Below, piece by piece: positions 1-64,000 of a DNA stretch of 64,000 nucleotides. Source of the DNA: Bacteroidota bacterium (lineage in GTDB: Bacteria; Bacteroidota; Ignavibacteria; Ignavibacteriales; Ignavibacteriaceae); contig JAKAGV010000008.1 in NCBI GenBank assembly GCA_021815405.1, positions 62,001 to 126,000 of the forward strand, given 5' to 3'. The notes beneath the pieces are model-generated. The model was not told where the DNA came from, ran no database searches, and worked only from the letters and a program-made list of their open reading frames with translations. A program made the position numbers and the translations under genes. Positions within the stretch are counted from its first letter, which is position 1. Every line of letters starts with the position of its first letter.

Positions 1-841
1 AATTGCCATTTAAATCAAAAAGTTTTGTAGTTGTATGTTCCCATTGATTAGGGAAAAATGTTGAGTAAAAACTATTTGCACCAAACTTTTTATCGTTATA
101 ACCGAACAGCAAATTTATATTGCTGTTGCTGCTGGTAATGGATGCACCGTATGTGAAATCGGTTATGTCAAATTCAGTGTTGTGCATGTAACCATCAGAC
201 TTCTGCCTTAAAAAAGAAATATGATTACTAAATATGCCAATCGGCATTGAAGCATGAATTAAACCGTCATAATATCCATTCTGTCCCCCGCTTGCTTCAA
301 GAGAAAGTGACTTGGTACTACCCTTCTTTGTAATGATATTTATAATTCCACTGAATGCATTTGCACCATAAACACTTGAACCGGGACTTTTTAGGATTTC
401 TATTCTCTGTATGTCATCCAAAGTTACAGGTAAATTTAAATTATGATGACCTGTCTGAGGATCACTCATGGGAACGCCATCAATCATAATTAAAGTTTCT
501 TCGAAAGTGCCGCCTCTGATACTTACATCCCCTTGAACGCCGTCAACTCCGCGCTGTTCGAAATCAACTCCCCCAGTATATTGAAGCAAACCCTGAACGC
601 TGTTTACCGGCGCATCTTTAATTTCTTGCGGACCAATTACAATAACATCACTTGTTAAGTCAGACAAAGTCATTGGAGTTCTGCTTGCCGTGACTATTAC
701 ATCGTTCAACTGATATTCCGGCAAGACTTGTGCTTTAGTAAAAGCATTCGAATAAAAAAGTATAAGGATAAATAAATAAAAGAATTTTATCTTGAAAGAA
801 TTAGAATTGAGAAAAGACTTTTTAGGTAACCGACTAATCAT
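1..841 (-). CDS. TonB-dependent outer-membrane receptor, N-terminal part (cut by window start)
   Basis: Reading the minus strand from the ATG at 841 gives an open frame to the window edge, about 280 residues. It starts with a basic, hydrophobic signal peptide (about residues 1-38). A TonB-box-like stretch (NDVIVTASRTP) follows, then a plug domain with the usual features: DVSIRGG, an IDGVPM loop, RIEILKSPGSSVYG and AFSGIINIITKKG. The first barrel strands come next. This is the family that imports cobalamin, siderophores or colicin-like ligands across the outer membrane, and the plug is closest in feel to BtuB/CirA-type receptors. The substrate cannot be told from this part. No cobalamin or TPP aptamer is visible in the 153 bases upstream. 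The gene lies downstream of the histidine kinase on the same strand and may be a separate unit. Confidence 0.9.
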   Translation of the reverse strand, partial: MISRLPKKSFLNSNSFKIKFFYLFILILFYSNAFTKAQVLPEYQLNDVIVTASRTPMTLSDLTSDVIVIGPQEIKDAPVNSVQGLLQYTGGVDFEQRGVDGVQGDVSIRGGTFEETLIMIDGVPMSDPQTGHHNLNLPVTLDDIQRIEILKSPGSSVYGANAFSGIINIITKKGSTKSLSLEASGGQNGYYDGLIHASMPIGIFSNHISFLRQKSDGYMHNTEFDITDFTYGASITSSNSNINLLFGYNDKKFGANSFYSTFFPNQWEHTTTKLFDLNGN

Positions 842-994
842 ATTGTTAGTAATCTTTGTTGAATAGATTCCCAACAATAAACATAACTTTTTATCGGTTA
901 TGCGATCTGGCTAACAAAATTTTAAATATAATATTACTGTAAGCTAAGATTTGTAAATGTATCTAACTTAAGGAATAAAAATACATAAGATTAA

Positions 995-3900
995 TTACAT
1001 TTGAAGAGTAAATATCCTATCCAAAGAATCCATCATCTTCTCACGGAATATCGGTTTCGAAATAAAATCCGTGAAGCCGGTGGCGATAAACTTTTCTTTA
1101 TCTCCAGGAAGCACATAAGCCGTTACAGCAATGATAGGAATGTTTTCATAATTCGGCATTTTGTGAATTATCTTAAGCGCATCAAGACCGTTGTATTCTC
1201 CCTGAAGATTTATGTCCATGACGATAAAATCAAAATGATCACTATCAAGTAATGGTAAGGCTTCTTCAAAACTGACTGCAAACTTAATTTCCTTAAGCTC
1301 TTTCATCTGAACTTTAAAAAGAATTTGAGAATCAACTTGGTCTTCAATATATAGGCAGGATAATGATGAAATGTTTAATCGTTCATTTGTTGAAGCAGTC
1401 AACTTAACATTTACAGGCGGCTGAGTATCTTCTAAATTATTTGATTCCTTTTCTTCAAAATTTAAAGGTGCAGACTCTTCAGTTATTTTTGCTTCTATTG
1501 GTTCGAAATCATCTTTCAGATCCTCCATACTATTTTCTTTGACTTGCTCAAAGTCCATAGTATTTAATTTGGTTTCTTCCGGAATTACTTCTTCAGGCTC
1601 TTCTTCCTTTACTAATGAAGTGATGTCTATGGGGAAAAGGAAACCATAATCCATTTTTTCGTTTGATTGAATAAAAACCTGGAACTTACCTTTTAAAATA
1701 GACAGCAGGTTTCTTATTAAGCGTAAGGTCAGTTTGGAAATTCCGTAATTTTTTGAAACAGCATCATTTTCTTGTTCAAATATTGCTTTCAAACTATCAA
1801 GCAAATATTTAGAAACACCAGAATAATTATCTTTGCAGGAAATGATAAAAGTTCCGTCATCATTTTGATAGGCAGAAAAATAAATTTTCTTCTCTTTATT
1901 TAATTGAATAACCGTCCTCATTACCAGAGAAACCAGATTCTGGAATTTCTGTTTATCGGAATTAAATTTAAGTGATGATGAGATTTTCCCATAAGCGAAC
2001 TCAATATTTTTAGCACTTGGAATTTCCTTAAATTCATTATGCAATTGATCAATCACTTCAGTAATACTTATCTCTTCAGGTTTCAATTCATAATTATTTT
2101 CTTTTATGCTTGAATATTCGATGATCGAGTTCATTATATTCAGCAGCCTTGAGCGGTTCTGATTTATTATATCTACGGCTTCTTTTTGATCTTGTGTAGG
2201 TACAGTTATGCTATCTGCTATTTCCTGAACAAAGCCAAGGATAACATTTATAGGAGTTAATATCTCATGAAATAAATTCGGGAGGATGCTAAATTCCTGC
2301 TGCTCTATCTGCGGCTCTACTGCTGGATTTGGTTGTTGAATATAAACTTCCTTAATGACTTCTTTTACTTTTTCTGTAACATGCGGAGTTTTTTCAGGCT
2401 TGCATATAATGCTAAACTCTTCAACTTCACCCTTATAGTTCATTACCGGATAAGCAGTAAGCTCTACAGAAATAAATTCACCGTTTTGCTTCTTTAACTC
2501 TGTACTAATAGTAACTGCTTCTTTTAAATATGATTGAAATACCGAAGAGTTTACAGTCCCCCGGTCATCATTTTTAACAAGAGCATTAAACGAGGAATTT
2601 TCAATTTCTTCTTTAGAATAACCAAGTATCTTTTTTACAGAAGGATTTACAAAAGTAATCAGCCCGATATTGTCTGTAACAAACAGGAGATCATCAGTAT
2701 TATCAAAAGCAATTCTGAAAAGCTGGTTTTTCGTTTCAAGTTCTAAATTATGTGTAACATCCCGGATAATATTAAAATGTGCATCTTTTTCTTTATACTT
2801 AAAATTAATCTTGCTCAATTCTACAAAAATATATGAGCCGTCTTTTTTCTTATGTTTATAAGGACCAGAGAATTTTCCTACTCGTGCAGCAAGCTTGGAA
2901 GAATCAAGCAACGTTTGAATATCTTCAGGTGTATATAAATCAGTCAAATCCATTTGAAGGAATTCATCTTTTCTGTAGCCGTAAAGGTTTAATGCTGCAT
3001 TATTAACCTCAATGAACCTAAGATTTTCTGTGTAATATATGAACATAGGTTCAGGATTATTTTCAATTAGTATCTCAAACATTCTTCCTCTAGAATTAAT
3101 TATATTTTCTAAATTTTCCTCTGTTTTAATATTTTCAATCAGGACTGCAAAACCTTTTGGCTCACCATTATTGTCGGAAATTTTATTTAATGTTATTTCT
3201 TGTTTTCCTATGCCGGTTTTGTTCAGATTATTTTGGATTTCAATCTCAAACTTTTCCGAAGCAGATTGTTGATCCAAAAATTGCCGGATTTTTTCTATTA
3301 TGCTAAAAGAAAATATCTGTCCATAATTGAAATTCCTGAAATCAGAAATTTCACTTAAAAATAATTTACTAAATTCTTTGCTTTGATGCTGTATTATTCC
3401 TTCGTTATCGAAAACTGCCACAGCTTTCGGAAAATTATCTAAAAGATTATAAAATTGCACATTCAAGTCTTTATCGGAATGATTTGCCGTAGACTTTTCT
3501 TTAGGCTGCGCAATACCTACTAATGCGATAACATTATTATCAGAATCGCTTAGCGGGATTTCAATAGTTTGATATTTCTTCGGATCAGCAATACCTGCAA
3601 ATGGAAATCCTTCGAGAACAATACAATTAAGAGTCCCGATTATATATTTTTCGATTGAATTATAAAACTCAACAAGATAAGCAGGCAAAAACGATTTTGC
3701 CGGTTTGCCTTCAATTTGGAAAGGCTTTACTCCAAGATTTTCAGCCAGCTTATTATTTGCAAGCACATAAATATCATTGTTATCCTTCAGCCAGAACATC
3801 TCTTCGAGTTTGTTTATCTCTTTTGTTATCTTTTCTTTGCCAATAAAAGTAAACGGATATAGAGATTTTATTTGTTCAATAATCTCAATTAATAATTTGT

Positions 3901-4357
3901 CAGAAATAATATCTTGAGGTTTTAAAGTCTCTACTTTTATATTTGTAACTTCCCTGATGTCTAACTTAAATTCTTGTTTACGAAATGTACAAAAGATGAA
4001 GACTTCGTTTTCTTCACTATAAGAATTAATAATAACAAAAGCATTAAATTCAGCCCCGCTTTTAAGGTCCAAATGTACATTTTCTGAAACTGGATTATTT
4101 CCTGTAAAAACTTTTTCAATTAGGTCACTCAGTCTTCCGATAGATTGATCGGTGAAAAGATCAAAAATATTCTTTGAAGGAGATTTGATTGAAAAAAGTA
4201 CTTCAGCATTCTTGTTTAGCGATAGGATTTCCCCATTGTGATCGATTACTATAAACGGATCAGATATGTTGGAATTCAGAGAATTAAAAAGTGCATTATT
4301 TATTTTGCGAACCTGTTTCAACTTTTTCCCATAAATACTTTTTTCTTTTATAGACAA
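995..4357 (-). CDS. PAS-domain hybrid histidine kinase with degenerate ATPase domain and receiver domain
   Basis: A 1120-residue cytoplasmic signalling protein with no obvious membrane segment. Several PAS-like domains are visible (about residues 20-125, 180-290, 300-410, 425-535 and 545-655). A charged linker leads to a HisKA dimerisation domain with an intact H-box (HEILTP, H697). The following ATPase region (about 795-915) is recognisable but has lost the N-box asparagine, the DxGxG motif (NYSG in its place) and the GLGL lid (NYGIS). An acidic linker (915-990) leads to a receiver domain (about 998-1115) with complete machinery: E1005-D1006, phospho-acceptor D1048, T1079 and K1101. It follows the polysaccharide locus by 42 bases on the same strand, so it may be co-transcribed with it and act in its regulation. 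Autophosphorylation is doubtful; it may work as a phosphorelay scaffold or depend on a partner kinase. Confidence 0.88.
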   Translation of the reverse strand: MSIKEKSIYGKKLKQVRKINNALFNSLNSNISDPFIVIDHNGEILSLNKNAEVLFSIKSPSKNIFDLFTDQSIGRLSDLIEKVFTGNNPVSENVHLDLKSGAEFNAFVIINSYSEENEVFIFCTFRKQEFKLDIREVTNIKVETLKPQDIISDKLLIEIIEQIKSLYPFTFIGKEKITKEINKLEEMFWLKDNNDIYVLANNKLAENLGVKPFQIEGKPAKSFLPAYLVEFYNSIEKYIIGTLNCIVLEGFPFAGIADPKKYQTIEIPLSDSDNNVIALVGIAQPKEKSTANHSDKDLNVQFYNLLDNFPKAVAVFDNEGIIQHQSKEFSKLFLSEISDFRNFNYGQIFSFSIIEKIRQFLDQQSASEKFEIEIQNNLNKTGIGKQEITLNKISDNNGEPKGFAVLIENIKTEENLENIINSRGRMFEILIENNPEPMFIYYTENLRFIEVNNAALNLYGYRKDEFLQMDLTDLYTPEDIQTLLDSSKLAARVGKFSGPYKHKKKDGSYIFVELSKINFKYKEKDAHFNIIRDVTHNLELETKNQLFRIAFDNTDDLLFVTDNIGLITFVNPSVKKILGYSKEEIENSSFNALVKNDDRGTVNSSVFQSYLKEAVTISTELKKQNGEFISVELTAYPVMNYKGEVEEFSIICKPEKTPHVTEKVKEVIKEVYIQQPNPAVEPQIEQQEFSILPNLFHEILTPINVILGFVQEIADSITVPTQDQKEAVDIINQNRSRLLNIMNSIIEYSSIKENNYELKPEEISITEVIDQLHNEFKEIPSAKNIEFAYGKISSSLKFNSDKQKFQNLVSLVMRTVIQLNKEKKIYFSAYQNDDGTFIISCKDNYSGVSKYLLDSLKAIFEQENDAVSKNYGISKLTLRLIRNLLSILKGKFQVFIQSNEKMDYGFLFPIDITSLVKEEEPEEVIPEETKLNTMDFEQVKENSMEDLKDDFEPIEAKITEESAPLNFEEKESNNLEDTQPPVNVKLTASTNERLNISSLSCLYIEDQVDSQILFKVQMKELKEIKFAVSFEEALPLLDSDHFDFIVMDINLQGEYNGLDALKIIHKMPNYENIPIIAVTAYVLPGDKEKFIATGFTDFISKPIFREKMMDSLDRIFTLQM

Positions 4358-4398
4358 ATTTAAGCAATTTGCTTTTCATAAATACATCCAATACAAAA

Positions 4399-5382
4399 TT
4401 ATTGAGACGGAGTTTGGACATAAACTTCATTCGACCACGATGAGTCAATTCCGGAAATTGCTTTTACTCTATAATAATATCCTGTTGAAGGAGTAAGCCC
4501 GTTAGCACTGTCAACAAATTGATTTGCATTCTTATTTGCCAAACCGGCAGTTATGTAATTTGACCAGGTATATCGTCTTTCAATCTTAAAATAATTTTCT
4601 CCGATAACATCATCATTCCATGATAAAACAATTTTTGTGGAGCCGGCGGCAACCGCCTTTAATGCAGTCGGAGGCGCAATTGAATGAGTGGCGCCGTCGC
4701 CATAAGTATTTATTTCATAACTAAAGTTAGAAGTTCCGTATTTATTCAGCGAACGGATTTTATAATAATAAACAGTTGTATCGGCAGCATCATCGTCGTT
4801 AATGTTATAAGTCCCTGGAGGGGCAACCAACTTAAGCATATAACCTCCGTAGAAACCGCGTTTTCTCCAAATTTCATAGCCTGTTTGACCAGCGGCAGTA
4901 GAATCTTTCCACGATAAATTTAATACATTGTTATCTACCCTTAACAGAGAAAAATTATATGGAGTAACAGGCGGAACTCCGGTTATCAAAACATTCTTAA
5001 TAGTGTCGCTTCTTGCTGATGAGCCATCTTTGTCATAATAGATTAGGAAATAGCTTATACGACTGTTTATGTATGTTGAATCGAGTGTAAGCGGAATTGT
5101 AGGTTTTGAACCGTCGCTATTTGCAGGAGTCCATTTATTAATTGCTCCGTTAATATAAAGTTCAACAGCGTATACTCCCATATCGGTAGAAACATTATAG
5201 GAAATATCTGTTCCAGCATAAGCGACCGTATCATTCGACTTCGGGCTGCTTATCTTAACCGCCAGTTTACTGGATGAGGAAGAAGAAGAGCTGGATGGAT
5301 TTAGAAACAGATCGGTACAGCCGGAAATGAAAACAAGCATCGTAGAAAACAAGAGTGCAATATAATAAGACTTCTTTCCCAT
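4399..5382 (-). CDS. FN3-domain lipoprotein of the polysaccharide locus
   Basis: A 327-residue predicted lipoprotein. The signal peptide ends in a lipobox (FISGC, lipid-accepting C22), followed by a run of nine serines as a flexible tether. An Ig-like domain (about 40-130) and two fibronectin type III-like domains (about 140-230 and 235-325) with typical hydrophobic and Tyr patterns make up the rest. No catalytic motif is seen. It sits 12 bases after the deacetylase-like gene, so it is very probably the last member of that operon. An envelope-anchored adhesion or polysaccharide-binding role is an inference from domain type and neighbours. Confidence 0.8.
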   Translation of the reverse strand: MGKKSYYIALLFSTMLVFISGCTDLFLNPSSSSSSSSSKLAVKISSPKSNDTVAYAGTDISYNVSTDMGVYAVELYINGAINKWTPANSDGSKPTIPLTLDSTYINSRISYFLIYYDKDGSSARSDTIKNVLITGVPPVTPYNFSLLRVDNNVLNLSWKDSTAAGQTGYEIWRKRGFYGGYMLKLVAPPGTYNINDDDAADTTVYYYKIRSLNKYGTSNFSYEINTYGDGATHSIAPPTALKAVAAGSTKIVLSWNDDVIGENYFKIERRYTWSNYITAGLANKNANQFVDSANGLTPSTGYYYRVKAISGIDSSWSNEVYVQTPSQ

Positions 5383-5394
5383 TGTTTTTACCGC

Positions 5395-7293
5395 TTAAAC
5401 ATTTGGGACTAAGTAATCGAAATAATAAGTACGGGATTCTCCAGATTGAAGGTCATTCAGGTAAACATAAATGGTTTTCTTTGCCTTATTGTATTCATAC
5501 TTAGCAGGCAATGTACCTATTATTTCGGTACTAAGAGTAATATCTTTTGCAGGCTCGCTCATTTCAACTTCTACAACCAGATTGTTAATAACGTGCTTAC
5601 CAGGATTTGAAACTGTTAAAGCTATTCTCGTTGTACCTCGTTGATTTACTCTTACCTCAACATAATTTCTGCGAGCCCACCAATTTTCTACCTGAGATAA
5701 AGTAGTTATCCAAAAACCTTTTCTCTTAAGATCATCAACTACTTTTTTTACCACCCCTACATTCGAAGGCAAACACTGGTATTCAGTATGAAGCTTGAAT
5801 GTGTACAAGCCGCCTTCAAATAAGATACGATCGATATCTTCCTGATAAGTATAATATTGAAAATCCGGCTCTGTTAATCCAAAATCTCTAATAACTTCAT
5901 AATCATCTCTTCCGGTTTTAGAAATTGAAACAATCAGACTATCGCCTCTAATAATAGTCTTTGGGACTGATCTATCTGAAAGAGAGTCCGTAAAAATGTA
6001 TTTATAATTTCCTTTAATTGCAGAATTAATCGTGTTGGCATCATAAATTCCATAATAAGGCATAACTCCGATCACTGATTGCCCTACTGCGGTTTCAAGA
6101 ATATTTTTTGCGCTAGTCAGTTTTTCAAGTTGTGTATCATAATCATTTAATTTATTTACCGTATCATTTATCGAAGCTAAATAACCAATATCTACTAATG
6201 CACCAATTTCTCCGTATCGAGCAAGCGGTCTCACCAATCCTTTGTCTGACTGAGCTAATGAAGGATCCACAAAAAATGTAGCAGGAATTCTTTCTGCATT
6301 AAGAATTGGTAAAAGGTTATCTATATTCTGCGGGCTTTTCGAAAGCTCTGGTATTACAACGGCTGCAGCAGTATAATTTGAAGGCCAATCTCTTACAATT
6401 GCAATTGGCTGGAAAGATAGCCAACTAAGACTGTTATCAAACAGTCTTTCAAAATAAATATAATCTTCCTGTGCACCGATTACGGAATTGATTTCAAAGC
6501 CCATCCAAACAAATCTTCCTTTGCCATAAGTTCCGTATGCAATGCCTGCACTTTTTCTAATTTCGTCTCTTGAAAGTCCATTCTGAAGCTTGTAGTTATA
6601 CCAAAAGCTTGCCTGTGTTGTTCGCGGATCTAAAACTTCAACAGACATAGGTCTATCCCAAGTAGCAACTCTTAATGGAAAACCTGCTGGAATATTAGCT
6701 GTAATAGGCAAACCTCCGCGAAGTGTGTGAATTTTTGTAATCTCATCCCTTGAAATTTCTTTTGAAAACTTTAGACCAAATACTTCGGATAAAAATTCCC
6801 AACCTCTCCATTTACCATCGTCTGTATACGACGCAGTTCCACTCGTTGCAAATACACTTCCACCATTCTTAAGATATTTCTTAAGCTCAATAATTTCTTT
6901 GTTACTCAAAGACTTTGAGCCCGGCAAGATAATCAACTTATATTTTTTTTCTAATCCGAGTTCAATTGTTGAATCTGCTATTATATCATAAGAATAACCT
7001 GCAGTAGAAAGAAATTTTTTCCATGTTGATATATTATCTGCAAGCCAAGTACTTCCTTGAGGAAGCATATTCTCGGTATACTTTGAATATAATATCGCAA
7101 TAGTGGGTTTTTCGCCATAGAAAATCTCTTTTATTGCTTTCGTATCCGGAAGTAATTCGGCTGTACTAAACCTTCCGTAAACACCACGAAGAATAAAGAG
7201 GTAGATTAATACTGCTCCTATAAGTATTATACCACCAAGCAAAATTATTAGACCTTGATTAACTCCCCCGGTCTTTTTAGTTGCTACCGCCAC
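5395..7293 (-). CDS. Membrane-anchored glutamine-amidotransferase-fold + pseudo-polysaccharide-deacetylase protein
   Basis: A 632-residue protein with one N-terminal membrane helix (about 13-36) and a large extracytoplasmic part. Residues 60-290 look like a class I amidotransferase/ThuA-type Rossmann domain (LIILPGSKSLS, GGSVFATSG, GRFVWMGFEIN). Residues 300-545 follow the order of a NodB-type polysaccharide deacetylase barrel, including ATFFVD and a late FKLHTEY motif. The first-motif Asp-Asp pair (AAVVIPE there) and the metal-binding HxxxH (GEIGALVD there) are missing. A beta-rich tail occupies 550-632. In Pga systems PgaB deacetylates the polymer; here that chemistry seems lost, leaving perhaps a binding or guiding role. 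The start overlaps the end of the upstream small membrane protein gene by 10 bases, which supports one operon. Confidence 0.72.
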   Translation of the reverse strand: MAVATKKTGGVNQGLIILLGGIILIGAVLIYLFILRGVYGRFSTAELLPDTKAIKEIFYGEKPTIAILYSKYTENMLPQGSTWLADNISTWKKFLSTAGYSYDIIADSTIELGLEKKYKLIILPGSKSLSNKEIIELKKYLKNGGSVFATSGTASYTDDGKWRGWEFLSEVFGLKFSKEISRDEITKIHTLRGGLPITANIPAGFPLRVATWDRPMSVEVLDPRTTQASFWYNYKLQNGLSRDEIRKSAGIAYGTYGKGRFVWMGFEINSVIGAQEDYIYFERLFDNSLSWLSFQPIAIVRDWPSNYTAAAVVIPELSKSPQNIDNLLPILNAERIPATFFVDPSLAQSDKGLVRPLARYGEIGALVDIGYLASINDTVNKLNDYDTQLEKLTSAKNILETAVGQSVIGVMPYYGIYDANTINSAIKGNYKYIFTDSLSDRSVPKTIIRGDSLIVSISKTGRDDYEVIRDFGLTEPDFQYYTYQEDIDRILFEGGLYTFKLHTEYQCLPSNVGVVKKVVDDLKRKGFWITTLSQVENWWARRNYVEVRVNQRGTTRIALTVSNPGKHVINNLVVEVEMSEPAKDITLSTEIIGTLPAKYEYNKAKKTIYVYLNDLQSGESRTYYFDYLVPNV

Positions 7294-7790
7294 CTTAAAG
7301 CTCCAACTTCCTTATCTTCTTTTGCAGGCACATAACCCTCAGAGGTATATTTCATAAACTTGGAATCAACCGCTGATTTTTCTTCCGCGGTTAATGGAGT
7401 ATATGCACTTGGTACTTGCTGCTGCCGGACTTGTTGGCTTTGCGATCTTTGATACCCGGCAGTAGTTGGCTGCCCATAAAGTGTATAAGGCTGCGGCTTT
7501 GGTGTAAATCGCGGCTGCATTGGTCTTTGCGCTTCCTGCTGTTGAATAATAATTGGCTGACGTTCTATGTATACCGGTTGAGAAGCAGCTTTTTGCGGTT
7601 CGGTTTGTTTTACTGAAGGTGCTGCTGCCGGTGTTACAAGCTCTGCTTTAACTTCTGTTGCCTGGGGAACAACCGCAGCCTGTCCTTTCCTCTCTCTTAC
7701 TTTATAGAGAATATAAGCGCCAATTGCCAGAAGAAAGGTGCTTATAGTCGCTACCAGAATTATAGTTGACAAAATAGGAATAAGTTCCAT
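7284..7790 (-). CDS. Small bitopic membrane protein, Gln/Pro-rich, of the polysaccharide locus
   Basis: A 168-residue protein that I do not recognise as a named family. One N-terminal membrane helix (about 5-30) ends in a basic KVRERK stop-transfer stretch. A long low-complexity cytoplasmic or periplasmic region rich in Q, P and A (about 40-130) follows. The short C-terminal part is more ordered and contains SAVDSKFMKYTSEGYVPA. The gene lies between the GT2 synthase (27 bases upstream) and the deacetylase-like gene (10-base overlap). It may be an accessory subunit, as PgaD is for PgaC, although PgaD has two helices. Its N-terminal 36 residues resemble the 37-residue peptide encoded at 29951. 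Confidence 0.7.
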   Translation of the reverse strand: MELIPILSTIILVATISTFLLAIGAYILYKVRERKGQAAVVPQATEVKAELVTPAAAPSVKQTEPQKAASQPVYIERQPIIIQQQEAQRPMQPRFTPKPQPYTLYGQPTTAGYQRSQSQQVRQQQVPSAYTPLTAEEKSAVDSKFMKYTSEGYVPAKEDKEVGALRWR

Positions 7791-7817
7791 TACTTACCTC
7801 ATAATGATTATTAAAAT

Positions 7818-9221
7818 TTATGCTTTTGCTGAGCCAACTCTCTCGAGTTTTCCCCATGACATTCTTATACCAATGAACTCTTCGATAGTTGACATAGCTT
7901 TACAAATATCTATAATAAGAATAAAAAACATTCTATAAATTATTGAATATCCGACTAGACGAAATTCTTCCTTCTCAACAGCTATACAATAAAGTGCAGT
8001 AACTAAATCAAGAAGAGCCAATCCCGCCCACCAGAAGAAAATCAATGATGAAAAACCGAAAGCAATAGCAGCAATTATAAAGAACAGATTTGCAGCAATG
8101 TTCATTGCCGGCCAAATTAAAGCTTCATAGAACATTGTCCACAAAATAAAGGTATCACCAAAATTTATGCTCGGATTAAACATTAGCTTTTTATGTTTTC
8201 TTATTGATTGGATAATACCTCTTGTCCATCTATATCTTTGCTTTAACAACTGCTGCAATTTTGCCGGTGCTTCTGTAAACGAAATTGAATTCGGTTCGTA
8301 ATAAATTTTCCATCCGTTAGCAAGAATTTTAAGCGTTAGATCGGCATCTTCAGCAAAGGTATCGCTTGAATAATATCCTGCTTCTTCAATAGCCTTTTTT
8401 CTAAAGAATCCAATAGGTCCAGGAATTATATTAACAAGGCGTACAAAACTCTGAGCGCTTCTTGCCATATTAAGACCTTCAATATATTCCAGTGCCTGAA
8501 GATCTGTAAATAATTTTCCTCTGTTAAGAACCTTAACATTACCTGCAACTGCACCGATCTCTCTATTTGCAAAATGACGAACTGCAAGCTTTACTGAATC
8601 AGGCGATAACTGCGAATCGCCATCCATACAAAGAACTATTTCAGCCTTTGACAATTTTATTCCAGCATTAAGTGCTTTGGCTTTACCGCCATTAGGTTTG
8701 TTAATTAGTGAAACCTTAACATCAGAGTATTTGCCTTTCTGATATCCCACCATAGTTTCGGCAACTTTTTTAGTTTTGTCGGTCGAGCCGTCGTTAATAA
8801 CAATAATTTCATAATTCGGATAATTAAGCTCTAGAAGCGATTTAATGGAATCGAGAACAACTTTCTCTTCATTATAAACAGGAACAAGAATGGAAACAAA
8901 TGGAAAGTATCCGCCTAATGGAACATCATAAGTATACTGATTGATATAGAGATAAGCCATCAAAAGAATGGCAAAATATCTGAATAGGAGGATGAACAAG
9001 AATATAACTAGTGCAACGATTGTAGAATATTCTAAAAGAGATTTTACATCTAAAACTGTTTTCGGCAAAGTATAAATTATTACAAGAATCAGGAAAAGAG
9101 AGATAGCACCATTAATGAGAATCCTCCGTAAATATCTCTGAGAGCTCCCGTTAGTTTGAGATTCGGCTTCGCCGTTTTCCAGGAGAATTTCGGTTCGTTT
9201 TATTTCTTGATTTAATTCCAT
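7818..9221 (-). CDS. Processive family-2 glycosyltransferase (polysaccharide synthase, PgaC/BcsA-like)
   Basis: A 467-residue inner-membrane synthase that would polymerise nucleotide-sugar units and pass the chain across the membrane. Two N-terminal helices (about 33-52 and 66-92) precede the cytosolic GT-A domain (about 105-340). All processive GT2 motifs are intact: D144 (NDGST), the DxD pair D200/D202, E291-D292 (EDADL, the TED equivalent) and Q328-R-Y-R-W332. Three to four C-terminal helices (355-450) would form the channel. There is no PilZ domain, and the length fits PgaC/IcaA-type synthases better than full BcsA. It is the core enzyme of the 4399-15663 locus. The sugar is not determined: poly-GlcNAc is suggested by the size and deacetylase-like neighbour, a glucan by the nearby GH9 enzyme. 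Confidence 0.9.
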   Translation of the reverse strand: MELNQEIKRTEILLENGEAESQTNGSSQRYLRRILINGAISLFLILVIIYTLPKTVLDVKSLLEYSTIVALVIFLFILLFRYFAILLMAYLYINQYTYDVPLGGYFPFVSILVPVYNEEKVVLDSIKSLLELNYPNYEIIVINDGSTDKTKKVAETMVGYQKGKYSDVKVSLINKPNGGKAKALNAGIKLSKAEIVLCMDGDSQLSPDSVKLAVRHFANREIGAVAGNVKVLNRGKLFTDLQALEYIEGLNMARSAQSFVRLVNIIPGPIGFFRKKAIEEAGYYSSDTFAEDADLTLKILANGWKIYYEPNSISFTEAPAKLQQLLKQRYRWTRGIIQSIRKHKKLMFNPSINFGDTFILWTMFYEALIWPAMNIAANLFFIIAAIAFGFSSLIFFWWAGLALLDLVTALYCIAVEKEEFRLVGYSIIYRMFFILIIDICKAMSTIEEFIGIRMSWGKLERVGSAKA

Positions 9222-9662
9222 TATGCATTAGATTATTATTGAACCCGGTAAAACAATTATAATGCCATTTGAAGCATTATTTTACAGCATATAAAAGGCT
9301 TTTTCTAATTAACTAATGTTACACTTTAAGATTAAATAAAAGTCTGTATCAAATTAACTCAAATGAAAAATACCCTTGTAAAAGTAATTTCAATAGGATA
9401 ATTGATTCATAAAATTTTATTGAAAATGCAGCATTCTCGGCACCGGGTTTTCGGCACAAGTAAAACAAAAAATAGTTTTAATTAGAGTTTAAAAAATATA
9501 ATGAAATAATAAAAAATCATATCCCGTATGTCGTGCAACAACTCTAGGATAATGAATTAAAATCAATCTGCCTAATCAAAAAAATTTATTGTCTAAAGAG
9601 ACTGAGTTTTATAAATAAACTCGAATTGCATTGTGATATGAAATTAGCTGGTTAAAAATTAA
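9222..9662 (-). promoter_or_regulatory. 441-base non-coding gap inside the polysaccharide locus
   Basis: No plausible gene is seen. The stretch is very AT-rich and probably carries the promoter of the GT2-led half of the locus. Two copies of TCGGCAC occur close together (about 9434 and 9451). A weak GAGTTT/AAACTC hairpin (9604-9622) lies just past the end of the TPR-barrel gene and could contribute to termination, but it has no clear T-run. I see no known riboswitch. Confidence 0.4.
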
Positions 9663-12533
9663 TTATAACGACCAATAGGCTGAGAACCTAATCATATAAG
9701 AGCTATAACCTGCATAATTGAAGACACTGCTTCCACCGATAATGCTGCCTTGTAATGTAAGTCCGTCTAAAATTCTATAAGTAGCGTTCAAGTATGCCTG
9801 CCTTATGATGTAGCTGCTGTTCGCAACAAAGCCTATCAAACCGCCAATGGTAACAGTTGCTGAAGAATCTCTTACGATATCCCAGTCAGCAAATAAGTTA
9901 TGTGTTGAATAGCCGCTCGGAGAAAAATAAAGTGGTGACGTGAATTGGAAACCGGAACCGAAGTATGCATACCCTAACATAAAATGAGGGTAGAAATATT
10001 TTCCGAGTCTAAATCCTAAAGTGTAACCTCTATTTCCATCAGCAAAACTCATACTAGCTAAATCGAGAGTTGCTCTAAGCCCGGATTTAGTTTGATAATA
10101 ACCACCTGCTCTAAAAAGATCGGCGTTGAGTCGATAGCCTATTAAATATGGAGAATAGATTACCTGAGAAGCATCCATCTTGGAATAGGAACCGTAAATA
10201 GAGTATGAATTAGCAACTTCAGATCGTGCATAAATTTCAGCGACTGGTTGAGTATAAGAGGTGCCATAGTATGCATTCCCAAAATTTACTCCAAGAATCA
10301 AATTTTCCAGCAGCCTTAAAGTAATATCCCATCGATAAGTATTTGAATTGACAATAACCGATCCCGAAGACAATGTAGTTCTAAAACCCTCTGCACCAAC
10401 CGAAAGAAATGAAGTAACGCCTAAGTCTAATCTAAGTCCTTCAATAGAATTTCTCACTCCCTGGTTATCTCCATAATAAGAAGCTGTAGGAGTGACTAAA
10501 GCGTATGTCGGGAAAGTTGAAAGGAAACCATTGAAGCCTGTAACGGGCATCCACTTATATCTTTGATCTACCATTGCTACCTGAGATGAATCCAGTTTCA
10601 AATTTTCTTTCATATTATCATAAACGTCTCTTGCCTTGTTAAATTCATGCATTCGAATGTAAGAATCTCCAAGATACAAGTTTACGTTGAAATTGTCCGG
10701 ATTACTTTTTGCAAGCCTTTGAAATTCTTCGAGTGCCTTTACAGTATCCCCCATCGCAAAGTAAGTTGTTGCACGTGAGTAATCTGCATTAAAATCATAA
10801 CCCTGGCTCAAAACATTATTGTAAGTATCTATCGCTTTCTGATAATCGCCGGCACAGGCAAGGATATCTGCATATTCTTTTTCCATTATAGTATTTGGAG
10901 CTGAGTTTGCCAGGAAGACTTTAAACTTGGCTGCAGCTTCATCGCACTTATGTTGGGCATAAAGATCTTCAGCTTCCTGTAATATAGCGTAATTTTGTTC
11001 CTCTTTGTACCTGAACTTGTTCATCGTAAGAGATGACTGGAGTGCCTTCACATCAGGGCTGTTCGGCTCGATTGCTTTTATTTTATCCATATAATTTTCA
11101 GCAACCTCAAAATTATTTTGCCTCATGCTCAGAGAACTCATTGCAACCATTGCGGCAATATTATGCGGATCCTTTGTCAAAACGTTATTCAAATAAATTT
11201 TTGCAGTATCGAGGTTTTGTCCTATCCACACATCCAACTGAGCAACAAACAATTGATACTCAAGATTATTGGGATCAGAACTAAGCAGCTTTTGCATTCT
11301 ATCAAAGGCTCTGAAATAGTTACGGTTGTTTGCTTCAGCCTTAGCATATTTAAAAAGAACTTCTTTATCTCCGGGATGTCTTTCTAAGTAAGCGTTGTAC
11401 ACCATCATAGTAGAATCATACTCCTGAAGCCTTGAATAATACTGACCGAGCTGAAGGGCAATTTTCTTATCGGAAGAATCAGCCGCAAACTTAGTTTTAT
11501 AATCGGCAACTTGACTTTGATAATATTCTTGGCTTAGAGAATCGGTCTGTGCAGAAATTGCTGCCACCTTGGCAGAATCATACTTATCATTCTGGAGAAT
11601 ACTCAACTGCTGATAAACTTCCTCAAATCGGTTTGCTTTTATCAGAGCATCAATTAATTTAAGCCTTGTATCATCGTCTGAAGGTCTCCTTTTAAGTATA
11701 CTATAATACTTATCAATCGGATAAACAAAGGCTGGTCTTACAGGAGGCATACCGTAATTGAAATGTTTAACTGAAGTGTCATTAACAGTAAAAATGTATC
11801 CCTTGCCTTTAGCCTCGTCTAGACCGTCCATAGCTTCTTTAAAGAAAGGCTTAATGGCGAGAGAATTTTCAAAAGCTTGAATTGCTATTTTTGTTTTACC
11901 CAACCATAAAGAAAAATAACCAAACCTGGACCATATTCTTTGATCATTAGGATATTCTTCAGTATATTTTTTTAAGATAGGCCAGCCTTTCGCAATATGA
12001 TTGTCCTTTGCTAAAATTTCTGTATAGCGGATGATTTCATCCGGTGAAGCATGCGCCATTGTCAAATATTTATCATACCACTCTTCTGCTACCAGCCATT
12101 GACCCAGGTTTTTGTAATCCTTTCCTATCGCCAGATAGTTTTCTGGATCTTTTGGATTTATTGCAATTTCTCTTTTGTATCCTTCTATATCATTATAAAT
12201 AAGTGAATACCAGCTTTTAGTTGCACGTGCTAAATTTGCATTAATCTCTTTATTATTGGGCTCCAGTTTTCTTGCAGATCTATAATCGTATACAGCATAT
12301 TCATACTGTTTCCTTTTTTCGTAACAAAGACCTCTTAAGTTATATCCGTCTGCCTGCTGCGGATGTGCTGAAATATATTTGTTTAGCAAGTCAATTGCTT
12401 CACCATATCTGCCTGATTGCATTTCGTGGAGAGCTTCGTTTTTTTCTTCTTGAGTAACTGACTGTGCAGTAATTCTTATTGAAGAAAAGAAAGCAATGAA
12501 AAGTATAATTGAAGTGACAAATATCTTCTTCAT
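9663..12533 (-). CDS. TPR-repeat outer-membrane beta-barrel protein (PgaA/BcsC-like polysaccharide exporter)
   Basis: A 956-residue secreted protein with a clear signal peptide (about 1-24, ending ITAQS). Residues 25-660 are tandem tetratricopeptide repeats, visible as recurring A-x-x-Y, L-x-x-x-P and P-x-N/D signatures. The last roughly 280 residues (about 675-956) are rich in alternating aromatic and Gly/Ser strands and end in a strand with a terminal aromatic/Leu pattern (FSAYWSL), as expected for an outer-membrane barrel of the YaiO type. This is the architecture of PgaA and BcsC, which carry polymer through the periplasm and outer membrane. It lies 12 bases after the RecA/GGDEF-like gene and 441 bases before the synthase gene. 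The export role is inferred from architecture plus neighbours. Confidence 0.82.
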   Translation of the reverse strand: MKKIFVTSIILFIAFFSSIRITAQSVTQEEKNEALHEMQSGRYGEAIDLLNKYISAHPQQADGYNLRGLCYEKRKQYEYAVYDYRSARKLEPNNKEINANLARATKSWYSLIYNDIEGYKREIAINPKDPENYLAIGKDYKNLGQWLVAEEWYDKYLTMAHASPDEIIRYTEILAKDNHIAKGWPILKKYTEEYPNDQRIWSRFGYFSLWLGKTKIAIQAFENSLAIKPFFKEAMDGLDEAKGKGYIFTVNDTSVKHFNYGMPPVRPAFVYPIDKYYSILKRRPSDDDTRLKLIDALIKANRFEEVYQQLSILQNDKYDSAKVAAISAQTDSLSQEYYQSQVADYKTKFAADSSDKKIALQLGQYYSRLQEYDSTMMVYNAYLERHPGDKEVLFKYAKAEANNRNYFRAFDRMQKLLSSDPNNLEYQLFVAQLDVWIGQNLDTAKIYLNNVLTKDPHNIAAMVAMSSLSMRQNNFEVAENYMDKIKAIEPNSPDVKALQSSLTMNKFRYKEEQNYAILQEAEDLYAQHKCDEAAAKFKVFLANSAPNTIMEKEYADILACAGDYQKAIDTYNNVLSQGYDFNADYSRATTYFAMGDTVKALEEFQRLAKSNPDNFNVNLYLGDSYIRMHEFNKARDVYDNMKENLKLDSSQVAMVDQRYKWMPVTGFNGFLSTFPTYALVTPTASYYGDNQGVRNSIEGLRLDLGVTSFLSVGAEGFRTTLSSGSVIVNSNTYRWDITLRLLENLILGVNFGNAYYGTSYTQPVAEIYARSEVANSYSIYGSYSKMDASQVIYSPYLIGYRLNADLFRAGGYYQTKSGLRATLDLASMSFADGNRGYTLGFRLGKYFYPHFMLGYAYFGSGFQFTSPLYFSPSGYSTHNLFADWDIVRDSSATVTIGGLIGFVANSSYIIRQAYLNATYRILDGLTLQGSIIGGSSVFNYAGYSSYMIRFSAYWSL

Positions 12534-12545
12534 ACAGGATATATT

Positions 12546-13856
12546 TTAATAGAAGCCTAATTTATTAGTTTCCTTTTGGACATCGGTGTTGATTTGCTGA
12601 AAGATGTCGTCTGCGCTCTGCACATTCTCATCAACTCTTACAGTAAATACTGATATATATGGAACAACATTCTTTAAGTAATTAGGATCGTTATTGGGCA
12701 GGTTGCTTTTTACTTTAGCAATTATGCTTGTAATATTTTTAGGATCGTCCTTAGTTACAAGAAGAATGACCTTGTTGCTAAGAACGCAAATCTTATCTTT
12801 TCTATCGGTAGATAACCTTACAGCATTTTGAAGCTGAGTAATTGTCAGCAGCCCTAATTTTTCAGCTGCTGGATCTAATCGGAAAGATATTATGGTAAAT
12901 ATCTGACCAGTGCTTTTAAATAATGCAATCTGATTATTTAAGATTAAATAAAAATCATTTATCGAATAGAAATTTGTAAAAGTAATATTCTCTTCAGGTA
13001 GTTCAATATCAGCCAAAGACTTATATTTTAGATTTTGAGAAGGAGATGACTCTGCCGGTTTTGTTGTATACGTAGTTTTAGGTTTCGGGGGCTTATATTC
13101 AACAGTTATGCCTTTGTATGGTTCAATGAAATAGTTTGCACTGAATTGACCCTCGGTATGACCGATGTTGGGAGTTATCGTCATTACTCCGCCATGAGCT
13201 TTACTGATTTCCTCTTCACCCTTCTGCAGATAAATTATTCCAGTAGAATATGCAGCAAGCGCATCAACAATTGAGTTGGCAAGCGGTGTGGCTGGATCGC
13301 CTATAATAAACAAACTTGATATTCCGTTGTCTTCAATTGCTTCAATGGTATTTACAAAAACATCTTGAAGTAAATTAATATTGTTAAAACCGATGAAAGG
13401 CGTAAGTTCATCAAAAACAATTTTGTTCGGCTGGTATTGTTCAACAACAGTTACAATATCTTTGAGATATTCAACTAAAAAATCGTCAGGATTGCCTACT
13501 TCATAAAGATCGGAAGGAGGTGCTACTCTTACAACAATAATAAGATTTTGATTCATGTAATGCTGAAGATCAAAATCAATAGATGCAGCCTGAATCATTA
13601 AATCCTTAGGTCTCATGCTGGTAAAGTACAAACAGACTTCTTTCTGACTTGCACATTCCATCGCATACTGCAAACCTAACAATGTTCGCCCAGATTTTCT
13701 GGGTCCAATCAGCAAATAAGAACCTCCTCGATAAAATCCGCCCCAAGCACTATCAACGAGTGAGATTCCAGACGGTAAAAGTTGAATTTTCTTTTTCATA
13801 GAATTATTGTGTTTTTTACGTTTTGACCAATTATTATGCCGGAAAAAATTATCCAT
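12546..13856 (-). CDS. RecA/KaiC-like ATPase with degenerate GGDEF-like C-terminal domain (BcsE-like organisation)
   Basis: A 436-residue cytoplasmic protein. Residues 22-250 form a RecA/KaiC-superfamily domain with a Walker A-like loop at 51-58 (GPRKSGRT, with Arg in place of the invariant Lys) and a good Walker B (KIVFDE, D149-E150). A proline-rich linker (255-280) leads to a C-terminal domain (about 297-430). Its strand-helix order matches a GGDEF domain: FTIISFRLD, then a long helix, VLSNKVILLVT at the catalytic hairpin, YISVFTVRV, and SADDIFQQI. The GG(D/E)EF residues are gone. An RKD (352-354) sits near the usual I-site position but is one residue shorter than RxxD. A NTPase-like domain fused to a degenerate GGDEF domain is the layout of BcsE, the c-di-GMP-sensing cellulose-synthesis factor. 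An alternative start is the ATG at 13799. Confidence 0.75.
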   Translation of the reverse strand: MDNFFRHNNWSKRKKHNNSMKKKIQLLPSGISLVDSAWGGFYRGGSYLLIGPRKSGRTLLGLQYAMECASQKEVCLYFTSMRPKDLMIQAASIDFDLQHYMNQNLIIVVRVAPPSDLYEVGNPDDFLVEYLKDIVTVVEQYQPNKIVFDELTPFIGFNNINLLQDVFVNTIEAIEDNGISSLFIIGDPATPLANSIVDALAAYSTGIIYLQKGEEEISKAHGGVMTITPNIGHTEGQFSANYFIEPYKGITVEYKPPKPKTTYTTKPAESSPSQNLKYKSLADIELPEENITFTNFYSINDFYLILNNQIALFKSTGQIFTIISFRLDPAAEKLGLLTITQLQNAVRLSTDRKDKICVLSNKVILLVTKDDPKNITSIIAKVKSNLPNNDPNYLKNVVPYISVFTVRVDENVQSADDIFQQINTDVQKETNKLGFY

Positions 13857-13932
13857 ATATGTGAATTTAACAAATATCCGGCTTATTAACTTGATTTAAA
13901 TAGAGACAAACAAAATGTTTTGTTGCAGAATG

Positions 13933-15663
13933 CTACAAATCATCAGAATAATAACCATATACAAATACTGCCGTGGCATTTCCTATGATTGTCGGTTCAT
14001 TTGTTATATAATTTGACCAATCATCAAAATATTCTACTTCACTTGTATTGAACTGATTGTATCGGCTTTTCATATCTTTCATTTTGAATTGTTTTAATGA
14101 ACTGGCAGGCGCTGGACCAGCAGCCAAAGCACCCGGCAAATATCCGCCATGGAAATAAGCAACTTGTGAATGCAAATGCCTTGGAAAACTCGAACCGATA
14201 TTGTAAATAAAGCTTATTCCCCAGGGATTTCTTCCAAGTACATAATCTCTCTGATCAATAGCTAAGGAATCATACCTGTTGTTTCCGGTTGCGTCCTTAT
14301 AAAGAATTGCCTGCAACGCAGCACCTAAAAAAGAATTTGTACTACCCCAGGAGTATGCCATGGCTTCATTGAATAAAGATGAATCTTTTTTAGTGTTGAA
14401 GAAGATCAGGTTATTTAAAATATATTGAGAATATCTTGGGAATATTTTTGCCAATCTGTAATCAGCAAGCGAATTGATATTACCATAACTCCACCAATAA
14501 TCTGATTTTGCACTATCGGCATAAGCCATTGCTTCGTCTAGATACTTTTGATTCTTAGTAGTTAAGTATAATTCAATTGCACCCAAAGCAAGTTTGCCTT
14601 TATAAGTTACATCTCTATACATGCCGGTTCCGCTAGTGTCGATATCCGGAACATCATTTCTTATTGCATAAAAATTTTCTGCCGCATCTAAGCACTTTTT
14701 GGCGAGATCATAATTATAAAATTTTTCTGCCCAAATACGCGAAGCCAGAGCCATTACTGCGGCATAAATTCCAATTGTGTTCTTCCCAATGCCTACAAAA
14801 CCAACTCGATCATATCTAAGAGAGTCATCTTCAGGCATTCGCCAACCGACTTCATGGTCTCTTAAATCCTGAACTTGAGTAACAAGCTTGTATTTGCTAA
14901 TCGACTCTCCGCTTTTGGGATTATTATAATTACATCTTAGCAGCCAATCAATTCCAATCTTAGCTTCTTCCAGAACATCCGGAACGCCGTTATGATTATA
15001 ATCGAAGCCGTATTTTGCTTTGTCAAAATCATACGAAAAAATCAACATGTAAGTAGTAAAAGCAGTAGTACTTAGAAACTTGATATAATCTCCTGCATCG
15101 TGCCATCCGCCGGTTACATCAACACCGCCGGGATGACTGTTATCGCCAATCAACCTTGAAACATCATATAAATGGCAGACGCCGTGCAAAATTGGATCTG
15201 TAGGTCCGCATCTTTGTTCTCTGAAAAACTGCATTAAAGAGTCAACGACATTGTTATAAATATTCTTTCCAATTTTGAATGGAAAAGAATCAGATCCATC
15301 AACAGAAATTAGATATTTACCTGGTCTTACTATTTTAGAGAAGTCAGCAATGTAACCATATTTGAAGTCGCCGTAATTAAAGTCTGATTTTTGCAGTTCG
15401 TCAATCAGTACTACTTTACCGCCATTAAAATCTTTAACTGAAAATTTCTTAGCATAGATTGGATTTTCTGAAAACACCACAGCAGTCTTCATATCATCCG
15501 GCAAATATCCAACTTGATTAGCACGTATATAAATTTTATTTGAAGGAATTGTTGCCGCACAATTATAAAATACAAAAGGAATAAAAATTATAGGTAATAG
15601 AAATTTTCTAAAATGAGTAATTTCGTTAAGAAATGTATTAATCCAGGACTTTCTTATAACCAC
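13933..15663 (-). CDS. Glycoside hydrolase family 9 (endoglucanase-type), probable lipoprotein
   Basis: A 576-residue enzyme. The N-terminal hydrophobic stretch (about 20-34) ends at C35 in a poor lipobox (VFYNC), so it is either lipid-anchored or simply secreted. An Ig-like CelD-N domain (about 43-130, IRANQVGYLPD) precedes the (alpha/alpha)6 catalytic domain. That domain contains GGWHDAGDY (nucleophilic-water Asp pair D189/D192), the GRNPWG...PRHLHSQ substrate region and the C-terminal TNEPT with the general acid E556. GH9 enzymes cleave beta-1,4-glucans or related beta-linked polymers. It starts the run of same-strand genes leading into the polysaccharide locus (76 bases before the RecA/GGDEF-like gene). 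It could trim the nascent polymer as BcsZ does, or degrade external cellulose. Confidence 0.88.
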   Translation of the reverse strand: MVIRKSWINTFLNEITHFRKFLLPIIFIPFVFYNCAATIPSNKIYIRANQVGYLPDDMKTAVVFSENPIYAKKFSVKDFNGGKVVLIDELQKSDFNYGDFKYGYIADFSKIVRPGKYLISVDGSDSFPFKIGKNIYNNVVDSLMQFFREQRCGPTDPILHGVCHLYDVSRLIGDNSHPGGVDVTGGWHDAGDYIKFLSTTAFTTYMLIFSYDFDKAKYGFDYNHNGVPDVLEEAKIGIDWLLRCNYNNPKSGESISKYKLVTQVQDLRDHEVGWRMPEDDSLRYDRVGFVGIGKNTIGIYAAVMALASRIWAEKFYNYDLAKKCLDAAENFYAIRNDVPDIDTSGTGMYRDVTYKGKLALGAIELYLTTKNQKYLDEAMAYADSAKSDYWWSYGNINSLADYRLAKIFPRYSQYILNNLIFFNTKKDSSLFNEAMAYSWGSTNSFLGAALQAILYKDATGNNRYDSLAIDQRDYVLGRNPWGISFIYNIGSSFPRHLHSQVAYFHGGYLPGALAAGPAPASSLKQFKMKDMKSRYNQFNTSEVEYFDDWSNYITNEPTIIGNATAVFVYGYYSDDL

Positions 15664-15794
15664 CAGAAGCTTGCTTTCTCTTATTCAGCAGTAAATTAAA
15701 TGTTTCTCACTAATAATTTACAACTATTATACCATTACTTACTGAATAAAGAAAAAACATGTGAGTTGAATTAGATGGAAATTAATATCTTGAA

Positions 15795-16685
15795 TTAATT
15801 CTTAATCCAATTTTGAGGCTGATAAAGTTTCATCATTTCGGATTGTGGTGTTCCCGGTGATGCTATATAATTATAAATGAATTTTACTTTGGGAGGAAGC
15901 GACATTAAAATGGATTCAATTCTGCCTCCGGTTTTTAGTCCAAATAATGTTCCCCTATCATAAATTAAATTGAACTCAGCATATCTTCCTCTTCGAATTA
16001 ATTGAAACAGTTTATCTTCTTCGGTAAATTTTTCAGATTTTCTTCTTTTAATTAATGGAAGATAAGCTTGTAAAAAAGAATTGCCAATAGATTTAACCAA
16101 AGAAAAATATTTTGTTTCAGAACCATCTTTGTAATCGAAAAAGATTCCTCCGATACCGCGCATTTCATTACGGTGTTTTATAGTAAAATATTCATCGCAC
16201 TCTTTTTTAAATTCTTTATAATAGCCGGGGAAAATTTTATCGCAGGCATCTTTCATTACAGAATGGAAAAAACGAAAGTCGTCCGGATATGGATAATAGG
16301 GTGTCAAATCAATGCCTCCGCCAAACCAGGATTTTCCATTTTCCATTTCAAAATATCTAACATTCATATGAATTGTCGGAATCTTCGGTGAAAATGGATG
16401 GATAACGACTGAAATCCCGCAAGCACCAAAATTCATTTTCTGAACTTTCAATTTTGCAGCAATTTCTTCTTGGAGTAAGCCACTGACAGAGGATATATTT
16501 ACTCCGCCTTTTTCAAACACCTTACCATTCTGAATTATGCGTGTTATTCCGCCGCCGCCTTCTTTGTGAGTCCAATTATCCTCGACAAATTTTATTTTAT
16601 CGAGGCTCTCAAGATTAGAACAAATAATATCCTGCAAACCAGCAATATACTTTTCCATTTCATAGAATTGATTTGTGAATATCAT
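15795..16685 (-). CDS. hemF: Oxygen-dependent coproporphyrinogen III oxidase
   Basis: A 296-residue protein matching HemF over its whole length (family about 300). It oxidatively decarboxylates coproporphyrinogen III to protoporphyrinogen IX in haem synthesis, using O2. Visible family features are GGGGITRI, GVNISSVSG, HMNVRYFE, WFGGGIDLTPYYP, GGIFFDY, GRYAEFNLIYDRGT and the C-terminal MSLPP. The gene starts 162 bases from the divergent ferritin gene, linking haem and iron functions. Its presence points to at least microaerobic growth. Confidence 0.95.
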   Translation of the reverse strand: MIFTNQFYEMEKYIAGLQDIICSNLESLDKIKFVEDNWTHKEGGGGITRIIQNGKVFEKGGVNISSVSGLLQEEIAAKLKVQKMNFGACGISVVIHPFSPKIPTIHMNVRYFEMENGKSWFGGGIDLTPYYPYPDDFRFFHSVMKDACDKIFPGYYKEFKKECDEYFTIKHRNEMRGIGGIFFDYKDGSETKYFSLVKSIGNSFLQAYLPLIKRRKSEKFTEEDKLFQLIRRGRYAEFNLIYDRGTLFGLKTGGRIESILMSLPPKVKFIYNYIASPGTPQSEMMKLYQPQNWIKN

Positions 16686-16847
16686 TTTATACTTTTTTAA
16701 TTTAAGATTTTTAATGCTTACTAAAAATAAAGTAGATTCGGATATCCAGTCAAATTAAAATATCACTCAAGAACTATGGACTATGTTCAAAATGTTTATT
16801 AGATTGAATTGAGACAAATCCAAATTAACAAATTAAAAGGTGCGCCA

Positions 16848-17345
16848 ATGTTAAAACAAATAATTCAGAAGATGCTGAACCAACAGTTGAATGCCGAACT
16901 ATATTCTTCCTATGAATATTTAGCAATGTCGGCATATTTTGAATCGGAGAATCTTAGTGGATTTTCAAGATGGATGCGTGTACAATCTCAGGAGGAATAC
17001 GGACACGCAATGAAGTTTTATAATTATCTTCTCGATGCACGTGGAGAAATTTCATTTTTACAGATAGAGCCTCCAAAAGTTGGATGGCATTCTGTAGAGG
17101 AAGTGTTCCAGGATACTTTCAAACATGAGCAGAAAGTTACTGAGTCAATTTACAAATTAGTTGATCAATCTATAACGGAAAAAGATCACGCAACTAATAT
17201 TTTTCTTCAGTGGTTTGTAACGGAACAAGTTGAGGAAGAAGCTTCAGCACAAAAAATTCTTGATAAGGTCAAGCTGATTGGTGATAATAAAAGTGGTCTA
17301 CTGTTTCTTGATCATGAGTTAGGACAGCGGGCATCAGCTAAATAA
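16848..17345 (+). CDS. ftnA: Bacterial non-haem ferritin
   Basis: A 165-residue ferritin that stores iron as ferric mineral after ferroxidase oxidation. I start it at the ATG at 16848, seven bases after AAAAGG. A TTG at 16809 would add 13 residues foreign to the family. Numbered from this Met, the ferroxidase ligands fall at E17, E50, H53, E94, Q127 and E130, and the third-site residues at E49, E126 and E129, the same numbers as E. coli FtnA. This supports the chosen start. Four helices are easily followed. It is divergent from hemF and convergent with nuoF. Confidence 0.95.
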   Translation: MLKQIIQKMLNQQLNAELYSSYEYLAMSAYFESENLSGFSRWMRVQSQEEYGHAMKFYNYLLDARGEISFLQIEPPKVGWHSVEEVFQDTFKHEQKVTESIYKLVDQSITEKDHATNIFLQWFVTEQVEEEASAQKILDKVKLIGDNKSGLLFLDHELGQRASAK

Positions 17346-17358
17346 TTTTATTTCTGAT

Positions 17359-17383
17359 GAGACTCATCCATTGGGTGAGTCTC
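17359..17383. terminator. Hairpin between convergent ferritin and nuoF genes
   Basis: GAGACTCA pairs with TGAGTCTC, extended inward by a T-G and two C-G pairs to an 11-bp stem around a 3-base loop. It lies between two converging genes and has no clear T-run on either side, so it is more likely a bidirectional or 3'-end-stabilising structure than a strong intrinsic terminator. Confidence 0.6.
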
Positions 17384-17396
17384 GATAATTGCTATT

Positions 17397-18719
17397 CTAC
17401 TCTTTAATCTCAGCCAGTGGAAATGCAGTATGACGCATTGAATGAACTTTGTTTGCAACCGGCAATGTAACTTCTTTTTTCACACGCTGCTCAAAATAAT
17501 CTCTGAAGCGAGTAACCATATATCTGACCGGCCAGGCAGCAGCCTCACCTAAAGCGCAGATTGTATTGCCTTCAATATTGCTTGCAACTGAAACTAATAA
17601 ATCAAGATCATGTGTAGAGCCTTCACCGGCAACAAGTCTATTTAAGATTTTCAGCATCCATCCTGTTCCCTCTCGGCATGGTGTACACTGTCCGCAGCTT
17701 TCATGGTAATAGAACTTTGCAATCCTTGCAAGCACTTTAACAAGATCAGTATCTTCATCCATTACCATAATTCCGGCAGTACCGATTGAAGTTCCGACAG
17801 CCTTAAGCGACTCCGCATCCATCTTAACACCTTCAATTTGATCACCACGTAATGGAGGCATTGATGAACCACCGGGAATTATACATAATATTTTTTTGTC
17901 GCCTGGAACTCCTCCGGCATATTTGTAAATTAAATCAGTTAACAGCATACCTGTTGGTAATTCGTAAACGCCGGGCTTGTTAACGTGTCCGCTAATTCCA
18001 TAAAGAAGTGTTCCGGGATGTTTTGGTTCGCCGATTTTTGAAAACCATTCCCAGCCTTTGTTTATTATGGCAGGAACGTTTGTAATTGTTTCAACATTGT
18101 TGATTGTAGTTGGACACCCCCACAAACCGTTTTGTGCAGGAAACGGCGGCTTTACTCTCGGATATCCACGTTTGCCTTCGATTGAATTCATCAAAGCTGA
18201 TTCTTCACCACAGATGTAGGCACCGGCTCCTTTATGAATATAAATCTCGCAAGAAAAATCTGTTCCGAATTTCTCTTTCATCATTTCGCCAACGTAACCG
18301 TGAGCATAAGCGTCGTCTAAGGCTTTCTGAAGCAGCTTAATCCATTTATGATATTCACCGCGAATATAAATGTATGCAACCTTTGCACCGATTGCATAAG
18401 CAGTAATTATAATTCCTTCGATCAATTGATGAGGATTAAATTCAAAAATTTGTCTGTCTTTGAATGAGCCCGGTTCGCTTTCATCTCCGTTGATGCATAG
18501 ATACTTTGGTTTATCGGTAGTCTTTGGCATAAAACTCCACTTTAAGCCGGCAGAGAATGCAGCACCGCCTCGCCCGCGCAATCCCGATTTCTTTACCTGA
18601 TCGATAATTTCATCCGGCTTTTGACCGAAAGCTTTTTTAGCGGAAGTATAACCACCATTCTGTTCATAAACATTTATATGATGAATATCTTTTATATCTG
18701 GTAAAACAATTTTTTCCAT
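17397..18719 (-). CDS. nuoF: NADH-quinone oxidoreductase subunit F
   Basis: A 440-residue peripheral-arm subunit of complex I that binds NADH, FMN and cluster N3. The glycine-rich NADH/FMN site is GLRGRGGAAFSAGLKW (near residues 45-60), with CGEESALMNS further on. The [4Fe-4S] ligands are in ESCGQCTPCREG and the later NTICALG. The length is normal. It follows nuoE by 20 bases and is the last gene of this nuo block; nuoG and the rest are not found downstream, where ferritin converges instead. Confidence 0.97.
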   Translation of the reverse strand: MEKIVLPDIKDIHHINVYEQNGGYTSAKKAFGQKPDEIIDQVKKSGLRGRGGAAFSAGLKWSFMPKTTDKPKYLCINGDESEPGSFKDRQIFEFNPHQLIEGIIITAYAIGAKVAYIYIRGEYHKWIKLLQKALDDAYAHGYVGEMMKEKFGTDFSCEIYIHKGAGAYICGEESALMNSIEGKRGYPRVKPPFPAQNGLWGCPTTINNVETITNVPAIINKGWEWFSKIGEPKHPGTLLYGISGHVNKPGVYELPTGMLLTDLIYKYAGGVPGDKKILCIIPGGSSMPPLRGDQIEGVKMDAESLKAVGTSIGTAGIMVMDEDTDLVKVLARIAKFYYHESCGQCTPCREGTGWMLKILNRLVAGEGSTHDLDLLVSVASNIEGNTICALGEAAAWPVRYMVTRFRDYFEQRVKKEVTLPVANKVHSMRHTAFPLAEIKE

Positions 18720-18739
18720 TTTAATAGGCTTTAAACTAT

Positions 18740-19222
18740 TTAATTTCTGTTTTTAAAGGATTCAATAATTTGATCAGCTTTTTCGACGTCAAGATTTTCA
18801 AAGAAGTCTTCGTTCACCGCAATCATCGGCGCTGTACCGCATGATCCCATGCATTCAACTTCTTCAAGCGAGAAGACTGCATCTTCAGTAACACCGCCGT
18901 TCGCAATATTTAGCTTATCTTTTATGTAATCATAAATTTTGTATGCACCGCGAAGCATGCAAGAAACATTTGTGCAAACTTGGAGATGATATTTTCCCAT
19001 TGGCTTCTGATGATACATAGTATAAAATGTAACTACGCCAAGCACTTCATCAGAGGGCATTCCAAGTAAAGAAGCAACTTCTTTCATTACTTCTCCGGAT
19101 ATCCAGCCGTTCTGCTCTTGAGCCACGTAAAGTACCGGCATAACGGCAGCCTTCTTTGTTGGATACCTTTTGAGAATATCTTCTATCTTCTTTGAATTTT
19201 CTTCAGTGAATTTGAATTCCAT
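18740..19222 (-). CDS. nuoE: NADH-quinone oxidoreductase subunit E
   Basis: A 160-residue thioredoxin-fold [2Fe-2S] (N1a) subunit of the NADH dehydrogenase module. Ligand cysteines are in QVCTNVSC (C-x4-C) and VECMGSCGTAP (C-x3-C), and TFYTMYHQKP is a family motif. It lies 39 bases after nuoD and 20 before nuoF in the same operon. Confidence 0.97.
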   Translation of the reverse strand: MEFKFTEENSKKIEDILKRYPTKKAAVMPVLYVAQEQNGWISGEVMKEVASLLGMPSDEVLGVVTFYTMYHQKPMGKYHLQVCTNVSCMLRGAYKIYDYIKDKLNIANGGVTEDAVFSLEEVECMGSCGTAPMIAVNEDFFENLDVEKADQIIESFKNRN

Positions 19223-19261
19223 AGTAATTTTTAATTTTGAGTTTATAATTTTTAATTGCCG

Positions 19262-20518
19262 CTACTTGTCCGCCTCGCCCATTACCGGATCTAAGCTTCC
19301 GACAATCGCAACAACATCCGAGATCATATGCCCTTTTACAAGCTGCGGCACAGCCTGCAGGTTTACAAACGAGGGCGAACGGATTTTACACTTCCACGGC
19401 TTTCCATCGCCTTTGCTTACAAGATAAAATCCTAATTCTCCTTTCGAGCTTTCAACTGCATGGTATATTTCTCCCGGCTCCGGATTTATGCCAAAGTTGA
19501 CTATCATAAAATCATGTATCAGCTCTTCCATCTTGGAATAAATCTCCGCTTTCTTCGGAAGAACTTTTTTCGGTTGATTAAGCAAAGTATCTCCCTGCGG
19601 CATTTTCTCAAGAGCCTGCCGGATTATCTTAATGCTTTCTCGTGTTTCATCTGCACGGACAAAGTAACGCGCAAGTGAGTCTCCATCTGGATAAGTCACA
19701 ACTTTAAAATCCATTTCATTATAGAAAAGATACGGCTGTGCTCTTCTTAAATCGAATTCTACACCGCTGCCGCGCAAACTTGGACCGGTTAAACCAATAT
19801 CGATTGCTTCGTCTGCTGAAATTACACCTATTCCATCGAGTCTTTCTACAAAAATTCTATTTGTATTTATCAAACGCTCACATTCATCAAGATTAGGGAG
19901 ATACTGATCGATGAACCATTTTACTTTCGCTAGTGCTTCCGGCTGTGCATCATTTGCAACTCCGCCAATGCGTGTGTATGAGTTTGTAAATCTTGCACCG
20001 CAAAGAATATCCCAAACATCCAAAATTTTTTCTCGCTCACGTAAAGTCCAAAGGAAAACCGTAAGTGCACCAACATCCATAGCTAATGATCCAATTGCAA
20101 CAAGATGAGAAGCAATTCTTGCAAGCTCAGAAATTATCATTCTTATATATTGAGCTCTAGGAGGAGCTTCAATGCCGGCAAGTTTTTCGACTGCAAGAGC
20201 CCATGCAACATTGTTTGACATTGGCGACAGATAATCCAGCCTGTCTGTATGAGGAATAAACTCATAATAACTCATGTTCTCTGCAAGCTTTTCATAACCG
20301 CGATGGAGATATCCGAGTTCAGGAACACAGCCCATTAAAGTTTCACCGTCTAGTCGTAAAAGTAAACGAAGAACTCCATGAGTTGCCGGATGCTGCGGTC
20401 CCATGTTAAGAATCATTTCGTTCTCAAGAGCATCTTCAACTGAAATATTTGTATCAGCTAGAAGCGCTTCTAAAATTTTTGGATGGACATCATCTTTTGT
20501 AAGTTTTTCCATAATCAA
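19262..20518 (-). CDS. nuoD: NADH-quinone oxidoreductase subunit D
   Basis: A 418-residue 49-kDa-type subunit lining the quinone site. Characteristic stretches are MGPQHPATHGVLR (with the quinone-site His), GYLHRGYEKL, TRIGG and GELGFYLVS. The length is typical for a separate NuoD rather than a NuoCD fusion. The start used, MIMEKLTKDDVHP, has a second Met two codons later that could be the true one. Spacing to nuoC is 13 bases. Confidence 0.97.
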   Translation of the reverse strand: MIMEKLTKDDVHPKILEALLADTNISVEDALENEMILNMGPQHPATHGVLRLLLRLDGETLMGCVPELGYLHRGYEKLAENMSYYEFIPHTDRLDYLSPMSNNVAWALAVEKLAGIEAPPRAQYIRMIISELARIASHLVAIGSLAMDVGALTVFLWTLREREKILDVWDILCGARFTNSYTRIGGVANDAQPEALAKVKWFIDQYLPNLDECERLINTNRIFVERLDGIGVISADEAIDIGLTGPSLRGSGVEFDLRRAQPYLFYNEMDFKVVTYPDGDSLARYFVRADETRESIKIIRQALEKMPQGDTLLNQPKKVLPKKAEIYSKMEELIHDFMIVNFGINPEPGEIYHAVESSKGELGFYLVSKGDGKPWKCKIRSPSFVNLQAVPQLVKGHMISDVVAIVGSLDPVMGEADK

Positions 20519-20531
20519 TTTTTCTTCTTAA

Positions 20532-21029
20532 TCAATTTTTATTTTTAGGAAGAGAAAGCGAACCCGGGATTCCCATCAAGGGAAAATCCTTTCGCAGCGG
20601 ATGATATTCAAACTCTTCCGGCATGTACATTCTTCTTAAATCAGGATGGTTGTTGAAGTGAATACCATACATATCGAAAGTTTCCCGTTCATGCCAGTTT
20701 GCTGTTTTCCAAACAGAAGATACAGAATCTATATTGCAGTCAGATTCATCTACATCCGCTTTTAATGTAAGTCTGAAATTCTGCTTAATCGAGAAAATAT
20801 GATAAACGACGGTGAACCTGTTTTTCCTTTTCGCCCAATCGATTGCCGTAATATCTTCGCATAATTTAAAAGCAAGTTGATCCTCTTCTTTAAGATACTT
20901 GCAGAGTGCTGCTATATTCTTTTTATCTAAAGAAACTGTTAATTCATTTCTGTGCTCAGTAAATACAAAACTCTCACCGCTAAATTTTTCATTCAGCTTT
21001 TGTTCAATTAATTCTTTTGATAAAGGCAT
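20532..21029 (-). CDS. nuoC: NADH-quinone oxidoreductase subunit C
   Basis: A 165-residue 30-kDa-type subunit of complex I. The family motif is ERETFDMYGIHFNNHPDLRR, followed by YHPLRKDFPL close to the C-terminus. It is separate from NuoD, as in most bacteria outside the enterics. It sits 21 bases after nuoB. Confidence 0.96.
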   Translation of the reverse strand: MPLSKELIEQKLNEKFSGESFVFTEHRNELTVSLDKKNIAALCKYLKEEDQLAFKLCEDITAIDWAKRKNRFTVVYHIFSIKQNFRLTLKADVDESDCNIDSVSSVWKTANWHERETFDMYGIHFNNHPDLRRMYMPEEFEYHPLRKDFPLMGIPGSLSLPKNKN

Positions 21030-21050
21030 ATTAATTTGTTTCTGGTTTGA

Positions 21051-21572
21051 TTAATTATTTTGGATGACCGTTAATTCAGGAAGTGGTTTATCCTGGAAAT
21101 CTCTTGCTTTTGTTCTGCCTATTTTATCCTGAATCTGCATAAGAGCATTTAGAAGATTATCTGGGCGAGGCGGACAACCTGCAACGTAAATATCAACCGG
21201 TAAAAATTGGTCAATCCCTTGTACAACCGGATAAGACCGGTACATTCCACCAGAAGAAGTACAAGCTCCCATTGCTATAACCCATTTAGGGTCAGGCATC
21301 TGATCATAAATCTTTCTAACTACATGTGACATCTTATAAGTAACAGTACCGGCAACAATCATCAAGTCGCATTGCCGCGGCGTAAAGCGCATTACTTCAG
21401 AGCCAAAACGCGCAATATCGTATTTCGGATCTCCTGATGCCATCATCTCGATAGCACAACAGGAAATACCCATTGGCATCGGCCAAACGGAATTCTTACG
21501 AGCCCATTCTGTTAATGCATCTACCGTAGTTGTAAAAAAACTATCACCGTTTAATCTAGCTTCTAATCCCAT
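21051..21572 (-). CDS. nuoB: NADH-quinone oxidoreductase subunit B
   Basis: A 173-residue subunit carrying the terminal cluster N2 next to the quinone. Cluster ligands are the tandem cysteines in [11 protein letters not shown], the Cys in [11 protein letters not shown] and the Cys in [10 protein letters not shown]. Its start overlaps the nuoA stop by 10 bases, indicating translational coupling. Confidence 0.97.
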
Positions 21573-21931
21573 CTAAAACCGCCTTTCTTATACACGTATA
21601 AATATCCCAGCTCAAGTACTATTAAAAATATCAACATAGAAATAAAAACAGATACTCCAAACTCATCAAACATTTTTTTGAACTGCACAGCCCATGGATA
21701 AACGAAAATAACTTCAAGATCAAAAATTATAAAAAGCATAGCAACTAGATAATATTTAATGGATATCCGTTCATTGGTTGTACCGATCGGCTTCATTCCA
21801 CTTTCGTATGTTGATTTTTTATCCGGAGTAGGTCTTTGGGGTCCGAAAATGTTTGATGAAAATACCGTAGCCAAAGCAAATACCGCTGCGACAACGATTA
21901 CTAAAAAAACAGGAATATATTGGTCAATCAT
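21563..21931 (-). CDS. nuoA: NADH-quinone oxidoreductase subunit A
   Basis: A 122-residue membrane subunit with three helices (about 5-25, 61-82 and 90-113) and the family loop YESGMKPIG. Acidic residues near [10 protein letters not shown] are conserved in the family. It is the first gene of the nuoABCDEF operon, so the promoter should lie within 21932-22100. Confidence 0.95.
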
Positions 21932-22361
21932 TTGAACTTACTTTTAAATATTTGATCGTGCAAAACTATCATAAAATTGAAAGATTGTCAATTTATCGAA
22001 TTAATTTTGGTCATTTGCACTTTTCAATATTAAATTGAAGTGACGTGAGCGCTATGATTACTTTTTCAGTCATAACAAGATCTCCATACGTTTGTTATTT
22101 ATCACTATCAACCGACTAAAATTCAATTTATGTAGAAAAGTTTATAAAAGGGAAAATATTCAAGCAAGATCTCGCATTATCAAAAGCAGACCTCCTCAAG
22201 TTATATTGGCAATAGGCTTGGTGTTAGTTTATCTGATTTCTTTTTCTAATAAATTCTTTCAAGGCTTCACCCCCAAGATCAAATTTGTAGAATTTTGAAA
22301 GCACATGCAGGATGTGATCGGTTAAATAGCATTATTCCTTTTGAACACTCACCCTCATCCC

Positions 22362-22423
22362 ATATGAGTCGCTTCAAGGTCGCTTTAATTGAAGATTTGA
22401 AGCGATTAAGTAGCGACTCATAT
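22362..22423. repeat. Nested inverted repeat, 12-bp perfect outer arms
   Basis: ATATGAGTCGCT at 22362-22373 is exactly mirrored by AGCGACTCATAT at 22412-22423. Inside it, TCGCTT (22380-22385) pairs with AAGCGA (22400-22405), and this extends by a few more pairs including wobbles. GTCGCT/AGCGAC motifs occur in both layers, so the structure has two competing pairings. It lies in non-coding DNA. It could be a palindromic intergenic element, a regulatory hairpin or a remnant of a miniature mobile element. Confidence 0.75.
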
Positions 22424-22849
22424 TTGGTTTGAATAGTTCCCTTGTGTGTTTATTGCTTATAACATATTTATGACATCCGAAAGCTGCCTCTTAGTGGTTA
22501 CCGATTTATTTTTTTATCGGTCAGTAGTGGTTATTTATATTAAAATTAGTAATTTCTGGGAAATGTAATTTATTTATATAAAGAAGAAGATTACCTTTAA
22601 TCGATGAAGTTTACCACTAATCGTAACAATTTACACTACAGAGAATTTTGCTAAACACATTTGATTTCTTTTATTAGGTTTTACGTGGTTTTTTGCACGC
22701 TTTATGTTTAAAGCGTATTTTTTATTTTCATTAATGTTCATTTGAAATAAAGTATAGGAATTAGACTGAGAATAAAAATTGGTCTCAATCCTAAATTTTA
22801 ATTTTTTCATTTGTTAATAATCTGCGGAGATTAAATTAACAAGTGAGTT

Positions 22850-22889
22850 ATCCCTGGCGTTTAAACGGGATGCAGAAGAGGTGGGCTGC
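22850..22889 (+). promoter_or_regulatory. Tandem hairpins in the leader of the acyl-AMP ligase gene
   Basis: ATCCC (22850-22854) pairs with GGGAT (22867-22871) around a loop that contains the self-complementary octamer GTTTAAAC. GCAG (22872-22875) then pairs with CTGC (22886-22889) around a purine-rich loop. The two hairpins abut and are more GC-rich than the surroundings. They lie about 145 bases before the gene start. I do not recognise a known riboswitch class. Confidence 0.35.
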
Positions 22890-23034
22890 TTGAGTGAAAA
22901 ACTGTATACTTATCATTTAGAGATTTAGAGAAAAAATATTATTGGTATTGTAAATCAATACTGCCGTTGATTATTCCGGCATTCTATTTTGCATTTTAGC
23001 AGCTATTATTAATAATAGAAAGGCAAAGTAAAAG

Positions 23035-24786
23035 ATGGAGGATTCTATTGTACTGAAAAGGGGCGAAACATTAGTAGATAAGTGGTATTATTTTGCTGAA
23101 AATTACCCAGATAAGGAAGCAATAGTCCATTGGGCTGCCGGTGAAGAACCTTTCAGGTGGACTTATAGAGAACTTATCGAATGCGCGGAAAATTTCGCAG
23201 TTATATTAAGAGAAAACGGAATTAGAAAAAACGATGTCTGTGCAACTCTAATAAAACACAACAAATACTTTTATCCTATTTATCTGGCTGTATCTCTCTT
23301 AGGCGCCCTCCCTGCTGTTTTAGCTTACCCTAACTCAAGGCTGCATCCAATAAAATTTAGAGAAGGACTAGAGGGAATGGCTAAGCGTTCCGGTTTGGAT
23401 TTTATATTGACAGAAAAAAGTCTTGAACCCGTAATAAGACCTCTGGTAGAAAAAGATGACAGTACAATAAAGCAATTGCTCTTTCCATTAGAATGGAATC
23501 TTGAGGAAGCAGCCAAAAACTCTTCAGATGAAAAAATTAAAATAAGAAAAATAATTAAGGGATTCTCCCCTCTTGATACCGTTATACTTCAACACTCTTC
23601 TGGAACTACAGGTTTACAGAAGCCAACAATATTTTCCCACAAGGCAGTACTCGATCATATAGAAATTTATTCAAGAGCTATAGCATTAAATCGAAATGAC
23701 AAGATTGTTTCCTGGCTGCCTCTTTACCATGATATGGGATTGATCGCCGCATTTCATATGCCGTTAGCCAGCGGCATTACTTCAGTACAAATTGATACGT
23801 TTGAATGGGTTATGGTTCCATCAATACTTTTAGAAGCTATCTCAAAGGAAAAAGGAACTTTAATGTGGCTGCCTAACTTTGCGTATAATATGCTTGTAGA
23901 TAAAGTATCTGACGAAGACCTCAAGGATATTTCACTTAAGAGTCTTAGAATGTCTATAAACTGCAGTGAGCCAATAAGGCACGAAAGCCATCAGAAATTT
24001 TTCTCAAGATTTTCAAACTACGGTTTGAAAGCGAAATCACTATCTACCTCTTACGGTATGACTGAAAATACTTTTGCTGTAACCCAATCAGAACCAAATA
24101 AAGAACCTTTAGTACTGCCTGTTTATACAGCAGATTTAGCCAACGGCAAAGCAGTTATAACAGATAGAATTAAGATATCAAATACAAGACTTTGTGTTTC
24201 TTCAGGAAAAGCTGTTGATGGTTGCAGAATTAGAATTGTCGATGAGGAAAGAGGTGATTTACCTGATTTATATGTTGGAGAAATTGCAATTGCTTCAGAA
24301 ACTTTATTTGACGGTTATAAAAACTATCCTGAAAAAAATGCACAAGTACTTAGAGAAGGTTGGTATTATACCGGAGATTTGGGTTTTAGATACGGCGAAG
24401 ACTACTTCATAATCGGAAGAAAGAGCGATACGATCATAGTCGGCGGTAATAATTTGTATCCCGAAGATATTGAAGACATCGTTAGTGATGTCGAAGGTGC
24501 TATTCCCGGACGCGTTATTGCGTTCGGCGAGTTTGATGAGCAAATCGGAAGTGAACAAGTAAGCGTAATTGTGGAAACAAAAATTGAGGATGAACAGGCT
24601 AGGAAAAATTTGAGAATGGCGATAGTTAAAGCATGCATGGGCATAGATGTCACGGTGAGAAAAGTCTACTTTGTTCCTCCGCGGTGGCTTATAAAAAGCT
24701 CTGCGGGTAAGCCCGGAAGAAAAACTAACAGAGAAAGAATATTAACAGATGAACCGAGGAAGGCTCTTCAATTACAAGTGCAATAA
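23035..24786 (+). CDS. Fatty-acyl-AMP ligase / AMP-dependent synthetase
   Basis: A 583-residue ANL-superfamily enzyme that adenylates a carboxylic acid, probably a fatty acid. Motifs in order: the P-loop HSSGTTGLQKPTIFSHKA (about residues 187-204), LPLYHDMGLIAAFHMPL (typical of the FAAL/FadD32 branch), TSYGMTEN at the adenine site, GWYYTGDLGF with the ribose-binding Asp, the hinge-region GRKSDTIIVGGNNLYPEDIE, and a late SSAGKPGRKT around the catalytic Lys. FAALs hand acyl-AMP to an acyl carrier protein rather than to CoA. No carrier protein or polyketide synthase lies next to it in the window, so its partner is unknown. The gene precedes the giant surface protein by 69 bases. Confidence 0.85.
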   Translation: MEDSIVLKRGETLVDKWYYFAENYPDKEAIVHWAAGEEPFRWTYRELIECAENFAVILRENGIRKNDVCATLIKHNKYFYPIYLAVSLLGALPAVLAYPNSRLHPIKFREGLEGMAKRSGLDFILTEKSLEPVIRPLVEKDDSTIKQLLFPLEWNLEEAAKNSSDEKIKIRKIIKGFSPLDTVILQHSSGTTGLQKPTIFSHKAVLDHIEIYSRAIALNRNDKIVSWLPLYHDMGLIAAFHMPLASGITSVQIDTFEWVMVPSILLEAISKEKGTLMWLPNFAYNMLVDKVSDEDLKDISLKSLRMSINCSEPIRHESHQKFFSRFSNYGLKAKSLSTSYGMTENTFAVTQSEPNKEPLVLPVYTADLANGKAVITDRIKISNTRLCVSSGKAVDGCRIRIVDEERGDLPDLYVGEIAIASETLFDGYKNYPEKNAQVLREGWYYTGDLGFRYGEDYFIIGRKSDTIIVGGNNLYPEDIEDIVSDVEGAIPGRVIAFGEFDEQIGSEQVSVIVETKIEDEQARKNLRMAIVKACMGIDVTVRKVYFVPPRWLIKSSAGKPGRKTNRERILTDEPRKALQLQVQ

Positions 24787-24855
24787 TCAGTTCATCATTA
24801 TTAAAATATTTTTTTAGAACTAAAACTATTTTCAAATTTCAACGGAGGGATCGTT

Positions 24856-27800
24856 ATGCGGACTAAATTGTACAATTTCATTTTAGTTGGTATAGTTTTA
24901 CTGGCTTCCATGGCAACTTGTTTCGGACAAGTTCCCAATACAAAGCAAAAAAGTGCTAATAATTTGTTACTTCCGGTTCATATTAAAATGCACATTCTGC
25001 TTTCAAACAAATCTAAAACAATTCAATCGAATATATCTAGGAAAACAACAGCAATTGGTAATCCGGTCGATTTTAATTCTGCATTAATTGCCGGGGCAAA
25101 TTATCTTAAAAACGCTCAATCAAGTACTGATGGCGGATGGGACTGGATTCTTAAAGCACCTAATTTCACTCATTCTGGTTCACCGAGCGCAGATAATCTG
25201 TATGGAGTAACCGCACTTGGTCTCTATTATGCATTTCTTCGTACAAATGATGCATCCTATAAAACCGCAATGACGAACGCAGCAAATGCAATGATTGCTA
25301 ACAATAATGTAAAAGATGCATCTGCAATCAAATTTCTGCTACTTTATAATGCTCTACCAGGAATAAGCGGTACCACCTATCAAGATGCTGCAAAGTCAAT
25401 ATATGATGCTCAAGTAGCCGCGCATGGTGGGACTGCAACTTCATTGGCAGAATATATAAGGGATCAGCGAGGTATTGTACAAGGATATCACGATGGTATT
25501 ATTGGCTGGGATTTAGGCGCTTGGGCTGTTGCAGCTCAGATGCTTTATCAAAAGTTTGGGGGGACATATAATAACGATGCTGCATCAATTGCAGAGGTCG
25601 CCTACTATGCTTCGTTTGTTTCAAATACAGATTATTTTGATCTTACGCGGTGCGCTGGTTGGGATCCAACTTACAGCAATGAGGATTATTGGTGGTATAA
25701 TCTTGGCATCAGCGGATTGATAGATGCATTTAATGCTTCAGGCGCACACACGAATGAAATTCCCGGCTTGATAACAAAGCTTGAAAACAGCCAAGCACCT
25801 TCTGGAGGTTTTTGCAGTAGCTACGGTGTTCATACTGATGATGAAGATTGGCAAACAACAGCTTACGTAATTATGAGCCTCTCAAATCTGGATCCAACTT
25901 CATATAAAAATGAAATTAATCATGGCGTATATTATCTTGCTTCTACTCAGGATGCAAGCGGTGGATGGGTATATAATGATAATACTAATTATCCGGAAAT
26001 TGCTGGAGAATGTACAAATGCAATTTACTTTGGACAAAATGCAAATACTGTTTGGGTTGATGCTTCATTTACTTCAAGTTCTTGCGCCGGTCATTTTTGG
26101 GGGTATGATGCTTTTTCAAATATTACAGATGGAATAAATGGTGTAATTTCAGGAGGAACTGTTAATGTAGCAGCAGGTATTTATAAAGAACAACTAAATA
26201 TAACAAAAGGATTAACTCTCACTGGAGATGTATCGCATCCGGATAACGTTATTATTGATGGGGAAAATAAAACAAATTTAACAAATGACGGACAAGTACG
26301 AATATATAATCCAACAGGGTCGGTAATTTTTGAAGGTTTCAAAATTATTAATACCGGAACTCATGGCGGTGAATATTTTGCAGTCTTAACAAAGGGTGAT
26401 GTTGCAAGAACTATCCAGGATTGTAAGATAATTGGTCACGGTGCAAGTGTGGGATTAGGTGACGATTATGGTATGTGGGCTAATGGAGGCAGCGGCGAAT
26501 TAACAATTAAGGATAATTATTTTAATAACACTTACCATGGTATTCTACTTGAAAGACAATCCGGAGCATCAACTATCAGTGGTAATACCTTTGACAACCT
26601 ATTTACAGGGACTCTGAATGGAGTAAAATATGGGGGAAGAGCAATTGAGGCAATTAATTATGGTACTTCAGATATTACAAGTCTCCAAAAAATATCTAAT
26701 AATCAATTCATTAATTTCAAATCTACCGGTGTTCAAATTTCTGGTGGATTTTCCGGTCAGACATCCAAAAAATTCACAAATGTTTTAATAGAAAATAATG
26801 ATTTCGATTTTTCTACAACAGATATTACAAATCTTAATGGTGCAATTTATCTTACTAATCCATTAAATAATGATGTAAATGGCGGTGTTACAGCCGTAAT
26901 CAAGGATAATACTTTTCATGTTCCGAGTGGTAATGGTTTACAAGTATACGGATTAAACGGTACTATTACCTGCAATAATAATTCTTTTGAAGGAAATGGT
27001 AAGTACGGAGTAAAAGCAGATCAGTCACTTGGGACAGCAATAGATGCTACTCTGAATTGGTGGAACAATGCATCTGGACCATATAATGCTGCTACTAATC
27101 CTTTGGGAACGGGAGATTCTGTTACCAATAATGTTGTTTATTCTCCGTGGTTAGGCAATAAAACGGATGCGCCGCACGATGCAAATCATCCATGGACTTG
27201 GTATATTAACAGCGGCAGCATAGATAATGTTGTTAATACCGCTTTGGCTGGAGATACAATTATTGTCCTCCCTGGGACTTATGATGCATTTACAATTGAA
27301 AAACCTCTTGTATTGAATGGCTCCGGAAATGTTTTTATAAATCATGGTTCACCGGCAATTACTGTAAGTTCTACAGGAGTTACCATCATCGGATTTACCT
27401 TTAATTTTGACGCAGCATTTTATGCTATTCGCATTAATAATGGTGCATATAATGTAACAATTCATAATTGCAAATTCATGAACCTTAATGGTTCCGGAGC
27501 TACCGGTTATGGAGTTGTTAATCAAGGTTCCGGCATAGTAGATGCTACTTATAACTATTGGAACAGTTCTACCGGACCAACAATAGCATCAAATGCAAAT
27601 GGAACTGGCAGTATTGCAAGTGTTACCGGTAGTGGTAAATTATATTATTTCCCGTGGTATAAAGATGCTGGTCTTACAACTTTATCTGCACCAGCTTTAG
27701 TATCGCCATCAAATGGACTAACCGGCGTATCAGTAGTTCCAACATTAAGCTGGACGTCAATAGGTGCCGCATCGTACAAGCTCTATGTTTCCACGGTAAG

Positions 27801-29856
27801 TGATTTTAGCAGTTCAGTATATACATCAGCCGGACCTGGATATGAAGGTACAAATACTTCTAAGATATTCGATCCGACAATTGCAAATTTCCCGTTAGCA
27901 AATGCAACAAAATATTATTGGAAAATCGGTGCTTTCGATCAGGATGGCAATGAATATACATCAGATACTTATCACTTTACCACAATAATTGCAGCAATGC
28001 CAACTTTGCTTTTACCGGCAAATGGAGTTGAACTTGGCGGAGCTTCCACAATATTTAGCTGGTACACACTGGTAAGCGGGATACAATTTGAACTTCAAAT
28101 TTCAACTTCTTCTGATTTTAATTCTTTCGTAATAGACACAACTACGGCAAACACTTTCGTTTCAGTTGATAACACCAATTTTGCGCTGGGAACAACTTAT
28201 TACTGGAAAGTAATCTCTAAGACAATTCCGGTTTCCGGCAATCCTGTAATAATTAATTATTCAGGCACACGAAAGTTCAGTATGGAAGGATTACCTAAGC
28301 CTATCGCTTATTACCCGGTAAATAATGCTTCGGTCATTTCCAATCCCCCGACAATGAACTGGTATGTTCTCAGTATAAATCCAAAGGTAACTGAATACCA
28401 CGTTAAATATAGTACAACTCCTAATGACGGTTCATTAACTTTTCCGACAACTTGCACTGACACAAAAGGTGAATTCAGTACCGGAACTACTGATTCATAT
28501 TCGGTTATACCTCATGCATTAAAACCCGGCACAAAATATTATTGGTCGGTAGCTTCCTCTGACGGAACACATGAATCGGCATATTCCGATGAGACAAGCT
28601 TTACGGTTTTTGGAAATGTTCAATTTGCTGTCTGCTATCCATCATATCCAACTGGCGGCGCCCAATTGTTTACCAATCAACCGACTTTGTATTGGTTTAC
28701 AAATATGTTTGCGCCTGGGCTTCAATATCAAGTAAGATATAGTACAGACCAAAGTACATGGACAAAAACGAAAGCTAATAAAATTTTTACAACATCATAT
28801 ACTTTCCCCGATGAACTTACTGCTAACAGCCATTATTACTGGCAAGTACGCGCTTCATTTGATGGATCGAATTGGGGACCGTGGTCTGCATCAGGAGACT
28901 TCTTAACTCCTGCAGCAAGCTCAAATGCTTCTGTACCTGTACCGCTGCCGATGTTTCCATCATGGGGAAATGTTGTAAGTACTGTAAGCCCTACCCTGTC
29001 ATGGCTAGCTTTTTCTTTTAGTCCTTTAGAATATCAGGTAATATGGTCTACAGATCCGACACTAACTGGTGGAGTATTATCCGTAGCAGTTGACTCGAGT
29101 GCATGGACAAGCTCGGATAGTTATGCGTTATCCGGTTTAACTCAAGGAAGTCCGTATTACTGGCAGGTAAGGTCTAGATCAGCAAGCGATAACAGTTTGG
29201 TATCTGCATGGTCAACTCTAGCATGGTTCATGACTTCACCTGGAGCCTCAACAGCAGTTGTTCCAATTGCAGGAAATCCAATCGGCGGAAGTCCAATACA
29301 GAGTAATTCAACTACATTATCATGGGTAATAGCAGCTCCAAGTTCATCAGCATTGACTTATGATGTGCAGTATTCAAAAAATAAAGATTTCAGTGATGCA
29401 GTTACAATTACTAGTCTGAAAGAAAATAATGTAACGATTAATAATCTTGCGAACGAAACAACATATTATTGGAGAGCATTGTCGAAGACAGACAGCGGCA
29501 ACGCCTCTACTTATTCAGCACCGGCTACATTTAAAACCACAAACGTAACTGCAGTTGAAAAGGAAAATGTTGTTCCGAAAGAATTTTCGATCAGCCAGAA
29601 CTATCCTAATCCGTTTAATCCAACGACTGCAATTGTGTATGCAATACCCAAAAATACTTTCGTCAGCATCAAGATATATAACATGCTGGGACAGGAAGTG
29701 AAGACACTTGTGAATAGTCAAATGCAAGCCGGTACTTATACTATCCAGTGGAACGGCGATAATGAAGCTGGTCAGCATGTTACCAGCGGCGCGTACATTT
29801 ACAGGATAGTAGCTGGAAATAATATAGCGGTAAGGAAAATGCTTTTAATCAAATAA
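24856..29856 (+). CDS. Giant type IX-secreted surface protein: alpha-toroid, beta-helix, FN3-like repeats, sorting domain
   Basis: A 1666-residue exported protein with a signal peptide (about 1-25). Residues 75-400 look like a prenyltransferase/squalene-cyclase-type alpha-toroid with repeated GGW/GGF turns (TDGGWDW, PSGGFCSS, ASGGWVYND). Residues about 400-920 form right-handed beta-helix blocks with NxF/NNxF rungs and two NYW/NWW-NxxSGP caps. About 935-1560 holds six FN3-like modules with recurring PTLSW and YYWxV motifs. The end (about 1570-1666) is a T9SS sorting domain: NYPNPFNPTT, the SIKIYNMLGQEV block, an AGTYTIQWNGDN strand, the SGAYIYRI motif and a final KMLLIK. The family goes through the outer membrane by T9SS and is anchored or released there. 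GGAGG lies six bases before the ATG. Carbohydrate binding or lyase-like activity is possible, but no active site is identified. Confidence 0.85.
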   Translation: MRTKLYNFILVGIVLLASMATCFGQVPNTKQKSANNLLLPVHIKMHILLSNKSKTIQSNISRKTTAIGNPVDFNSALIAGANYLKNAQSSTDGGWDWILKAPNFTHSGSPSADNLYGVTALGLYYAFLRTNDASYKTAMTNAANAMIANNNVKDASAIKFLLLYNALPGISGTTYQDAAKSIYDAQVAAHGGTATSLAEYIRDQRGIVQGYHDGIIGWDLGAWAVAAQMLYQKFGGTYNNDAASIAEVAYYASFVSNTDYFDLTRCAGWDPTYSNEDYWWYNLGISGLIDAFNASGAHTNEIPGLITKLENSQAPSGGFCSSYGVHTDDEDWQTTAYVIMSLSNLDPTSYKNEINHGVYYLASTQDASGGWVYNDNTNYPEIAGECTNAIYFGQNANTVWVDASFTSSSCAGHFWGYDAFSNITDGINGVISGGTVNVAAGIYKEQLNITKGLTLTGDVSHPDNVIIDGENKTNLTNDGQVRIYNPTGSVIFEGFKIINTGTHGGEYFAVLTKGDVARTIQDCKIIGHGASVGLGDDYGMWANGGSGELTIKDNYFNNTYHGILLERQSGASTISGNTFDNLFTGTLNGVKYGGRAIEAINYGTSDITSLQKISNNQFINFKSTGVQISGGFSGQTSKKFTNVLIENNDFDFSTTDITNLNGAIYLTNPLNNDVNGGVTAVIKDNTFHVPSGNGLQVYGLNGTITCNNNSFEGNGKYGVKADQSLGTAIDATLNWWNNASGPYNAATNPLGTGDSVTNNVVYSPWLGNKTDAPHDANHPWTWYINSGSIDNVVNTALAGDTIIVLPGTYDAFTIEKPLVLNGSGNVFINHGSPAITVSSTGVTIIGFTFNFDAAFYAIRINNGAYNVTIHNCKFMNLNGSGATGYGVVNQGSGIVDATYNYWNSSTGPTIASNANGTGSIASVTGSGKLYYFPWYKDAGLTTLSAPALVSPSNGLTGVSVVPTLSWTSIGAASYKLYVSTVSDFSSSVYTSAGPGYEGTNTSKIFDPTIANFPLANATKYYWKIGAFDQDGNEYTSDTYHFTTIIAAMPTLLLPANGVELGGASTIFSWYTLVSGIQFELQISTSSDFNSFVIDTTTANTFVSVDNTNFALGTTYYWKVISKTIPVSGNPVIINYSGTRKFSMEGLPKPIAYYPVNNASVISNPPTMNWYVLSINPKVTEYHVKYSTTPNDGSLTFPTTCTDTKGEFSTGTTDSYSVIPHALKPGTKYYWSVASSDGTHESAYSDETSFTVFGNVQFAVCYPSYPTGGAQLFTNQPTLYWFTNMFAPGLQYQVRYSTDQSTWTKTKANKIFTTSYTFPDELTANSHYYWQVRASFDGSNWGPWSASGDFLTPAASSNASVPVPLPMFPSWGNVVSTVSPTLSWLAFSFSPLEYQVIWSTDPTLTGGVLSVAVDSSAWTSSDSYALSGLTQGSPYYWQVRSRSASDNSLVSAWSTLAWFMTSPGASTAVVPIAGNPIGGSPIQSNSTTLSWVIAAPSSSALTYDVQYSKNKDFSDAVTITSLKENNVTINNLANETTYYWRALSKTDSGNASTYSAPATFKTTNVTAVEKENVVPKEFSISQNYPNPFNPTTAIVYAIPKNTFVSIKIYNMLGQEVKTLVNSQMQAGTYTIQWNGDNEAGQHVTSGAYIYRIVAGNNIAVRKMLLIK

Positions 29857-29870
29857 TAATTCTTGATTAT

Positions 29871-29898
29871 TCCCGATCCCGGAAATTCGGGATTGGGA
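29871..29898 (+). terminator. Hairpin after the giant surface-protein gene
   Basis: TCCCGATCCCG (29871-29881) pairs over 11 positions (one G-T) with CGGGATTGGGA (29888-29898), 14 bases after the stop codon. Only a short T-poor tract follows, so it may be a leaky terminator or a 3'-stabilising element before the small gene at 29951. Confidence 0.65.
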
Positions 29899-29950
29899 GT
29901 TCTTACTATCTAAAAAATTATTTGTTTATTAAGCTTTGAAGGAGATTAAA

Positions 29951-30064
29951 ATGTCTTTACAGTCAATTATTTTAAGCTCAGTAGTAATGTTCAGTGCCAC
30001 TGCTGTGGTAACTATTTTGGGCTCTTATGTTGCCTATTTAATAAAGAAATCAAAAAGAAGTTGA
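29951..30064 (+). CDS. 37-residue single-pass membrane peptide
   Basis: A short gene with an excellent ribosome site (AAGGAG, seven bases before the ATG). It encodes a hydrophobic helix (about residues 5-31) ending in a basic tail (KKSKRS). The strong SD, the clean stop and the isolated position between two hairpins support a real gene despite its size. It shows the same layout as the first 36 residues of the polysaccharide-locus protein at 7284-7790, with ILS near the start, a G-x-Y-x-x-Y motif and then a basic tail. I cannot name a function; small membrane regulators or subunits commonly look like this. Confidence 0.6.
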   Translation: MSLQSIILSSVVMFSATAVVTILGSYVAYLIKKSKRS

Positions 30065-30139
30065 TAAATTATTTATCAGAATAATTGGAAACTACATATA
30101 ACATATAAAAAAGTTTTTTTGAAATAATCAATAAATTTA

Positions 30140-30158
30140 ACTCAACTTTTGGTTGAGT
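30140..30158 (+). terminator. Short hairpin after the small peptide gene
   Basis: ACTCAAC (30140-30146) pairs perfectly with GTTGAGT (30152-30158) around a five-base loop. It is followed by CTGGTTTTAAT, a weak T-tract. Confidence 0.45.
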
Positions 30159-30183
30159 CTGGTTTTAATACTTATTCATCACA

Positions 30184-30217
30184 AGCCATTCTGGTATTTC
30201 CGGAATGGCTTTTTATT
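30184..30217 (+). terminator. Intrinsic terminator
   Basis: AGCCATTCTGG pairs with CCGGAATGGCT (11 bp with one T-G) around TATTT. It is immediately followed by a T-rich run (TTTTATTTTA). This is a good rho-independent terminator closing the surface-protein/small-peptide unit before the sensor kinase gene. Confidence 0.85.
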
Positions 30218-30301
30218 TTACTTTAATTTATCAACTAAATCACGCATTTTTATTATTCTTATTTTTAATATTATTTGGTTTATTAAAAAGTTACTAAAAT
30301 T

Positions 30302-31957
30302 ATGATAAAAGAGACTAAAGGATATCATCTAATTCTGCTTTTTATTGTATTTTACTTTTCCGCAAACTTGTTTGCACAAGATAGTACTAAACTCCGCTTC
30401 ATTGGAAACAGCAATGACTATCCTTACGAATTTATTAATAGTGAGGGTAAACCTGATGGTTTCAGTATAGATTTAATCAAAGCAATTGCCAAGGTAATGA
30501 ATACCGGAATTGATATTAAGCTTGAACCTTTAAAAAAAGTTAATAATGAAATTTTGTATGGAAACAACTTTGATATTTCAGCTATGTTTTATTCTGAAAA
30601 TCGGGAGCAATCCGTCAACTATTCTTCACCGGTCTTTTTTTCCGAAGCAGAAATATTTATAAAGAAAGAAACCAAAAATGTAAATTCAATTACAGATTTA
30701 ATTGATAAAAAAGTAGCTGTTGAGGAAGGATCATTTATACAAGAATACATAGAAAGAAATTTGCCCGGAATAAATCTTTTATTAATGGAATCTATTCCAG
30801 CGGCACTAGAAGCATTGTCTGAAGGTAAATGCGATGCAGTAGTTGCAGAAAAAAATATAAGTGTGAGAAGTATTGCAAACCTTGGCATTACCAATTTGAA
30901 AACTACTGCTTATCCTGTTATACCTCGTGAATACGGCTATGTTGTTCCGAAAGAAGACTCAGTACTTCTTTCAAACATAAATTTAGGATTGGCAGTTTTA
31001 AAAAATAATGGAACATACTCTGCCCTATTCAACAAATGGATAACGCAAACCGCGCCTAAAACTGTAGGCATTCAAACTATTTTTAAGTGGGGCATAATAA
31101 TCCTTGCAGTAATTCTACTTATAATGAGTATAATTTTCTTTTGGATAAAATCACTCCGAAGGCTCGTACACATTCGAACTCTTGATCTTCAAAAAGAGGT
31201 TGCTGAGCATGTTAAGACTGAACAGGAGTTAAAGATACAAAAAGAAAAGGCAGAAGAATCTAATCGGCTGAAATCGGAATTTTTAGCTCAAATGTCTCAC
31301 GAAATTCGAACGCCGCTAAATGTAATCTTAGGTTATATAAGCTTACTTGAAATTGAGCTTAAGAATAATTTGAAAGATGATTTGTTAGATATTTTTGACA
31401 GTATAAAAGAAGCTTCTCAAAGGCTGATGAGAACAGTTACATCTATTCTTGATATGTCGACACTTAAAGCAAAAAAGTATGAAGCGGATTTCGAAATCTT
31501 AAATATAAACGAAATCTTAAATAATCTTTTCGATAATTTTCATAATCTCGCAAAGAACAAAAATCTCAATTTCGAATTTAATCAGGAGCTTCAAAATACA
31601 TTGATTAAAGCTGATTACTATACAACTGTTAAACTATTTGAAAATTTAATTGATAATGCTGTTAAATTCACCAAGAACGGTTCAATAAAAATTGTAATCG
31701 GAAGTACTAATAATGATAAAGTAAATATCGAAATAATAGATACGGGTATTGGGATTGCAAAGGATTATATGCAAAAAATATTTGAACCGTTCACACAAGA
31801 GTCTACAGGTAATACTAGAAGATTTGAAGGCAATGGGCTTGGACTATCTCTGGTAAAAGAATATGCCGATATCAATAATTTCAAAATTAAAATTGAGAGC
31901 GAAAAAGATTCTGGTACGATTGTATCCGTACTTATTCATCCGATTAGTAAGAATTAG
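30302..31957 (+). CDS. Sensor histidine kinase with periplasmic amino-acid-binding-type sensor domain
   Basis: A 551-residue membrane kinase. A signal peptide (about 1-25) is followed by a family-3 solute-binding domain (about 30-248, starting LRFIGNSNDYPYEF and including VAVEEGSF), which would sense a small ligand in the periplasm. One membrane helix (about 262-284) and a coiled-coil linker lead to HisKA (MSHEIRTPLN, H333). The ATPase domain is complete: N-box NLIDNAVKF (N452), DTGIGI (D480) and GNGLGLSL. No receiver domain or adjacent response regulator is seen, so the partner is elsewhere. Its own terminator-separated position suggests a single-gene unit. Confidence 0.92.
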   Translation: MIKETKGYHLILLFIVFYFSANLFAQDSTKLRFIGNSNDYPYEFINSEGKPDGFSIDLIKAIAKVMNTGIDIKLEPLKKVNNEILYGNNFDISAMFYSENREQSVNYSSPVFFSEAEIFIKKETKNVNSITDLIDKKVAVEEGSFIQEYIERNLPGINLLLMESIPAALEALSEGKCDAVVAEKNISVRSIANLGITNLKTTAYPVIPREYGYVVPKEDSVLLSNINLGLAVLKNNGTYSALFNKWITQTAPKTVGIQTIFKWGIIILAVILLIMSIIFFWIKSLRRLVHIRTLDLQKEVAEHVKTEQELKIQKEKAEESNRLKSEFLAQMSHEIRTPLNVILGYISLLEIELKNNLKDDLLDIFDSIKEASQRLMRTVTSILDMSTLKAKKYEADFEILNINEILNNLFDNFHNLAKNKNLNFEFNQELQNTLIKADYYTTVKLFENLIDNAVKFTKNGSIKIVIGSTNNDKVNIEIIDTGIGIAKDYMQKIFEPFTQESTGNTRRFEGNGLGLSLVKEYADINNFKIKIESEKDSGTIVSVLIHPISKN

Positions 31958-32070
31958 TTACCGAATCATATGAGTTTATACTAACATGTAATCAACAAAA
32001 CATTTTCTAATATATTTGAAGATAAGTTTTGTTTATTTTTAATCTCAATAATCTAAATAGCAGGTAGTTT

Positions 32071-33468
32071 ATGCAGATACAATTTGTGGGCGCGGATAGA
32101 ACAGTTACTGGTTCAATGCATCATCTTATAATAAATGGGAAAAGTTTTCTTCTTGATTGCGGACTTTATCAGGGTAAGCGTAAAGAAGCTTTCGATATCA
32201 ATAGAAATTTCGATCTATTCAATCCAAAAGAAATAAATTCACTCATACTTTCTCACGCGCATATCGATCATCTTGGTAATATCCCAACTCTTGTTAAGAA
32301 GGGATTTGAAGGTCCAATCTATTGCACTTCTGCTACTAAAGATCTCGCCTTAGTAATGCTTAAAGATAGTGCTCATATTCAGGAAAAAGACGTAGAGTTT
32401 GTGAATAAAAAAAGAAAGAAACAGGGTAAAAACCCGTTTGAGCCCTTATACACTACTGCCGATGCCGATAATGTATTCCCTCTTCTTAATGAAAAAAATT
32501 ATCACGAAGAATTTGAAATAGATAATAATATAACTGTCAGGTTTTTCGATGCAGGTCATATCCTTGGCTCTGCAATTACTCTTTTAACAATAAAGGAAAA
32601 TGGAAGGACAATCAACTTAGGATTCTCAGGAGATCTTGGCAGACCAAACCTACCGATATTAAAAGATCCTGAAATAATTCCGGATGTCGATTACTTAATC
32701 TGCGAAAGTACTTACGGAGGAAGATTCCATGATAATATTGAAAGTACTAATGCAAAGCTTATTGAAGTAATTAACCGAGCCATTAGTCAAAAAGGGAAAA
32801 TCATTATTCCTGCATTTAGTCTTGAAAGGACTCAAGAACTTGTCTATGCATTCCACAAAATCTTTGAAACTTCAAAGGCGCAGCGGATTCCAATTTACGT
32901 AGACAGTCCACTTTCAACAAACGCAACAAAAGTTTTTAGGGAGCATCCGGAATGTTTTGATCAGGATACAATTCAATTTATGAAAAAGTACGAAGATCCT
33001 TTCGGCTTTAATAAATTAACTTATATAACTGATGTAGAAGATTCCAAGAAATTGAATGATGTTGAAGGACCGATGGTAATAATGTCTGCATCCGGTATGG
33101 CTGAAACCGGTCGAATACTTCATCACCTTGCTAACAATATTGAGAATGAAAATAATATAATTTTGATGGCAGGCTATTGTGCTGAAAATACACTTGGAAG
33201 AAAATTAATTGAAAAAGAACCGGTAGTAAAAATATTCGGCGATGAATATAAAGTCAGGGCAGAGGTCGTTGTAATGAACTCATTAAGCGCTCATGCAGAT
33301 TCTAATGAGCTTACGAGTTACTGTAATAACTTCGATAGGAAAAGAATGAAAAATATATTTCTTGTTCATGGTGACTTTGACCAGCAGCAGAAGTTTAGCG
33401 ATAGATTGAAATCAATTGGATTTGAAAAGATTAGTATTCCTGTTAGAGGCGATGTTTTCGAAATTTAG
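32071..33468 (+). CDS. Metallo-beta-lactamase/beta-CASP ribonuclease
   Basis: A 465-residue hydrolase of the CPSF73/Ysh1-like bacterial group acting on RNA. The zinc site is complete: LSHAHIDHLGN, DAGHILGS, SGDLG, and the late NSLSAHADSNEL. The beta-CASP insert shows PAFSLERTQEL, YVDSPLS and MSASGMAETGRILHHL. The whole protein is of the short form without KH domains, unlike RNase J. The final 17 bases overlap the start of the next gene, a lipoprotein, which suggests coupling but no functional link. Confidence 0.92.
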   Translation: MQIQFVGADRTVTGSMHHLIINGKSFLLDCGLYQGKRKEAFDINRNFDLFNPKEINSLILSHAHIDHLGNIPTLVKKGFEGPIYCTSATKDLALVMLKDSAHIQEKDVEFVNKKRKKQGKNPFEPLYTTADADNVFPLLNEKNYHEEFEIDNNITVRFFDAGHILGSAITLLTIKENGRTINLGFSGDLGRPNLPILKDPEIIPDVDYLICESTYGGRFHDNIESTNAKLIEVINRAISQKGKIIIPAFSLERTQELVYAFHKIFETSKAQRIPIYVDSPLSTNATKVFREHPECFDQDTIQFMKKYEDPFGFNKLTYITDVEDSKKLNDVEGPMVIMSASGMAETGRILHHLANNIENENNIILMAGYCAENTLGRKLIEKEPVVKIFGDEYKVRAEVVVMNSLSAHADSNELTSYCNNFDRKRMKNIFLVHGDFDQQQKFSDRLKSIGFEKISIPVRGDVFEI

Positions 33469-34429
33469 TTTTTTAATTATTTCAACTTTGTTATTTCTTG
33501 CAGGCTGTCAACGTGAAATTGACATGGTTCAACCTAGCAGCGATCTTCCGCCGGCTGTTCCTGTGGGGCTTATCGTTGCCTTCGCTGATGACGGCTCAGT
33601 CGGATTATTCTGGCAAAGTAATTCGGAACCGGATTTATATGGTTACAACATTTATAGAAGCACTGACAGCCTTCACTTTTCGGCAATTAATTTTACCTCA
33701 AATAATTACTATGTAGATGATTCGTTAAACTATAACACAATCTATTATTACCGTGTAACAGCAATTAACTTGGGTAACAAAGAAAGCCTTCCTTCAAATA
33801 TTGTCTCAGGAAAACCGATAAATCTTTATCCCCCTTCCCAGCCATTGGGACTAAGCATCAACGCCCGAAACTGGGAAGGAAATATGTCGGTCTATTTAAG
33901 CTGGAATCAAAATTATGAAGGCGACATTTATGGCTTTAATATCTATCGCAGTGTAAATCCCGGTTTTAACTCCGACAGCACAAATCTAATCGGATTTTCA
34001 AAAGGGATTGACTTTACCGATACGCTTAATTTAAAACTTTACACCCAATATTATTATAGGATTCGGGCTGTTGATAAAGGCGGATTGATAAGTACACAAA
34101 CGCCTGAAGTAAACGATGAGATTTACGGTGTCCCGCAGATTATTTTCCCACAAGACGATGCACAGACTTCATATTTCAGCAGCTTTGTTATAAAAGCAAT
34201 TGCGGTACCGGCAAACTATAAAATTGTCGTACAGGATAATAAATTTTTTGGTACGTTTTGGAGTACTAACTTTTCTTCCTCCGTAATCAACGATACGATT
34301 TCTGTAAGCTTTAATCCGGATTATATTAACACAGATGTACCTTATTATTGGCGAGTAGCAACCTACTCTCAAGGTGGCAGCCAGCCGAATAGCGTTTCAC
34401 CGCTTTATAAATTCATTATAAAACAGTAG
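33452..34429 (+). CDS. FN3-domain lipoprotein
   Basis: I start this at the ATG at 33452, which gives 325 residues with a textbook lipoprotein signal (LLFLAGC, C19). A TTG at 33416 would add 12 residues that spoil the signal. Two FN3 modules follow (about 40-125 and 130-230, with GYNIYRS, TIYYYRVTAIN, GFNIYRS and YYRIRAVD). A further beta-domain ends with PYYWRVATYS. There is no catalytic motif. The start lies inside the end of the beta-CASP gene, and the next gene follows by 49 bases, so the three probably share a transcript. Surface anchoring is likely; the partner is unknown. Confidence 0.8.
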   Translation: MFSKFSFLIISTLLFLAGCQREIDMVQPSSDLPPAVPVGLIVAFADDGSVGLFWQSNSEPDLYGYNIYRSTDSLHFSAINFTSNNYYVDDSLNYNTIYYYRVTAINLGNKESLPSNIVSGKPINLYPPSQPLGLSINARNWEGNMSVYLSWNQNYEGDIYGFNIYRSVNPGFNSDSTNLIGFSKGIDFTDTLNLKLYTQYYYRIRAVDKGGLISTQTPEVNDEIYGVPQIIFPQDDAQTSYFSSFVIKAIAVPANYKIVVQDNKFFGTFWSTNFSSSVINDTISVSFNPDYINTDVPYYWRVATYSQGGSQPNSVSPLYKFIIKQ

Positions 34430-34478
34430 TTTTAAAAAGTATTTAGTTAAAGATAAAATTTTTACGGAATTCTTTTTT

Positions 34479-36383
34479 TTGAACAAAACTGCTGCGATAA
34501 TAATTTTACTGACAATTTTTGTCTCGTCCGTTTTTGCTCAGGATCAACTTGACAGCCTGGAATATATTCAATCTACTATACCTCTAAATATCCTTTCAAG
34601 CGCCTTTAACAAACAGCTAAATACATTTAATCTGAATTCTGCTCTTAATTATTATTACAAAACTGGCGGACTGAATTTCTACTTAAATGAAAATTATAAT
34701 TCCACTTATATCCGTACGTTCAACGCCAGCAGCAGGGATCAGCACGCGCTTACCGCAACAAGTTCTTTTTCAATAAATCCAATATTTGGTTTCGGTCTTC
34801 ATTTAGACAATAATATTTATTCAGACAGCCGGCAGATAGATATAAATCAAGCATCTATGTCTGCGTTATCTGCTTTTGCTCAAATAAATCCTGTGGAAAA
34901 GGTCTCACTCTCCCCTTTTTTCGGATATGAAAATAACCAGCAGGTTGGAGAAAGCGATAACGGATATATGTACGGTGCCGAAGGATTATTAAATAATTAT
35001 AGCATTTCAAATTTTATATTGCTGTCCCAGTTGAAATTTCAAAACGAAGATATCTCTCCAAGAAAAAATACTTTAAGATATTTTAACTTTGAGGCGACTA
35101 ATTCCTTTGAAAATAATTTTTTGAATGTAGTCAACTTCCAATATCTTCAGAACAGAAAAGATTTTTATTTTATTGCTGATTCGGTTACTGCAAGTCAATT
35201 CGGAATTAAAAATAATATCCAAAGCAGGACAGAGACTAATAACATACTCCAGGATAAATTGAAGCTTGGAAATTTTCTAAGCTTGTTTACGCAGAATTTA
35301 TCCGGCATGATTTCATGGAGAACAATAGATAGGAACACGGAGTACAAATCATTAAAACTAATGTCTCCTGCTATATTTGATGATCAAATTAATGAGTTAA
35401 AAATCGAATTGGAATCCATAACAAATTTTCATTCTGAATTATTTGACGGAAATCTGAGATTTAATTATTCAGAAAGAGATGAACGGCATCAGGCAATTAA
35501 TTTTCCTGGCTCAAATCCTGTCTTCCTCCAAGAAAGACAAAGCCAGGAAAATCTGAAAAATAATGTATCCAAACAAATGACTTTATCTTTTATCGGAAGC
35601 GTTAATTTTTCACCTTCCGATAAATTAAATTTTAGCCTTTTCCAAAACAAACTTAGTTACGATACACCAAGCCCACTTAATTATGATGATAGAGATGAAT
35701 TGCTTTCAATTGCAAGACTCAACTATATAAAGACCCTAAATCCTTTTTTTGATATTTTTATTAACCTGGAAGGAACATATAATCAGATAGTTTATATTTA
35801 CTCTGAAGAAAGTTCGAATAATAATATTAACCGCATTCTGAATTTAACAACAGGCGGCACCTACAATGGTAAAAATGTTACTTCAACTAACAGTTTTGAA
35901 GTCTCAGCCAACTACACTGTTTACAATTTTGAAGACATTAATCCGAACTACCGAAGTTTTTCGTTTAGGCAATTTTCTGCAGTTGATTCTTCTGAAATAA
36001 AACTGACAAGAAGAGTAAGCATAGTACATTTTGGATATGTTAAATTATCTGAGCAGGGTGATCTTAAGTGGGCAACTTTTTCAACTCATCCAACAAGATA
36101 TTTGAAAGAGATCTACTCAGAACCTAAATTGGTTTTTAAGAATTTTTTCGGATCGATAGCACTTGGATTAAGGTTTTATTCTCTATCCACTTACAACTAT
36201 CAAGGATTACTAAAAGTACTGGACACTAAATATGTTAGCACCGCACCCTTGACAGAAATATCGGTTTTGATGAATAATACTTTAACAGTTAACCTTCTCG
36301 GTTGGTATGAATTTATTGTAATAAATAGAATTTCTCAAAAGCAGCAGGCAAATTTGAGTTTAAGCATGAATTGGAATTTTTAA
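34479..36383 (+). CDS. Exported protein of unknown function, probable outer-membrane beta-barrel
   Basis: A 634-residue protein starting at a TTG, with a clear signal peptide (about 2-20, ending VFAQD). No named family is recognised. From about residue 35 on, the sequence consists of short alternating hydrophobic/polar strands separated by Asn/Ser/Asp-rich turns. Aromatic residues sit at strand ends and the last strand finishes in MNWNF, the terminal-Phe pattern of outer-membrane barrels. No plug domain or TonB box is visible. It follows the FN3 lipoprotein gene closely. Together they might form a surface assembly, but this is an inference. Confidence 0.65.
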   Translation: MNKTAAIIILLTIFVSSVFAQDQLDSLEYIQSTIPLNILSSAFNKQLNTFNLNSALNYYYKTGGLNFYLNENYNSTYIRTFNASSRDQHALTATSSFSINPIFGFGLHLDNNIYSDSRQIDINQASMSALSAFAQINPVEKVSLSPFFGYENNQQVGESDNGYMYGAEGLLNNYSISNFILLSQLKFQNEDISPRKNTLRYFNFEATNSFENNFLNVVNFQYLQNRKDFYFIADSVTASQFGIKNNIQSRTETNNILQDKLKLGNFLSLFTQNLSGMISWRTIDRNTEYKSLKLMSPAIFDDQINELKIELESITNFHSELFDGNLRFNYSERDERHQAINFPGSNPVFLQERQSQENLKNNVSKQMTLSFIGSVNFSPSDKLNFSLFQNKLSYDTPSPLNYDDRDELLSIARLNYIKTLNPFFDIFINLEGTYNQIVYIYSEESSNNNINRILNLTTGGTYNGKNVTSTNSFEVSANYTVYNFEDINPNYRSFSFRQFSAVDSSEIKLTRRVSIVHFGYVKLSEQGDLKWATFSTHPTRYLKEIYSEPKLVFKNFFGSIALGLRFYSLSTYNYQGLLKVLDTKYVSTAPLTEISVLMNNTLTVNLLGWYEFIVINRISQKQQANLSLSMNWNF

Positions 36384-36448
36384 TTCAAATAAAACATTGA
36401 TAGTAAATGTTTTTTTATTATCTTCACCACAAAAAATTTTGAATTTTC

Positions 36449-36859
36449 TTGGCAGAAAGTAAATATCACCTGGAGATCGAAAGCGATCCGAACAACCTTA
36501 TAACGGTCGAAGAGTTTGTAAACTATTTTTCAGTAGATCTGAATATAAAAGAAGAAAAGATGGCAGGGCTTCTTTTATCTGTTACTGAAGCTACGACGAA
36601 CGCAATTATCCATGCAAATAAAGGCAAAAAGGAAAAAACCGTTACCATCGACGTTGATATTGAGGATAAAAAACTTCTTATAAGAATAAAGGATCAGGGT
36701 CCCGGATTTGATCCAGATAAAGTTCCCGATCCAACCGAACCTGAAAATTTATTAAAGGATTCTGGTCGCGGATTGTATCTGATGAAAATTTATATGGATG
36801 AGGTAAAATACAATGTAACACCATCAGGGACAGAAACCATTCTAGTTTTGAATCTTTAA
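36449..36859 (+). CDS. RsbW-like anti-sigma/serine-protein kinase (GHKL ATPase)
   Basis: A 136-residue single-domain GHKL ATPase of the RsbW/SpoIIAB type, which phosphorylates an anti-sigma-factor antagonist or holds a sigma factor. N-box: EATTNAIIHANKG; G1: DQGPGFDP; G2: GRGLYLM; all intact. It starts at a TTG (36449), which is usual in length for the family. No STAS-domain antagonist, sigma factor or PP2C phosphatase lies in the window, so its partners are elsewhere. Confidence 0.88.
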   Translation: MAESKYHLEIESDPNNLITVEEFVNYFSVDLNIKEEKMAGLLLSVTEATTNAIIHANKGKKEKTVTIDVDIEDKKLLIRIKDQGPGFDPDKVPDPTEPENLLKDSGRGLYLMKIYMDEVKYNVTPSGTETILVLNL

Positions 36860-37052
36860 CTACTCGGTTTTTTGATTCCAAATTTCATCTTACCTAATAT
36901 TAAATTATAAACTACAATTATCAGAAAACCCGTATAAATTCCTTTGCAATTAGATTAATTCATTTTTATTTTTGAACAAGTGTTAGTGATAAATTACGGG
37001 GTACACTCGTTATTACCACTCGAAGATTTTAAAATTTTTAGGAGATTAAAAT

Positions 37053-38018
37053 ATGTCAAGAAAAAAAATAGCTCTCATAGGCGGCGGGCAAATCGGCGGA
37101 GTATTAGCTCAGTTGATCGCCTCCAAACAACTTGCTGATGTTGTACTTTACGATATCGTTGAAGATCTTCCCCAAGGTAAAGCTCTTGATATTGCAGAAG
37201 CAGCTAAAGTAAACGGATTTGATTCTAAAGTTATAGGAACAAACAGTTACAAAGACATTGCCGGCTCTGACTTAGTTATTGTTACCGCAGGTTTGGCAAG
37301 AAAACCCGGCATGAGCCGTGATGACCTTTTAACCACAAATGCAAAAATTATGAAGGCTGTTGCTGAAGGAGTAAAAGAAAATGCACCCAATGCAATTGCT
37401 CTTATTATTTCAAATCCGCTTGATGCAATGGTTACTTTATTTAAGAAAGTTTCCGGATTCCCTTCAAACAGGGTTTTAGGTCAAGCCGGAGTTTTGGATT
37501 CATCCCGATTTGCTACTTTTATTGCTTGGGAACTCGGAGTTTCTGTAAAAGATGTTAACGCGTTAGTATTAGGTGGGCATGGAGATACAATGGTTCCTAT
37601 CGTTCGTTACGCAAATGTAAACGGCATACCGGTTATGGAACTTCTTGAAAGAAAATATAAAGACGCTGCAAAAGCAAAAGAAGTAATGAATGCTATGGTT
37701 GAAAGAACTAAAATGGCAGGCGGTGAAGTAGTAAAGCTGCTTAAAACTGGCTCAGCTTTTTATTCACCTGCTGCTTCAGCAGTTCAGATGGCTGAAGCCA
37801 TTTTGCATGATGAAAAGAGATTAACATCAGCATGCGTTTATCTAGATGGAGAATTTGGAGTAAAAGGATATTACGTCGGCGTACCTGCTGTTCTCGGCTC
37901 AAACGGCGTTGAAAGGGTAGTTGAGTTCAAGCTGAATGCCGAAGAACAAGCTTTGTTGGATAATTCAGTTAATGCTGTAAAAAAACTTGTTGAAGATATG
38001 GGGAGACTTGGTCTCTAA
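37053..38018 (+). CDS. mdh: Malate dehydrogenase (LDH-like type)
   Basis: A 321-residue NAD-dependent malate dehydrogenase of the tetrameric, LDH-like group found in Chlorobi and relatives, converting malate and oxaloacetate in the TCA cycle. Seen: the Rossmann loop GGGQIGG, D34 fixing NAD over NADP, substrate arginines R83/R89 (ARKPGMSR) and R152 (DSSRF), and the catalytic H176 (GGHGDTMVP). AGGAG lies nine bases before the ATG. A strong hairpin terminator follows. Confidence 0.96.
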
Positions 38019-38030
38019 TTTTCATTTTTA

Positions 38031-38068
38031 CCTTCGGGGTCAATATGATTGACCTCGAAGGCTTTTTT
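38031..38068 (+). terminator. Intrinsic terminator of mdh
   Basis: CCTTCG-GGGTCAAT pairs with ATTGACC-TCGAAGG (14 positions with a G-T), immediately followed by CTTTTTTAT. It lies 13 bases after the mdh stop codon. Confidence 0.9.
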
Positions 38069-38125
38069 ATCAAATGAAATCTTTCCGATAAAAGATCTGC
38101 AATCTGAAACCTCATAAAATTCCTT

Positions 38126-39586
38126 TTATGCTTCAGATCTATCTTCTTTAACTAAAAACCAAAGTACAGCAGATATTGCAAGTGTAAAAGAGCTTACAAT
38201 AAAAATCAAGCTCTTATCCGGCGCATGGCTTATAGCCTGTCCAACTCCAAAGCTTGCTACCAATTGTGGTAAAACGACGGAAAGATTAAACAATCCCATG
38301 TATAATCCCATTTTTGCCTGATCAACTTGCTGAGACATTATTGCGAACGGCAAGCTTATTGTCGATGCCCAGCCTATGCCGAGAAGCGCCATAATAATAT
38401 AAATTATTACCGGACTAAAACCGAAGAATAACATCAAGCCATAACTTACTGCCATTGTTGAAATACAAATAGCATGAGTCTTTACTCTTCCGATTTTTCG
38501 TGTTATCGGCTCAAGTACGAAAGCTGGTAGAATGGCTCCGACTGCATTTAAAATCAGGAAGCTTATTGATACTACCCTCCCCATTTCAACTTGGAGCGAA
38601 TTAGAAATCGGATCTCCCGGATTTATGTTGTATACTTTATATTGAATATAAATGAACATGTACACAAACATTGTTTGTATGCCAATCCAGGTAAATGAAT
38701 GAGCAGCTAGCACTTTTTTGAATCCGGTTATTCCTGCTGCACTCTTTGAGTTTCCTTCAGTGCTTTTTAAAATTGCTTTTAATATGAAGAATATTGTTAC
38801 CGCAAAGCAGAATAGTTCGACATAATAATTTCCTAATTCAATATGAATCATCCGCATTATAATTGCATAGACGGCATACAAGAGAAATCCCCACAATGGT
38901 TGGATGCTGTTAAGAATTTCAAGGAAAGAAATCTTGCTTTTACTTTTTACATCTGAGTCTTCTTTGCTTTCAAGTTCTCGAGGTTCTTCAATAAAAATAG
39001 AAGGAATAATAGAAAGTATAAGAACAAAAATTACACCTGTATAAATCAAAATATAATTATTCCAAACCGCACCAATCACGTAAGCAAGTACACCAAACGT
39101 ACCGGAGACTGTCTGCATCCATGCATAACCTTTCGTACGCTCTATTCCTTCCGGAGTAACGTCTGCAATAATGGAACGAGTTGGGTTAAAACTGACATTA
39201 ATTGCCAGGTCAAGAGTTAATGCAATAGCAATCGCAACTCCCAGTATTCCGCTAAATCCTAATGCCGAAGAAATGACGTCGATATTCGGCAAAGCTAAAA
39301 GCATAAGTGCAGCTAGAAATCCGCCAATAAAAATGAAAGGACGCCGCCTCCCTTTCCATAACCAAACTTTATCACTTATTATTCCGATTATTACCTGACC
39401 AAGTATTCCGGCAACTGGACCTGAAGCCCAAACTAATCCAACATCTTCAATCCGCAGATGATATTTAGTGCTTAATATCCAACTAAGTGCCGAGATTTGA
39501 ATTGACAAGGCAAATCCCATAGCTGTAGCCGGTAGACTAAGAATTGCATAAAATGAGTTTGTCAGTTTTTTTTGAATGCTCAGCAT
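38126..39586 (-). CDS. MFS sugar transporter (sucrose/maltose, SLC45/GPH-like)
   Basis: A 486-residue inner-membrane permease with about twelve helices. The loop GRRRPFIFIGG after helix 2 and the early GPVAGILGQ are typical of the sucrose-proton symporter/SLC45 group rather than of drug exporters. It lies 9 bases downstream of the GH13 amylase gene on the same strand. It is therefore most probably the uptake system for the maltodextrins or glucose oligomers released by that enzyme. Substrate is inferred, not shown. Confidence 0.88.
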   Translation of the reverse strand: MLSIQKKLTNSFYAILSLPATAMGFALSIQISALSWILSTKYHLRIEDVGLVWASGPVAGILGQVIIGIISDKVWLWKGRRRPFIFIGGFLAALMLLALPNIDVISSALGFSGILGVAIAIALTLDLAINVSFNPTRSIIADVTPEGIERTKGYAWMQTVSGTFGVLAYVIGAVWNNYILIYTGVIFVLILSIIPSIFIEEPRELESKEDSDVKSKSKISFLEILNSIQPLWGFLLYAVYAIIMRMIHIELGNYYVELFCFAVTIFFILKAILKSTEGNSKSAAGITGFKKVLAAHSFTWIGIQTMFVYMFIYIQYKVYNINPGDPISNSLQVEMGRVVSISFLILNAVGAILPAFVLEPITRKIGRVKTHAICISTMAVSYGLMLFFGFSPVIIYIIMALLGIGWASTISLPFAIMSQQVDQAKMGLYMGLFNLSVVLPQLVASFGVGQAISHAPDKSLIFIVSSFTLAISAVLWFLVKEDRSEA

Positions 39587-39595
39587 TTATTTACC

Positions 39596-41434
39596 CTATT
39601 TAATTAATTGAAAAATATTTCCGGTTTCACCATTAACTTTTATGGAATGATTATCCGAGATATTATAAGTTTGCCCTGTCATCAAATTTTTTATTATTCT
39701 AATGCCGCTCAATTGATCTGAATATCTTTCTAAATTAACCGTTGTTTGATCTTGATTATCATTCACTATAACCAACGCTCTATCTTCGTTCCCGTTTTTA
39801 AAGTAAACAAAAATATTATCGACAGGTGGAAATTGAACTAACTCTCCAGTTGCAAGAGATTTGTATTCCTTTCTTAACTCAAGCAGCTTATGAACAAAAT
39901 TGTAAATATCATTTTGTTCTTTAGTTCTTCCTGCTGCAGTAAAAGCATTTTGTTTATCTCCTGGAAATCCACCCGGGAAATTTTCTCGGATTGAACCATC
40001 ATCCCTGCCGCCTTTAATGCCTAATTCGGTCCCGTAAAAAATTTCCGGTATACCTCTAGAAGTTAGAAGCATAGTTAAAGTCATTTTAAATTTACTGACA
40101 TTTCCGTTAGCCTGAAGTATTGCGCGGGGAACATCATGGTTATCAATAAATGTAACCAGATCATTTGGATTTGCATAAATAAAATCTTTCGCGTAGTCTT
40201 CATAAATGTCGGAAAGATTATCTTTTCCCTGAAGAAAGGCTGTGTAAACGTCGTATGTAGCATAGTCGGTTAATGATGGAAGATTTGAATCAAACTTCTT
40301 TGGATAATAACTATGCGCCTGAAAACTTGAAAGAAAAACAGCATCACCGGTCCAGACTTCTCCAACTATATTGAAGTGTGGATATTCGTCCAGAATTGCC
40401 TTTGCCCATTTTGCTAAATAAAGCTGATTACAATAAGGATAAGTATCTTCTCTTATTCCGTCAATTCCGCTTGATTCAATCCACCAAAGCGTGTTTTGTA
40501 TTAGATAGTTGCTGACAAAAGGATTTGCTTGATTTAAATCCGGCATAGAGTCGACAAACCAGCCTTCTGTTGTATTGATGATGGTTGACGAATCTCTGTG
40601 GATATCTGCAAAAGCCAATTTATCGTGATGAGTTATCTGATGGTTTTGAATGGTGCCATTTATCCAGTCCGAGAATGGTAGATCTTTCATCCACGGATGA
40701 TCAATACTTACATGGTTACTAACATGATCAAGAATAATTTTCATCCCGTCTGCATGAATATCTTCAACCAGCTTTTTGTATAAATTATTTGTTCCAAAGC
40801 GCGGATCGACTTTATATAAATCCGTAGCAGCATAACCATGGTAGCTTACGTGGTCATTGTTTTCAATTACCGGATTTAGCCATAGAGTTGTTACACCCAG
40901 ATTCTTTATATAACTAAGATGATCAATTATTCCTTGAATATCACCGCCATGCCTTCCTAAAGGCGACTTGGGATCGTATTCATTTATCATTCCGCTTACA
41001 CGATTGTTCGAAGTATCGCCGTCGGCAAAGCGGTCGGGCATAGCTAAGTAAATTACATCTGACTGATTGAAGCCTTGATATTTTCCTTTTGTTGAACTTC
41101 TCTTTAACACTGGAAAGATAACGTTTTCGGTTTGACTTCCTTTTGATAGCTTTAAAGTATAATCGCCTGGTGCTGCATTTGAAGGGATATAAATATCAAT
41201 AAAAGAATAGTCAGCATTTGCTGCGTTATGGACTTTAAGTACTTTAATTTTGCTGTTTGAAAAATTTGCCGATATATCCTTCAGATTTTTCCCGTAAACC
41301 ATTAACTGGACTTTATTCCATTTCATCCCTATCCACCAATTCGGAGGTTCGATTTTATTTACTGAAATGGTTTGTGCATATCCGAACGATATGCCGATAA
41401 ATAAAAGTGAGAATAGCGCAAGAAATCGTTTCAA
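39596..41434 (-). CDS. GH13 alpha-amylase / neopullulanase, SusA-like, exported
   Basis: A 612-residue enzyme with a signal peptide (about 1-20). An N-terminal cyclomaltodextrinase-type beta-domain (about 22-110, including PPNWWIGM) is typical of SusA and CDases. The (beta/alpha)8 domain carries all four GH13 regions: LDHVSNH, GIREDTYP with nucleophile D330, VGEVW with acid/base E359, and FIDNHD with D434. A C-terminal beta-domain (about 530-612) closes the protein. It would hydrolyse starch, pullulan or maltodextrins in the periplasm or at the cell surface. It forms a two-gene unit with the MFS permease. Confidence 0.93.
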   Translation of the reverse strand: MKRFLALFSLLFIGISFGYAQTISVNKIEPPNWWIGMKWNKVQLMVYGKNLKDISANFSNSKIKVLKVHNAANADYSFIDIYIPSNAAPGDYTLKLSKGSQTENVIFPVLKRSSTKGKYQGFNQSDVIYLAMPDRFADGDTSNNRVSGMINEYDPKSPLGRHGGDIQGIIDHLSYIKNLGVTTLWLNPVIENNDHVSYHGYAATDLYKVDPRFGTNNLYKKLVEDIHADGMKIILDHVSNHVSIDHPWMKDLPFSDWINGTIQNHQITHHDKLAFADIHRDSSTIINTTEGWFVDSMPDLNQANPFVSNYLIQNTLWWIESSGIDGIREDTYPYCNQLYLAKWAKAILDEYPHFNIVGEVWTGDAVFLSSFQAHSYYPKKFDSNLPSLTDYATYDVYTAFLQGKDNLSDIYEDYAKDFIYANPNDLVTFIDNHDVPRAILQANGNVSKFKMTLTMLLTSRGIPEIFYGTELGIKGGRDDGSIRENFPGGFPGDKQNAFTAAGRTKEQNDIYNFVHKLLELRKEYKSLATGELVQFPPVDNIFVYFKNGNEDRALVIVNDNQDQTTVNLERYSDQLSGIRIIKNLMTGQTYNISDNHSIKVNGETGNIFQLIK

Positions 41435-41755
41435 TGTTTTATTTCCGGAAAAGTAAAATGTTTTGCAGAGATTTTGTATAAACCGTAAAAAGTGTAGATC
41501 ATATTCCTTTTAAACTTATTTTGAATGCAAAATATGATGAACCGGAGGCAAATTTAAAGCACCAATTAGAAAATTGATACTACCCTAATGGAGTGATTTT
41601 CAGCTGTAGTAATCCTACCCATACACTACAATCCGGCGTAGAAATTCTCTTGAAAAATTATTTACAATTTTAAATTAAAAATGGTAACTTTTGATGTATC
41701 TTTCTTGATTTTCTATTATAATAAAAATATTTTTTAATCTAATTTTTTAAAAATT
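41435..41755. other. 321-base gap between divergent amylase and smpB units
   Basis: No gene, tmRNA or tRNA is seen. It should hold the promoters of the amylase-permease unit (minus strand) and of smpB (plus strand). The right end is very AT-rich (TTTAAAAAATT-type runs next to the smpB ATG). No clear operator or hairpin can be supported. Confidence 0.5.
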
Positions 41756-42217
41756 ATGCCAGCGGCAATCGACGAAGAAAAGAATATCACCGTGAACCGG
41801 AAAGCCCGGCACGAATATTCTATAATGCAGACTTATGAAGCCGGAATTGTTCTTCAAGGAACTGAAGTAAAATCGTTAAGACAAGGAAAGGTAAACCTTG
41901 TCGACAGCTATGCAACTTTGAAAAACGGCGAAGTCTGGCTGGTCGGCGCAAACATTAGCGTTTACGAGCAAGGAAATATTAACAACCATGAACCTGCACG
42001 GACACGGAAACTCCTTCTTAACAAAAGTGAAATAAGAAAATTAATCGGTAAAGTTAAAGAAAAAGGCTTAACGCTTATACCGCTTAGGCTCTATTTCAAA
42101 AACGGCAAGGTTAAGGTAGAACTTGCACTGGCTAAAGGCAAAAAAACTTACGACAAGCGTGAATCAATTGCCAAAAAAGATTTCCAGCGGCAACAGGAAA
42201 GAAAAATTAAATATTAA
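41756..42217 (+). CDS. smpB: SsrA-binding protein
   Basis: A 153-residue tmRNA-binding protein for rescue of stalled ribosomes. It has the OB-fold core [48 protein letters not shown] and a basic C-terminal tail [14 protein letters not shown]. Length and motifs are normal. The tmRNA gene itself is not in the adjacent gaps. Confidence 0.97.
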
Positions 42218-42321
42218 ATCATTTTATGAACAAGTACCGAAAAATAATGTTTGAATTATTAAGCTACTTTTCGTTTAATTACATATGAGTCTTTAATTAA
42301 TTTGCAGAACTAATTAGATAG

Positions 42322-43548
42322 ATGAGTAAAAACTTATTTCCCCCTGTAAATGAACAGATGGACCTTATCAAAAGAGGGGTCTTCGAAATCATACCGGAAG
42401 AAGATTTAGTACATAAACTTGAAAATTCTTTAAAAGAAAATAAACCTTTAATTATAAAGCTTGGCTGCGATCCAAGCCGTCCGGATTTGCACATCGGACA
42501 TTCTGTAGTTTTAAGAAAACTTGCTCAGTTCCAATCTCTCGGTCATCAGGCTATTTTAATCATTGGAGATTTTACCGGAATGATCGGTGATCCTTCCGGC
42601 AGAAATGTAACACGCCCGGCTCTTTCACTTGAACAGACAAGAATAAATGGTCAATCTTATCTTGAACAAGCTTCAAAAATTTTAAACAGAGTGAAGACAA
42701 AAATTGTCTATAACTCCGAATGGCTTGGTAAAATGTCTTTCGAAGACGTTATTAAGCTTGCCTCAAAATACACAGTTGCCAGAATGATTGAGCGGGATGA
42801 TTTTACGAAACGCTTCAAAGCCGGTGAGCCGATAAGCATTCATGAGTTCCTCTACCCTCTCGCGCAGGCAATGGATTCTGTTGCAATTAAAAGTGATGTC
42901 GAACTGGGAGGTACAGATCAGAAATTTAATCTTCTTGTCGGAAGAGATATTCAGCGGGAGTTCGGAATAGAACCGCAAGTGATTTTAACTATGCCGCTGA
43001 TCGTCGGAACAGACGGCGTAGAAAAGATGAGCAAATCCTACAACAATTATATCGGCATTTCGGAACCGGCAAAAGAAATTTACGGCAAGACGCTGTCTAT
43101 ACCGGATTCGTTAATTTATAATTATTACGAGCTCGCTACAGATATTCCAAACGATGAGCTTAAGGAAATAAGAACTCAGTTAAATGAAAGCAGTATTAAT
43201 CCAAGAGATTTGAAACGAAAGCTTGCACGAACTCTGGTAGCAATGTACCACAGCGAGCAGGCTTCTAAAGAAGCTGAGGAAGAGTTTGATAAAATTTTTA
43301 TTAAGAAGGAAGTACCGGATGAAATTCCGGAATTCAAACTAAATGATAGTAATGGTGAAATCAATATTCTTGATTTGATCTTGAAAGTAAATTTTGCCCC
43401 GTCTAAAGGTGAAGCACGAAGGCTTGTAATTCAAGGCGGCGTTACACTGAACGGAGAGAAGATTGAAGATATCAATAAATTTGTCAAAATAAATCAAGAA
43501 TCTATTTTGAAAGTTGGCAAGAGAAAATTTGCTAAAATAATAAGATAA
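42322..43548 (+). CDS. tyrS: Tyrosyl-tRNA synthetase
   Basis: A 408-residue class I synthetase. The signature motifs are HIGH (DLHIGHSVVLRKL) and KMSKS (VEKMSKSYNNY), with GDFTGMIGDPSG and the tyrosine-site region VELGGTDQKFN. A C-terminal S4 RNA-binding domain (about 345-405) is visible as SKGEARRLVIQGGVTLNG. This is the TyrZ-like branch by length and motif spacing. Confidence 0.96.
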   Translation: MSKNLFPPVNEQMDLIKRGVFEIIPEEDLVHKLENSLKENKPLIIKLGCDPSRPDLHIGHSVVLRKLAQFQSLGHQAILIIGDFTGMIGDPSGRNVTRPALSLEQTRINGQSYLEQASKILNRVKTKIVYNSEWLGKMSFEDVIKLASKYTVARMIERDDFTKRFKAGEPISIHEFLYPLAQAMDSVAIKSDVELGGTDQKFNLLVGRDIQREFGIEPQVILTMPLIVGTDGVEKMSKSYNNYIGISEPAKEIYGKTLSIPDSLIYNYYELATDIPNDELKEIRTQLNESSINPRDLKRKLARTLVAMYHSEQASKEAEEEFDKIFIKKEVPDEIPEFKLNDSNGEINILDLILKVNFAPSKGEARRLVIQGGVTLNGEKIEDINKFVKINQESILKVGKRKFAKIIR

Positions 43549-43660
43549 TAATTTTCTAATCTTAATTGAATTAAGAAATGGAGAACGATTAAGATTAAAA
43601 AACAAGAGATTTAATTAACGAAAACAAAACAATATGTAAATAAACAACGGAGATGATAAT

Positions 43661-44206
43661 TTGTATGTTCCATCAAAAATATTTTTTACAAAAGGGGTAG
43701 GCAGGCATAAGGAATATTTGACTTCCTTTGAGCTTGCTTTGAGAAGTGCAGGTATTGAAATCTGTAATCTTGTATCAGTAAGCAGCATCTTTCCGGTTAA
43801 TTGCAAACGCATAACCAAAGAAGAAGGACTGAAAGAGTTAACGCCAGGGCAAATAACTTTTTGTGTTATGGCAAGGAACTCCACTAACGAGCCTAACAGG
43901 CTTATTGCTTCATCAATTGGCGTCGCAATTCCGGGAGATAATAATCAGTACGGCTACCTGTCCGAACATCATCCATTCGGACAAACTGAAAAAGTTGCAG
44001 GCGACTACGCAGAAGACTTGGCTGCTACAATGCTCGCAACTACACTCGGTATAGAATTCAATCCTGATACTGACTGGAACGAAAGAGAAAATATTTATAA
44101 AATGTCCGGCAAGATTGTACGCTCATTCAACATCACTCAATCTGCCGAAGGAGATAAAAACGGACTCTGGACAACAGTAATAGCAGTAGGAGTTTTACTT
44201 CCATAA
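43661..44206 (+). CDS. pdaD: Pyruvoyl-dependent arginine decarboxylase
   Basis: A 181-residue proenzyme that self-cleaves between two serines (VSSIFP, S41/S42) to generate its pyruvoyl cofactor, then makes agmatine from arginine for polyamine synthesis. Other family features are [26 protein letters not shown], and the C-terminal [14 protein letters not shown]. The start is a TTG at 43661, supported by CGGAG eight bases upstream and by [12 protein letters not shown] matching the family N-terminus. No agmatine-processing gene is nearby. Confidence 0.93.
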
Positions 44207-44218
44207 AAGGGAAATATT

Positions 44219-45139
44219 TTGTTTAATGAATTAACGTTTTGGATTATATTCATCATAATAGTAACATCAATTATAATTATTGATTTATATATTACTGATC
44301 ATAGAAAAGGAGGCATAACGTTAAAAGCAAGTCTATTGTGGAGCGGTATTTGGATAATGACCGCTCTTTTTTTTGATGTATTTATTTATTTTTATCTAGT
44401 AGACGGGCATACAAAAGCACTCGAGTTTCTTACAGGTTACCTGGTAGAAAAATCTCTTTCGGTGGATAATCTTTTTGTATTCTTAATGATCTTCAGTGTA
44501 ATGAATGTCCCTCATCGAAACCAGCCGCACGTGCTTAAATGGGGCATCTTAAGCGCTGTTGTTTTCAGAATAATTTTTATTCTTGCCGGTGTCGGATTAA
44601 TAAACTTGTTTCACCCGATAATTTATTTATTTGCTGCCATTCTTCTTTTTGCTTCATACAGAATGGCGTTCGGCGGCGAGGGAAAAATTGATTACGGAAA
44701 AAATCCGGTAATAAAATTTGTAACTAGATACTTTAACATCATGCCGGATTACGAAGGAAACAAGTTTTTCGTCAGACGTAATAAAAAAACATTTCTTACT
44801 CCTCTCTTTCTTACTTTAGTCTTGATCGAATCATTCGATATAATTTTTGCAGTCGATTCCATTCCTGCAGTACTTGCAATTACTCAGGATCCGTTCATTG
44901 TCATCACTTCAAACATATTTGCAATCTTAGGGCTGCGCGCCTTGTACTTTGCATTAGAGGGGGTCGTCAACATGTTTAAGTACCTAAAATACGGTGTCGC
45001 TGTAATCTTGTTTTTTGTCGGAATCAAAATGATGATTTCCGAATTCTATAAAATACCCACAGAATGGTCTCTCGGATTTATAATGCTGTGTCTTGCCGGT
45101 TCTGTAATACTTTCACTTGTTCATAAGAAGTCCGATTAA
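44219..45139 (+). CDS. TerC/Alx-family integral membrane protein
   Basis: A 306-residue membrane protein with about nine helices, of the TerC/Alx family linked to tellurite resistance and manganese export. The conserved acidic membrane motifs are SLSVDNLFVF in helix 3 and LIESFDIIFAVDSIPA in the second half. It starts at a TTG (44219), 13 bases after the arginine decarboxylase gene, with AAAAGGGA as the ribosome site. Its 3' end overlaps that of the convergent symporter gene by 62 bases, an unusual but clean tail-to-tail overlap. Confidence 0.9.
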   Translation: MFNELTFWIIFIIIVTSIIIIDLYITDHRKGGITLKASLLWSGIWIMTALFFDVFIYFYLVDGHTKALEFLTGYLVEKSLSVDNLFVFLMIFSVMNVPHRNQPHVLKWGILSAVVFRIIFILAGVGLINLFHPIIYLFAAILLFASYRMAFGGEGKIDYGKNPVIKFVTRYFNIMPDYEGNKFFVRRNKKTFLTPLFLTLVLIESFDIIFAVDSIPAVLAITQDPFIVITSNIFAILGLRALYFALEGVVNMFKYLKYGVAVILFFVGIKMMISEFYKIPTEWSLGFIMLCLAGSVILSLVHKKSD

Positions 45140-46517
45140 AGTATAAGCCGTATAGATGAATCGCTACCGCGCCAGTTAACCCTACAAGCATCGGCTCAAT
45201 CTCTCCCAAAACTTTTGTTGAAAGAAAAAATTCTTGGCGGATAAAAAACCACGATATACTTAAAACCACCGCAGAAATCATCTCAATAAAAATAATTTTG
45301 TTATCTATTCTAAGTTTCAAATAATATGCGCTAATGATGGGTAAAATTATTCCTGGGATACAGAACGAACCAATCGTGTACCAGATTTCTATTACTGATG
45401 GAACCAGGTAGGCTAAAATTATTGAAAGCACTCCGGAAATTATAAGTCCGTAAACAGCGTATAACTTTAATTTACCTTCTCCGGATTTTTTACTTAATCT
45501 AAATATAAAATCTCTGCTGATTGTTGTCGCACTTAAGAAGTAGAAGCTATTAAGTGTTGACATTATTGTTGCGAACATTGCTGCATAAAATAAACCTTTT
45601 ATTCCGCTGCCAAGAATCTTCTCTGCGAAAAGCGGGTATGAAAGTACCGGGTTCTTTAAGTTAGGAAGTACAGCTCGTGCATACAAACCGGTTGTTGTGG
45701 TTAAAAAATCAAAAAGAGCAAAGAAAAAAATTGAAATAAGAATTCCTCTGGCGGCAGTTTTTCCGTCTTTAGCAGCGTAACATCTTTGATGGAAACCAGG
45801 ATCAGCAAAAGTCCAGAGTGCAATTAAAAACCAGACGATTATAAATGTCGGTGAAGCACCTCCGGTTACTTGAAGATGATTAGCTGGAAGATTATTTTGA
45901 AGAAATTTTAAACCGCCGAAATCAGACGCTGCAATAAAAACAACAATTAAAAATCCGCCGAACATTACAAAGAACTGAATAATATCAGCATAAATATCGG
46001 AGCGGAAGCCGCCTTTAAACTGATATGCAATTGAAAGCAAAACTCCGATAATTAAGCTTACAATTATCCCTGTGCCAAGTATAAGCGAAATTAAATTTGC
46101 CGTCATCAGCAAATAAGGAGCTGGAGATACTAGGATAAAAACTATAAGTGCAGCGGTTAATCCGACCTTTTTATCGTACACCTGCGTCAACTTATCCGGT
46201 ATTGTAAAGAGTGAAGCATTACGAATTTTTTTTGCAAAGAAAATTGCAAACAGGAAAGCAAAAACATAATACGGAAATCCCTGAGTAAACCAGCTCATCA
46301 AACCGTAACGGTAAGTAAACTCACCGACACCTAAAATTCCGCCATACCAAGTAGAAACGTTTGTAAGAATAAATAATATTAATCCGACTTTTCTTCCGGA
46401 GAGAAGATAATCTTCCGCTTCGTCCTTTGTTTTTCTTCCGAAGAAAAATCCAAATCCAAGAACGGAGATAAAAAAGAGAATTACAATTGTAAAATCTAAA
46501 GTACTAAAGGAGACCAT
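45078..46517 (-). CDS. SSS-family sodium:solute symporter, candidate thiamine permease
   Basis: A 479-residue inner-membrane symporter with about thirteen helices. The sodium-site region AAMFATIMSTLNSFYF...SRDF and the early GRKTKDEAEDYLLSGRKVG are hallmarks of the solute:sodium symporter family. It is the last gene of the TPP-riboswitch operon (outer-membrane receptor, thiamine pyrophosphokinase, symporter) and overlaps the kinase gene by 14 bases. In Bacteroidetes this operon usually carries a PnuT permease, so the symporter most likely moves thiamine or a precursor across the inner membrane. That assignment rests on context, not on the protein sequence. Confidence 0.85.
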   Translation of the reverse strand: MVSFSTLDFTIVILFFISVLGFGFFFGRKTKDEAEDYLLSGRKVGLILFILTNVSTWYGGILGVGEFTYRYGLMSWFTQGFPYYVFAFLFAIFFAKKIRNASLFTIPDKLTQVYDKKVGLTAALIVFILVSPAPYLLMTANLISLILGTGIIVSLIIGVLLSIAYQFKGGFRSDIYADIIQFFVMFGGFLIVVFIAASDFGGLKFLQNNLPANHLQVTGGASPTFIIVWFLIALWTFADPGFHQRCYAAKDGKTAARGILISIFFFALFDFLTTTTGLYARAVLPNLKNPVLSYPLFAEKILGSGIKGLFYAAMFATIMSTLNSFYFLSATTISRDFIFRLSKKSGEGKLKLYAVYGLIISGVLSIILAYLVPSVIEIWYTIGSFCIPGIILPIISAYYLKLRIDNKIIFIEMISAVVLSISWFFIRQEFFLSTKVLGEIEPMLVGLTGAVAIHLYGLYFNRTSYEQVKVLQNRQDTAL

Positions 46518-47157
46518 TTCTTTTCAGCAGATTAAAATCCCGGACAATGAATATTTTTCCTCCTTTAATTTTCAGTTTCACTTTGTCAGTTAATGCAACA
46601 TTGCTTGTACTCTCCTTCTCTCCGAAAGGAAGCGAAATATTTTTCAAAGGATATTTCAATCCTTCGGAAAATATTTTTGTCTTCGAATTAAAACCATAAA
46701 GCGAAATAGTTTCACCGGGAAAAGTCTGAAGCTCGACATTTCCAGAAAAGACAGAGAGAAAAGAATTTTCTGCGGCAATGCTGAGTTTTATTTTTTCAAA
46801 AAACTTAAGCACAATTCCAAGGTTACAGAATGTATGATCGAGCCTGTCGCCGGTTACCCCGATTAAAACAGCTTCGCTGAATTTATTTTTGATGGCATAG
46901 TGCAAGCATTTTTCTACGTCGGTGCTGTACTGACTTCTTACATGAATAATTTTTGATTTGTTTTTAAATGCTGAGATTGTCCTCTCTTCAATAGAATCGA
47001 AATCGCCGACGATAACATCAGGAATGATATTATACTTTCTTGCGGAATTAGCTCCGCCATCCGCACAAATCAAAGTATTGAAGCCAATCTTTTTAAGATG
47101 CAGCACCACACTTTTACGCGGTGCTTTTCCGTTTGCCCAAATGATACATTTTTTCAA
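46504..47157 (-). CDS. thiN: Thiamine pyrophosphokinase
   Basis: Transfers pyrophosphate from ATP to thiamine, giving the cofactor TPP. Motifs: ADGGAN, PDVIVGDFDSI, STDVEKCLHYA, GVTGDRLDHTFCNL, with a beta-rich C-terminal half. The frame is open upstream to 47331, but that part overlaps the end of the receptor gene and is unlike the family. I prefer the TTG at 47157, which gives 217 residues beginning just before the first strand. The ribosome site is weak (AAAGAAA), so the start is uncertain. It lies between the receptor (82 bases) and the symporter (14-base overlap) and phosphorylates imported thiamine, trapping it. Confidence 0.88.
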   Translation of the reverse strand: MKKCIIWANGKAPRKSVVLHLKKIGFNTLICADGGANSARKYNIIPDVIVGDFDSIEERTISAFKNKSKIIHVRSQYSTDVEKCLHYAIKNKFSEAVLIGVTGDRLDHTFCNLGIVLKFFEKIKLSIAAENSFLSVFSGNVELQTFPGETISLYGFNSKTKIFSEGLKYPLKNISLPFGEKESTSNVALTDKVKLKIKGGKIFIVRDFNLLKRNGLL

Positions 47158-47239
47158 ATGAATTTTCTTTCGTGTAAAATAACTTGATGACTTTGCGGCT
47201 CTTAATAAAGCAGCTAAGTCATCAAATTTTGAAGTTGAA

Positions 47240-49729
47240 TTATAATCCGACTTGAATACCAGCCAGGAAATTTCTTTCCGCCCAGGGGAAGAAATACTGA
47301 CCAATAGCATTTGCCGAAAATAAGCTGTCAAAAATATTGTTTACTTGCAAAAAGATTTTCGTGCCTCTAAGTGCAGAAAATTCTTTCAACTCATATGATG
47401 CAAAAAAATCGGCAAGAAAATATGCATCGTTTACATTATCCGAGTAAGAGACGAATCCCGGATATTTTTGAAGATAACCTGCAAGATTCTTGTCAAAATT
47501 ATCGGAATAAAATTTACCGACATATCTTCCGGAAAGCTGCATCAGCAAACCGTTACAAGAAAAGTTCAATCCAAAGTTAGTAAGAAAATCCGGAAAGCCA
47601 TTGATAGTATTACCGCTTAAATCAATGTAATCACCGGCATCAATATAATAAGTCCCGCTAAGAATTTTGTTTGAGGAATAAGTTACGTTCCAATATAAAT
47701 TAAAATTATCGTCATACTTGTACTTAATTGAAAGCTCAATACCCCGGTGTACAGTGCTCTTCATATTTCCAACTATCGGCTGACCGTAAATATCAACCTT
47801 TCCGTTGTCTACAATTTCATTCTGAAAAAGCATGTAATAAAAATTCAGCGAGGCATTAAAATTCTTTTGAAGGAATGATGTTCCTAATTCAAAATCGTTC
47901 ATTGTTTCCGGATTAACCAATGGCTTGCTATAATTATAAGTTCCGTTAGGATTCAACTCAAACTGAGGTGTTGCAGCGCTGTTGGTATCGCCTGCATTAT
48001 AATTCGCTTCATCTGCGTTGTAGTAATCCGAAAGTCGCGGTTCGCTTGAAACTCTTGCAAATGAAAAGAAGATGTTTTGTTCTGGATTCAATTTGTAGTT
48101 TATGCCTACTCTTGGATTAACGAAAAGATTACCTATGCTAAAATCATGATTAAAGAATTTTTCATTATAGAATCTATAATCATGATAAGCAAATTGAATT
48201 TCACCAAGCAAATTAATTTTATCACCCGGATTATATGTCTCGTGCACATATCCGTTAACAATATTTTTCGCGCCGTTATAATAATTAAATCTGTAACCGG
48301 TTGTAAGTCCTACCGGTAAATCCTGACCAAAAGCAATGCTGCCGTAGTGAGTAGAACGATGAATTCTAACTTCTCCACCGATTATTGTTTCACCATTTTT
48401 GCTTTTAATACTAATTCTCGGCTCCCAGCCCCATTGTGTATTATCAACTTCACCTCTTATTAAAACATTCTGAGGATTCATTGTAGGATGAAAACCGTTC
48501 TGCGAGGTAAGTTCCAGATAGGTTGTATCAGCCCACGAACCATCATAATCAAAAAAGCCGTTGCCAATTACAAGGAAAAGAGCAGAGTTTAATTTGACGT
48601 TTGGAGAAATTTTTAATTCATTAAGAAGTTCGAAATGAGGCTGAGTAAAGTTTTCAATTTCAGATGGTCGTCTTAAAACAGTGTAGGTGTAACCGGATGA
48701 ATCTGCACCCCAATCTGAATAGTTTGCCCGGCGAAGATTTTTATCTTTAATTGCAAACTTTGGCAGTCCGGTATAAGCAAGTCCGTCAGCAATCGGACCG
48801 CCGTAAAGATTTATCTGGGTAGTTAGATTTTCATCGTATCGAACAGCAGATAAATAATAAGCGCTGTAATCAACCCAAGCATTATTTCTATAACCGCTGC
48901 TTAAAATTTTTGAAAGCTTAGCGTAGAACGAATATTTATTATCGACCAATCCGCTTGCAAACGAGGCACTGTATTTTCTTGTATTATAGCTTCCAACTTC
49001 GGATGAAAAATTCAGCATTGGTTCGTTGGAAAAAGTTGAAGTAATAATATTAATTGAGCCGCCGATGGCTGGAAAGCCTGTAATTCCTGAACCAGCACCG
49101 CGTTGAACTTGAATTACTGCCGTGCTGCCGAGTAAATCAGGCATATCCAGCCAGTAGACATTGTGGTCTTCTGGATCATTCTGAGGAATGCCGTTTACTG
49201 AAACAGAAATTCTTCTTTGGTCAAAGCCCCGGATAGAAAGATAATTGTAGCCTATTCCGTTTCCGTTTTCAGAATAGAAAGTTGTTGAGGGAAGTTGGCT
49301 TAAGTACTCCGGCACATCTTGCACAGTGTAGTTTTGCTGGATTTCTTTTTGCGTAATCTTGCTGAAGGCTAAAGGCGTAACTCCTTCTTTTCCGATACTT
49401 CCTTCGACTAAGACTGTCTGAGACGGAAGAACTTTAGGCTGAAGCTTAATTTCAAGCGTTTCATTTGGATTTATATTCTTCAAAGAAAGTCTTAAAGTTG
49501 AATAACCAATAAAGCTTGCAACCAGAACATCATCTTTAGTAAAATTTCCTTTAAGATCAAACTCACCATTTGTTTTTGTTGTAGTACCGATTTGTTTCCC
49601 TTCGATAAAAACATTTGCATTCGGAAGCGGCTCAAATGTTTCCGAATCCACAACTTTGCCTCTCAAGTTGATATTCTGCGGAAAGATTGCACCGCAGAAA
49701 AATAAAAAAAGAATAACCAAGTTTTTCAT
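47240..49729 (-). CDS. TonB-dependent receptor, predicted thiamine outer-membrane transporter
   Basis: An 829-residue outer-membrane receptor. The ATG at 49729 follows AAAGGAAACAG and opens a good signal peptide (about 1-18). An upstream in-frame ATG at 49765 would start inside the riboswitch terminator. Order: carboxypeptidase-regulatory domain (about 20-100, GKVVDSETFEPLPNANV), plug domain with YLSIRGFDQRR, NGIPQNDPEDHNVYWLD and VQRGAGS, then a 22-strand-type barrel. The TPP riboswitch directly upstream and the thiamine pyrophosphokinase downstream identify the ligand as thiamine or a thiamine derivative with good probability. This is the OMR-type receptor of the Bacteroidetes thiamine regulon. 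Confidence 0.9.
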   Translation of the reverse strand: MKNLVILFLFFCGAIFPQNINLRGKVVDSETFEPLPNANVFIEGKQIGTTTKTNGEFDLKGNFTKDDVLVASFIGYSTLRLSLKNINPNETLEIKLQPKVLPSQTVLVEGSIGKEGVTPLAFSKITQKEIQQNYTVQDVPEYLSQLPSTTFYSENGNGIGYNYLSIRGFDQRRISVSVNGIPQNDPEDHNVYWLDMPDLLGSTAVIQVQRGAGSGITGFPAIGGSINIITSTFSNEPMLNFSSEVGSYNTRKYSASFASGLVDNKYSFYAKLSKILSSGYRNNAWVDYSAYYLSAVRYDENLTTQINLYGGPIADGLAYTGLPKFAIKDKNLRRANYSDWGADSSGYTYTVLRRPSEIENFTQPHFELLNELKISPNVKLNSALFLVIGNGFFDYDGSWADTTYLELTSQNGFHPTMNPQNVLIRGEVDNTQWGWEPRISIKSKNGETIIGGEVRIHRSTHYGSIAFGQDLPVGLTTGYRFNYYNGAKNIVNGYVHETYNPGDKINLLGEIQFAYHDYRFYNEKFFNHDFSIGNLFVNPRVGINYKLNPEQNIFFSFARVSSEPRLSDYYNADEANYNAGDTNSAATPQFELNPNGTYNYSKPLVNPETMNDFELGTSFLQKNFNASLNFYYMLFQNEIVDNGKVDIYGQPIVGNMKSTVHRGIELSIKYKYDDNFNLYWNVTYSSNKILSGTYYIDAGDYIDLSGNTINGFPDFLTNFGLNFSCNGLLMQLSGRYVGKFYSDNFDKNLAGYLQKYPGFVSYSDNVNDAYFLADFFASYELKEFSALRGTKIFLQVNNIFDSLFSANAIGQYFFPWAERNFLAGIQVGL

Positions 49730-49744
49730 TCTGTTTCCTTTCAA

Positions 49745-49933
49745 TAAAAAAAGCCGTTGGTCCAAATCCCAATTGCTCGGGACGGTGAAACGGCTAAAAC
49801 TTAATTATTCTTTTAGCCCGTTTCCCTACGCTGGCATTATCCAGATCAGGTCTTAGGGTTTTTCTCAGTCTACCACAATTAAATCCCGGCACAAGTCGAG
49901 ATATAACCGGGGAAACACCCCTAACGGCTATCG
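49745..49933 (-). promoter_or_regulatory. TPP riboswitch with downstream terminator
   Basis: On the minus strand the aptamer (about 49931-49814) contains the THI-box core: AGGGGTG, CTGAGA, ACCCT, then ACCTGATCTGGATAATGCC and AGCGTAGGGAA. An extra GC-rich hairpin (CCCCGG/CCGGG) extends the P3 arm between AGGGGTG and CTGAGA. P1 is formed by TAGCC...GTT at the 5' end with AA(C)GGGCTA at the 3' end. Next comes GGCTAAAA, which can pair with TTTTAGCC. The latter leads into a terminator stem AGCCGTT/AACGGCT (49789-49795 with 49752-49758) followed by seven T. With TPP bound, P1 uses GGGCTA, freeing AGCCGTT for the terminator; without it GGCTAAAA-TTTTAGCC acts as antiterminator. The receptor ATG lies 16 bases after the T-run. 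Confidence 0.96.
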
Positions 49934-50023
49934 TTAATAAATTATTTAATTAAGAACTATGTGTAAAAATTACCTCACAAAATTATTAAATTTTAATTAA
50001 AGTCTAAAATCAAAAATGAACTG

Positions 50024-52885
50024 CTATTCAACAACGAGCTTTTGTCCGATTTTTATTTTATTACCGGAGATACTATTCATTCTCCTTAATTGGCTAACCG
50101 AAATTTTATAGTCTTTTGCTATTGAATAAAGCGATTCACCAGGACGTACTTTATGAGTTTTACCACTCTTCAAACTGGTTTTGTGACTGACAGATTTTTC
50201 CTTAGGTGCTTTATAAGAGAAATTATCTTTTACATCAGAATTTGCACTGTTAATTTTTAAAGTAGAACCGGCAGCAATATTATCGTCAGTAAGATTATTC
50301 AACTGTTTAATATCTGCGATTGAAACACCGTATCTTGAGGCTATTCTTCCAATTGTATCGCCGGGTCTTACAGTTATTTCTGATGGCGAATTACTTCCGG
50401 AATTATCTGCCACATCATTCACATCAGCATTGGAGTATATTTTAAGTGTATTGCCGGCAACGATCTTGTTAGTTCTTAGATTGTTCCATCTTCTTATGCT
50501 TGAAACTGGAACTTTATAGAGTTCAGCAATCTGGCTAATTGCATCTCCCGGTTTTACTTTATAATAATTAATATTAGCAGAGTAATTTGGAGAATTATCG
50601 CCTAAGGAAACATTATTATCGTTCTGGTAAATTTTTAGAACTTGTCCGGCTCTTATATTATTGCTCCTAAGATTATTCCATCTTCTTAAAGCGACAATCG
50701 GAACACCAAACTTTGAAGAGAGTTCATAAATGCTGTCGCCGCGTTTAACTTTATATCGGTAAACGCTTGTACGCGAACTCATTGTACTTCTTTCAACCGA
50801 AGCAACATATCTTTCAGATCGGTTTGTATAGATTTTTAACCTTTGACCTGTAAAAATTCTATTGCTCGATAAATTATTCCATTCTTTAAGTGAACTGATA
50901 TCGACGCCGAATCGTTGTGCAATTGAATTGAGGTTTTCTCCTCTTCTTATCCTATAAGTAATAACTTCATTATTATTCTGCGCAATCGCAGTTTTGGTTG
51001 ATTTTTTTTCAATTGAAGTCTGATTATCAAGGCTGGCGTAATAATCTTTTTTGTCGGATGGAACAAATATTTTTAATTCCTGACCGACTACAATTGCCTG
51101 AGTATATGGTATGTTATTCCAGTTTCTGATATCAATTACGCGTGAGTTGAAAAGATCAGCGATCCCAAGAAGGCTGTCGTTTTTCTTAACTTTGTAATAA
51201 ACCGGAACCAATCCGTTCGGAACTGTTATGCTGCTATCAGAAGTGGTTTCATCATTCGGTATGGTCTCACTTGCTGAGGCAAGAGTCTCAGAAGATCCAT
51301 TATTGCTGCTAACGCTGTCAGAACTTGCTTCCTTGTTTAACGCAAGATAAGGCGAAATATATTCAGCCGGATCTGTATTATCAACAGTAACAATGCTGTT
51401 ATTTGAACTGCTGTCTGAACCGGAATTGTCTTCAGCAGCTTCGACATTTGTGTTGTAAGCAAAGTTGTCATTCGAAACATTGGAAACCGGTATTCTAAGC
51501 CTAACTCCAATATACAATCTTGATCTTACTGAAATATTATTTGCTTCTGCAAGATCATACCTAGAAATACCGTAACGGGAAGCTATTCTTGCCAGAGTTT
51601 CTCCTCTTCTTACTATATGTACAACATAGTTTCTCATAGCACTTTGCGGAATGTTTGAAATATTAGCCGCAAATGTTTTAAGTGATGAGACTGGAATTTT
51701 AAGTGGATAACCGTTCGGTAAGTTCGCAGGTGTACAATTCTGAGTTAGCTCCGGATTCATTTCTTGAAGTATTTCCGGATCAACTCCCGCACACTTAGCA
51801 AGATAATTTAAATCAATTGCACCTTTAACTGTGTAAGTAGTGTAGTCAAATGGTTTCTCATAATTTATGTTTGTAAAACCATATTTTGCCGGATTCATTG
51901 CGATTAGACTTACAGCAATATACTGAGGCACATAACTTCTTGTCTCTCTCGGCAGATATTCTCTAATTGACCAGAAATCATTGGCACCAGATCTTTGCAT
52001 GGCTCTTGTAATTCTGCCTTCGCCGGCATTATATGACGCCAACACAAGATACCAATCGCCTAAATCATTATAAAGATCTTTAAGATGTTTAGCTGCCGCC
52101 ATTGTTGCTTTTTCAGGATCTCTTCTATCATCATAATAGAAATTAGAATGGAGTCCATAAAGTCTGCCGGTTTGTTTAACAAATTGCCATAGTCCTACGG
52201 CGCTAGCCCAAGAACGTGCGGTAGGATTTAAGCCGCTCTCAACCATACTTAGATAAATAAGCTGCTGTGGTAAATGTTCTTCGGCAAAAATCTTTTTCAT
52301 CATCGGGAAATATCTTCCGGATCTTTCCAGCCAAAGCTGCATATGATCTCTGCCTCTGCCGGTAAAATAGTCAATCCACTGGTCAACGTAAGAATTATCT
52401 TCCATTGGAATTTCTGAAATCACATGTGCTTTCTTTGTAAGCTTTAGATTTTCATCCGGTTTGGTTTTCAACTCAGGCATGGACTTGCCCATCCATTCCT
52501 CCAGCGCAGCAAAAGAAACATTCGGCGGAAGCTCGGGAAGGCTGTCTAAGTATTTTTTATAATCATCAATTATTGATTTTTCAAGTTCAAGGTAGGCTTC
52601 GTTTTCTTCTATTCCCGGATAATAACTTAAATTATTTATTATCCTTAAAGCAGATTCATAGTTTGAAACAGCTTCAGAGGGACTGTTTTGCTCTTGTTTT
52701 GCAAGTGCCGCAATATAGCTTTGGCGGGCTTGCTCTAAGAGTTCTGATACTATTCCGACTTTTTGAACTGAAGTCGGTTTGGTTGATGAATTTTCATCTT
52801 TTGCTATTTCTTTATTCGTTCCGCATGAATAAAATATAAGAACAAATAAAGAGATAGCAACAAATGGTAAAATTCGTTTACTCAT
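50024..52885 (-). CDS. MltD-like lytic transglycosylase lipoprotein with seven LysM repeats
   Basis: A 953-residue envelope enzyme that cleaves peptidoglycan glycan strands to 1,6-anhydro ends. The N-terminus ends in a lipobox-like FYSC (C21). Residues 165-330 are an SLT domain: catalytic E216 in [12 protein letters not shown], then GLWQF and ASYNAGEGR. Then follow seven LysM modules, spaced through about 425-953, each with a V(R/K)xGD/E(T/S)-x-x-xIA pattern and NN(L/I) turn. Ser/Asn-rich linkers separate the modules. The family usually has one to three LysM repeats, so this is an extended version. It stands alone between the thiamine operon and the carboxylase gene. Confidence 0.94.
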
Positions 52886-53004
52886 TCGTGCTCCATATTT
52901 TTAATTTTACGTTTCAATATAAGACCTAAAATTCTTTTAATCAAGTAAAAAATTAAATAAAGTGTATAATCTCGCTAATTTCAAGCTGTTATATTGTCAA
53001 AAGT

Positions 53005-54549
53005 TTATAGTGGAATATTTCCATGTTTTTTCTTTGGATTTTTATCAACTTTTGTCTTCAATAACCTAAAAGCTTTTACAAGTTTAATTTTTGTTTCTTC
53101 AGGTAGAATTACATCATCAATATAACCACGTTCTGCAGCAATATACGGATTGGCAAACTTGTCAATGTACTCCGACAGCTTTTTCTCAAGTTCCTTATCC
53201 GGATTTTCTGCCTGCGAAATTTCTTTCTTAAATATTATTTCAACAGCGCCTTTCGGACCCATAACAGCAATCTCTGCTGTAGGCCAGGCATAGTTAAAAT
53301 CTCCACGTATATGCTTGGAGTTCATAACATCATACGCACCGCCGTATGCTTTTCTGGTTATTACAGTAACTTTAGGAACAGTGGCTTCACAAAACGCAAA
53401 CAGAAGTTTTGATCCGTGCCTGATTATTCCATTCCATTCTTGTTCTGTTCCAGGTAAAAAACCTGGCACATCTTCTAATACCAAAAGAGGTATATTAAAT
53501 GCATCACAGAAGCGTACAAATCTCGCGCCTTTAACAGAAGCGTTGATATCGAGCACTCCTGCAAGTACTTCAGGCTGATTTGCGACAATTCCGACCGACA
53601 TCCCGCCAATTCTGGCGAACCCTACAATTATGTTTTCCGCATAATTTGCATGTACTTCAAAAAATTCTTTATCATCAATCAGAAGATTTATAACCTGCCT
53701 CATGTCATACGGCTTGTTGGGATTATCTGGAATAATCTCGTTCAACTTTTTCTCTGGTGTCAAATTTTCAAGGTCAAACTCGAAGTCTTCCGTCTTGTCC
53801 ATAAAATTTTGTGGCAGAAATGTCAATAGACGTTTTACATTCAACAAAGTTTCAATTTCATTCTCGTAAATAAAATGAGCAACTCCGCTTTTTGATGCAT
53901 GCGTTTCTGCACCGCCTAAATCTTCAAAGCTTACATCTTCATGAGTAACCGTTTTAACAACGTTAGGACCAGTAACAAACATGTAGCTTGTGTTTTTTAC
54001 CATAAAGATAAAATCAGTTATTGCAGGAGAATAAACTGCACCGCCTGCGCATGGTCCCATTACAACTGAAATCTGTGGGATAACTCCGGATGCAAGAGTG
54101 TTCAGCAAAAAAATATCTGCATAGCCGCCGAGGCTTACTACTCCTTCTTGAATTCGTGCACCGCCGGAATCATTAAGCCCTATAACCGGTACGCCGATTT
54201 TCATAGCCATATTCATTACTTTAATTATTTTTTCAGCATGCGCCTCCGATAGCGAACCGCCGAATACAGTAAAGTCTTGACTGTAAAGTGCAACCGGTCT
54301 TCCATTTATTTTAGCGAAGCCGGTAATAACTCCGTCACCAGGATAGTGCTGCTTGTTTAATCCAAAATCAGTGGCGCGGTGTTTAACGAACATATCTATT
54401 TCTTCAAAACTGCCTTCGTCAACAAGCAGTTCAATCCGTTCGAATGCAGTCAGCTTCCCTTTTTTATGCTGCGCATCTATTTTATCTTGCCCGCCGCCGA
54501 GCTTTGCTTTTTCTTTTCTCTTTTTTAATTCTTCGGTTTTACTTTGCAT
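53005..54549 (-). CDS. pccB: Acyl-CoA carboxylase carboxyltransferase (propionyl-CoA carboxylase beta)
   Basis: A 514-residue biotin-dependent carboxyltransferase subunit, probably converting propionyl-CoA to methylmalonyl-CoA or the reverse. Family features: LLDEGSFEE-like [11 protein letters not shown] near the start, [39 protein letters not shown], and in the C-half [23 protein letters not shown] and GPKGAVEI. The biotin carboxylase and biotin carrier subunits are not adjacent. Methylmalonyl-CoA decarboxylase alpha, which is closely related, cannot be excluded. Confidence 0.9.
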
Positions 54550-54645
54550 TGATTGTCTTATTTAATTGAATAATTGTTTTAATTTTTGTTAATCATCATT
54601 CTATTATTTTGCCTACCGATTTTTGATGCAGGTAAACTGTTTTTA

Positions 54646-55452
54646 TCATGCAAACGATGGGATCTTATCGTGGTTCTGGAAAAGCTTTTCTATTTCATTT
54701 TTTACAGAAGCAATATACTCAGACTGTTCATCTCTTTTTGTGCAGTCAATCTCTATTTCTTTAAATATTCTGCCTGGACGGTGTGATAGTAAAAATATTT
54801 TATCAGAAATTAATACGGCTTCATTTATGTTAGATGTCGAAAATAGTATGGCTTGATTGTAAATTGTGCTGAGATTTTTTATTAGCTGGATAATTTCATT
54901 CTTAGTCTCCCTATGTAAACTTTTAAATGGATCATCAATTAAGATAATTTTTGCACCGGCTGCCAAGGCGCGTGCGAGTGAAATCCTAAATCTGAAACCG
55001 AAGCTTTTTTCATGAGGGAAATGATCTTCATATCCTGTCAGACCAACCGCTGAAATTATTTCATCAATTTTTGTATTATTTTTTTTATTAGGATTCTTTG
55101 AAACTTCAATAGCAAATTCAATATTCTGTTTTACATTCATCCAGGGAAATGAAGAAGGCTTTTCAGGTATATACACAACAGTTCCATCAGGCTTATTATA
55201 AATATTTCCTTCAATAAGCACTTCTCCGGCAGATGGCTTTTCTATTGCAGAAATAATTTTCATCAAAGTAGATTTACCGGAATCTAAAGGAGAAATAATG
55301 CTTGCAAAAATTCCTCCGGTGGTTGGTTTTTCTATACTTAAATTAATTTTTTCAAGTACCTGATATTTCGCCCCCGCCGAACCATGAAAAAATTTTGAAA
55401 CATCTTTAATCTCTAAAAGATTTCCTGTTTTCAATTTAAACTCCAGTGGCAA
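54646..55452 (-). CDS. Degenerate ABC transporter ATP-binding protein (NitT/TauT-like)
   Basis: A 268-residue protein aligned to the SsuB/TauB type of ABC ATPase but with several key sites changed. Walker A reads SPLDSGKS (54-61), with Ser for the first Gly; the Lys is kept. The Q-loop glutamine is replaced (YIPEKPS). The LSGGQ signature is KSFGFRF, Walker B reads LIDDPF with Asp for the catalytic Glu, the D-loop is KSLH, and the H-loop His is Ser (FSTSN). It overlaps the permease gene by 22 bases. It may bind ATP without efficient hydrolysis or be a diverging pseudogene-to-be; the frame is intact, so some function is retained. Confidence 0.82.
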   Translation of the reverse strand: MPLEFKLKTGNLLEIKDVSKFFHGSAGAKYQVLEKINLSIEKPTTGGIFASIISPLDSGKSTLMKIISAIEKPSAGEVLIEGNIYNKPDGTVVYIPEKPSSFPWMNVKQNIEFAIEVSKNPNKKNNTKIDEIISAVGLTGYEDHFPHEKSFGFRFRISLARALAAGAKIILIDDPFKSLHRETKNEIIQLIKNLSTIYNQAILFSTSNINEAVLISDKIFLLSHRPGRIFKEIEIDCTKRDEQSEYIASVKNEIEKLFQNHDKIPSFA

Positions 55453-56186
55453 AATTTATTTCGGTAAAATTTAATTGCTGAATTACCGAGGAAAACAAAA
55501 AGTCCGGTAATTACAGAAACAGCAAATAATGCTGAAAGATCTTTGTAATCCAATGCCATCCGGAAAATTCCTCCCAGTCCGTAGCCGTTTTTTATAAATT
55601 CAAAAACAATCGCCAGCGTCCATAGATTGAAATGAAGCAGAATCGTATGTTTCAAAATTTTTGGTTGAATTGACTTCCAGATTATTTTTCTTGAAATAAT
55701 ATTTTCACCGGCGCCAAGTGAGACTGCTGACTCGATAAATTCCTTTTGAACGTTACTGGCTTCTTCTTTTATCTTTATGATTAGAGAAAAGAATGCGGTA
55801 ATAAGCAAGAAGATAAATTCAATTATTGGAGATATGGGGAACCAATAAATTAAAAATATCCCGAAGATAATCCATGGGATATAAATTGAAAACCAGTGAA
55901 GCGAAAATAAAAATTCGGATAAAAAATGATTCTTCCTAAAAATAATTGGAGATAAGTATTGAGCGATGAAGTATGCAGCGATTAAGGCTATATAAACTGA
56001 CGAAATAGTCGCCAGAAAGTTTACAGGAAATTTGTAATCTCTCCAAAGAGCATCAAACGAAAGTAGTACAACGGAAGGCTTCGGCAAAAAATTATTCGCC
56101 GGTAGAATAAATTCGAAAAGGATAATCCACAAAAGCAGATAAAATAAAAGTAATCTATGTAATTTTTTTATTGCCGGCTTCTTCAA
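55431..56186 (-). CDS. ABC transporter permease (NitT/TauT/SsuC-like)
   Basis: A 251-residue membrane protein with about six helices. It has the EAA cytoplasmic loop contacting the ATPase (ESAVSLGAGENIISRKIIW), with the conserved G. It belongs to the binding-protein-dependent family of nitrate, sulfonate, taurine and HMP/riboflavin precursor importers. No substrate-binding protein or enzyme gene adjoins it, so the substrate is unknown. It forms a two-gene unit with the degenerate ATPase. Confidence 0.82.
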   Translation of the reverse strand: MKKPAIKKLHRLLLFYLLLWIILFEFILPANNFLPKPSVVLLSFDALWRDYKFPVNFLATISSVYIALIAAYFIAQYLSPIIFRKNHFLSEFLFSLHWFSIYIPWIIFGIFLIYWFPISPIIEFIFLLITAFFSLIIKIKEEASNVQKEFIESAVSLGAGENIISRKIIWKSIQPKILKHTILLHFNLWTLAIVFEFIKNGYGLGGIFRMALDYKDLSALFAVSVITGLFVFLGNSAIKFYRNKFCHWSLN

Positions 56187-56303
56187 TTTAATTTAATGGA
56201 AGTTTTGAATTAAAGAACTAAAATTTATTTAAAGTTTATTTCAATATATCGAATGAGACAATTTATATCAACAAGTTGCTTAAGAAAGTTTTCATTATTC
56301 AAT

Positions 56304-56960
56304 TTATTTTTTACTCGATTCATGAAGAAAAGGATTGAAATTTTTCTCTGTTCCAATTTCGCTGCTCTCGCCGTGCCCCGGATAAATTTTAACATTATCC
56401 GGCAATGCAAACAGTTTTGTTTTTATCGATGTAATCAGCGTATTATAATTGCCTCCCCATAAATCGGTTCTTCCAATACTGTTTTTGAACAGCACATCAC
56501 CGGTTAGGCAGATGGCTTCTTTCTTAAAATAAATACAATATTCTCCGGGAGTATGACCTGGCGTAAAAAGAAATGTTAATATTGAAGTCCCAATTTTTAA
56601 CTGAAGATCTTCAGATAAAAAATTTTCAGGCTCCGGTATGGGTTTAATCTGAAATCCAAATCCTGCAGCAAGAGCCACAGCTTGTTTTATAAGAAAAAGA
56701 TCTTCCTTAGAGGCATAATATTCCGGTTTATATTTTTCAATTATGAAATCGCATCCTAAGATATGATCAATATGGCAGTGAGTAAGTAAAAGATATTTGA
56801 TGTGTAATTGATTTCCGAAAATATACTCTTCCAGCCGGCTTTCTTCTTCCGGAGTTGAGCAGCCAGGGTCAACAATTATACTTTCCTTTGATCCTTCATC
56901 CCAAACAACAAAAGTATTCTCAGAAAACATATTGAATGAAAAACTCTTTATAACCAGCAT
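56304..56960 (-). CDS. MBL-fold hydrolase (glyoxalase II-like)
   Basis: A 218-residue metallo-beta-lactamase-fold enzyme. It has the full dinuclear metal site: THCHIDHILG, TPGHTPGEY, LTGDVLF and YPGHGESS. The size and spacing match the short YcbL/GloB2-type hydrolases that cleave thioesters such as S-lactoylglutathione analogues. It ends about 10 bases after the aroC gene on the same strand, probably co-transcribed. The substrate cannot be decided from sequence. Confidence 0.88.
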   Translation of the reverse strand: MLVIKSFSFNMFSENTFVVWDEGSKESIIVDPGCSTPEEESRLEEYIFGNQLHIKYLLLTHCHIDHILGCDFIIEKYKPEYYASKEDLFLIKQAVALAAGFGFQIKPIPEPENFLSEDLQLKIGTSILTFLFTPGHTPGEYCIYFKKEAICLTGDVLFKNSIGRTDLWGGNYNTLITSIKTKLFALPDNVKIYPGHGESSEIGTEKNFNPFLHESSKK

Positions 56961-56969
56961 GATGATATT

Positions 56970-58178
56970 TTACTTAAAATTTTTCCTTATTCTTTTATCC
57001 AGTTTCTGGATATAGCTTTTGTAATTATCTTTTGTCTCTTCCATAGAGTCGCCGCCAAACTTTTGAAGGAAGAATTTAGCAAGGCTCCATGCTGCCATCG
57101 ATTCGGCGATAACGGCACAGGCAGGCACTGCGACAAAATCACTTCTCTCTCTTCTGGCTTGAATCGATTTCCTCGTTTTTAAATCAACTGTTTCAATCGG
57201 ACTCATCAAAGTTGCGATTGGTTTCATTGCTGCGCGGATTAAAATTGGCAGCCCAGTAGAAATTCCTCCTTCAATTCCTCCTGCTCTGTTGGATTTTCTG
57301 GAGAATGAATTTCCTTTTAGAATTATTTCATCATGCGACTCTGAGCCGAATCTTTCCGCAGTTGTAAATCCGGTTCCAATCTCAACCGCCTTCACAGCAT
57401 TTATAGACATAATTGAATGCGCAATCTCTGCGTCAAGCTTTTCATCATAATGAATGAAACTTCCAAGACCGGTTGGAACACCGGTAGCAACAACAAAAAA
57501 AGTTCCACCTAAAGTATCGCCTCGTTTTTTAGCAGTTCGAATTTTATTAATTATTTTTTCTTCATGCTCTTTTTCAAGCACTCTTACTTCACTCTTATCA
57601 GACTGTTCAGATAAGCTCCAGCCTGTAAAGTTTTTGGGAAGTGAGTTGTTGAAGAGATTTACCGCATAATTTTCTTTCGGATAAATTCCGCCGATGCTTT
57701 CAACAAAGCTTCCGATGGATATTCCAAATTCTTCTAAAAATTTTCTGGCTATCGAGCACGCGGCTACTCTTGCGGCAGTCTCTCTTGCACTTGATCTTTC
57801 AATTGAATTTCTGATGTCATCATAATTGTACTTAGAAATGCCTACAAGATCAGCATGCCCGGGACGCGGTATGGTTATCTTTTCAACCTGAGATTTCTTT
57901 TTGTCAGACGTCATCTTTTCTGTCCAGTTTTCCCAATCACGGTTTCTGATCAACAAAGAAATTGGTGAGCCTAAAGTTTTCTGGAATCTTATTCCTGAAA
58001 GAATCTCAGCAGTATCTGTTTCAATTTTCATTCGCGCTCCCCTTCCGTAACCGGCTTGTCTTCTCTTTAAATGAAAATTAAAATATTCATTTTCAATTTT
58101 TAAGTTTGAAGGAAATCCTTCAATAATAGTAGTAAGCGCTTTGCCATGAGATTCTCCGGCAGTAAGAAATCTAATCAT
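56970..58178 (-). CDS. aroC: Chorismate synthase
   Basis: A 402-residue enzyme making chorismate from EPSP, the last shikimate step, with reduced FMN. Motifs: LTAGESHGKAL, RRQAGYGRGARM, RPGHADLVGI, SSARETAARVA, NRAGGIEGGISTG and a late RERSDFVAVPACAVIAESM. The length is at the upper end for the family, with a C-terminal extension (ETKDNYKSYIQKLDKRIRK). No other shikimate gene is adjacent. Confidence 0.96.
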   Translation of the reverse strand: MIRFLTAGESHGKALTTIIEGFPSNLKIENEYFNFHLKRRQAGYGRGARMKIETDTAEILSGIRFQKTLGSPISLLIRNRDWENWTEKMTSDKKKSQVEKITIPRPGHADLVGISKYNYDDIRNSIERSSARETAARVAACSIARKFLEEFGISIGSFVESIGGIYPKENYAVNLFNNSLPKNFTGWSLSEQSDKSEVRVLEKEHEEKIINKIRTAKKRGDTLGGTFFVVATGVPTGLGSFIHYDEKLDAEIAHSIMSINAVKAVEIGTGFTTAERFGSESHDEIILKGNSFSRKSNRAGGIEGGISTGLPILIRAAMKPIATLMSPIETVDLKTRKSIQARRERSDFVAVPACAVIAESMAAWSLAKFFLQKFGGDSMEETKDNYKSYIQKLDKRIRKNFK

Positions 58179-58207
58179 TAAGTCTCCGTTGAATTATGAG
58201 TGCAAAT

Positions 58208-58236
58208 ATAAAAAAAACGCCCGAATGTTCGGGCGT
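58208..58236 (-). terminator. Intrinsic terminator of the degP-type protease gene
   Basis: On the minus strand ACGCCCGA and TCGGGCGT form a perfect 8-bp GC-rich hairpin (58217-58236), directly followed by about nine T. It lies 24 bases after the protease stop codon and separates that unit from aroC. Confidence 0.93.
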
Positions 58237-58260
58237 ATTAAAATATATTTGCATAGAAAA

Positions 58261-59751
58261 TTATTCAGGTATATCGAGACCGACAAACATGCTGGTGCCT
58301 TTGCTGTCTTTTACTCTGAGCAGCACAGCAGAGCCTTTCTTGCCATCGATTAGTTTCTTGAAATCTTGAACATTATCAATCGGTTTGCTGTCGGCTTCAG
58401 TAATAACAATATTCGGCATAAGACCTTTGTTCTGAGCTTCGCTATATGATTTGACATCTGTTATCATAATTCCGTGCTCAACTTTATAATCGGACTTTTC
58501 CTTTGAGGTAAGGTCCCTTACACTGATTCCGAGGTTTTTCATATCGACTACACTTGATTCCGAATTATTGTTTTCCTCTGAATTATTTTTGCTTGATACT
58601 GGTTCACTCTTATTTTCATTTTGTTCTTTAAGAGTTACTTTCCTTTCTATCTCTTTACCATTCCGGAAAAGAGTAAGAGTAACAGTAGTACCGGCAGTTT
58701 TTGTTGCAACTATTTCTTGCAAACTATTTGCACTTTTTACGGGCTTACCGTCCACCTTAAGAATTACATCACCTGGCTTTATATCTTCTTTAGATGCTGC
58801 ACCTCCAGGAACTACACTTTGAATCATAGCTCCAGTAGGTTTGCTTAATCCTAAAGATTTTGCCATTGCATCATCAACATCACTGATTTGAACTCCGATA
58901 TATCCTCTGTTTACTTTTCCGTATGCTATCAACTGCTTTGCTACGGTTTTAGCAAGGTTAATCGGAATTGCAAAGCCGTATCCTATAAAGCTGTCGGTTC
59001 CTCTGGTTGCAATTGCTGCATTAATACCGATGACTGAACCTGATAAGTCAACAAGAGCCCCGCCGCTGTTGCCCGGATTTATTGGCGCATCGGTCTGGAT
59101 ATAATCTTCAATACCATATCCGCTGCCGTTATCAACTAAACCCAAACGACCTCTGCCAAGTGCACCGATTATTCCTGCGGTAACAGTGTTTGTTAATGTT
59201 GAAAGCGGGTTGCCTATTGCCATTACCCATTGACCAACTTTTAAGCTGTCAGAGTTTCCAAGATATGCGGTTGGAAGATCGGTCGCATTAATTTTTATGA
59301 CAGCAATGTCAGTCTGTGGATCAGTACCTATAACTTTTGCTGTGAAGGTTCGCTTATCGAATAAATCAACTCTTACTTTAGTTGCATTTTGAACTACATG
59401 GTTGTTTGTTAAAATGTAACCATCCGGTGAAATAATTATACCGCTGCCGGATCCTTCTTCTTCCTTAGGCATATTCTGGAACGGGAAAAAGAAAAAGTCC
59501 TGATGCGGATTATTTACTTTTGCAACTACCGTAACCTTCACTATCTCTGGAGTAACATTCTTTGCTACTGATATAAATGCCTGGCTAAAAGAAGTTGCAT
59601 CGGCATTTAAATCAACAGGTGGATATGAGGCGCCTAGTTGTAAGTTAGCCATGCTTGGTCTCACCAATCCAAAACCGGAAACCAATACTGCGCCGAAAAT
59701 AATTCCGACAACTACCAACGCTATCGCACCCCACAAACCTTTCGATTTCAT
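58261..59751 (-). CDS. degP: DegP/HtrA-type periplasmic serine protease
   Basis: A 496-residue envelope protease/chaperone. I start it at the ATG at 59751, because GGAGG lies seven bases upstream and the membrane/signal segment (about 5-28) follows at once. An ATG at 59790 would add 13 unusual residues. The trypsin-like domain has the triad H118 (TNNHVV), D148 (TDIAVI) and S229 (NPGNSGGAL). The first PDZ domain (about 285-380) is clear (GYIGVQI, PGGAASKEDIKPGD). A Ser/Asn/Glu-rich linker precedes a second PDZ (about 410-496). The gene follows recO by 41 bases. Confidence 0.95.
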   Translation of the reverse strand: MKSKGLWGAIALVVVGIIFGAVLVSGFGLVRPSMANLQLGASYPPVDLNADATSFSQAFISVAKNVTPEIVKVTVVAKVNNPHQDFFFFPFQNMPKEEEGSGSGIIISPDGYILTNNHVVQNATKVRVDLFDKRTFTAKVIGTDPQTDIAVIKINATDLPTAYLGNSDSLKVGQWVMAIGNPLSTLTNTVTAGIIGALGRGRLGLVDNGSGYGIEDYIQTDAPINPGNSGGALVDLSGSVIGINAAIATRGTDSFIGYGFAIPINLAKTVAKQLIAYGKVNRGYIGVQISDVDDAMAKSLGLSKPTGAMIQSVVPGGAASKEDIKPGDVILKVDGKPVKSANSLQEIVATKTAGTTVTLTLFRNGKEIERKVTLKEQNENKSEPVSSKNNSEENNNSESSVVDMKNLGISVRDLTSKEKSDYKVEHGIMITDVKSYSEAQNKGLMPNIVITEADSKPIDNVQDFKKLIDGKKGSAVLLRVKDSKGTSMFVGLDIPE

Positions 59752-59792
59752 TTTAAATCCTCCGATTGTTTTCATATGATTTTCATCCAATC

Positions 59793-60542
59793 CTAATATT
59801 TATTATTTAATAATTGTATTGACTGTATTCCTTTGAAATCCGGAATATGAAACTTTAAATATCTTTCCATAAATACAACCGCCTTTTCCGCTGTGCCGTT
59901 GCTTAAAGTTTCTATCTTTTTGTTGGTCTTTAGACAAACCATGTATTTAAAAAGTTCCGAACTAATGGAGATTGATTCTAGATGATTTTTTCTGCAGACA
60001 TTGCATAAAATACCTAAATCGAAGTTATAGGACAATTCTATATTCTCTAGATTTGCTTTACCGCATACGCAGCATTTTTCTAATTGAATCTCGTAGCCTA
60101 GCTCGGACAAAAAGAAAATGAAGAATCTTCCAAAAGTAATTACAGGTAATTCATTAGATGTATCCAGCAAGTTTAGGATTCTGACCACACCTTTAAACAA
60201 CCTAAGGTTTACTTCATGTTCAACAGTCAGTTTTTTTAATAGCTCAAGAATTGCTTGGGAATACTCAAGCCTTTCGAACTCCTCTTTAACATGTCGAAAA
60301 TGGTTAATTAAATCCGCGCTTGAGATAAGTTGAATTTCCCGCGTGTCTTTTTTATATAGTACAATCTGGATATGATTCATTGGATCGACAATTGCGCCGA
60401 TATTAGATTTGCTGTTCCTCCCTCCTTTTACAATTGCCGATAACTTGCCGAAATCTTTCGTGTAAAGCGTAACTATTTTACTTGTATCACCGTATTTTAG
60501 TTTGCTTAAGACAATTGCTTCGGTTGTAATTATCTCACTCAT
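59793..60542 (-). CDS. recO: DNA repair protein RecO
   Basis: A 249-residue recombination mediator that helps load RecA through RecFOR. An N-terminal OB-fold (about 1-80, TEAIVLSKLKYGDTSKIVTLYT, with KGGR) is followed by a helical domain. A four-cysteine zinc site follows (CCVCGK, CNVC at about 157-185). The length is normal. Its start overlaps the mtnA stop by four bases (ATGA type), indicating coupling. Confidence 0.93.
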   Translation of the reverse strand: MSEIITTEAIVLSKLKYGDTSKIVTLYTKDFGKLSAIVKGGRNSKSNIGAIVDPMNHIQIVLYKKDTREIQLISSADLINHFRHVKEEFERLEYSQAILELLKKLTVEHEVNLRLFKGVVRILNLLDTSNELPVITFGRFFIFFLSELGYEIQLEKCCVCGKANLENIELSYNFDLGILCNVCRKNHLESISISSELFKYMVCLKTNKKIETLSNGTAEKAVVFMERYLKFHIPDFKGIQSIQLLNNKY

Positions 60543-61552
60543 TTTAAAAAGTTATAAGGAAAATTAAAAATTCCTTCTTCGGTAATTATTCCGCTTATTA
60601 AATGAGACGGCGTTACATCAAACGCTGGGGTAAATGCTTTGTAATGCGCCGGGGCAATGCGGTGCCCGTTGACTGATAATAATTCTTCCTGATGCCGAAA
60701 CTCAATTTCAATTTCATCACCCGATGCAATGTTTCTGTCTATGGTTGTTGTTGGTGCCGCAATATAAAAAGGAATATTGTGAAAGTTACAAAGCACCGCA
60801 AGATTATAAGTTCCTATTTTGTTTGCGCTGTCGCCGTTCAAAGCAATCCGGTCTGCTCCGGTAATTACTATATCGATCTTTCCCTTCTGCATTAAAACTG
60901 CTGCAGATGAATCCGTTTGAATTGAGAAAGGAATTCCACTTCTTTCTAATTCATAAGAAGTCAATCGTAATCCTTGAAGCAGAGGACGGGTTTCATCGGC
61001 ATAAACGTGCCCAACCAATCCTTTTTCATAGCCATTCTTAATTACGCTGAATGCAGTCCCGTCTCCTGCAGTTGCCAGTTTGCCTGTGTTGCAGTGAGTT
61101 AGTACAGTGGACTTTTTCTTAAATATTTTAGATCCGTACTCCCCCATCATTTTACACTTGTTGATATCGTCTTGATGAAATTCTATAGCTTTGGAAAGGA
61201 CAATGTTATAAATGTCTTCGGAATCTTTATTCTGTTCAAACACCTTTTTTATTTCATTCAGCGCAGTAAATAAATTAACAGCAGTCGGACGAGTTCTTGC
61301 CAGCCGTTCATATGCTTTATAAAAATTTTCTTCCGTAGATTCTTTTGAGTAATTTTTTATTGACAAAGCCAATCCATAACATGCGGCTACCCCGATTAGT
61401 GGCGCTCCTCTCATTTCAAGCCTTTCGATCGCCCTTGCAATCCTTTCATAATCATCCGTCTCAAAGTAATCTTCAACAAGCGGAAGTTTAGTTTGATCCA
61501 GAAAAATTAACTTCTCATTAGAAAACTTGATTGAAAAATATTTTTCTTCCAT
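60539..61552 (-). CDS. mtnA: Methylthioribose-1-phosphate isomerase
   Basis: A 337-residue enzyme of the methionine salvage route converting methylthioribose-1-phosphate to methylthioribulose-1-phosphate. Family signatures: MRGAPLIGVAA, LTHCNTGKLATAG with catalytic C154, TDSSAAVLM, and TGADRIALNGD with catalytic D234 followed by ANKIGTYNLA. It differs from eIF2B subunits by these residues. Further salvage genes (mtnP, mtnB, mtnC, mtnD) are not next to it. The upstream neighbour is a PfkB kinase, 84 bases away. Confidence 0.95.
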   Translation of the reverse strand: MEEKYFSIKFSNEKLIFLDQTKLPLVEDYFETDDYERIARAIERLEMRGAPLIGVAACYGLALSIKNYSKESTEENFYKAYERLARTRPTAVNLFTALNEIKKVFEQNKDSEDIYNIVLSKAIEFHQDDINKCKMMGEYGSKIFKKKSTVLTHCNTGKLATAGDGTAFSVIKNGYEKGLVGHVYADETRPLLQGLRLTSYELERSGIPFSIQTDSSAAVLMQKGKIDIVITGADRIALNGDSANKIGTYNLAVLCNFHNIPFYIAAPTTTIDRNIASGDEIEIEFRHQEELLSVNGHRIAPAHYKAFTPAFDVTPSHLISGIITEEGIFNFPYNFLK

Positions 61553-61611
61553 ATTAATATTTTATAGTTTAATCCCGCAATTTACATTTCCTAACAGCTC
61601 TAATCGCAGCA

Positions 61612-61626
61612 CAGATTAGTAATCTG
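61612..61626. repeat. Palindrome between mtnA and the PfkB kinase gene
   Basis: CAGATTA, one G, then TAATCTG form a perfect 7-bp palindrome in the 84-base gap. It lies close to a second CTAATC/GATTAG pairing (from 61600). The surroundings look like a short intergenic palindromic unit, possibly a weak terminator for the kinase gene. No T-run is present. Confidence 0.5.
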
Positions 61627-61635
61627 CACTACAGG

Positions 61636-62550
61636 TTATTTCTCATCAACTTTTGAAAGCATTAGGAATTCTCTAAACCTATCCTGTACTCTAAAATATT
61701 CCAGCTCTTCTAATCCTTTAGTACTGAATTTCTCAACACAGAAGGAAGCCATTGCACTGCCGTAAACAACTGCACGCTTCATATTTTCCGTGCTTAGGTC
61801 TTGGGTCTTATGCAGATAACCTGTAAAACCACCGGCAAAAGAATCGCCTGCACCGGTTGGATCATATATCATTTCCATAGGATAAGCAGGTGCAGAGAAA
61901 ATTGTCTCGTCTGTAAACAAAAGAGCTCCATGCTCGCCTTTTTTAATAATTAAAATTTCCGGTCCCATCTCTCTTATATGCTTCCAAGCTTTAATCAAGT
62001 TGGGTTCTTTGGCAAGCAGACGCGCCTCTGAATCATTTATTATTAATACATTCACCCGCTTAAGTAGTTCCATTAGTTTTTCTTTTTTGCCCTCAATCCA
62101 ATAATTCATTGTATCGCCAACAACAAAATGCGGTTCAATCATCTGATCAAGAACTTTTATCTGCAATTCCGGATCAATATTGCCAAGACAGACAAACTTT
62201 GATTTCTTAAATTTATCCGGAACAATCGGATTAAATTCTTCAAACACATTTAGCTCAGTAAGAAGAGTATCCCGTACATTCAAATCATAATGATATTTAC
62301 CAGACCACCGGAACGTTCTCCCTCCGTTAACTATTTGTAATCCTCCAAGATCAATATTATGATTTTCTAAAAGATGAATATATTTTTGGGGAAAATCTTC
62401 TCCTACAACTCCCATAAGATAAATCGGACCGCTGAAGTAGCTTGCCGCAAGTGAAATGTATGTTGCCGAACCGCCAAGTGCATTTGAAACTTTGTCAAAA
62501 GGCGTTTCAACTGTATCTAATCCGAGAGAACCAACAACTAATAAACCCAA
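61636..62550 (-). CDS. PfkB-family (ribokinase-like) kinase
   Basis: A 304-residue sugar/nucleoside kinase. The first strand VVGSLGLD, the substrate-loop GGSATYISLAAS and the C-terminal signature DPTGAGDSFAGGF with catalytic D236 are clear. KKGEHGAL precedes it. The substrate may be ribose, adenosine, inosine or another sugar; nothing in the sequence decides this. It lies upstream of mtnA on the same strand with an 84-base gap, so a role in methylthioadenosine or nucleoside salvage is possible. Confidence 0.9.
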   Translation of the reverse strand: MGLLVVGSLGLDTVETPFDKVSNALGGSATYISLAASYFSGPIYLMGVVGEDFPQKYIHLLENHNIDLGGLQIVNGGRTFRWSGKYHYDLNVRDTLLTELNVFEEFNPIVPDKFKKSKFVCLGNIDPELQIKVLDQMIEPHFVVGDTMNYWIEGKKEKLMELLKRVNVLIINDSEARLLAKEPNLIKAWKHIREMGPEILIIKKGEHGALLFTDETIFSAPAYPMEMIYDPTGAGDSFAGGFTGYLHKTQDLSTENMKRAVVYGSAMASFCVEKFSTKGLEELEYFRVQDRFREFLMLSKVDEK

Positions 62551-62755
62551 ATTAAAGCTCCAGTATAGTTTTTGTAAAAATCGAAATCAAAAATAAAGAA
62601 AACCTTAGTCAAACCAAATGAAATATGATAAATGGATTTGCTGAAAAAGTCTCGGCACTTCGTTTTCTAATTCCCTTAATTAAAAAAAATCTTGAATCCT
62701 TTCATAAACATAAACATCAGATGTCTACAATAAAAAATTTTTGGAGAATAAAAAA

Positions 62756-63106
62756 ATGCTGAGAACAAATCTTACACACATCCTTTCAGAGAAAGAACAT
62801 TCTGAATTACTTAAAAATAATGAAAACGTCATGGTCTGCTGCGGAAGAATGGGACCAATGTGTATTCCTGTATATGCAGAGATGGAAGAACTTGAAAATG
62901 AATATAAGCATGTAAAGTTTGCCGATATGGAATTTGATCTTCCCGATGCAAAGGTTATTAGAGAGCTTCCCGAATGCAAAAGCTTTTTCGGCATTCCTTT
63001 CGTTATCTATTATAAAAATGGTAAAGTTGTAAAGGCTACCAGCAGTATTCAATCGAGAGAACAAATTACAAATAATCTGGACACCTATTTTAATCATCAT
63101 GAATAA
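62756..63106 (+). CDS. Atypical thioredoxin-like protein
   Basis: A 116-residue thioredoxin-fold protein. The ATG at 62756 has GGAG nine bases upstream; a TTG at 62741 is in frame but overlaps that site. The active-site region reads CCGRMGPMC (C28-C36) where normal thioredoxins have WCGPC, so the usual Trp and C-x-x-C are absent. GPM and the following helix IPVYAEMEEL align well, and the cis-Pro loop GIPFVIYYKNGK (P81) is kept. The next gene, a thioredoxin reductase, starts within its last codons (8-base overlap). It is therefore likely the reductase's redox partner. Confidence 0.85.
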   Translation: MLRTNLTHILSEKEHSELLKNNENVMVCCGRMGPMCIPVYAEMEELENEYKHVKFADMEFDLPDAKVIRELPECKSFFGIPFVIYYKNGKVVKATSSIQSREQITNNLDTYFNHHE

Positions 63107-64000
63107 TCATTTTGACGTAATAGTTATAGGCGCGGGAGCTGCCGGCTTAACTGCCGGCATTTATCTTTCCCGTGCAAAAGTAAATACTTTAATTCTGAAT
63201 GAGGGTACCGTCGGAGGTCAGATGGTACTTACTCATCAGATAGCTAATTATCCCGGCATCGAAAACATCAGCGGATATGAGCTTGCATCTAACATGAAAG
63301 CGCAAGCTCAAAAATTCGGATGCACAATAAAATCAAATGTTAAAATCACTTCTTTCGATCTTAAAGGCGAAACAAAGAAAATAATTGTTAATAATAAAGA
63401 TGAGTATACCTCCCATGCAGTTATAATTGCAACCGGAGGCAGACCAAGATCAGCAGGCGCATCCGGTGAGGAAGAATTTAAAGGTAAAGGAATTTCTTAC
63501 TGCGCAACTTGCGACGGTGACTTTTTTCAAGATAAAGAAATCGTTGTCCTCGGAGGCGGTAATTCTGCTCTTGAAGAAGCAGTTTCTTTAACAAAATATG
63601 CATCTAAAGTTACCATAGTCCATCAGTTTGATAACTTCCAGGCTTTCGAGCATTATGTTTCCGAAGCTAAGAAGAATCCGAAGATAAGCTTTATTATGGA
63701 ATCTAAAATTATCGAGTTTTCAGGTGATGAGAAGCTTAGGAAGATCAAAATCCAAAATCAAAAAGATTTTAATATTTCTGAAATGAATATTGATGGAGTA
63801 TTTATTTTTATCGGATATGTTCCCAACTCGGAAATGTTTCAGGAAATAATCGATCTAAACGAGAATAAAGAAATCATAGTTGATAAAAATATGCATACAA
63901 ATCTTCCCGGCGTATTTGCTGCGGGTGATAATGTAGCTAAAAGATACCGGCAGGTTACAACTGCTGTTGCAGATGGTACTATTGCCGCGTTAAGTGCAGC
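63099..64000 (+). CDS. trxB: Thioredoxin-reductase-like flavoprotein (3' end beyond window)
   Basis: The first 300 residues of a low-molecular-weight thioredoxin reductase. It has the FAD-binding GAGAAGL, the redox-active CATCDG and a late FAAGDN for FAD. The nucleotide-binding motif GGGNSALEEA is present, but the usual HRRxxxR that binds the 2'-phosphate of NADPH reads HQFDNFQ. NADPH is therefore probably not the preferred donor; NADH or another reductant is likely. It is translationally coupled to the atypical thioredoxin gene (8-base overlap). Only the last few residues should be missing. Confidence 0.92.
   Translation, partial: MNNHFDVIVIGAGAAGLTAGIYLSRAKVNTLILNEGTVGGQMVLTHQIANYPGIENISGYELASNMKAQAQKFGCTIKSNVKITSFDLKGETKKIIVNNKDEYTSHAVIIATGGRPRSAGASGEEEFKGKGISYCATCDGDFFQDKEIVVLGGGNSALEEAVSLTKYASKVTIVHQFDNFQAFEHYVSEAKKNPKISFIMESKIIEFSGDEKLRKIKIQNQKDFNISEMNIDGVFIFIGYVPNSEMFQEIIDLNENKEIIVDKNMHTNLPGVFAAGDNVAKRYRQVTTAVADGTIAALSA

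Follow-up and report, generated by a model that had tools for sequence, protein, structure and literature searches.

In the Pga/Ica system (PgaABCD), a GT2 synthase (PgaC) is accompanied by a TPR/barrel protein, a NodB-fold protein and a small membrane protein, PgaD, which has two transmembrane (TM) helices. Cellulose (Bcs) systems of the E. coli type combine the synthase BcsA with a TPR/barrel protein (BcsC), a glucanase-type hydrolase of family GH8 (BcsZ), a regulator with RecA/KaiC-like and GGDEF-like parts (BcsE) and its small one-TM partner (BcsF). Pel systems rely on PelF and PelG as synthase and transporter, together with a TPR/barrel exporter (PelB), a regulator with a degenerate GGDEF domain (PelD) and PelA, a periplasmic protein with ThuA-like, NodB and β-rich parts. 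In the Pss system of Listeria (PssA-E), as presented in the available text of PMC4125290, a PgaC/BcsA-like GT2 likewise has a degenerate GGDEF partner; that system differs from the locus described here in its BcsB-like PssD, its c-di-GMP-binding PssE and its Gram-positive host, which has no outer-membrane barrel. The main text of a survey of synthase-dependent operons contains no Ignavibacter, Chlorobi, Melioribacter or KaiC (PMC7112194), and a literature search retrieved no description of exopolysaccharide genes in Ignavibacteria.

The locus lies in a 64,000-nucleotide stretch of an Ignavibacteriaceae contig (JAKAGV010000008.1), hereafter the window. A first-pass annotation had placed seven same-strand genes at 4399-15663; all seven were confirmed as minus-strand ORFs, but the block extends further, into a downstream PAS hybrid kinase gene (995-4357), which makes eight genes (Table 1). 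A membrane GT2 and a TPR/barrel protein, the barrel recognized by residue pattern only, are encoded in one operon, as in synthase-dependent systems. The locus fits none of the Pga, cellulose and Pel systems as tested, in agreement with the earlier impression that no named system has this set. Pga/Ica shares with it a PgaC-like GT2, a TPR/barrel, a NodB-fold protein and a small membrane protein, but here the synthase falls outside the PgaC clade, the pseudo-deacetylase is not PgaB-like and the small protein has a single TM helix. E. coli-type Bcs shares the regulator architecture, a small one-TM protein, the TPR/barrel and a glucanase-type hydrolase; unlike it, the locus has a synthase that is not of the BcsA type and lacks PilZ, a GH9 instead of a GH8 enzyme, no match to BcsB in five of its proteins and a regulator whose KaiC and GGDEF-like parts are not separated by a REC domain in the model. 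Compared with Pel, which shares the TPR/barrel, the ThuA-like, NodB and β-rich parts and a GGDEF-type regulator, it has a GT2 synthase, no hydrolase domain, no deacetylase metal-site motifs and a KaiC fold on the regulator. We propose that it is probably a separate type among the synthase-dependent systems for exopolysaccharide secretion, with a core of a KaiC-GGDEF-like regulator, a TPR/barrel protein, a GT2, a small TM protein and a PelA-like pseudo-deacetylase. Making and exporting a sugar polymer is its most likely function.

Table 1. Features of the locus in transcription order (window positions)
Feature	Position	Strand	Basis
Glycoside hydrolase of family GH9 carrying an Ig-like CelD_N domain, both catalytic motifs intact	13933..15663	-	family match, motif counts
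Putative BcsE-like regulator: KaiC/RecA fold, altered Walker A, GGDEF-like domain at the C-terminus	12546..13856	-	family match, model, profiles
Exported TPR protein, probable C-terminal outer-membrane β-barrel (PgaA/BcsC/PelB plan)	9663..12533	-	family match, residue patterns
441 bp gap between TPR and GT2 genes	9222..9662	-	SGNH hydrolase gene site in relatives
Processive-type GT2 synthase	7818..9221	-	motifs DGS, DGDS, EDAD, QRYRW; family models, tree
Small protein: TM helix (highly conserved), Q/P-rich linker (variable), C-terminal motif (conserved)	7284..7790	-	sequence, alignment
Membrane-anchored PelA-like pseudo-deacetylase: TM, ThuA/GH42M-like, NodB fold, β-rich end	5395..7293	-	family match, model, motif counts
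FN3-repeat protein, apparent lipobox ISGC (by eye)	4399..5382	-	family match
PAS hybrid histidine kinase with receiver domain	995..4357	-	family match; follows block in 50/53 loci

Gene order and distribution

The neighbours are kept together in relatives: the block is colinear in all 53 loci fetched from the order Ignavibacteriales, 40 of which have all eight genes. Such conservation of order, with a 10 bp overlap between the small gene and the deacetylase-like gene in 52 of the 53 loci, is not chance. With the neighbours conserved and the synthase not firmly inside either family, the first-pass proposal of a locus of exopolysaccharide type outside both Pga and Bcs is supported. Presence is nearly order-wide, the deacetylase-like protein being found in 54 of the 59 order genomes and absent from five; in one order genome (G211), the locus (L169) has genes for KaiC, a kinase, a short TPR-like protein, a weak GT2 and a small protein, and no deacetylase-like gene. 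By similarity count, the gap site is occupied in 21/51 order loci by an SGNH hydrolase gene encoding about 410 aa.

The core (KaiC-like regulator, TPR/barrel, GT2 synthase, small one-TM protein and pseudo-deacetylase) has the same order in Rhodothermales-type genomes. Among 13 non-order loci chosen by their KaiC match, six contained the core, four more were cut by contig ends and three (L166, L168 and L172) had no core adjoining within the fetched stretch. The full core was present in 6/16 named Rhodothermales-type loci and partial in the remainder. GH9, FN3 and kinase gave no match near the core in Rhodothermales-type loci and look like order-level additions rather than core components. Rfam searches at gathering thresholds gave zero matches in the locus.

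The synthase

The GT2 is the sole glycosyltransferase of the block, which contains no PelF or PelG, and the matches listed for it include no PilZ domain (Pfam). Its best equivalog model was PgaC_IcaA, at 203 bits against a cut-off of 422.3 (Pfam/NCBIfam), while the CelA model gave 71 bits (cut-off 699.1). In the opposite direction, PgaC proteins scored 180-206 bits against the synthase model, BcsA 36-42 and NodB-GT2 fusions 238-277, the highest values of the outside GT2s among those compared. In the tree, calculated without one GT2 of the same genome (C23, 671 aa), the synthases formed a clade of their own (100/99); PgaC, represented by three references, was in a clade apart from the synthase (100/97 and 100/99), and BcsA in another. 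By score and clade, the synthase is thus outside both the Pga and the Bcs families. It had been said to match the PgaC and BcsA plans alike; the protein is not midway between them, lying far nearer the PgaC type than BcsA. The QRYRW motif was found in 18/18 system members read.

The regulator

The regulator matched the KaiC ATPase family (67 bits, Pfam/NCBIfam), with K replaced by R in Walker A, and its model has the KaiC fold (fold search: Z 27, rmsd 2.4-2.9, 216-220 aligned). KaiC rows filled these whole-model searches, and the C-terminal domain was outside their reach. The GGDEF model retrieved no match at E 10 in 23 order members. Comparisons with hhalign of the window-type C-terminal end with an alignment of GGDEF-like domains, and with E. 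coli DgcT (colinear over 126 columns, E 0.074), were not significant. Among Rhodothermales-type regulators, 12/13 C-termini matched GGDEF_2 at E ≤1 (best 9.1e-5). One member, whose score was read, reached 21.3 bits, below the curated cut-off of 24.5. PelD_GGDEF matched 4/13 distant orthologues at E ≤1 (best 0.0012). The Rhodothermales-type C-terminal profile in turn aligned with the window-type profile over 129 columns (probability 95.3%, E 2.4e-8). As a sequence-based assignment, the GGDEF-like label holds by transitivity and not by direct match, given the GGDEF_2 matches of the distant C-termini, this profile alignment and the succession of helices and strands that the model shows. The initial description of a RecA-like and GGDEF-like protein is therefore sustained for the fold by the model and for the C-terminal end by transitivity, but not by direct sequence support. 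The distant C-terminal profile (A7, built without L237) found nothing among PDB sequences, and its comparison with the order's GAF-GAF-GGDEF-like profile was not significant (probability 0.6%, E 0.1).

According to the available part of PMC7439463, BcsE consists of a RecA-like domain and a degenerate GGDEF domain, the architecture that model and profiles give for the regulator. The KaiC family aligned weakly with a seven-row BcsE alignment (hhalign, colinear over 167 columns, E 0.0095, probability 4.3%) and with the single E. coli BcsE sequence at E 0.4. The I-site motif RxxD for c-di-GMP was found in 0/51 order regulators (L069 read by eye) and in 11/13 Rhodothermales-type orthologues. Motifs were counted on all 51 order KaiC proteins, 46 of which form the alignment (A1), with Walker A unread in one.

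Pseudo-deacetylase and other components

The NodB fold (29 bits, cut-off 23; Pfam/NCBIfam) follows a ThuA/GH42M-like domain. The motifs of the metal site, TFDD and HxxxH, were absent from their catalytic places in 55/55 deacetylase-like proteins (46 in alignment A2, motifs counted on all 55), two of which carry 'DD' shifted downstream, and the acid-place His was kept in 54/55. These counts bear out the label pseudo-deacetylase, but not the suggestion that the protein points to Pga: its domain order is that of PelA (ThuA-like, NodB, β-rich), and hhalign to the single E. coli PgaB sequence gave E 0.23. PelA (9cgy) aligned with the model over 700 columns (Foldseek, E 9.4e-11), although the two structures do not superpose rigidly (TMq 0.29, rmsd 17.3). 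The α/β domain of PelA is likened to ThuA and IFT52 in the available part of PMC12022489; here, ThuA matched a paralogue in L163 (E 5e-4) and IFT52 matched weakly (E 0.14 and 0.53). The model points to a PelA-like domain order with the hydrolase domain missing.

The small protein (168 aa) matched no credible family (Pfam/NCBIfam), and its helix hardly differs between Ignavibacteriales and Rhodothermales-type loci (19 rows). No match to its gene was found in L238 and L159, and L160 gave a 16-bit match only. In the last 300 aa of the TPR protein the β moment exceeds the α moment, the reverse of the TPR part, and the last residue is F, L, Y or W in 48/51; a C-terminal outer-membrane barrel is probable from these patterns. 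GH9 and CelD_N scored 259 and 61 bits (Pfam/NCBIfam), and among GH9 proteins of at least 450 aa, HDAGD was kept in 45/46 and the NE motif in 44/46.

Alternative readings and proposed working

A Pga- or chitosan-like amino-sugar system, with a PgaC relative making a poly-GlcNAc-type polymer, would account for PgaC_IcaA as the best equivalog model and for the high scores of the NodB-GT2 fusions. We regard it as somewhat unlikely, since the synthase reaches less than half the PgaC cut-off and stands apart from PgaC in the tree, and the NodB-fold protein has neither metal-site motifs nor likeness to PgaB. A divergent cellulose system is unlikely. In it, the GT2 would make β-1,4-glucan, GH9 would stand in for BcsZ and the KaiC protein would correspond to BcsE, a picture suited to the intact GH9 motifs, the TPR/barrel plan, the domain architecture reported for BcsE and the weak colinear alignment with it. 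The available part of PMC3534657 also describes a 58 kDa GH9 of Melioribacter roseus, Mros2241, as a likely cell-bound CMC-degrading enzyme, not equated here with the GH9 of the locus. However, BcsA scores below PgaC against the synthase model and falls in a different clade, PilZ is missing from the matches listed for the GT2 and from 59 order genomes, and the complete match lists (Pfam/NCBIfam, E 1) of five proteins, namely GH9, KaiC, FN3, the small protein and the deacetylase-like protein, contain no BcsB. The same source reports cellulose breakdown by cell-bound enzymes in M. roseus, which would suit a GH9-centred locus for degrading cellulose or hemicellulose, its other genes serving uptake or sensing; a core with no GH9 match in Rhodothermales-type loci and a processive-type GT2 with its QRYRW motif make this highly improbable.

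For a secretion system of its own type, we infer the following contacts and direction of transport. The GT2 would polymerize a nucleotide sugar and thread the chain through the inner membrane, with the helix of the small protein beside it. The tail of the small protein, cytoplasmic by the positive-inside rule, is a possible dock for the regulator, as BcsF is for BcsE. Anchored by its N-terminal helix, the pseudo-deacetylase would hold the chain without deacetylating it; the TPR scaffold and the barrel in the outer membrane would then receive it, in the way suggested for PelA and PelB. Trimming of the polymer could fall to GH9, and its O-acetylation perhaps to an SGNH/MBOAT pair; the kinase may control expression. 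Such a system would add a nearly order-wide polymer system to the Ignavibacteria, a group with reports from anammox granules and from waters of the subsurface. It would also separate parts that are commonly treated as one package: a non-catalytic PelA-like scaffold, a Pga-side synthase and a BcsE-like regulator.

c-di-GMP in the hosts

PilZ was absent in 59/59 order genomes, and the one GGDEF match per order genome was degenerate in all 28 read; order hosts seem to be without c-di-GMP signalling. Among 16 non-order genomes with a KaiC orthologue, 15 had no GGDEF match and none had PilZ. c-di-GMP may nevertheless be present in some hosts of the system, because the non-order genome G440 encodes an intact GGDEF-EAL protein. 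A joint loss of the I-site and c-di-GMP in Ignavibacteriales was considered and rejected, as RxxD is frequent in the non-order group despite the near absence of GGDEF and the absence of PilZ matches. The role of a GGDEF-derived exopolysaccharide regulator where c-di-GMP enzymes are absent is thus a testable question. Tentatively, the lineage might run a polysaccharide synthase with a KaiC-GGDEF-like regulator, having lost c-di-GMP or never had it; the domain would sense another ligand, possibly c-di-AMP, since the host has a diadenylate cyclase, or act in assembly only, making BcsE a late relative of the regulator derived from KaiC.

Gene content and conservation of the locus

The seven genes and the adjoining kinase gene form a real, conserved operon. 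Its most likely function is that of a synthase-dependent exopolysaccharide system of a distinct kind, combining Pel-, Pga- and Bcs-like features. No description of this locus appeared in literature listings that covered few subscription journals, and the published M. roseus genome study (PMC3534657) uses none of the words 'exopolysaccharide', 'glycosyltransferase' or 'di-GMP' in its main text. The seven ORFs reported by the first-pass annotation are present in the window (G000:C19:62001-126000), which belongs to a genome of 4.97 Mb and 31 contigs, and are transcribed in the order GH9, KaiC-like regulator, TPR protein, GT2, small protein, deacetylase-like protein and FN3 protein, with 441 bp separating the TPR and GT2 genes. 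Upstream of GH9, hemF-like and nuo-like genes were recognized by eye from their translations.

Features in the window and elsewhere in the same genome
Feature	Position	Strand	Remark
Apparent TonB-dependent receptor gene, start	window 1-843	minus	by eye
PAS hybrid kinase	window 995-4357		follows FN3 gene
Seven-gene block	window 4399-15663	minus	
TPP riboswitch	window 49806-49932	minus	65 bits
GAF-GAF-GGDEF* type protein (L098)	G000:C12:85355-85816		only GGDEF hit in this genome
SGNH homologue	L266:9021-12255		adjoins apparent MBOAT acyltransferase gene (by eye)

The deacetylase-like protein had matches in 59 of the 294 genomes of the class Ignavibacteria (E 0.001), including 54 of the 59 genomes of the order Ignavibacteriales; of the five matches in other members of the class, that of G131 is strong and the remaining four are weak. 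We fetched 54 loci, 53 from the order and one from G131. The neighbours are indeed kept together in related genomes: in all 53 order loci, whichever block genes occur share a single strand and a fixed order. GT2, the small protein and the deacetylase-like gene occur in every one, followed by TPR (51), KaiC (50), kinase (50), FN3 (48) and GH9 (45), some absences being explained by contig ends; 40 loci carry the full eight-gene set. The small gene overlaps the deacetylase-like gene by 10 bp in 52 of the 53. The G131 locus contains TPR, GT2, small, deacetylase-like, FN3 and GH9 genes, and no KaiC match was found in the fetched stretch.

Several variants were observed. L169 (G211), from the order, encodes KaiC, a 507 aa TPR-like protein, a divergent 449 aa GT2, the small protein and the kinase, with both the deacetylase-like gene and a GH9 match missing at the locus. 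Additional KaiC-like copies lie upstream of the block's KaiC gene in L042, L043 and L044, and a second, diverged deacetylase-like paralogue directly follows the first in L044, L045, L048, L077, L083 and L276-L279. L223 and L224, titled Tenericutes MAG22, carry a complete Ignavibacteriales-type operon; the title probably reflects a mislabelled or mixed bin.

A core beyond the order

Searched against 395 genomes of the phylum, a KaiC-protein profile matched 54 at E 1e-20; 16 of these do not belong to Ignavibacteria. Six of the 13 fetched non-order loci (L159, L160, L162, L163, L164 and L167) encode KaiC, TPR, GT2 and the deacetylase-like protein, the small-gene position holding either the small gene or an ORF that was unassigned or barely scored. 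The remainder break off after GT2 (L171) or earlier (L161, L165 and L170), or have no core adjoining KaiC (L166, L168 and L172). A scan of named genomes retained 80 of 89 relatives. Of these, 64 are close, with titles that mostly read Ignavibacteria(les), Melioribacter(aceae) or simply Bacteroidetes; the other 16 (L236-L251) are distant, and most of their titles name Rhodothermales or Bacteroidetes. Among the latter, six contain the complete core (L236, L237, L243, L247, L249 and L251), L238 has all of it except a match to the small gene, and the other nine are incomplete, in many cases because the contig ends there. None of the 16 gave a GH9, FN3 or kinase match of at least 40 bits. Since these loci stop near the deacetylase-like genes, sequence further downstream was fetched for five genomes from outside the order (19.9 kb each); no FN3 or kinase match was found there (E 0.001), and four of the five encode a second deacetylase-like protein. 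The core therefore comprises KaiC, TPR, GT2, the small protein and the pseudo-deacetylase.

Synthase and small protein

That the synthase falls outside the known Pga and Bcs families was borne out by a 35-row tree, in which it forms its own clade (100/99), separate from PgaC (100/97), NodB-GT2 fusions (97/90) and BcsA (100/99), with weak support for deep branching among groups and long branches on nine reference rows. A GT2 model built from order members scored 18 system members at 581-898 bits, five NodB-GT2 fusions at 238-277, a Halorubrum GT2 at 225, three PgaC at 180-206, NodC at 124 and two BcsA at 36-42. An Acinetobacter record (L262) shows a Pss-like gene arrangement, in which bcsB and a gene for UDP-GlcNAc 2-epimerase adjoin a PgaC-like GT2.

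The helix of the small protein (MELIPILSTIILVATISTF...) is nearly invariant over 19 rows, reaching Rhodothermales-type loci, and is followed by a variable linker and the motif KYTSEGY / EYTDEGF. Judging by the basic residues that come after the helix, the tail would be cytoplasmic. By role, BcsF would be its analogue.

Pseudo-deacetylase

The structure model (pLDDT 88) comprises a TM helix, two domains and a beta-rich end. In this model, residues 60-295 resemble GH42 trimerisation/GATase folds (Z up to 20.7, rmsd 2.9, 206 aligned), and the second domain is NodB-like (Z 25.1, rmsd 2.4, 239 aligned). Foldseek aligned 700 columns with PelA (9cgy; E 9.4e-11, TMq 0.29, rmsd 17.3) and 570 with NDST1 (E 1.6e-11). 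PelA consists of a hydrolase, an alpha/beta, a deacetylase and a beta-rich domain; the study describing it proposes carbohydrate or PelB binding for the ThuA-like alpha/beta domain and identifies a catalytic Asp, an Asp-His-His metal triad and an acid His (PMC12022489). In an alignment by eye with PelA, all 55 deacetylase-like proteins lack the Asp and His-x3-His motifs, in keeping with the 'pseudo' label initially given, and 54 retain His at the acid position. This pattern of loss and retention suggests a binding or scaffold role.

KaiC-like regulator and c-di-GMP

Residues 22-258 of the regulator adopt a KaiC fold in the structure model (Z 27). At the Walker A lysine position, 45 of the 51 order proteins carry Arg and five Lys (one unread), and all 12 rows of a wider alignment have Arg. 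The Asp-Glu pair of Walker B is invariant in the alignment of the order and altered in the eight distant rows. In BcsE, the N-terminus is RecA-like, was modelled on KaiC and carries a diverged Walker A; REC* and GGDEF* domains come after it (PMC7439463). The two proteins thus share a KaiC/RecA-like start and an altered Walker A, whereas the regulator model has no REC between its parts. By transitivity, the C-terminal domain is GGDEF-like; two further profile comparisons of the distant C-terminus, against PDB sequences and the order's GAF-GAF-GGDEF*, found nothing. The I-site RxxD is missing from all 51 order proteins and is present at that position in 11 of 13 Rhodothermales-type regulators.

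All 59 order genomes contain exactly one PF00990 match, a GAF-GAF-GGDEF* type protein (L098 in the window's genome and L099-L128; open frames of 618-664 aa). Among 31 fetched loci (three not parsed), GG(D/E)EF was found in none of the 28 read, all degenerate. PilZ was detected in none of the 59, and EAL had no match in the window's own genome. The 16 non-order genomes with a KaiC orthologue yielded a single GGDEF match, intact (G440), and no PilZ. The same searches detected GGDEF in eight, PilZ in five and EAL in six of 14 known genomes used as a positive control. This survey indicates that c-di-GMP is probably absent from the hosts in which the BcsE/PelD-like regulator seems to operate. The window's genome encodes a diadenylate cyclase, so c-di-AMP is no more than a candidate ligand.

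Polymer and candidate modifying enzymes

GH9 retains HDAGD in 45 of 46 proteins and the NE acid in 44. At the position of HHR, a site of cellulases, 43 of the 46 carry HHQ or HSQ, and the substrate may thus differ from plain cellulose. Among the 51 order loci that contain TPR as well as GT2, 21 have an SGNH gene in between, in every case with GDS and DxxH; this gene hints at O-acetylation of the polymer. The window's genome encodes an SGNH homologue elsewhere (47% identity).
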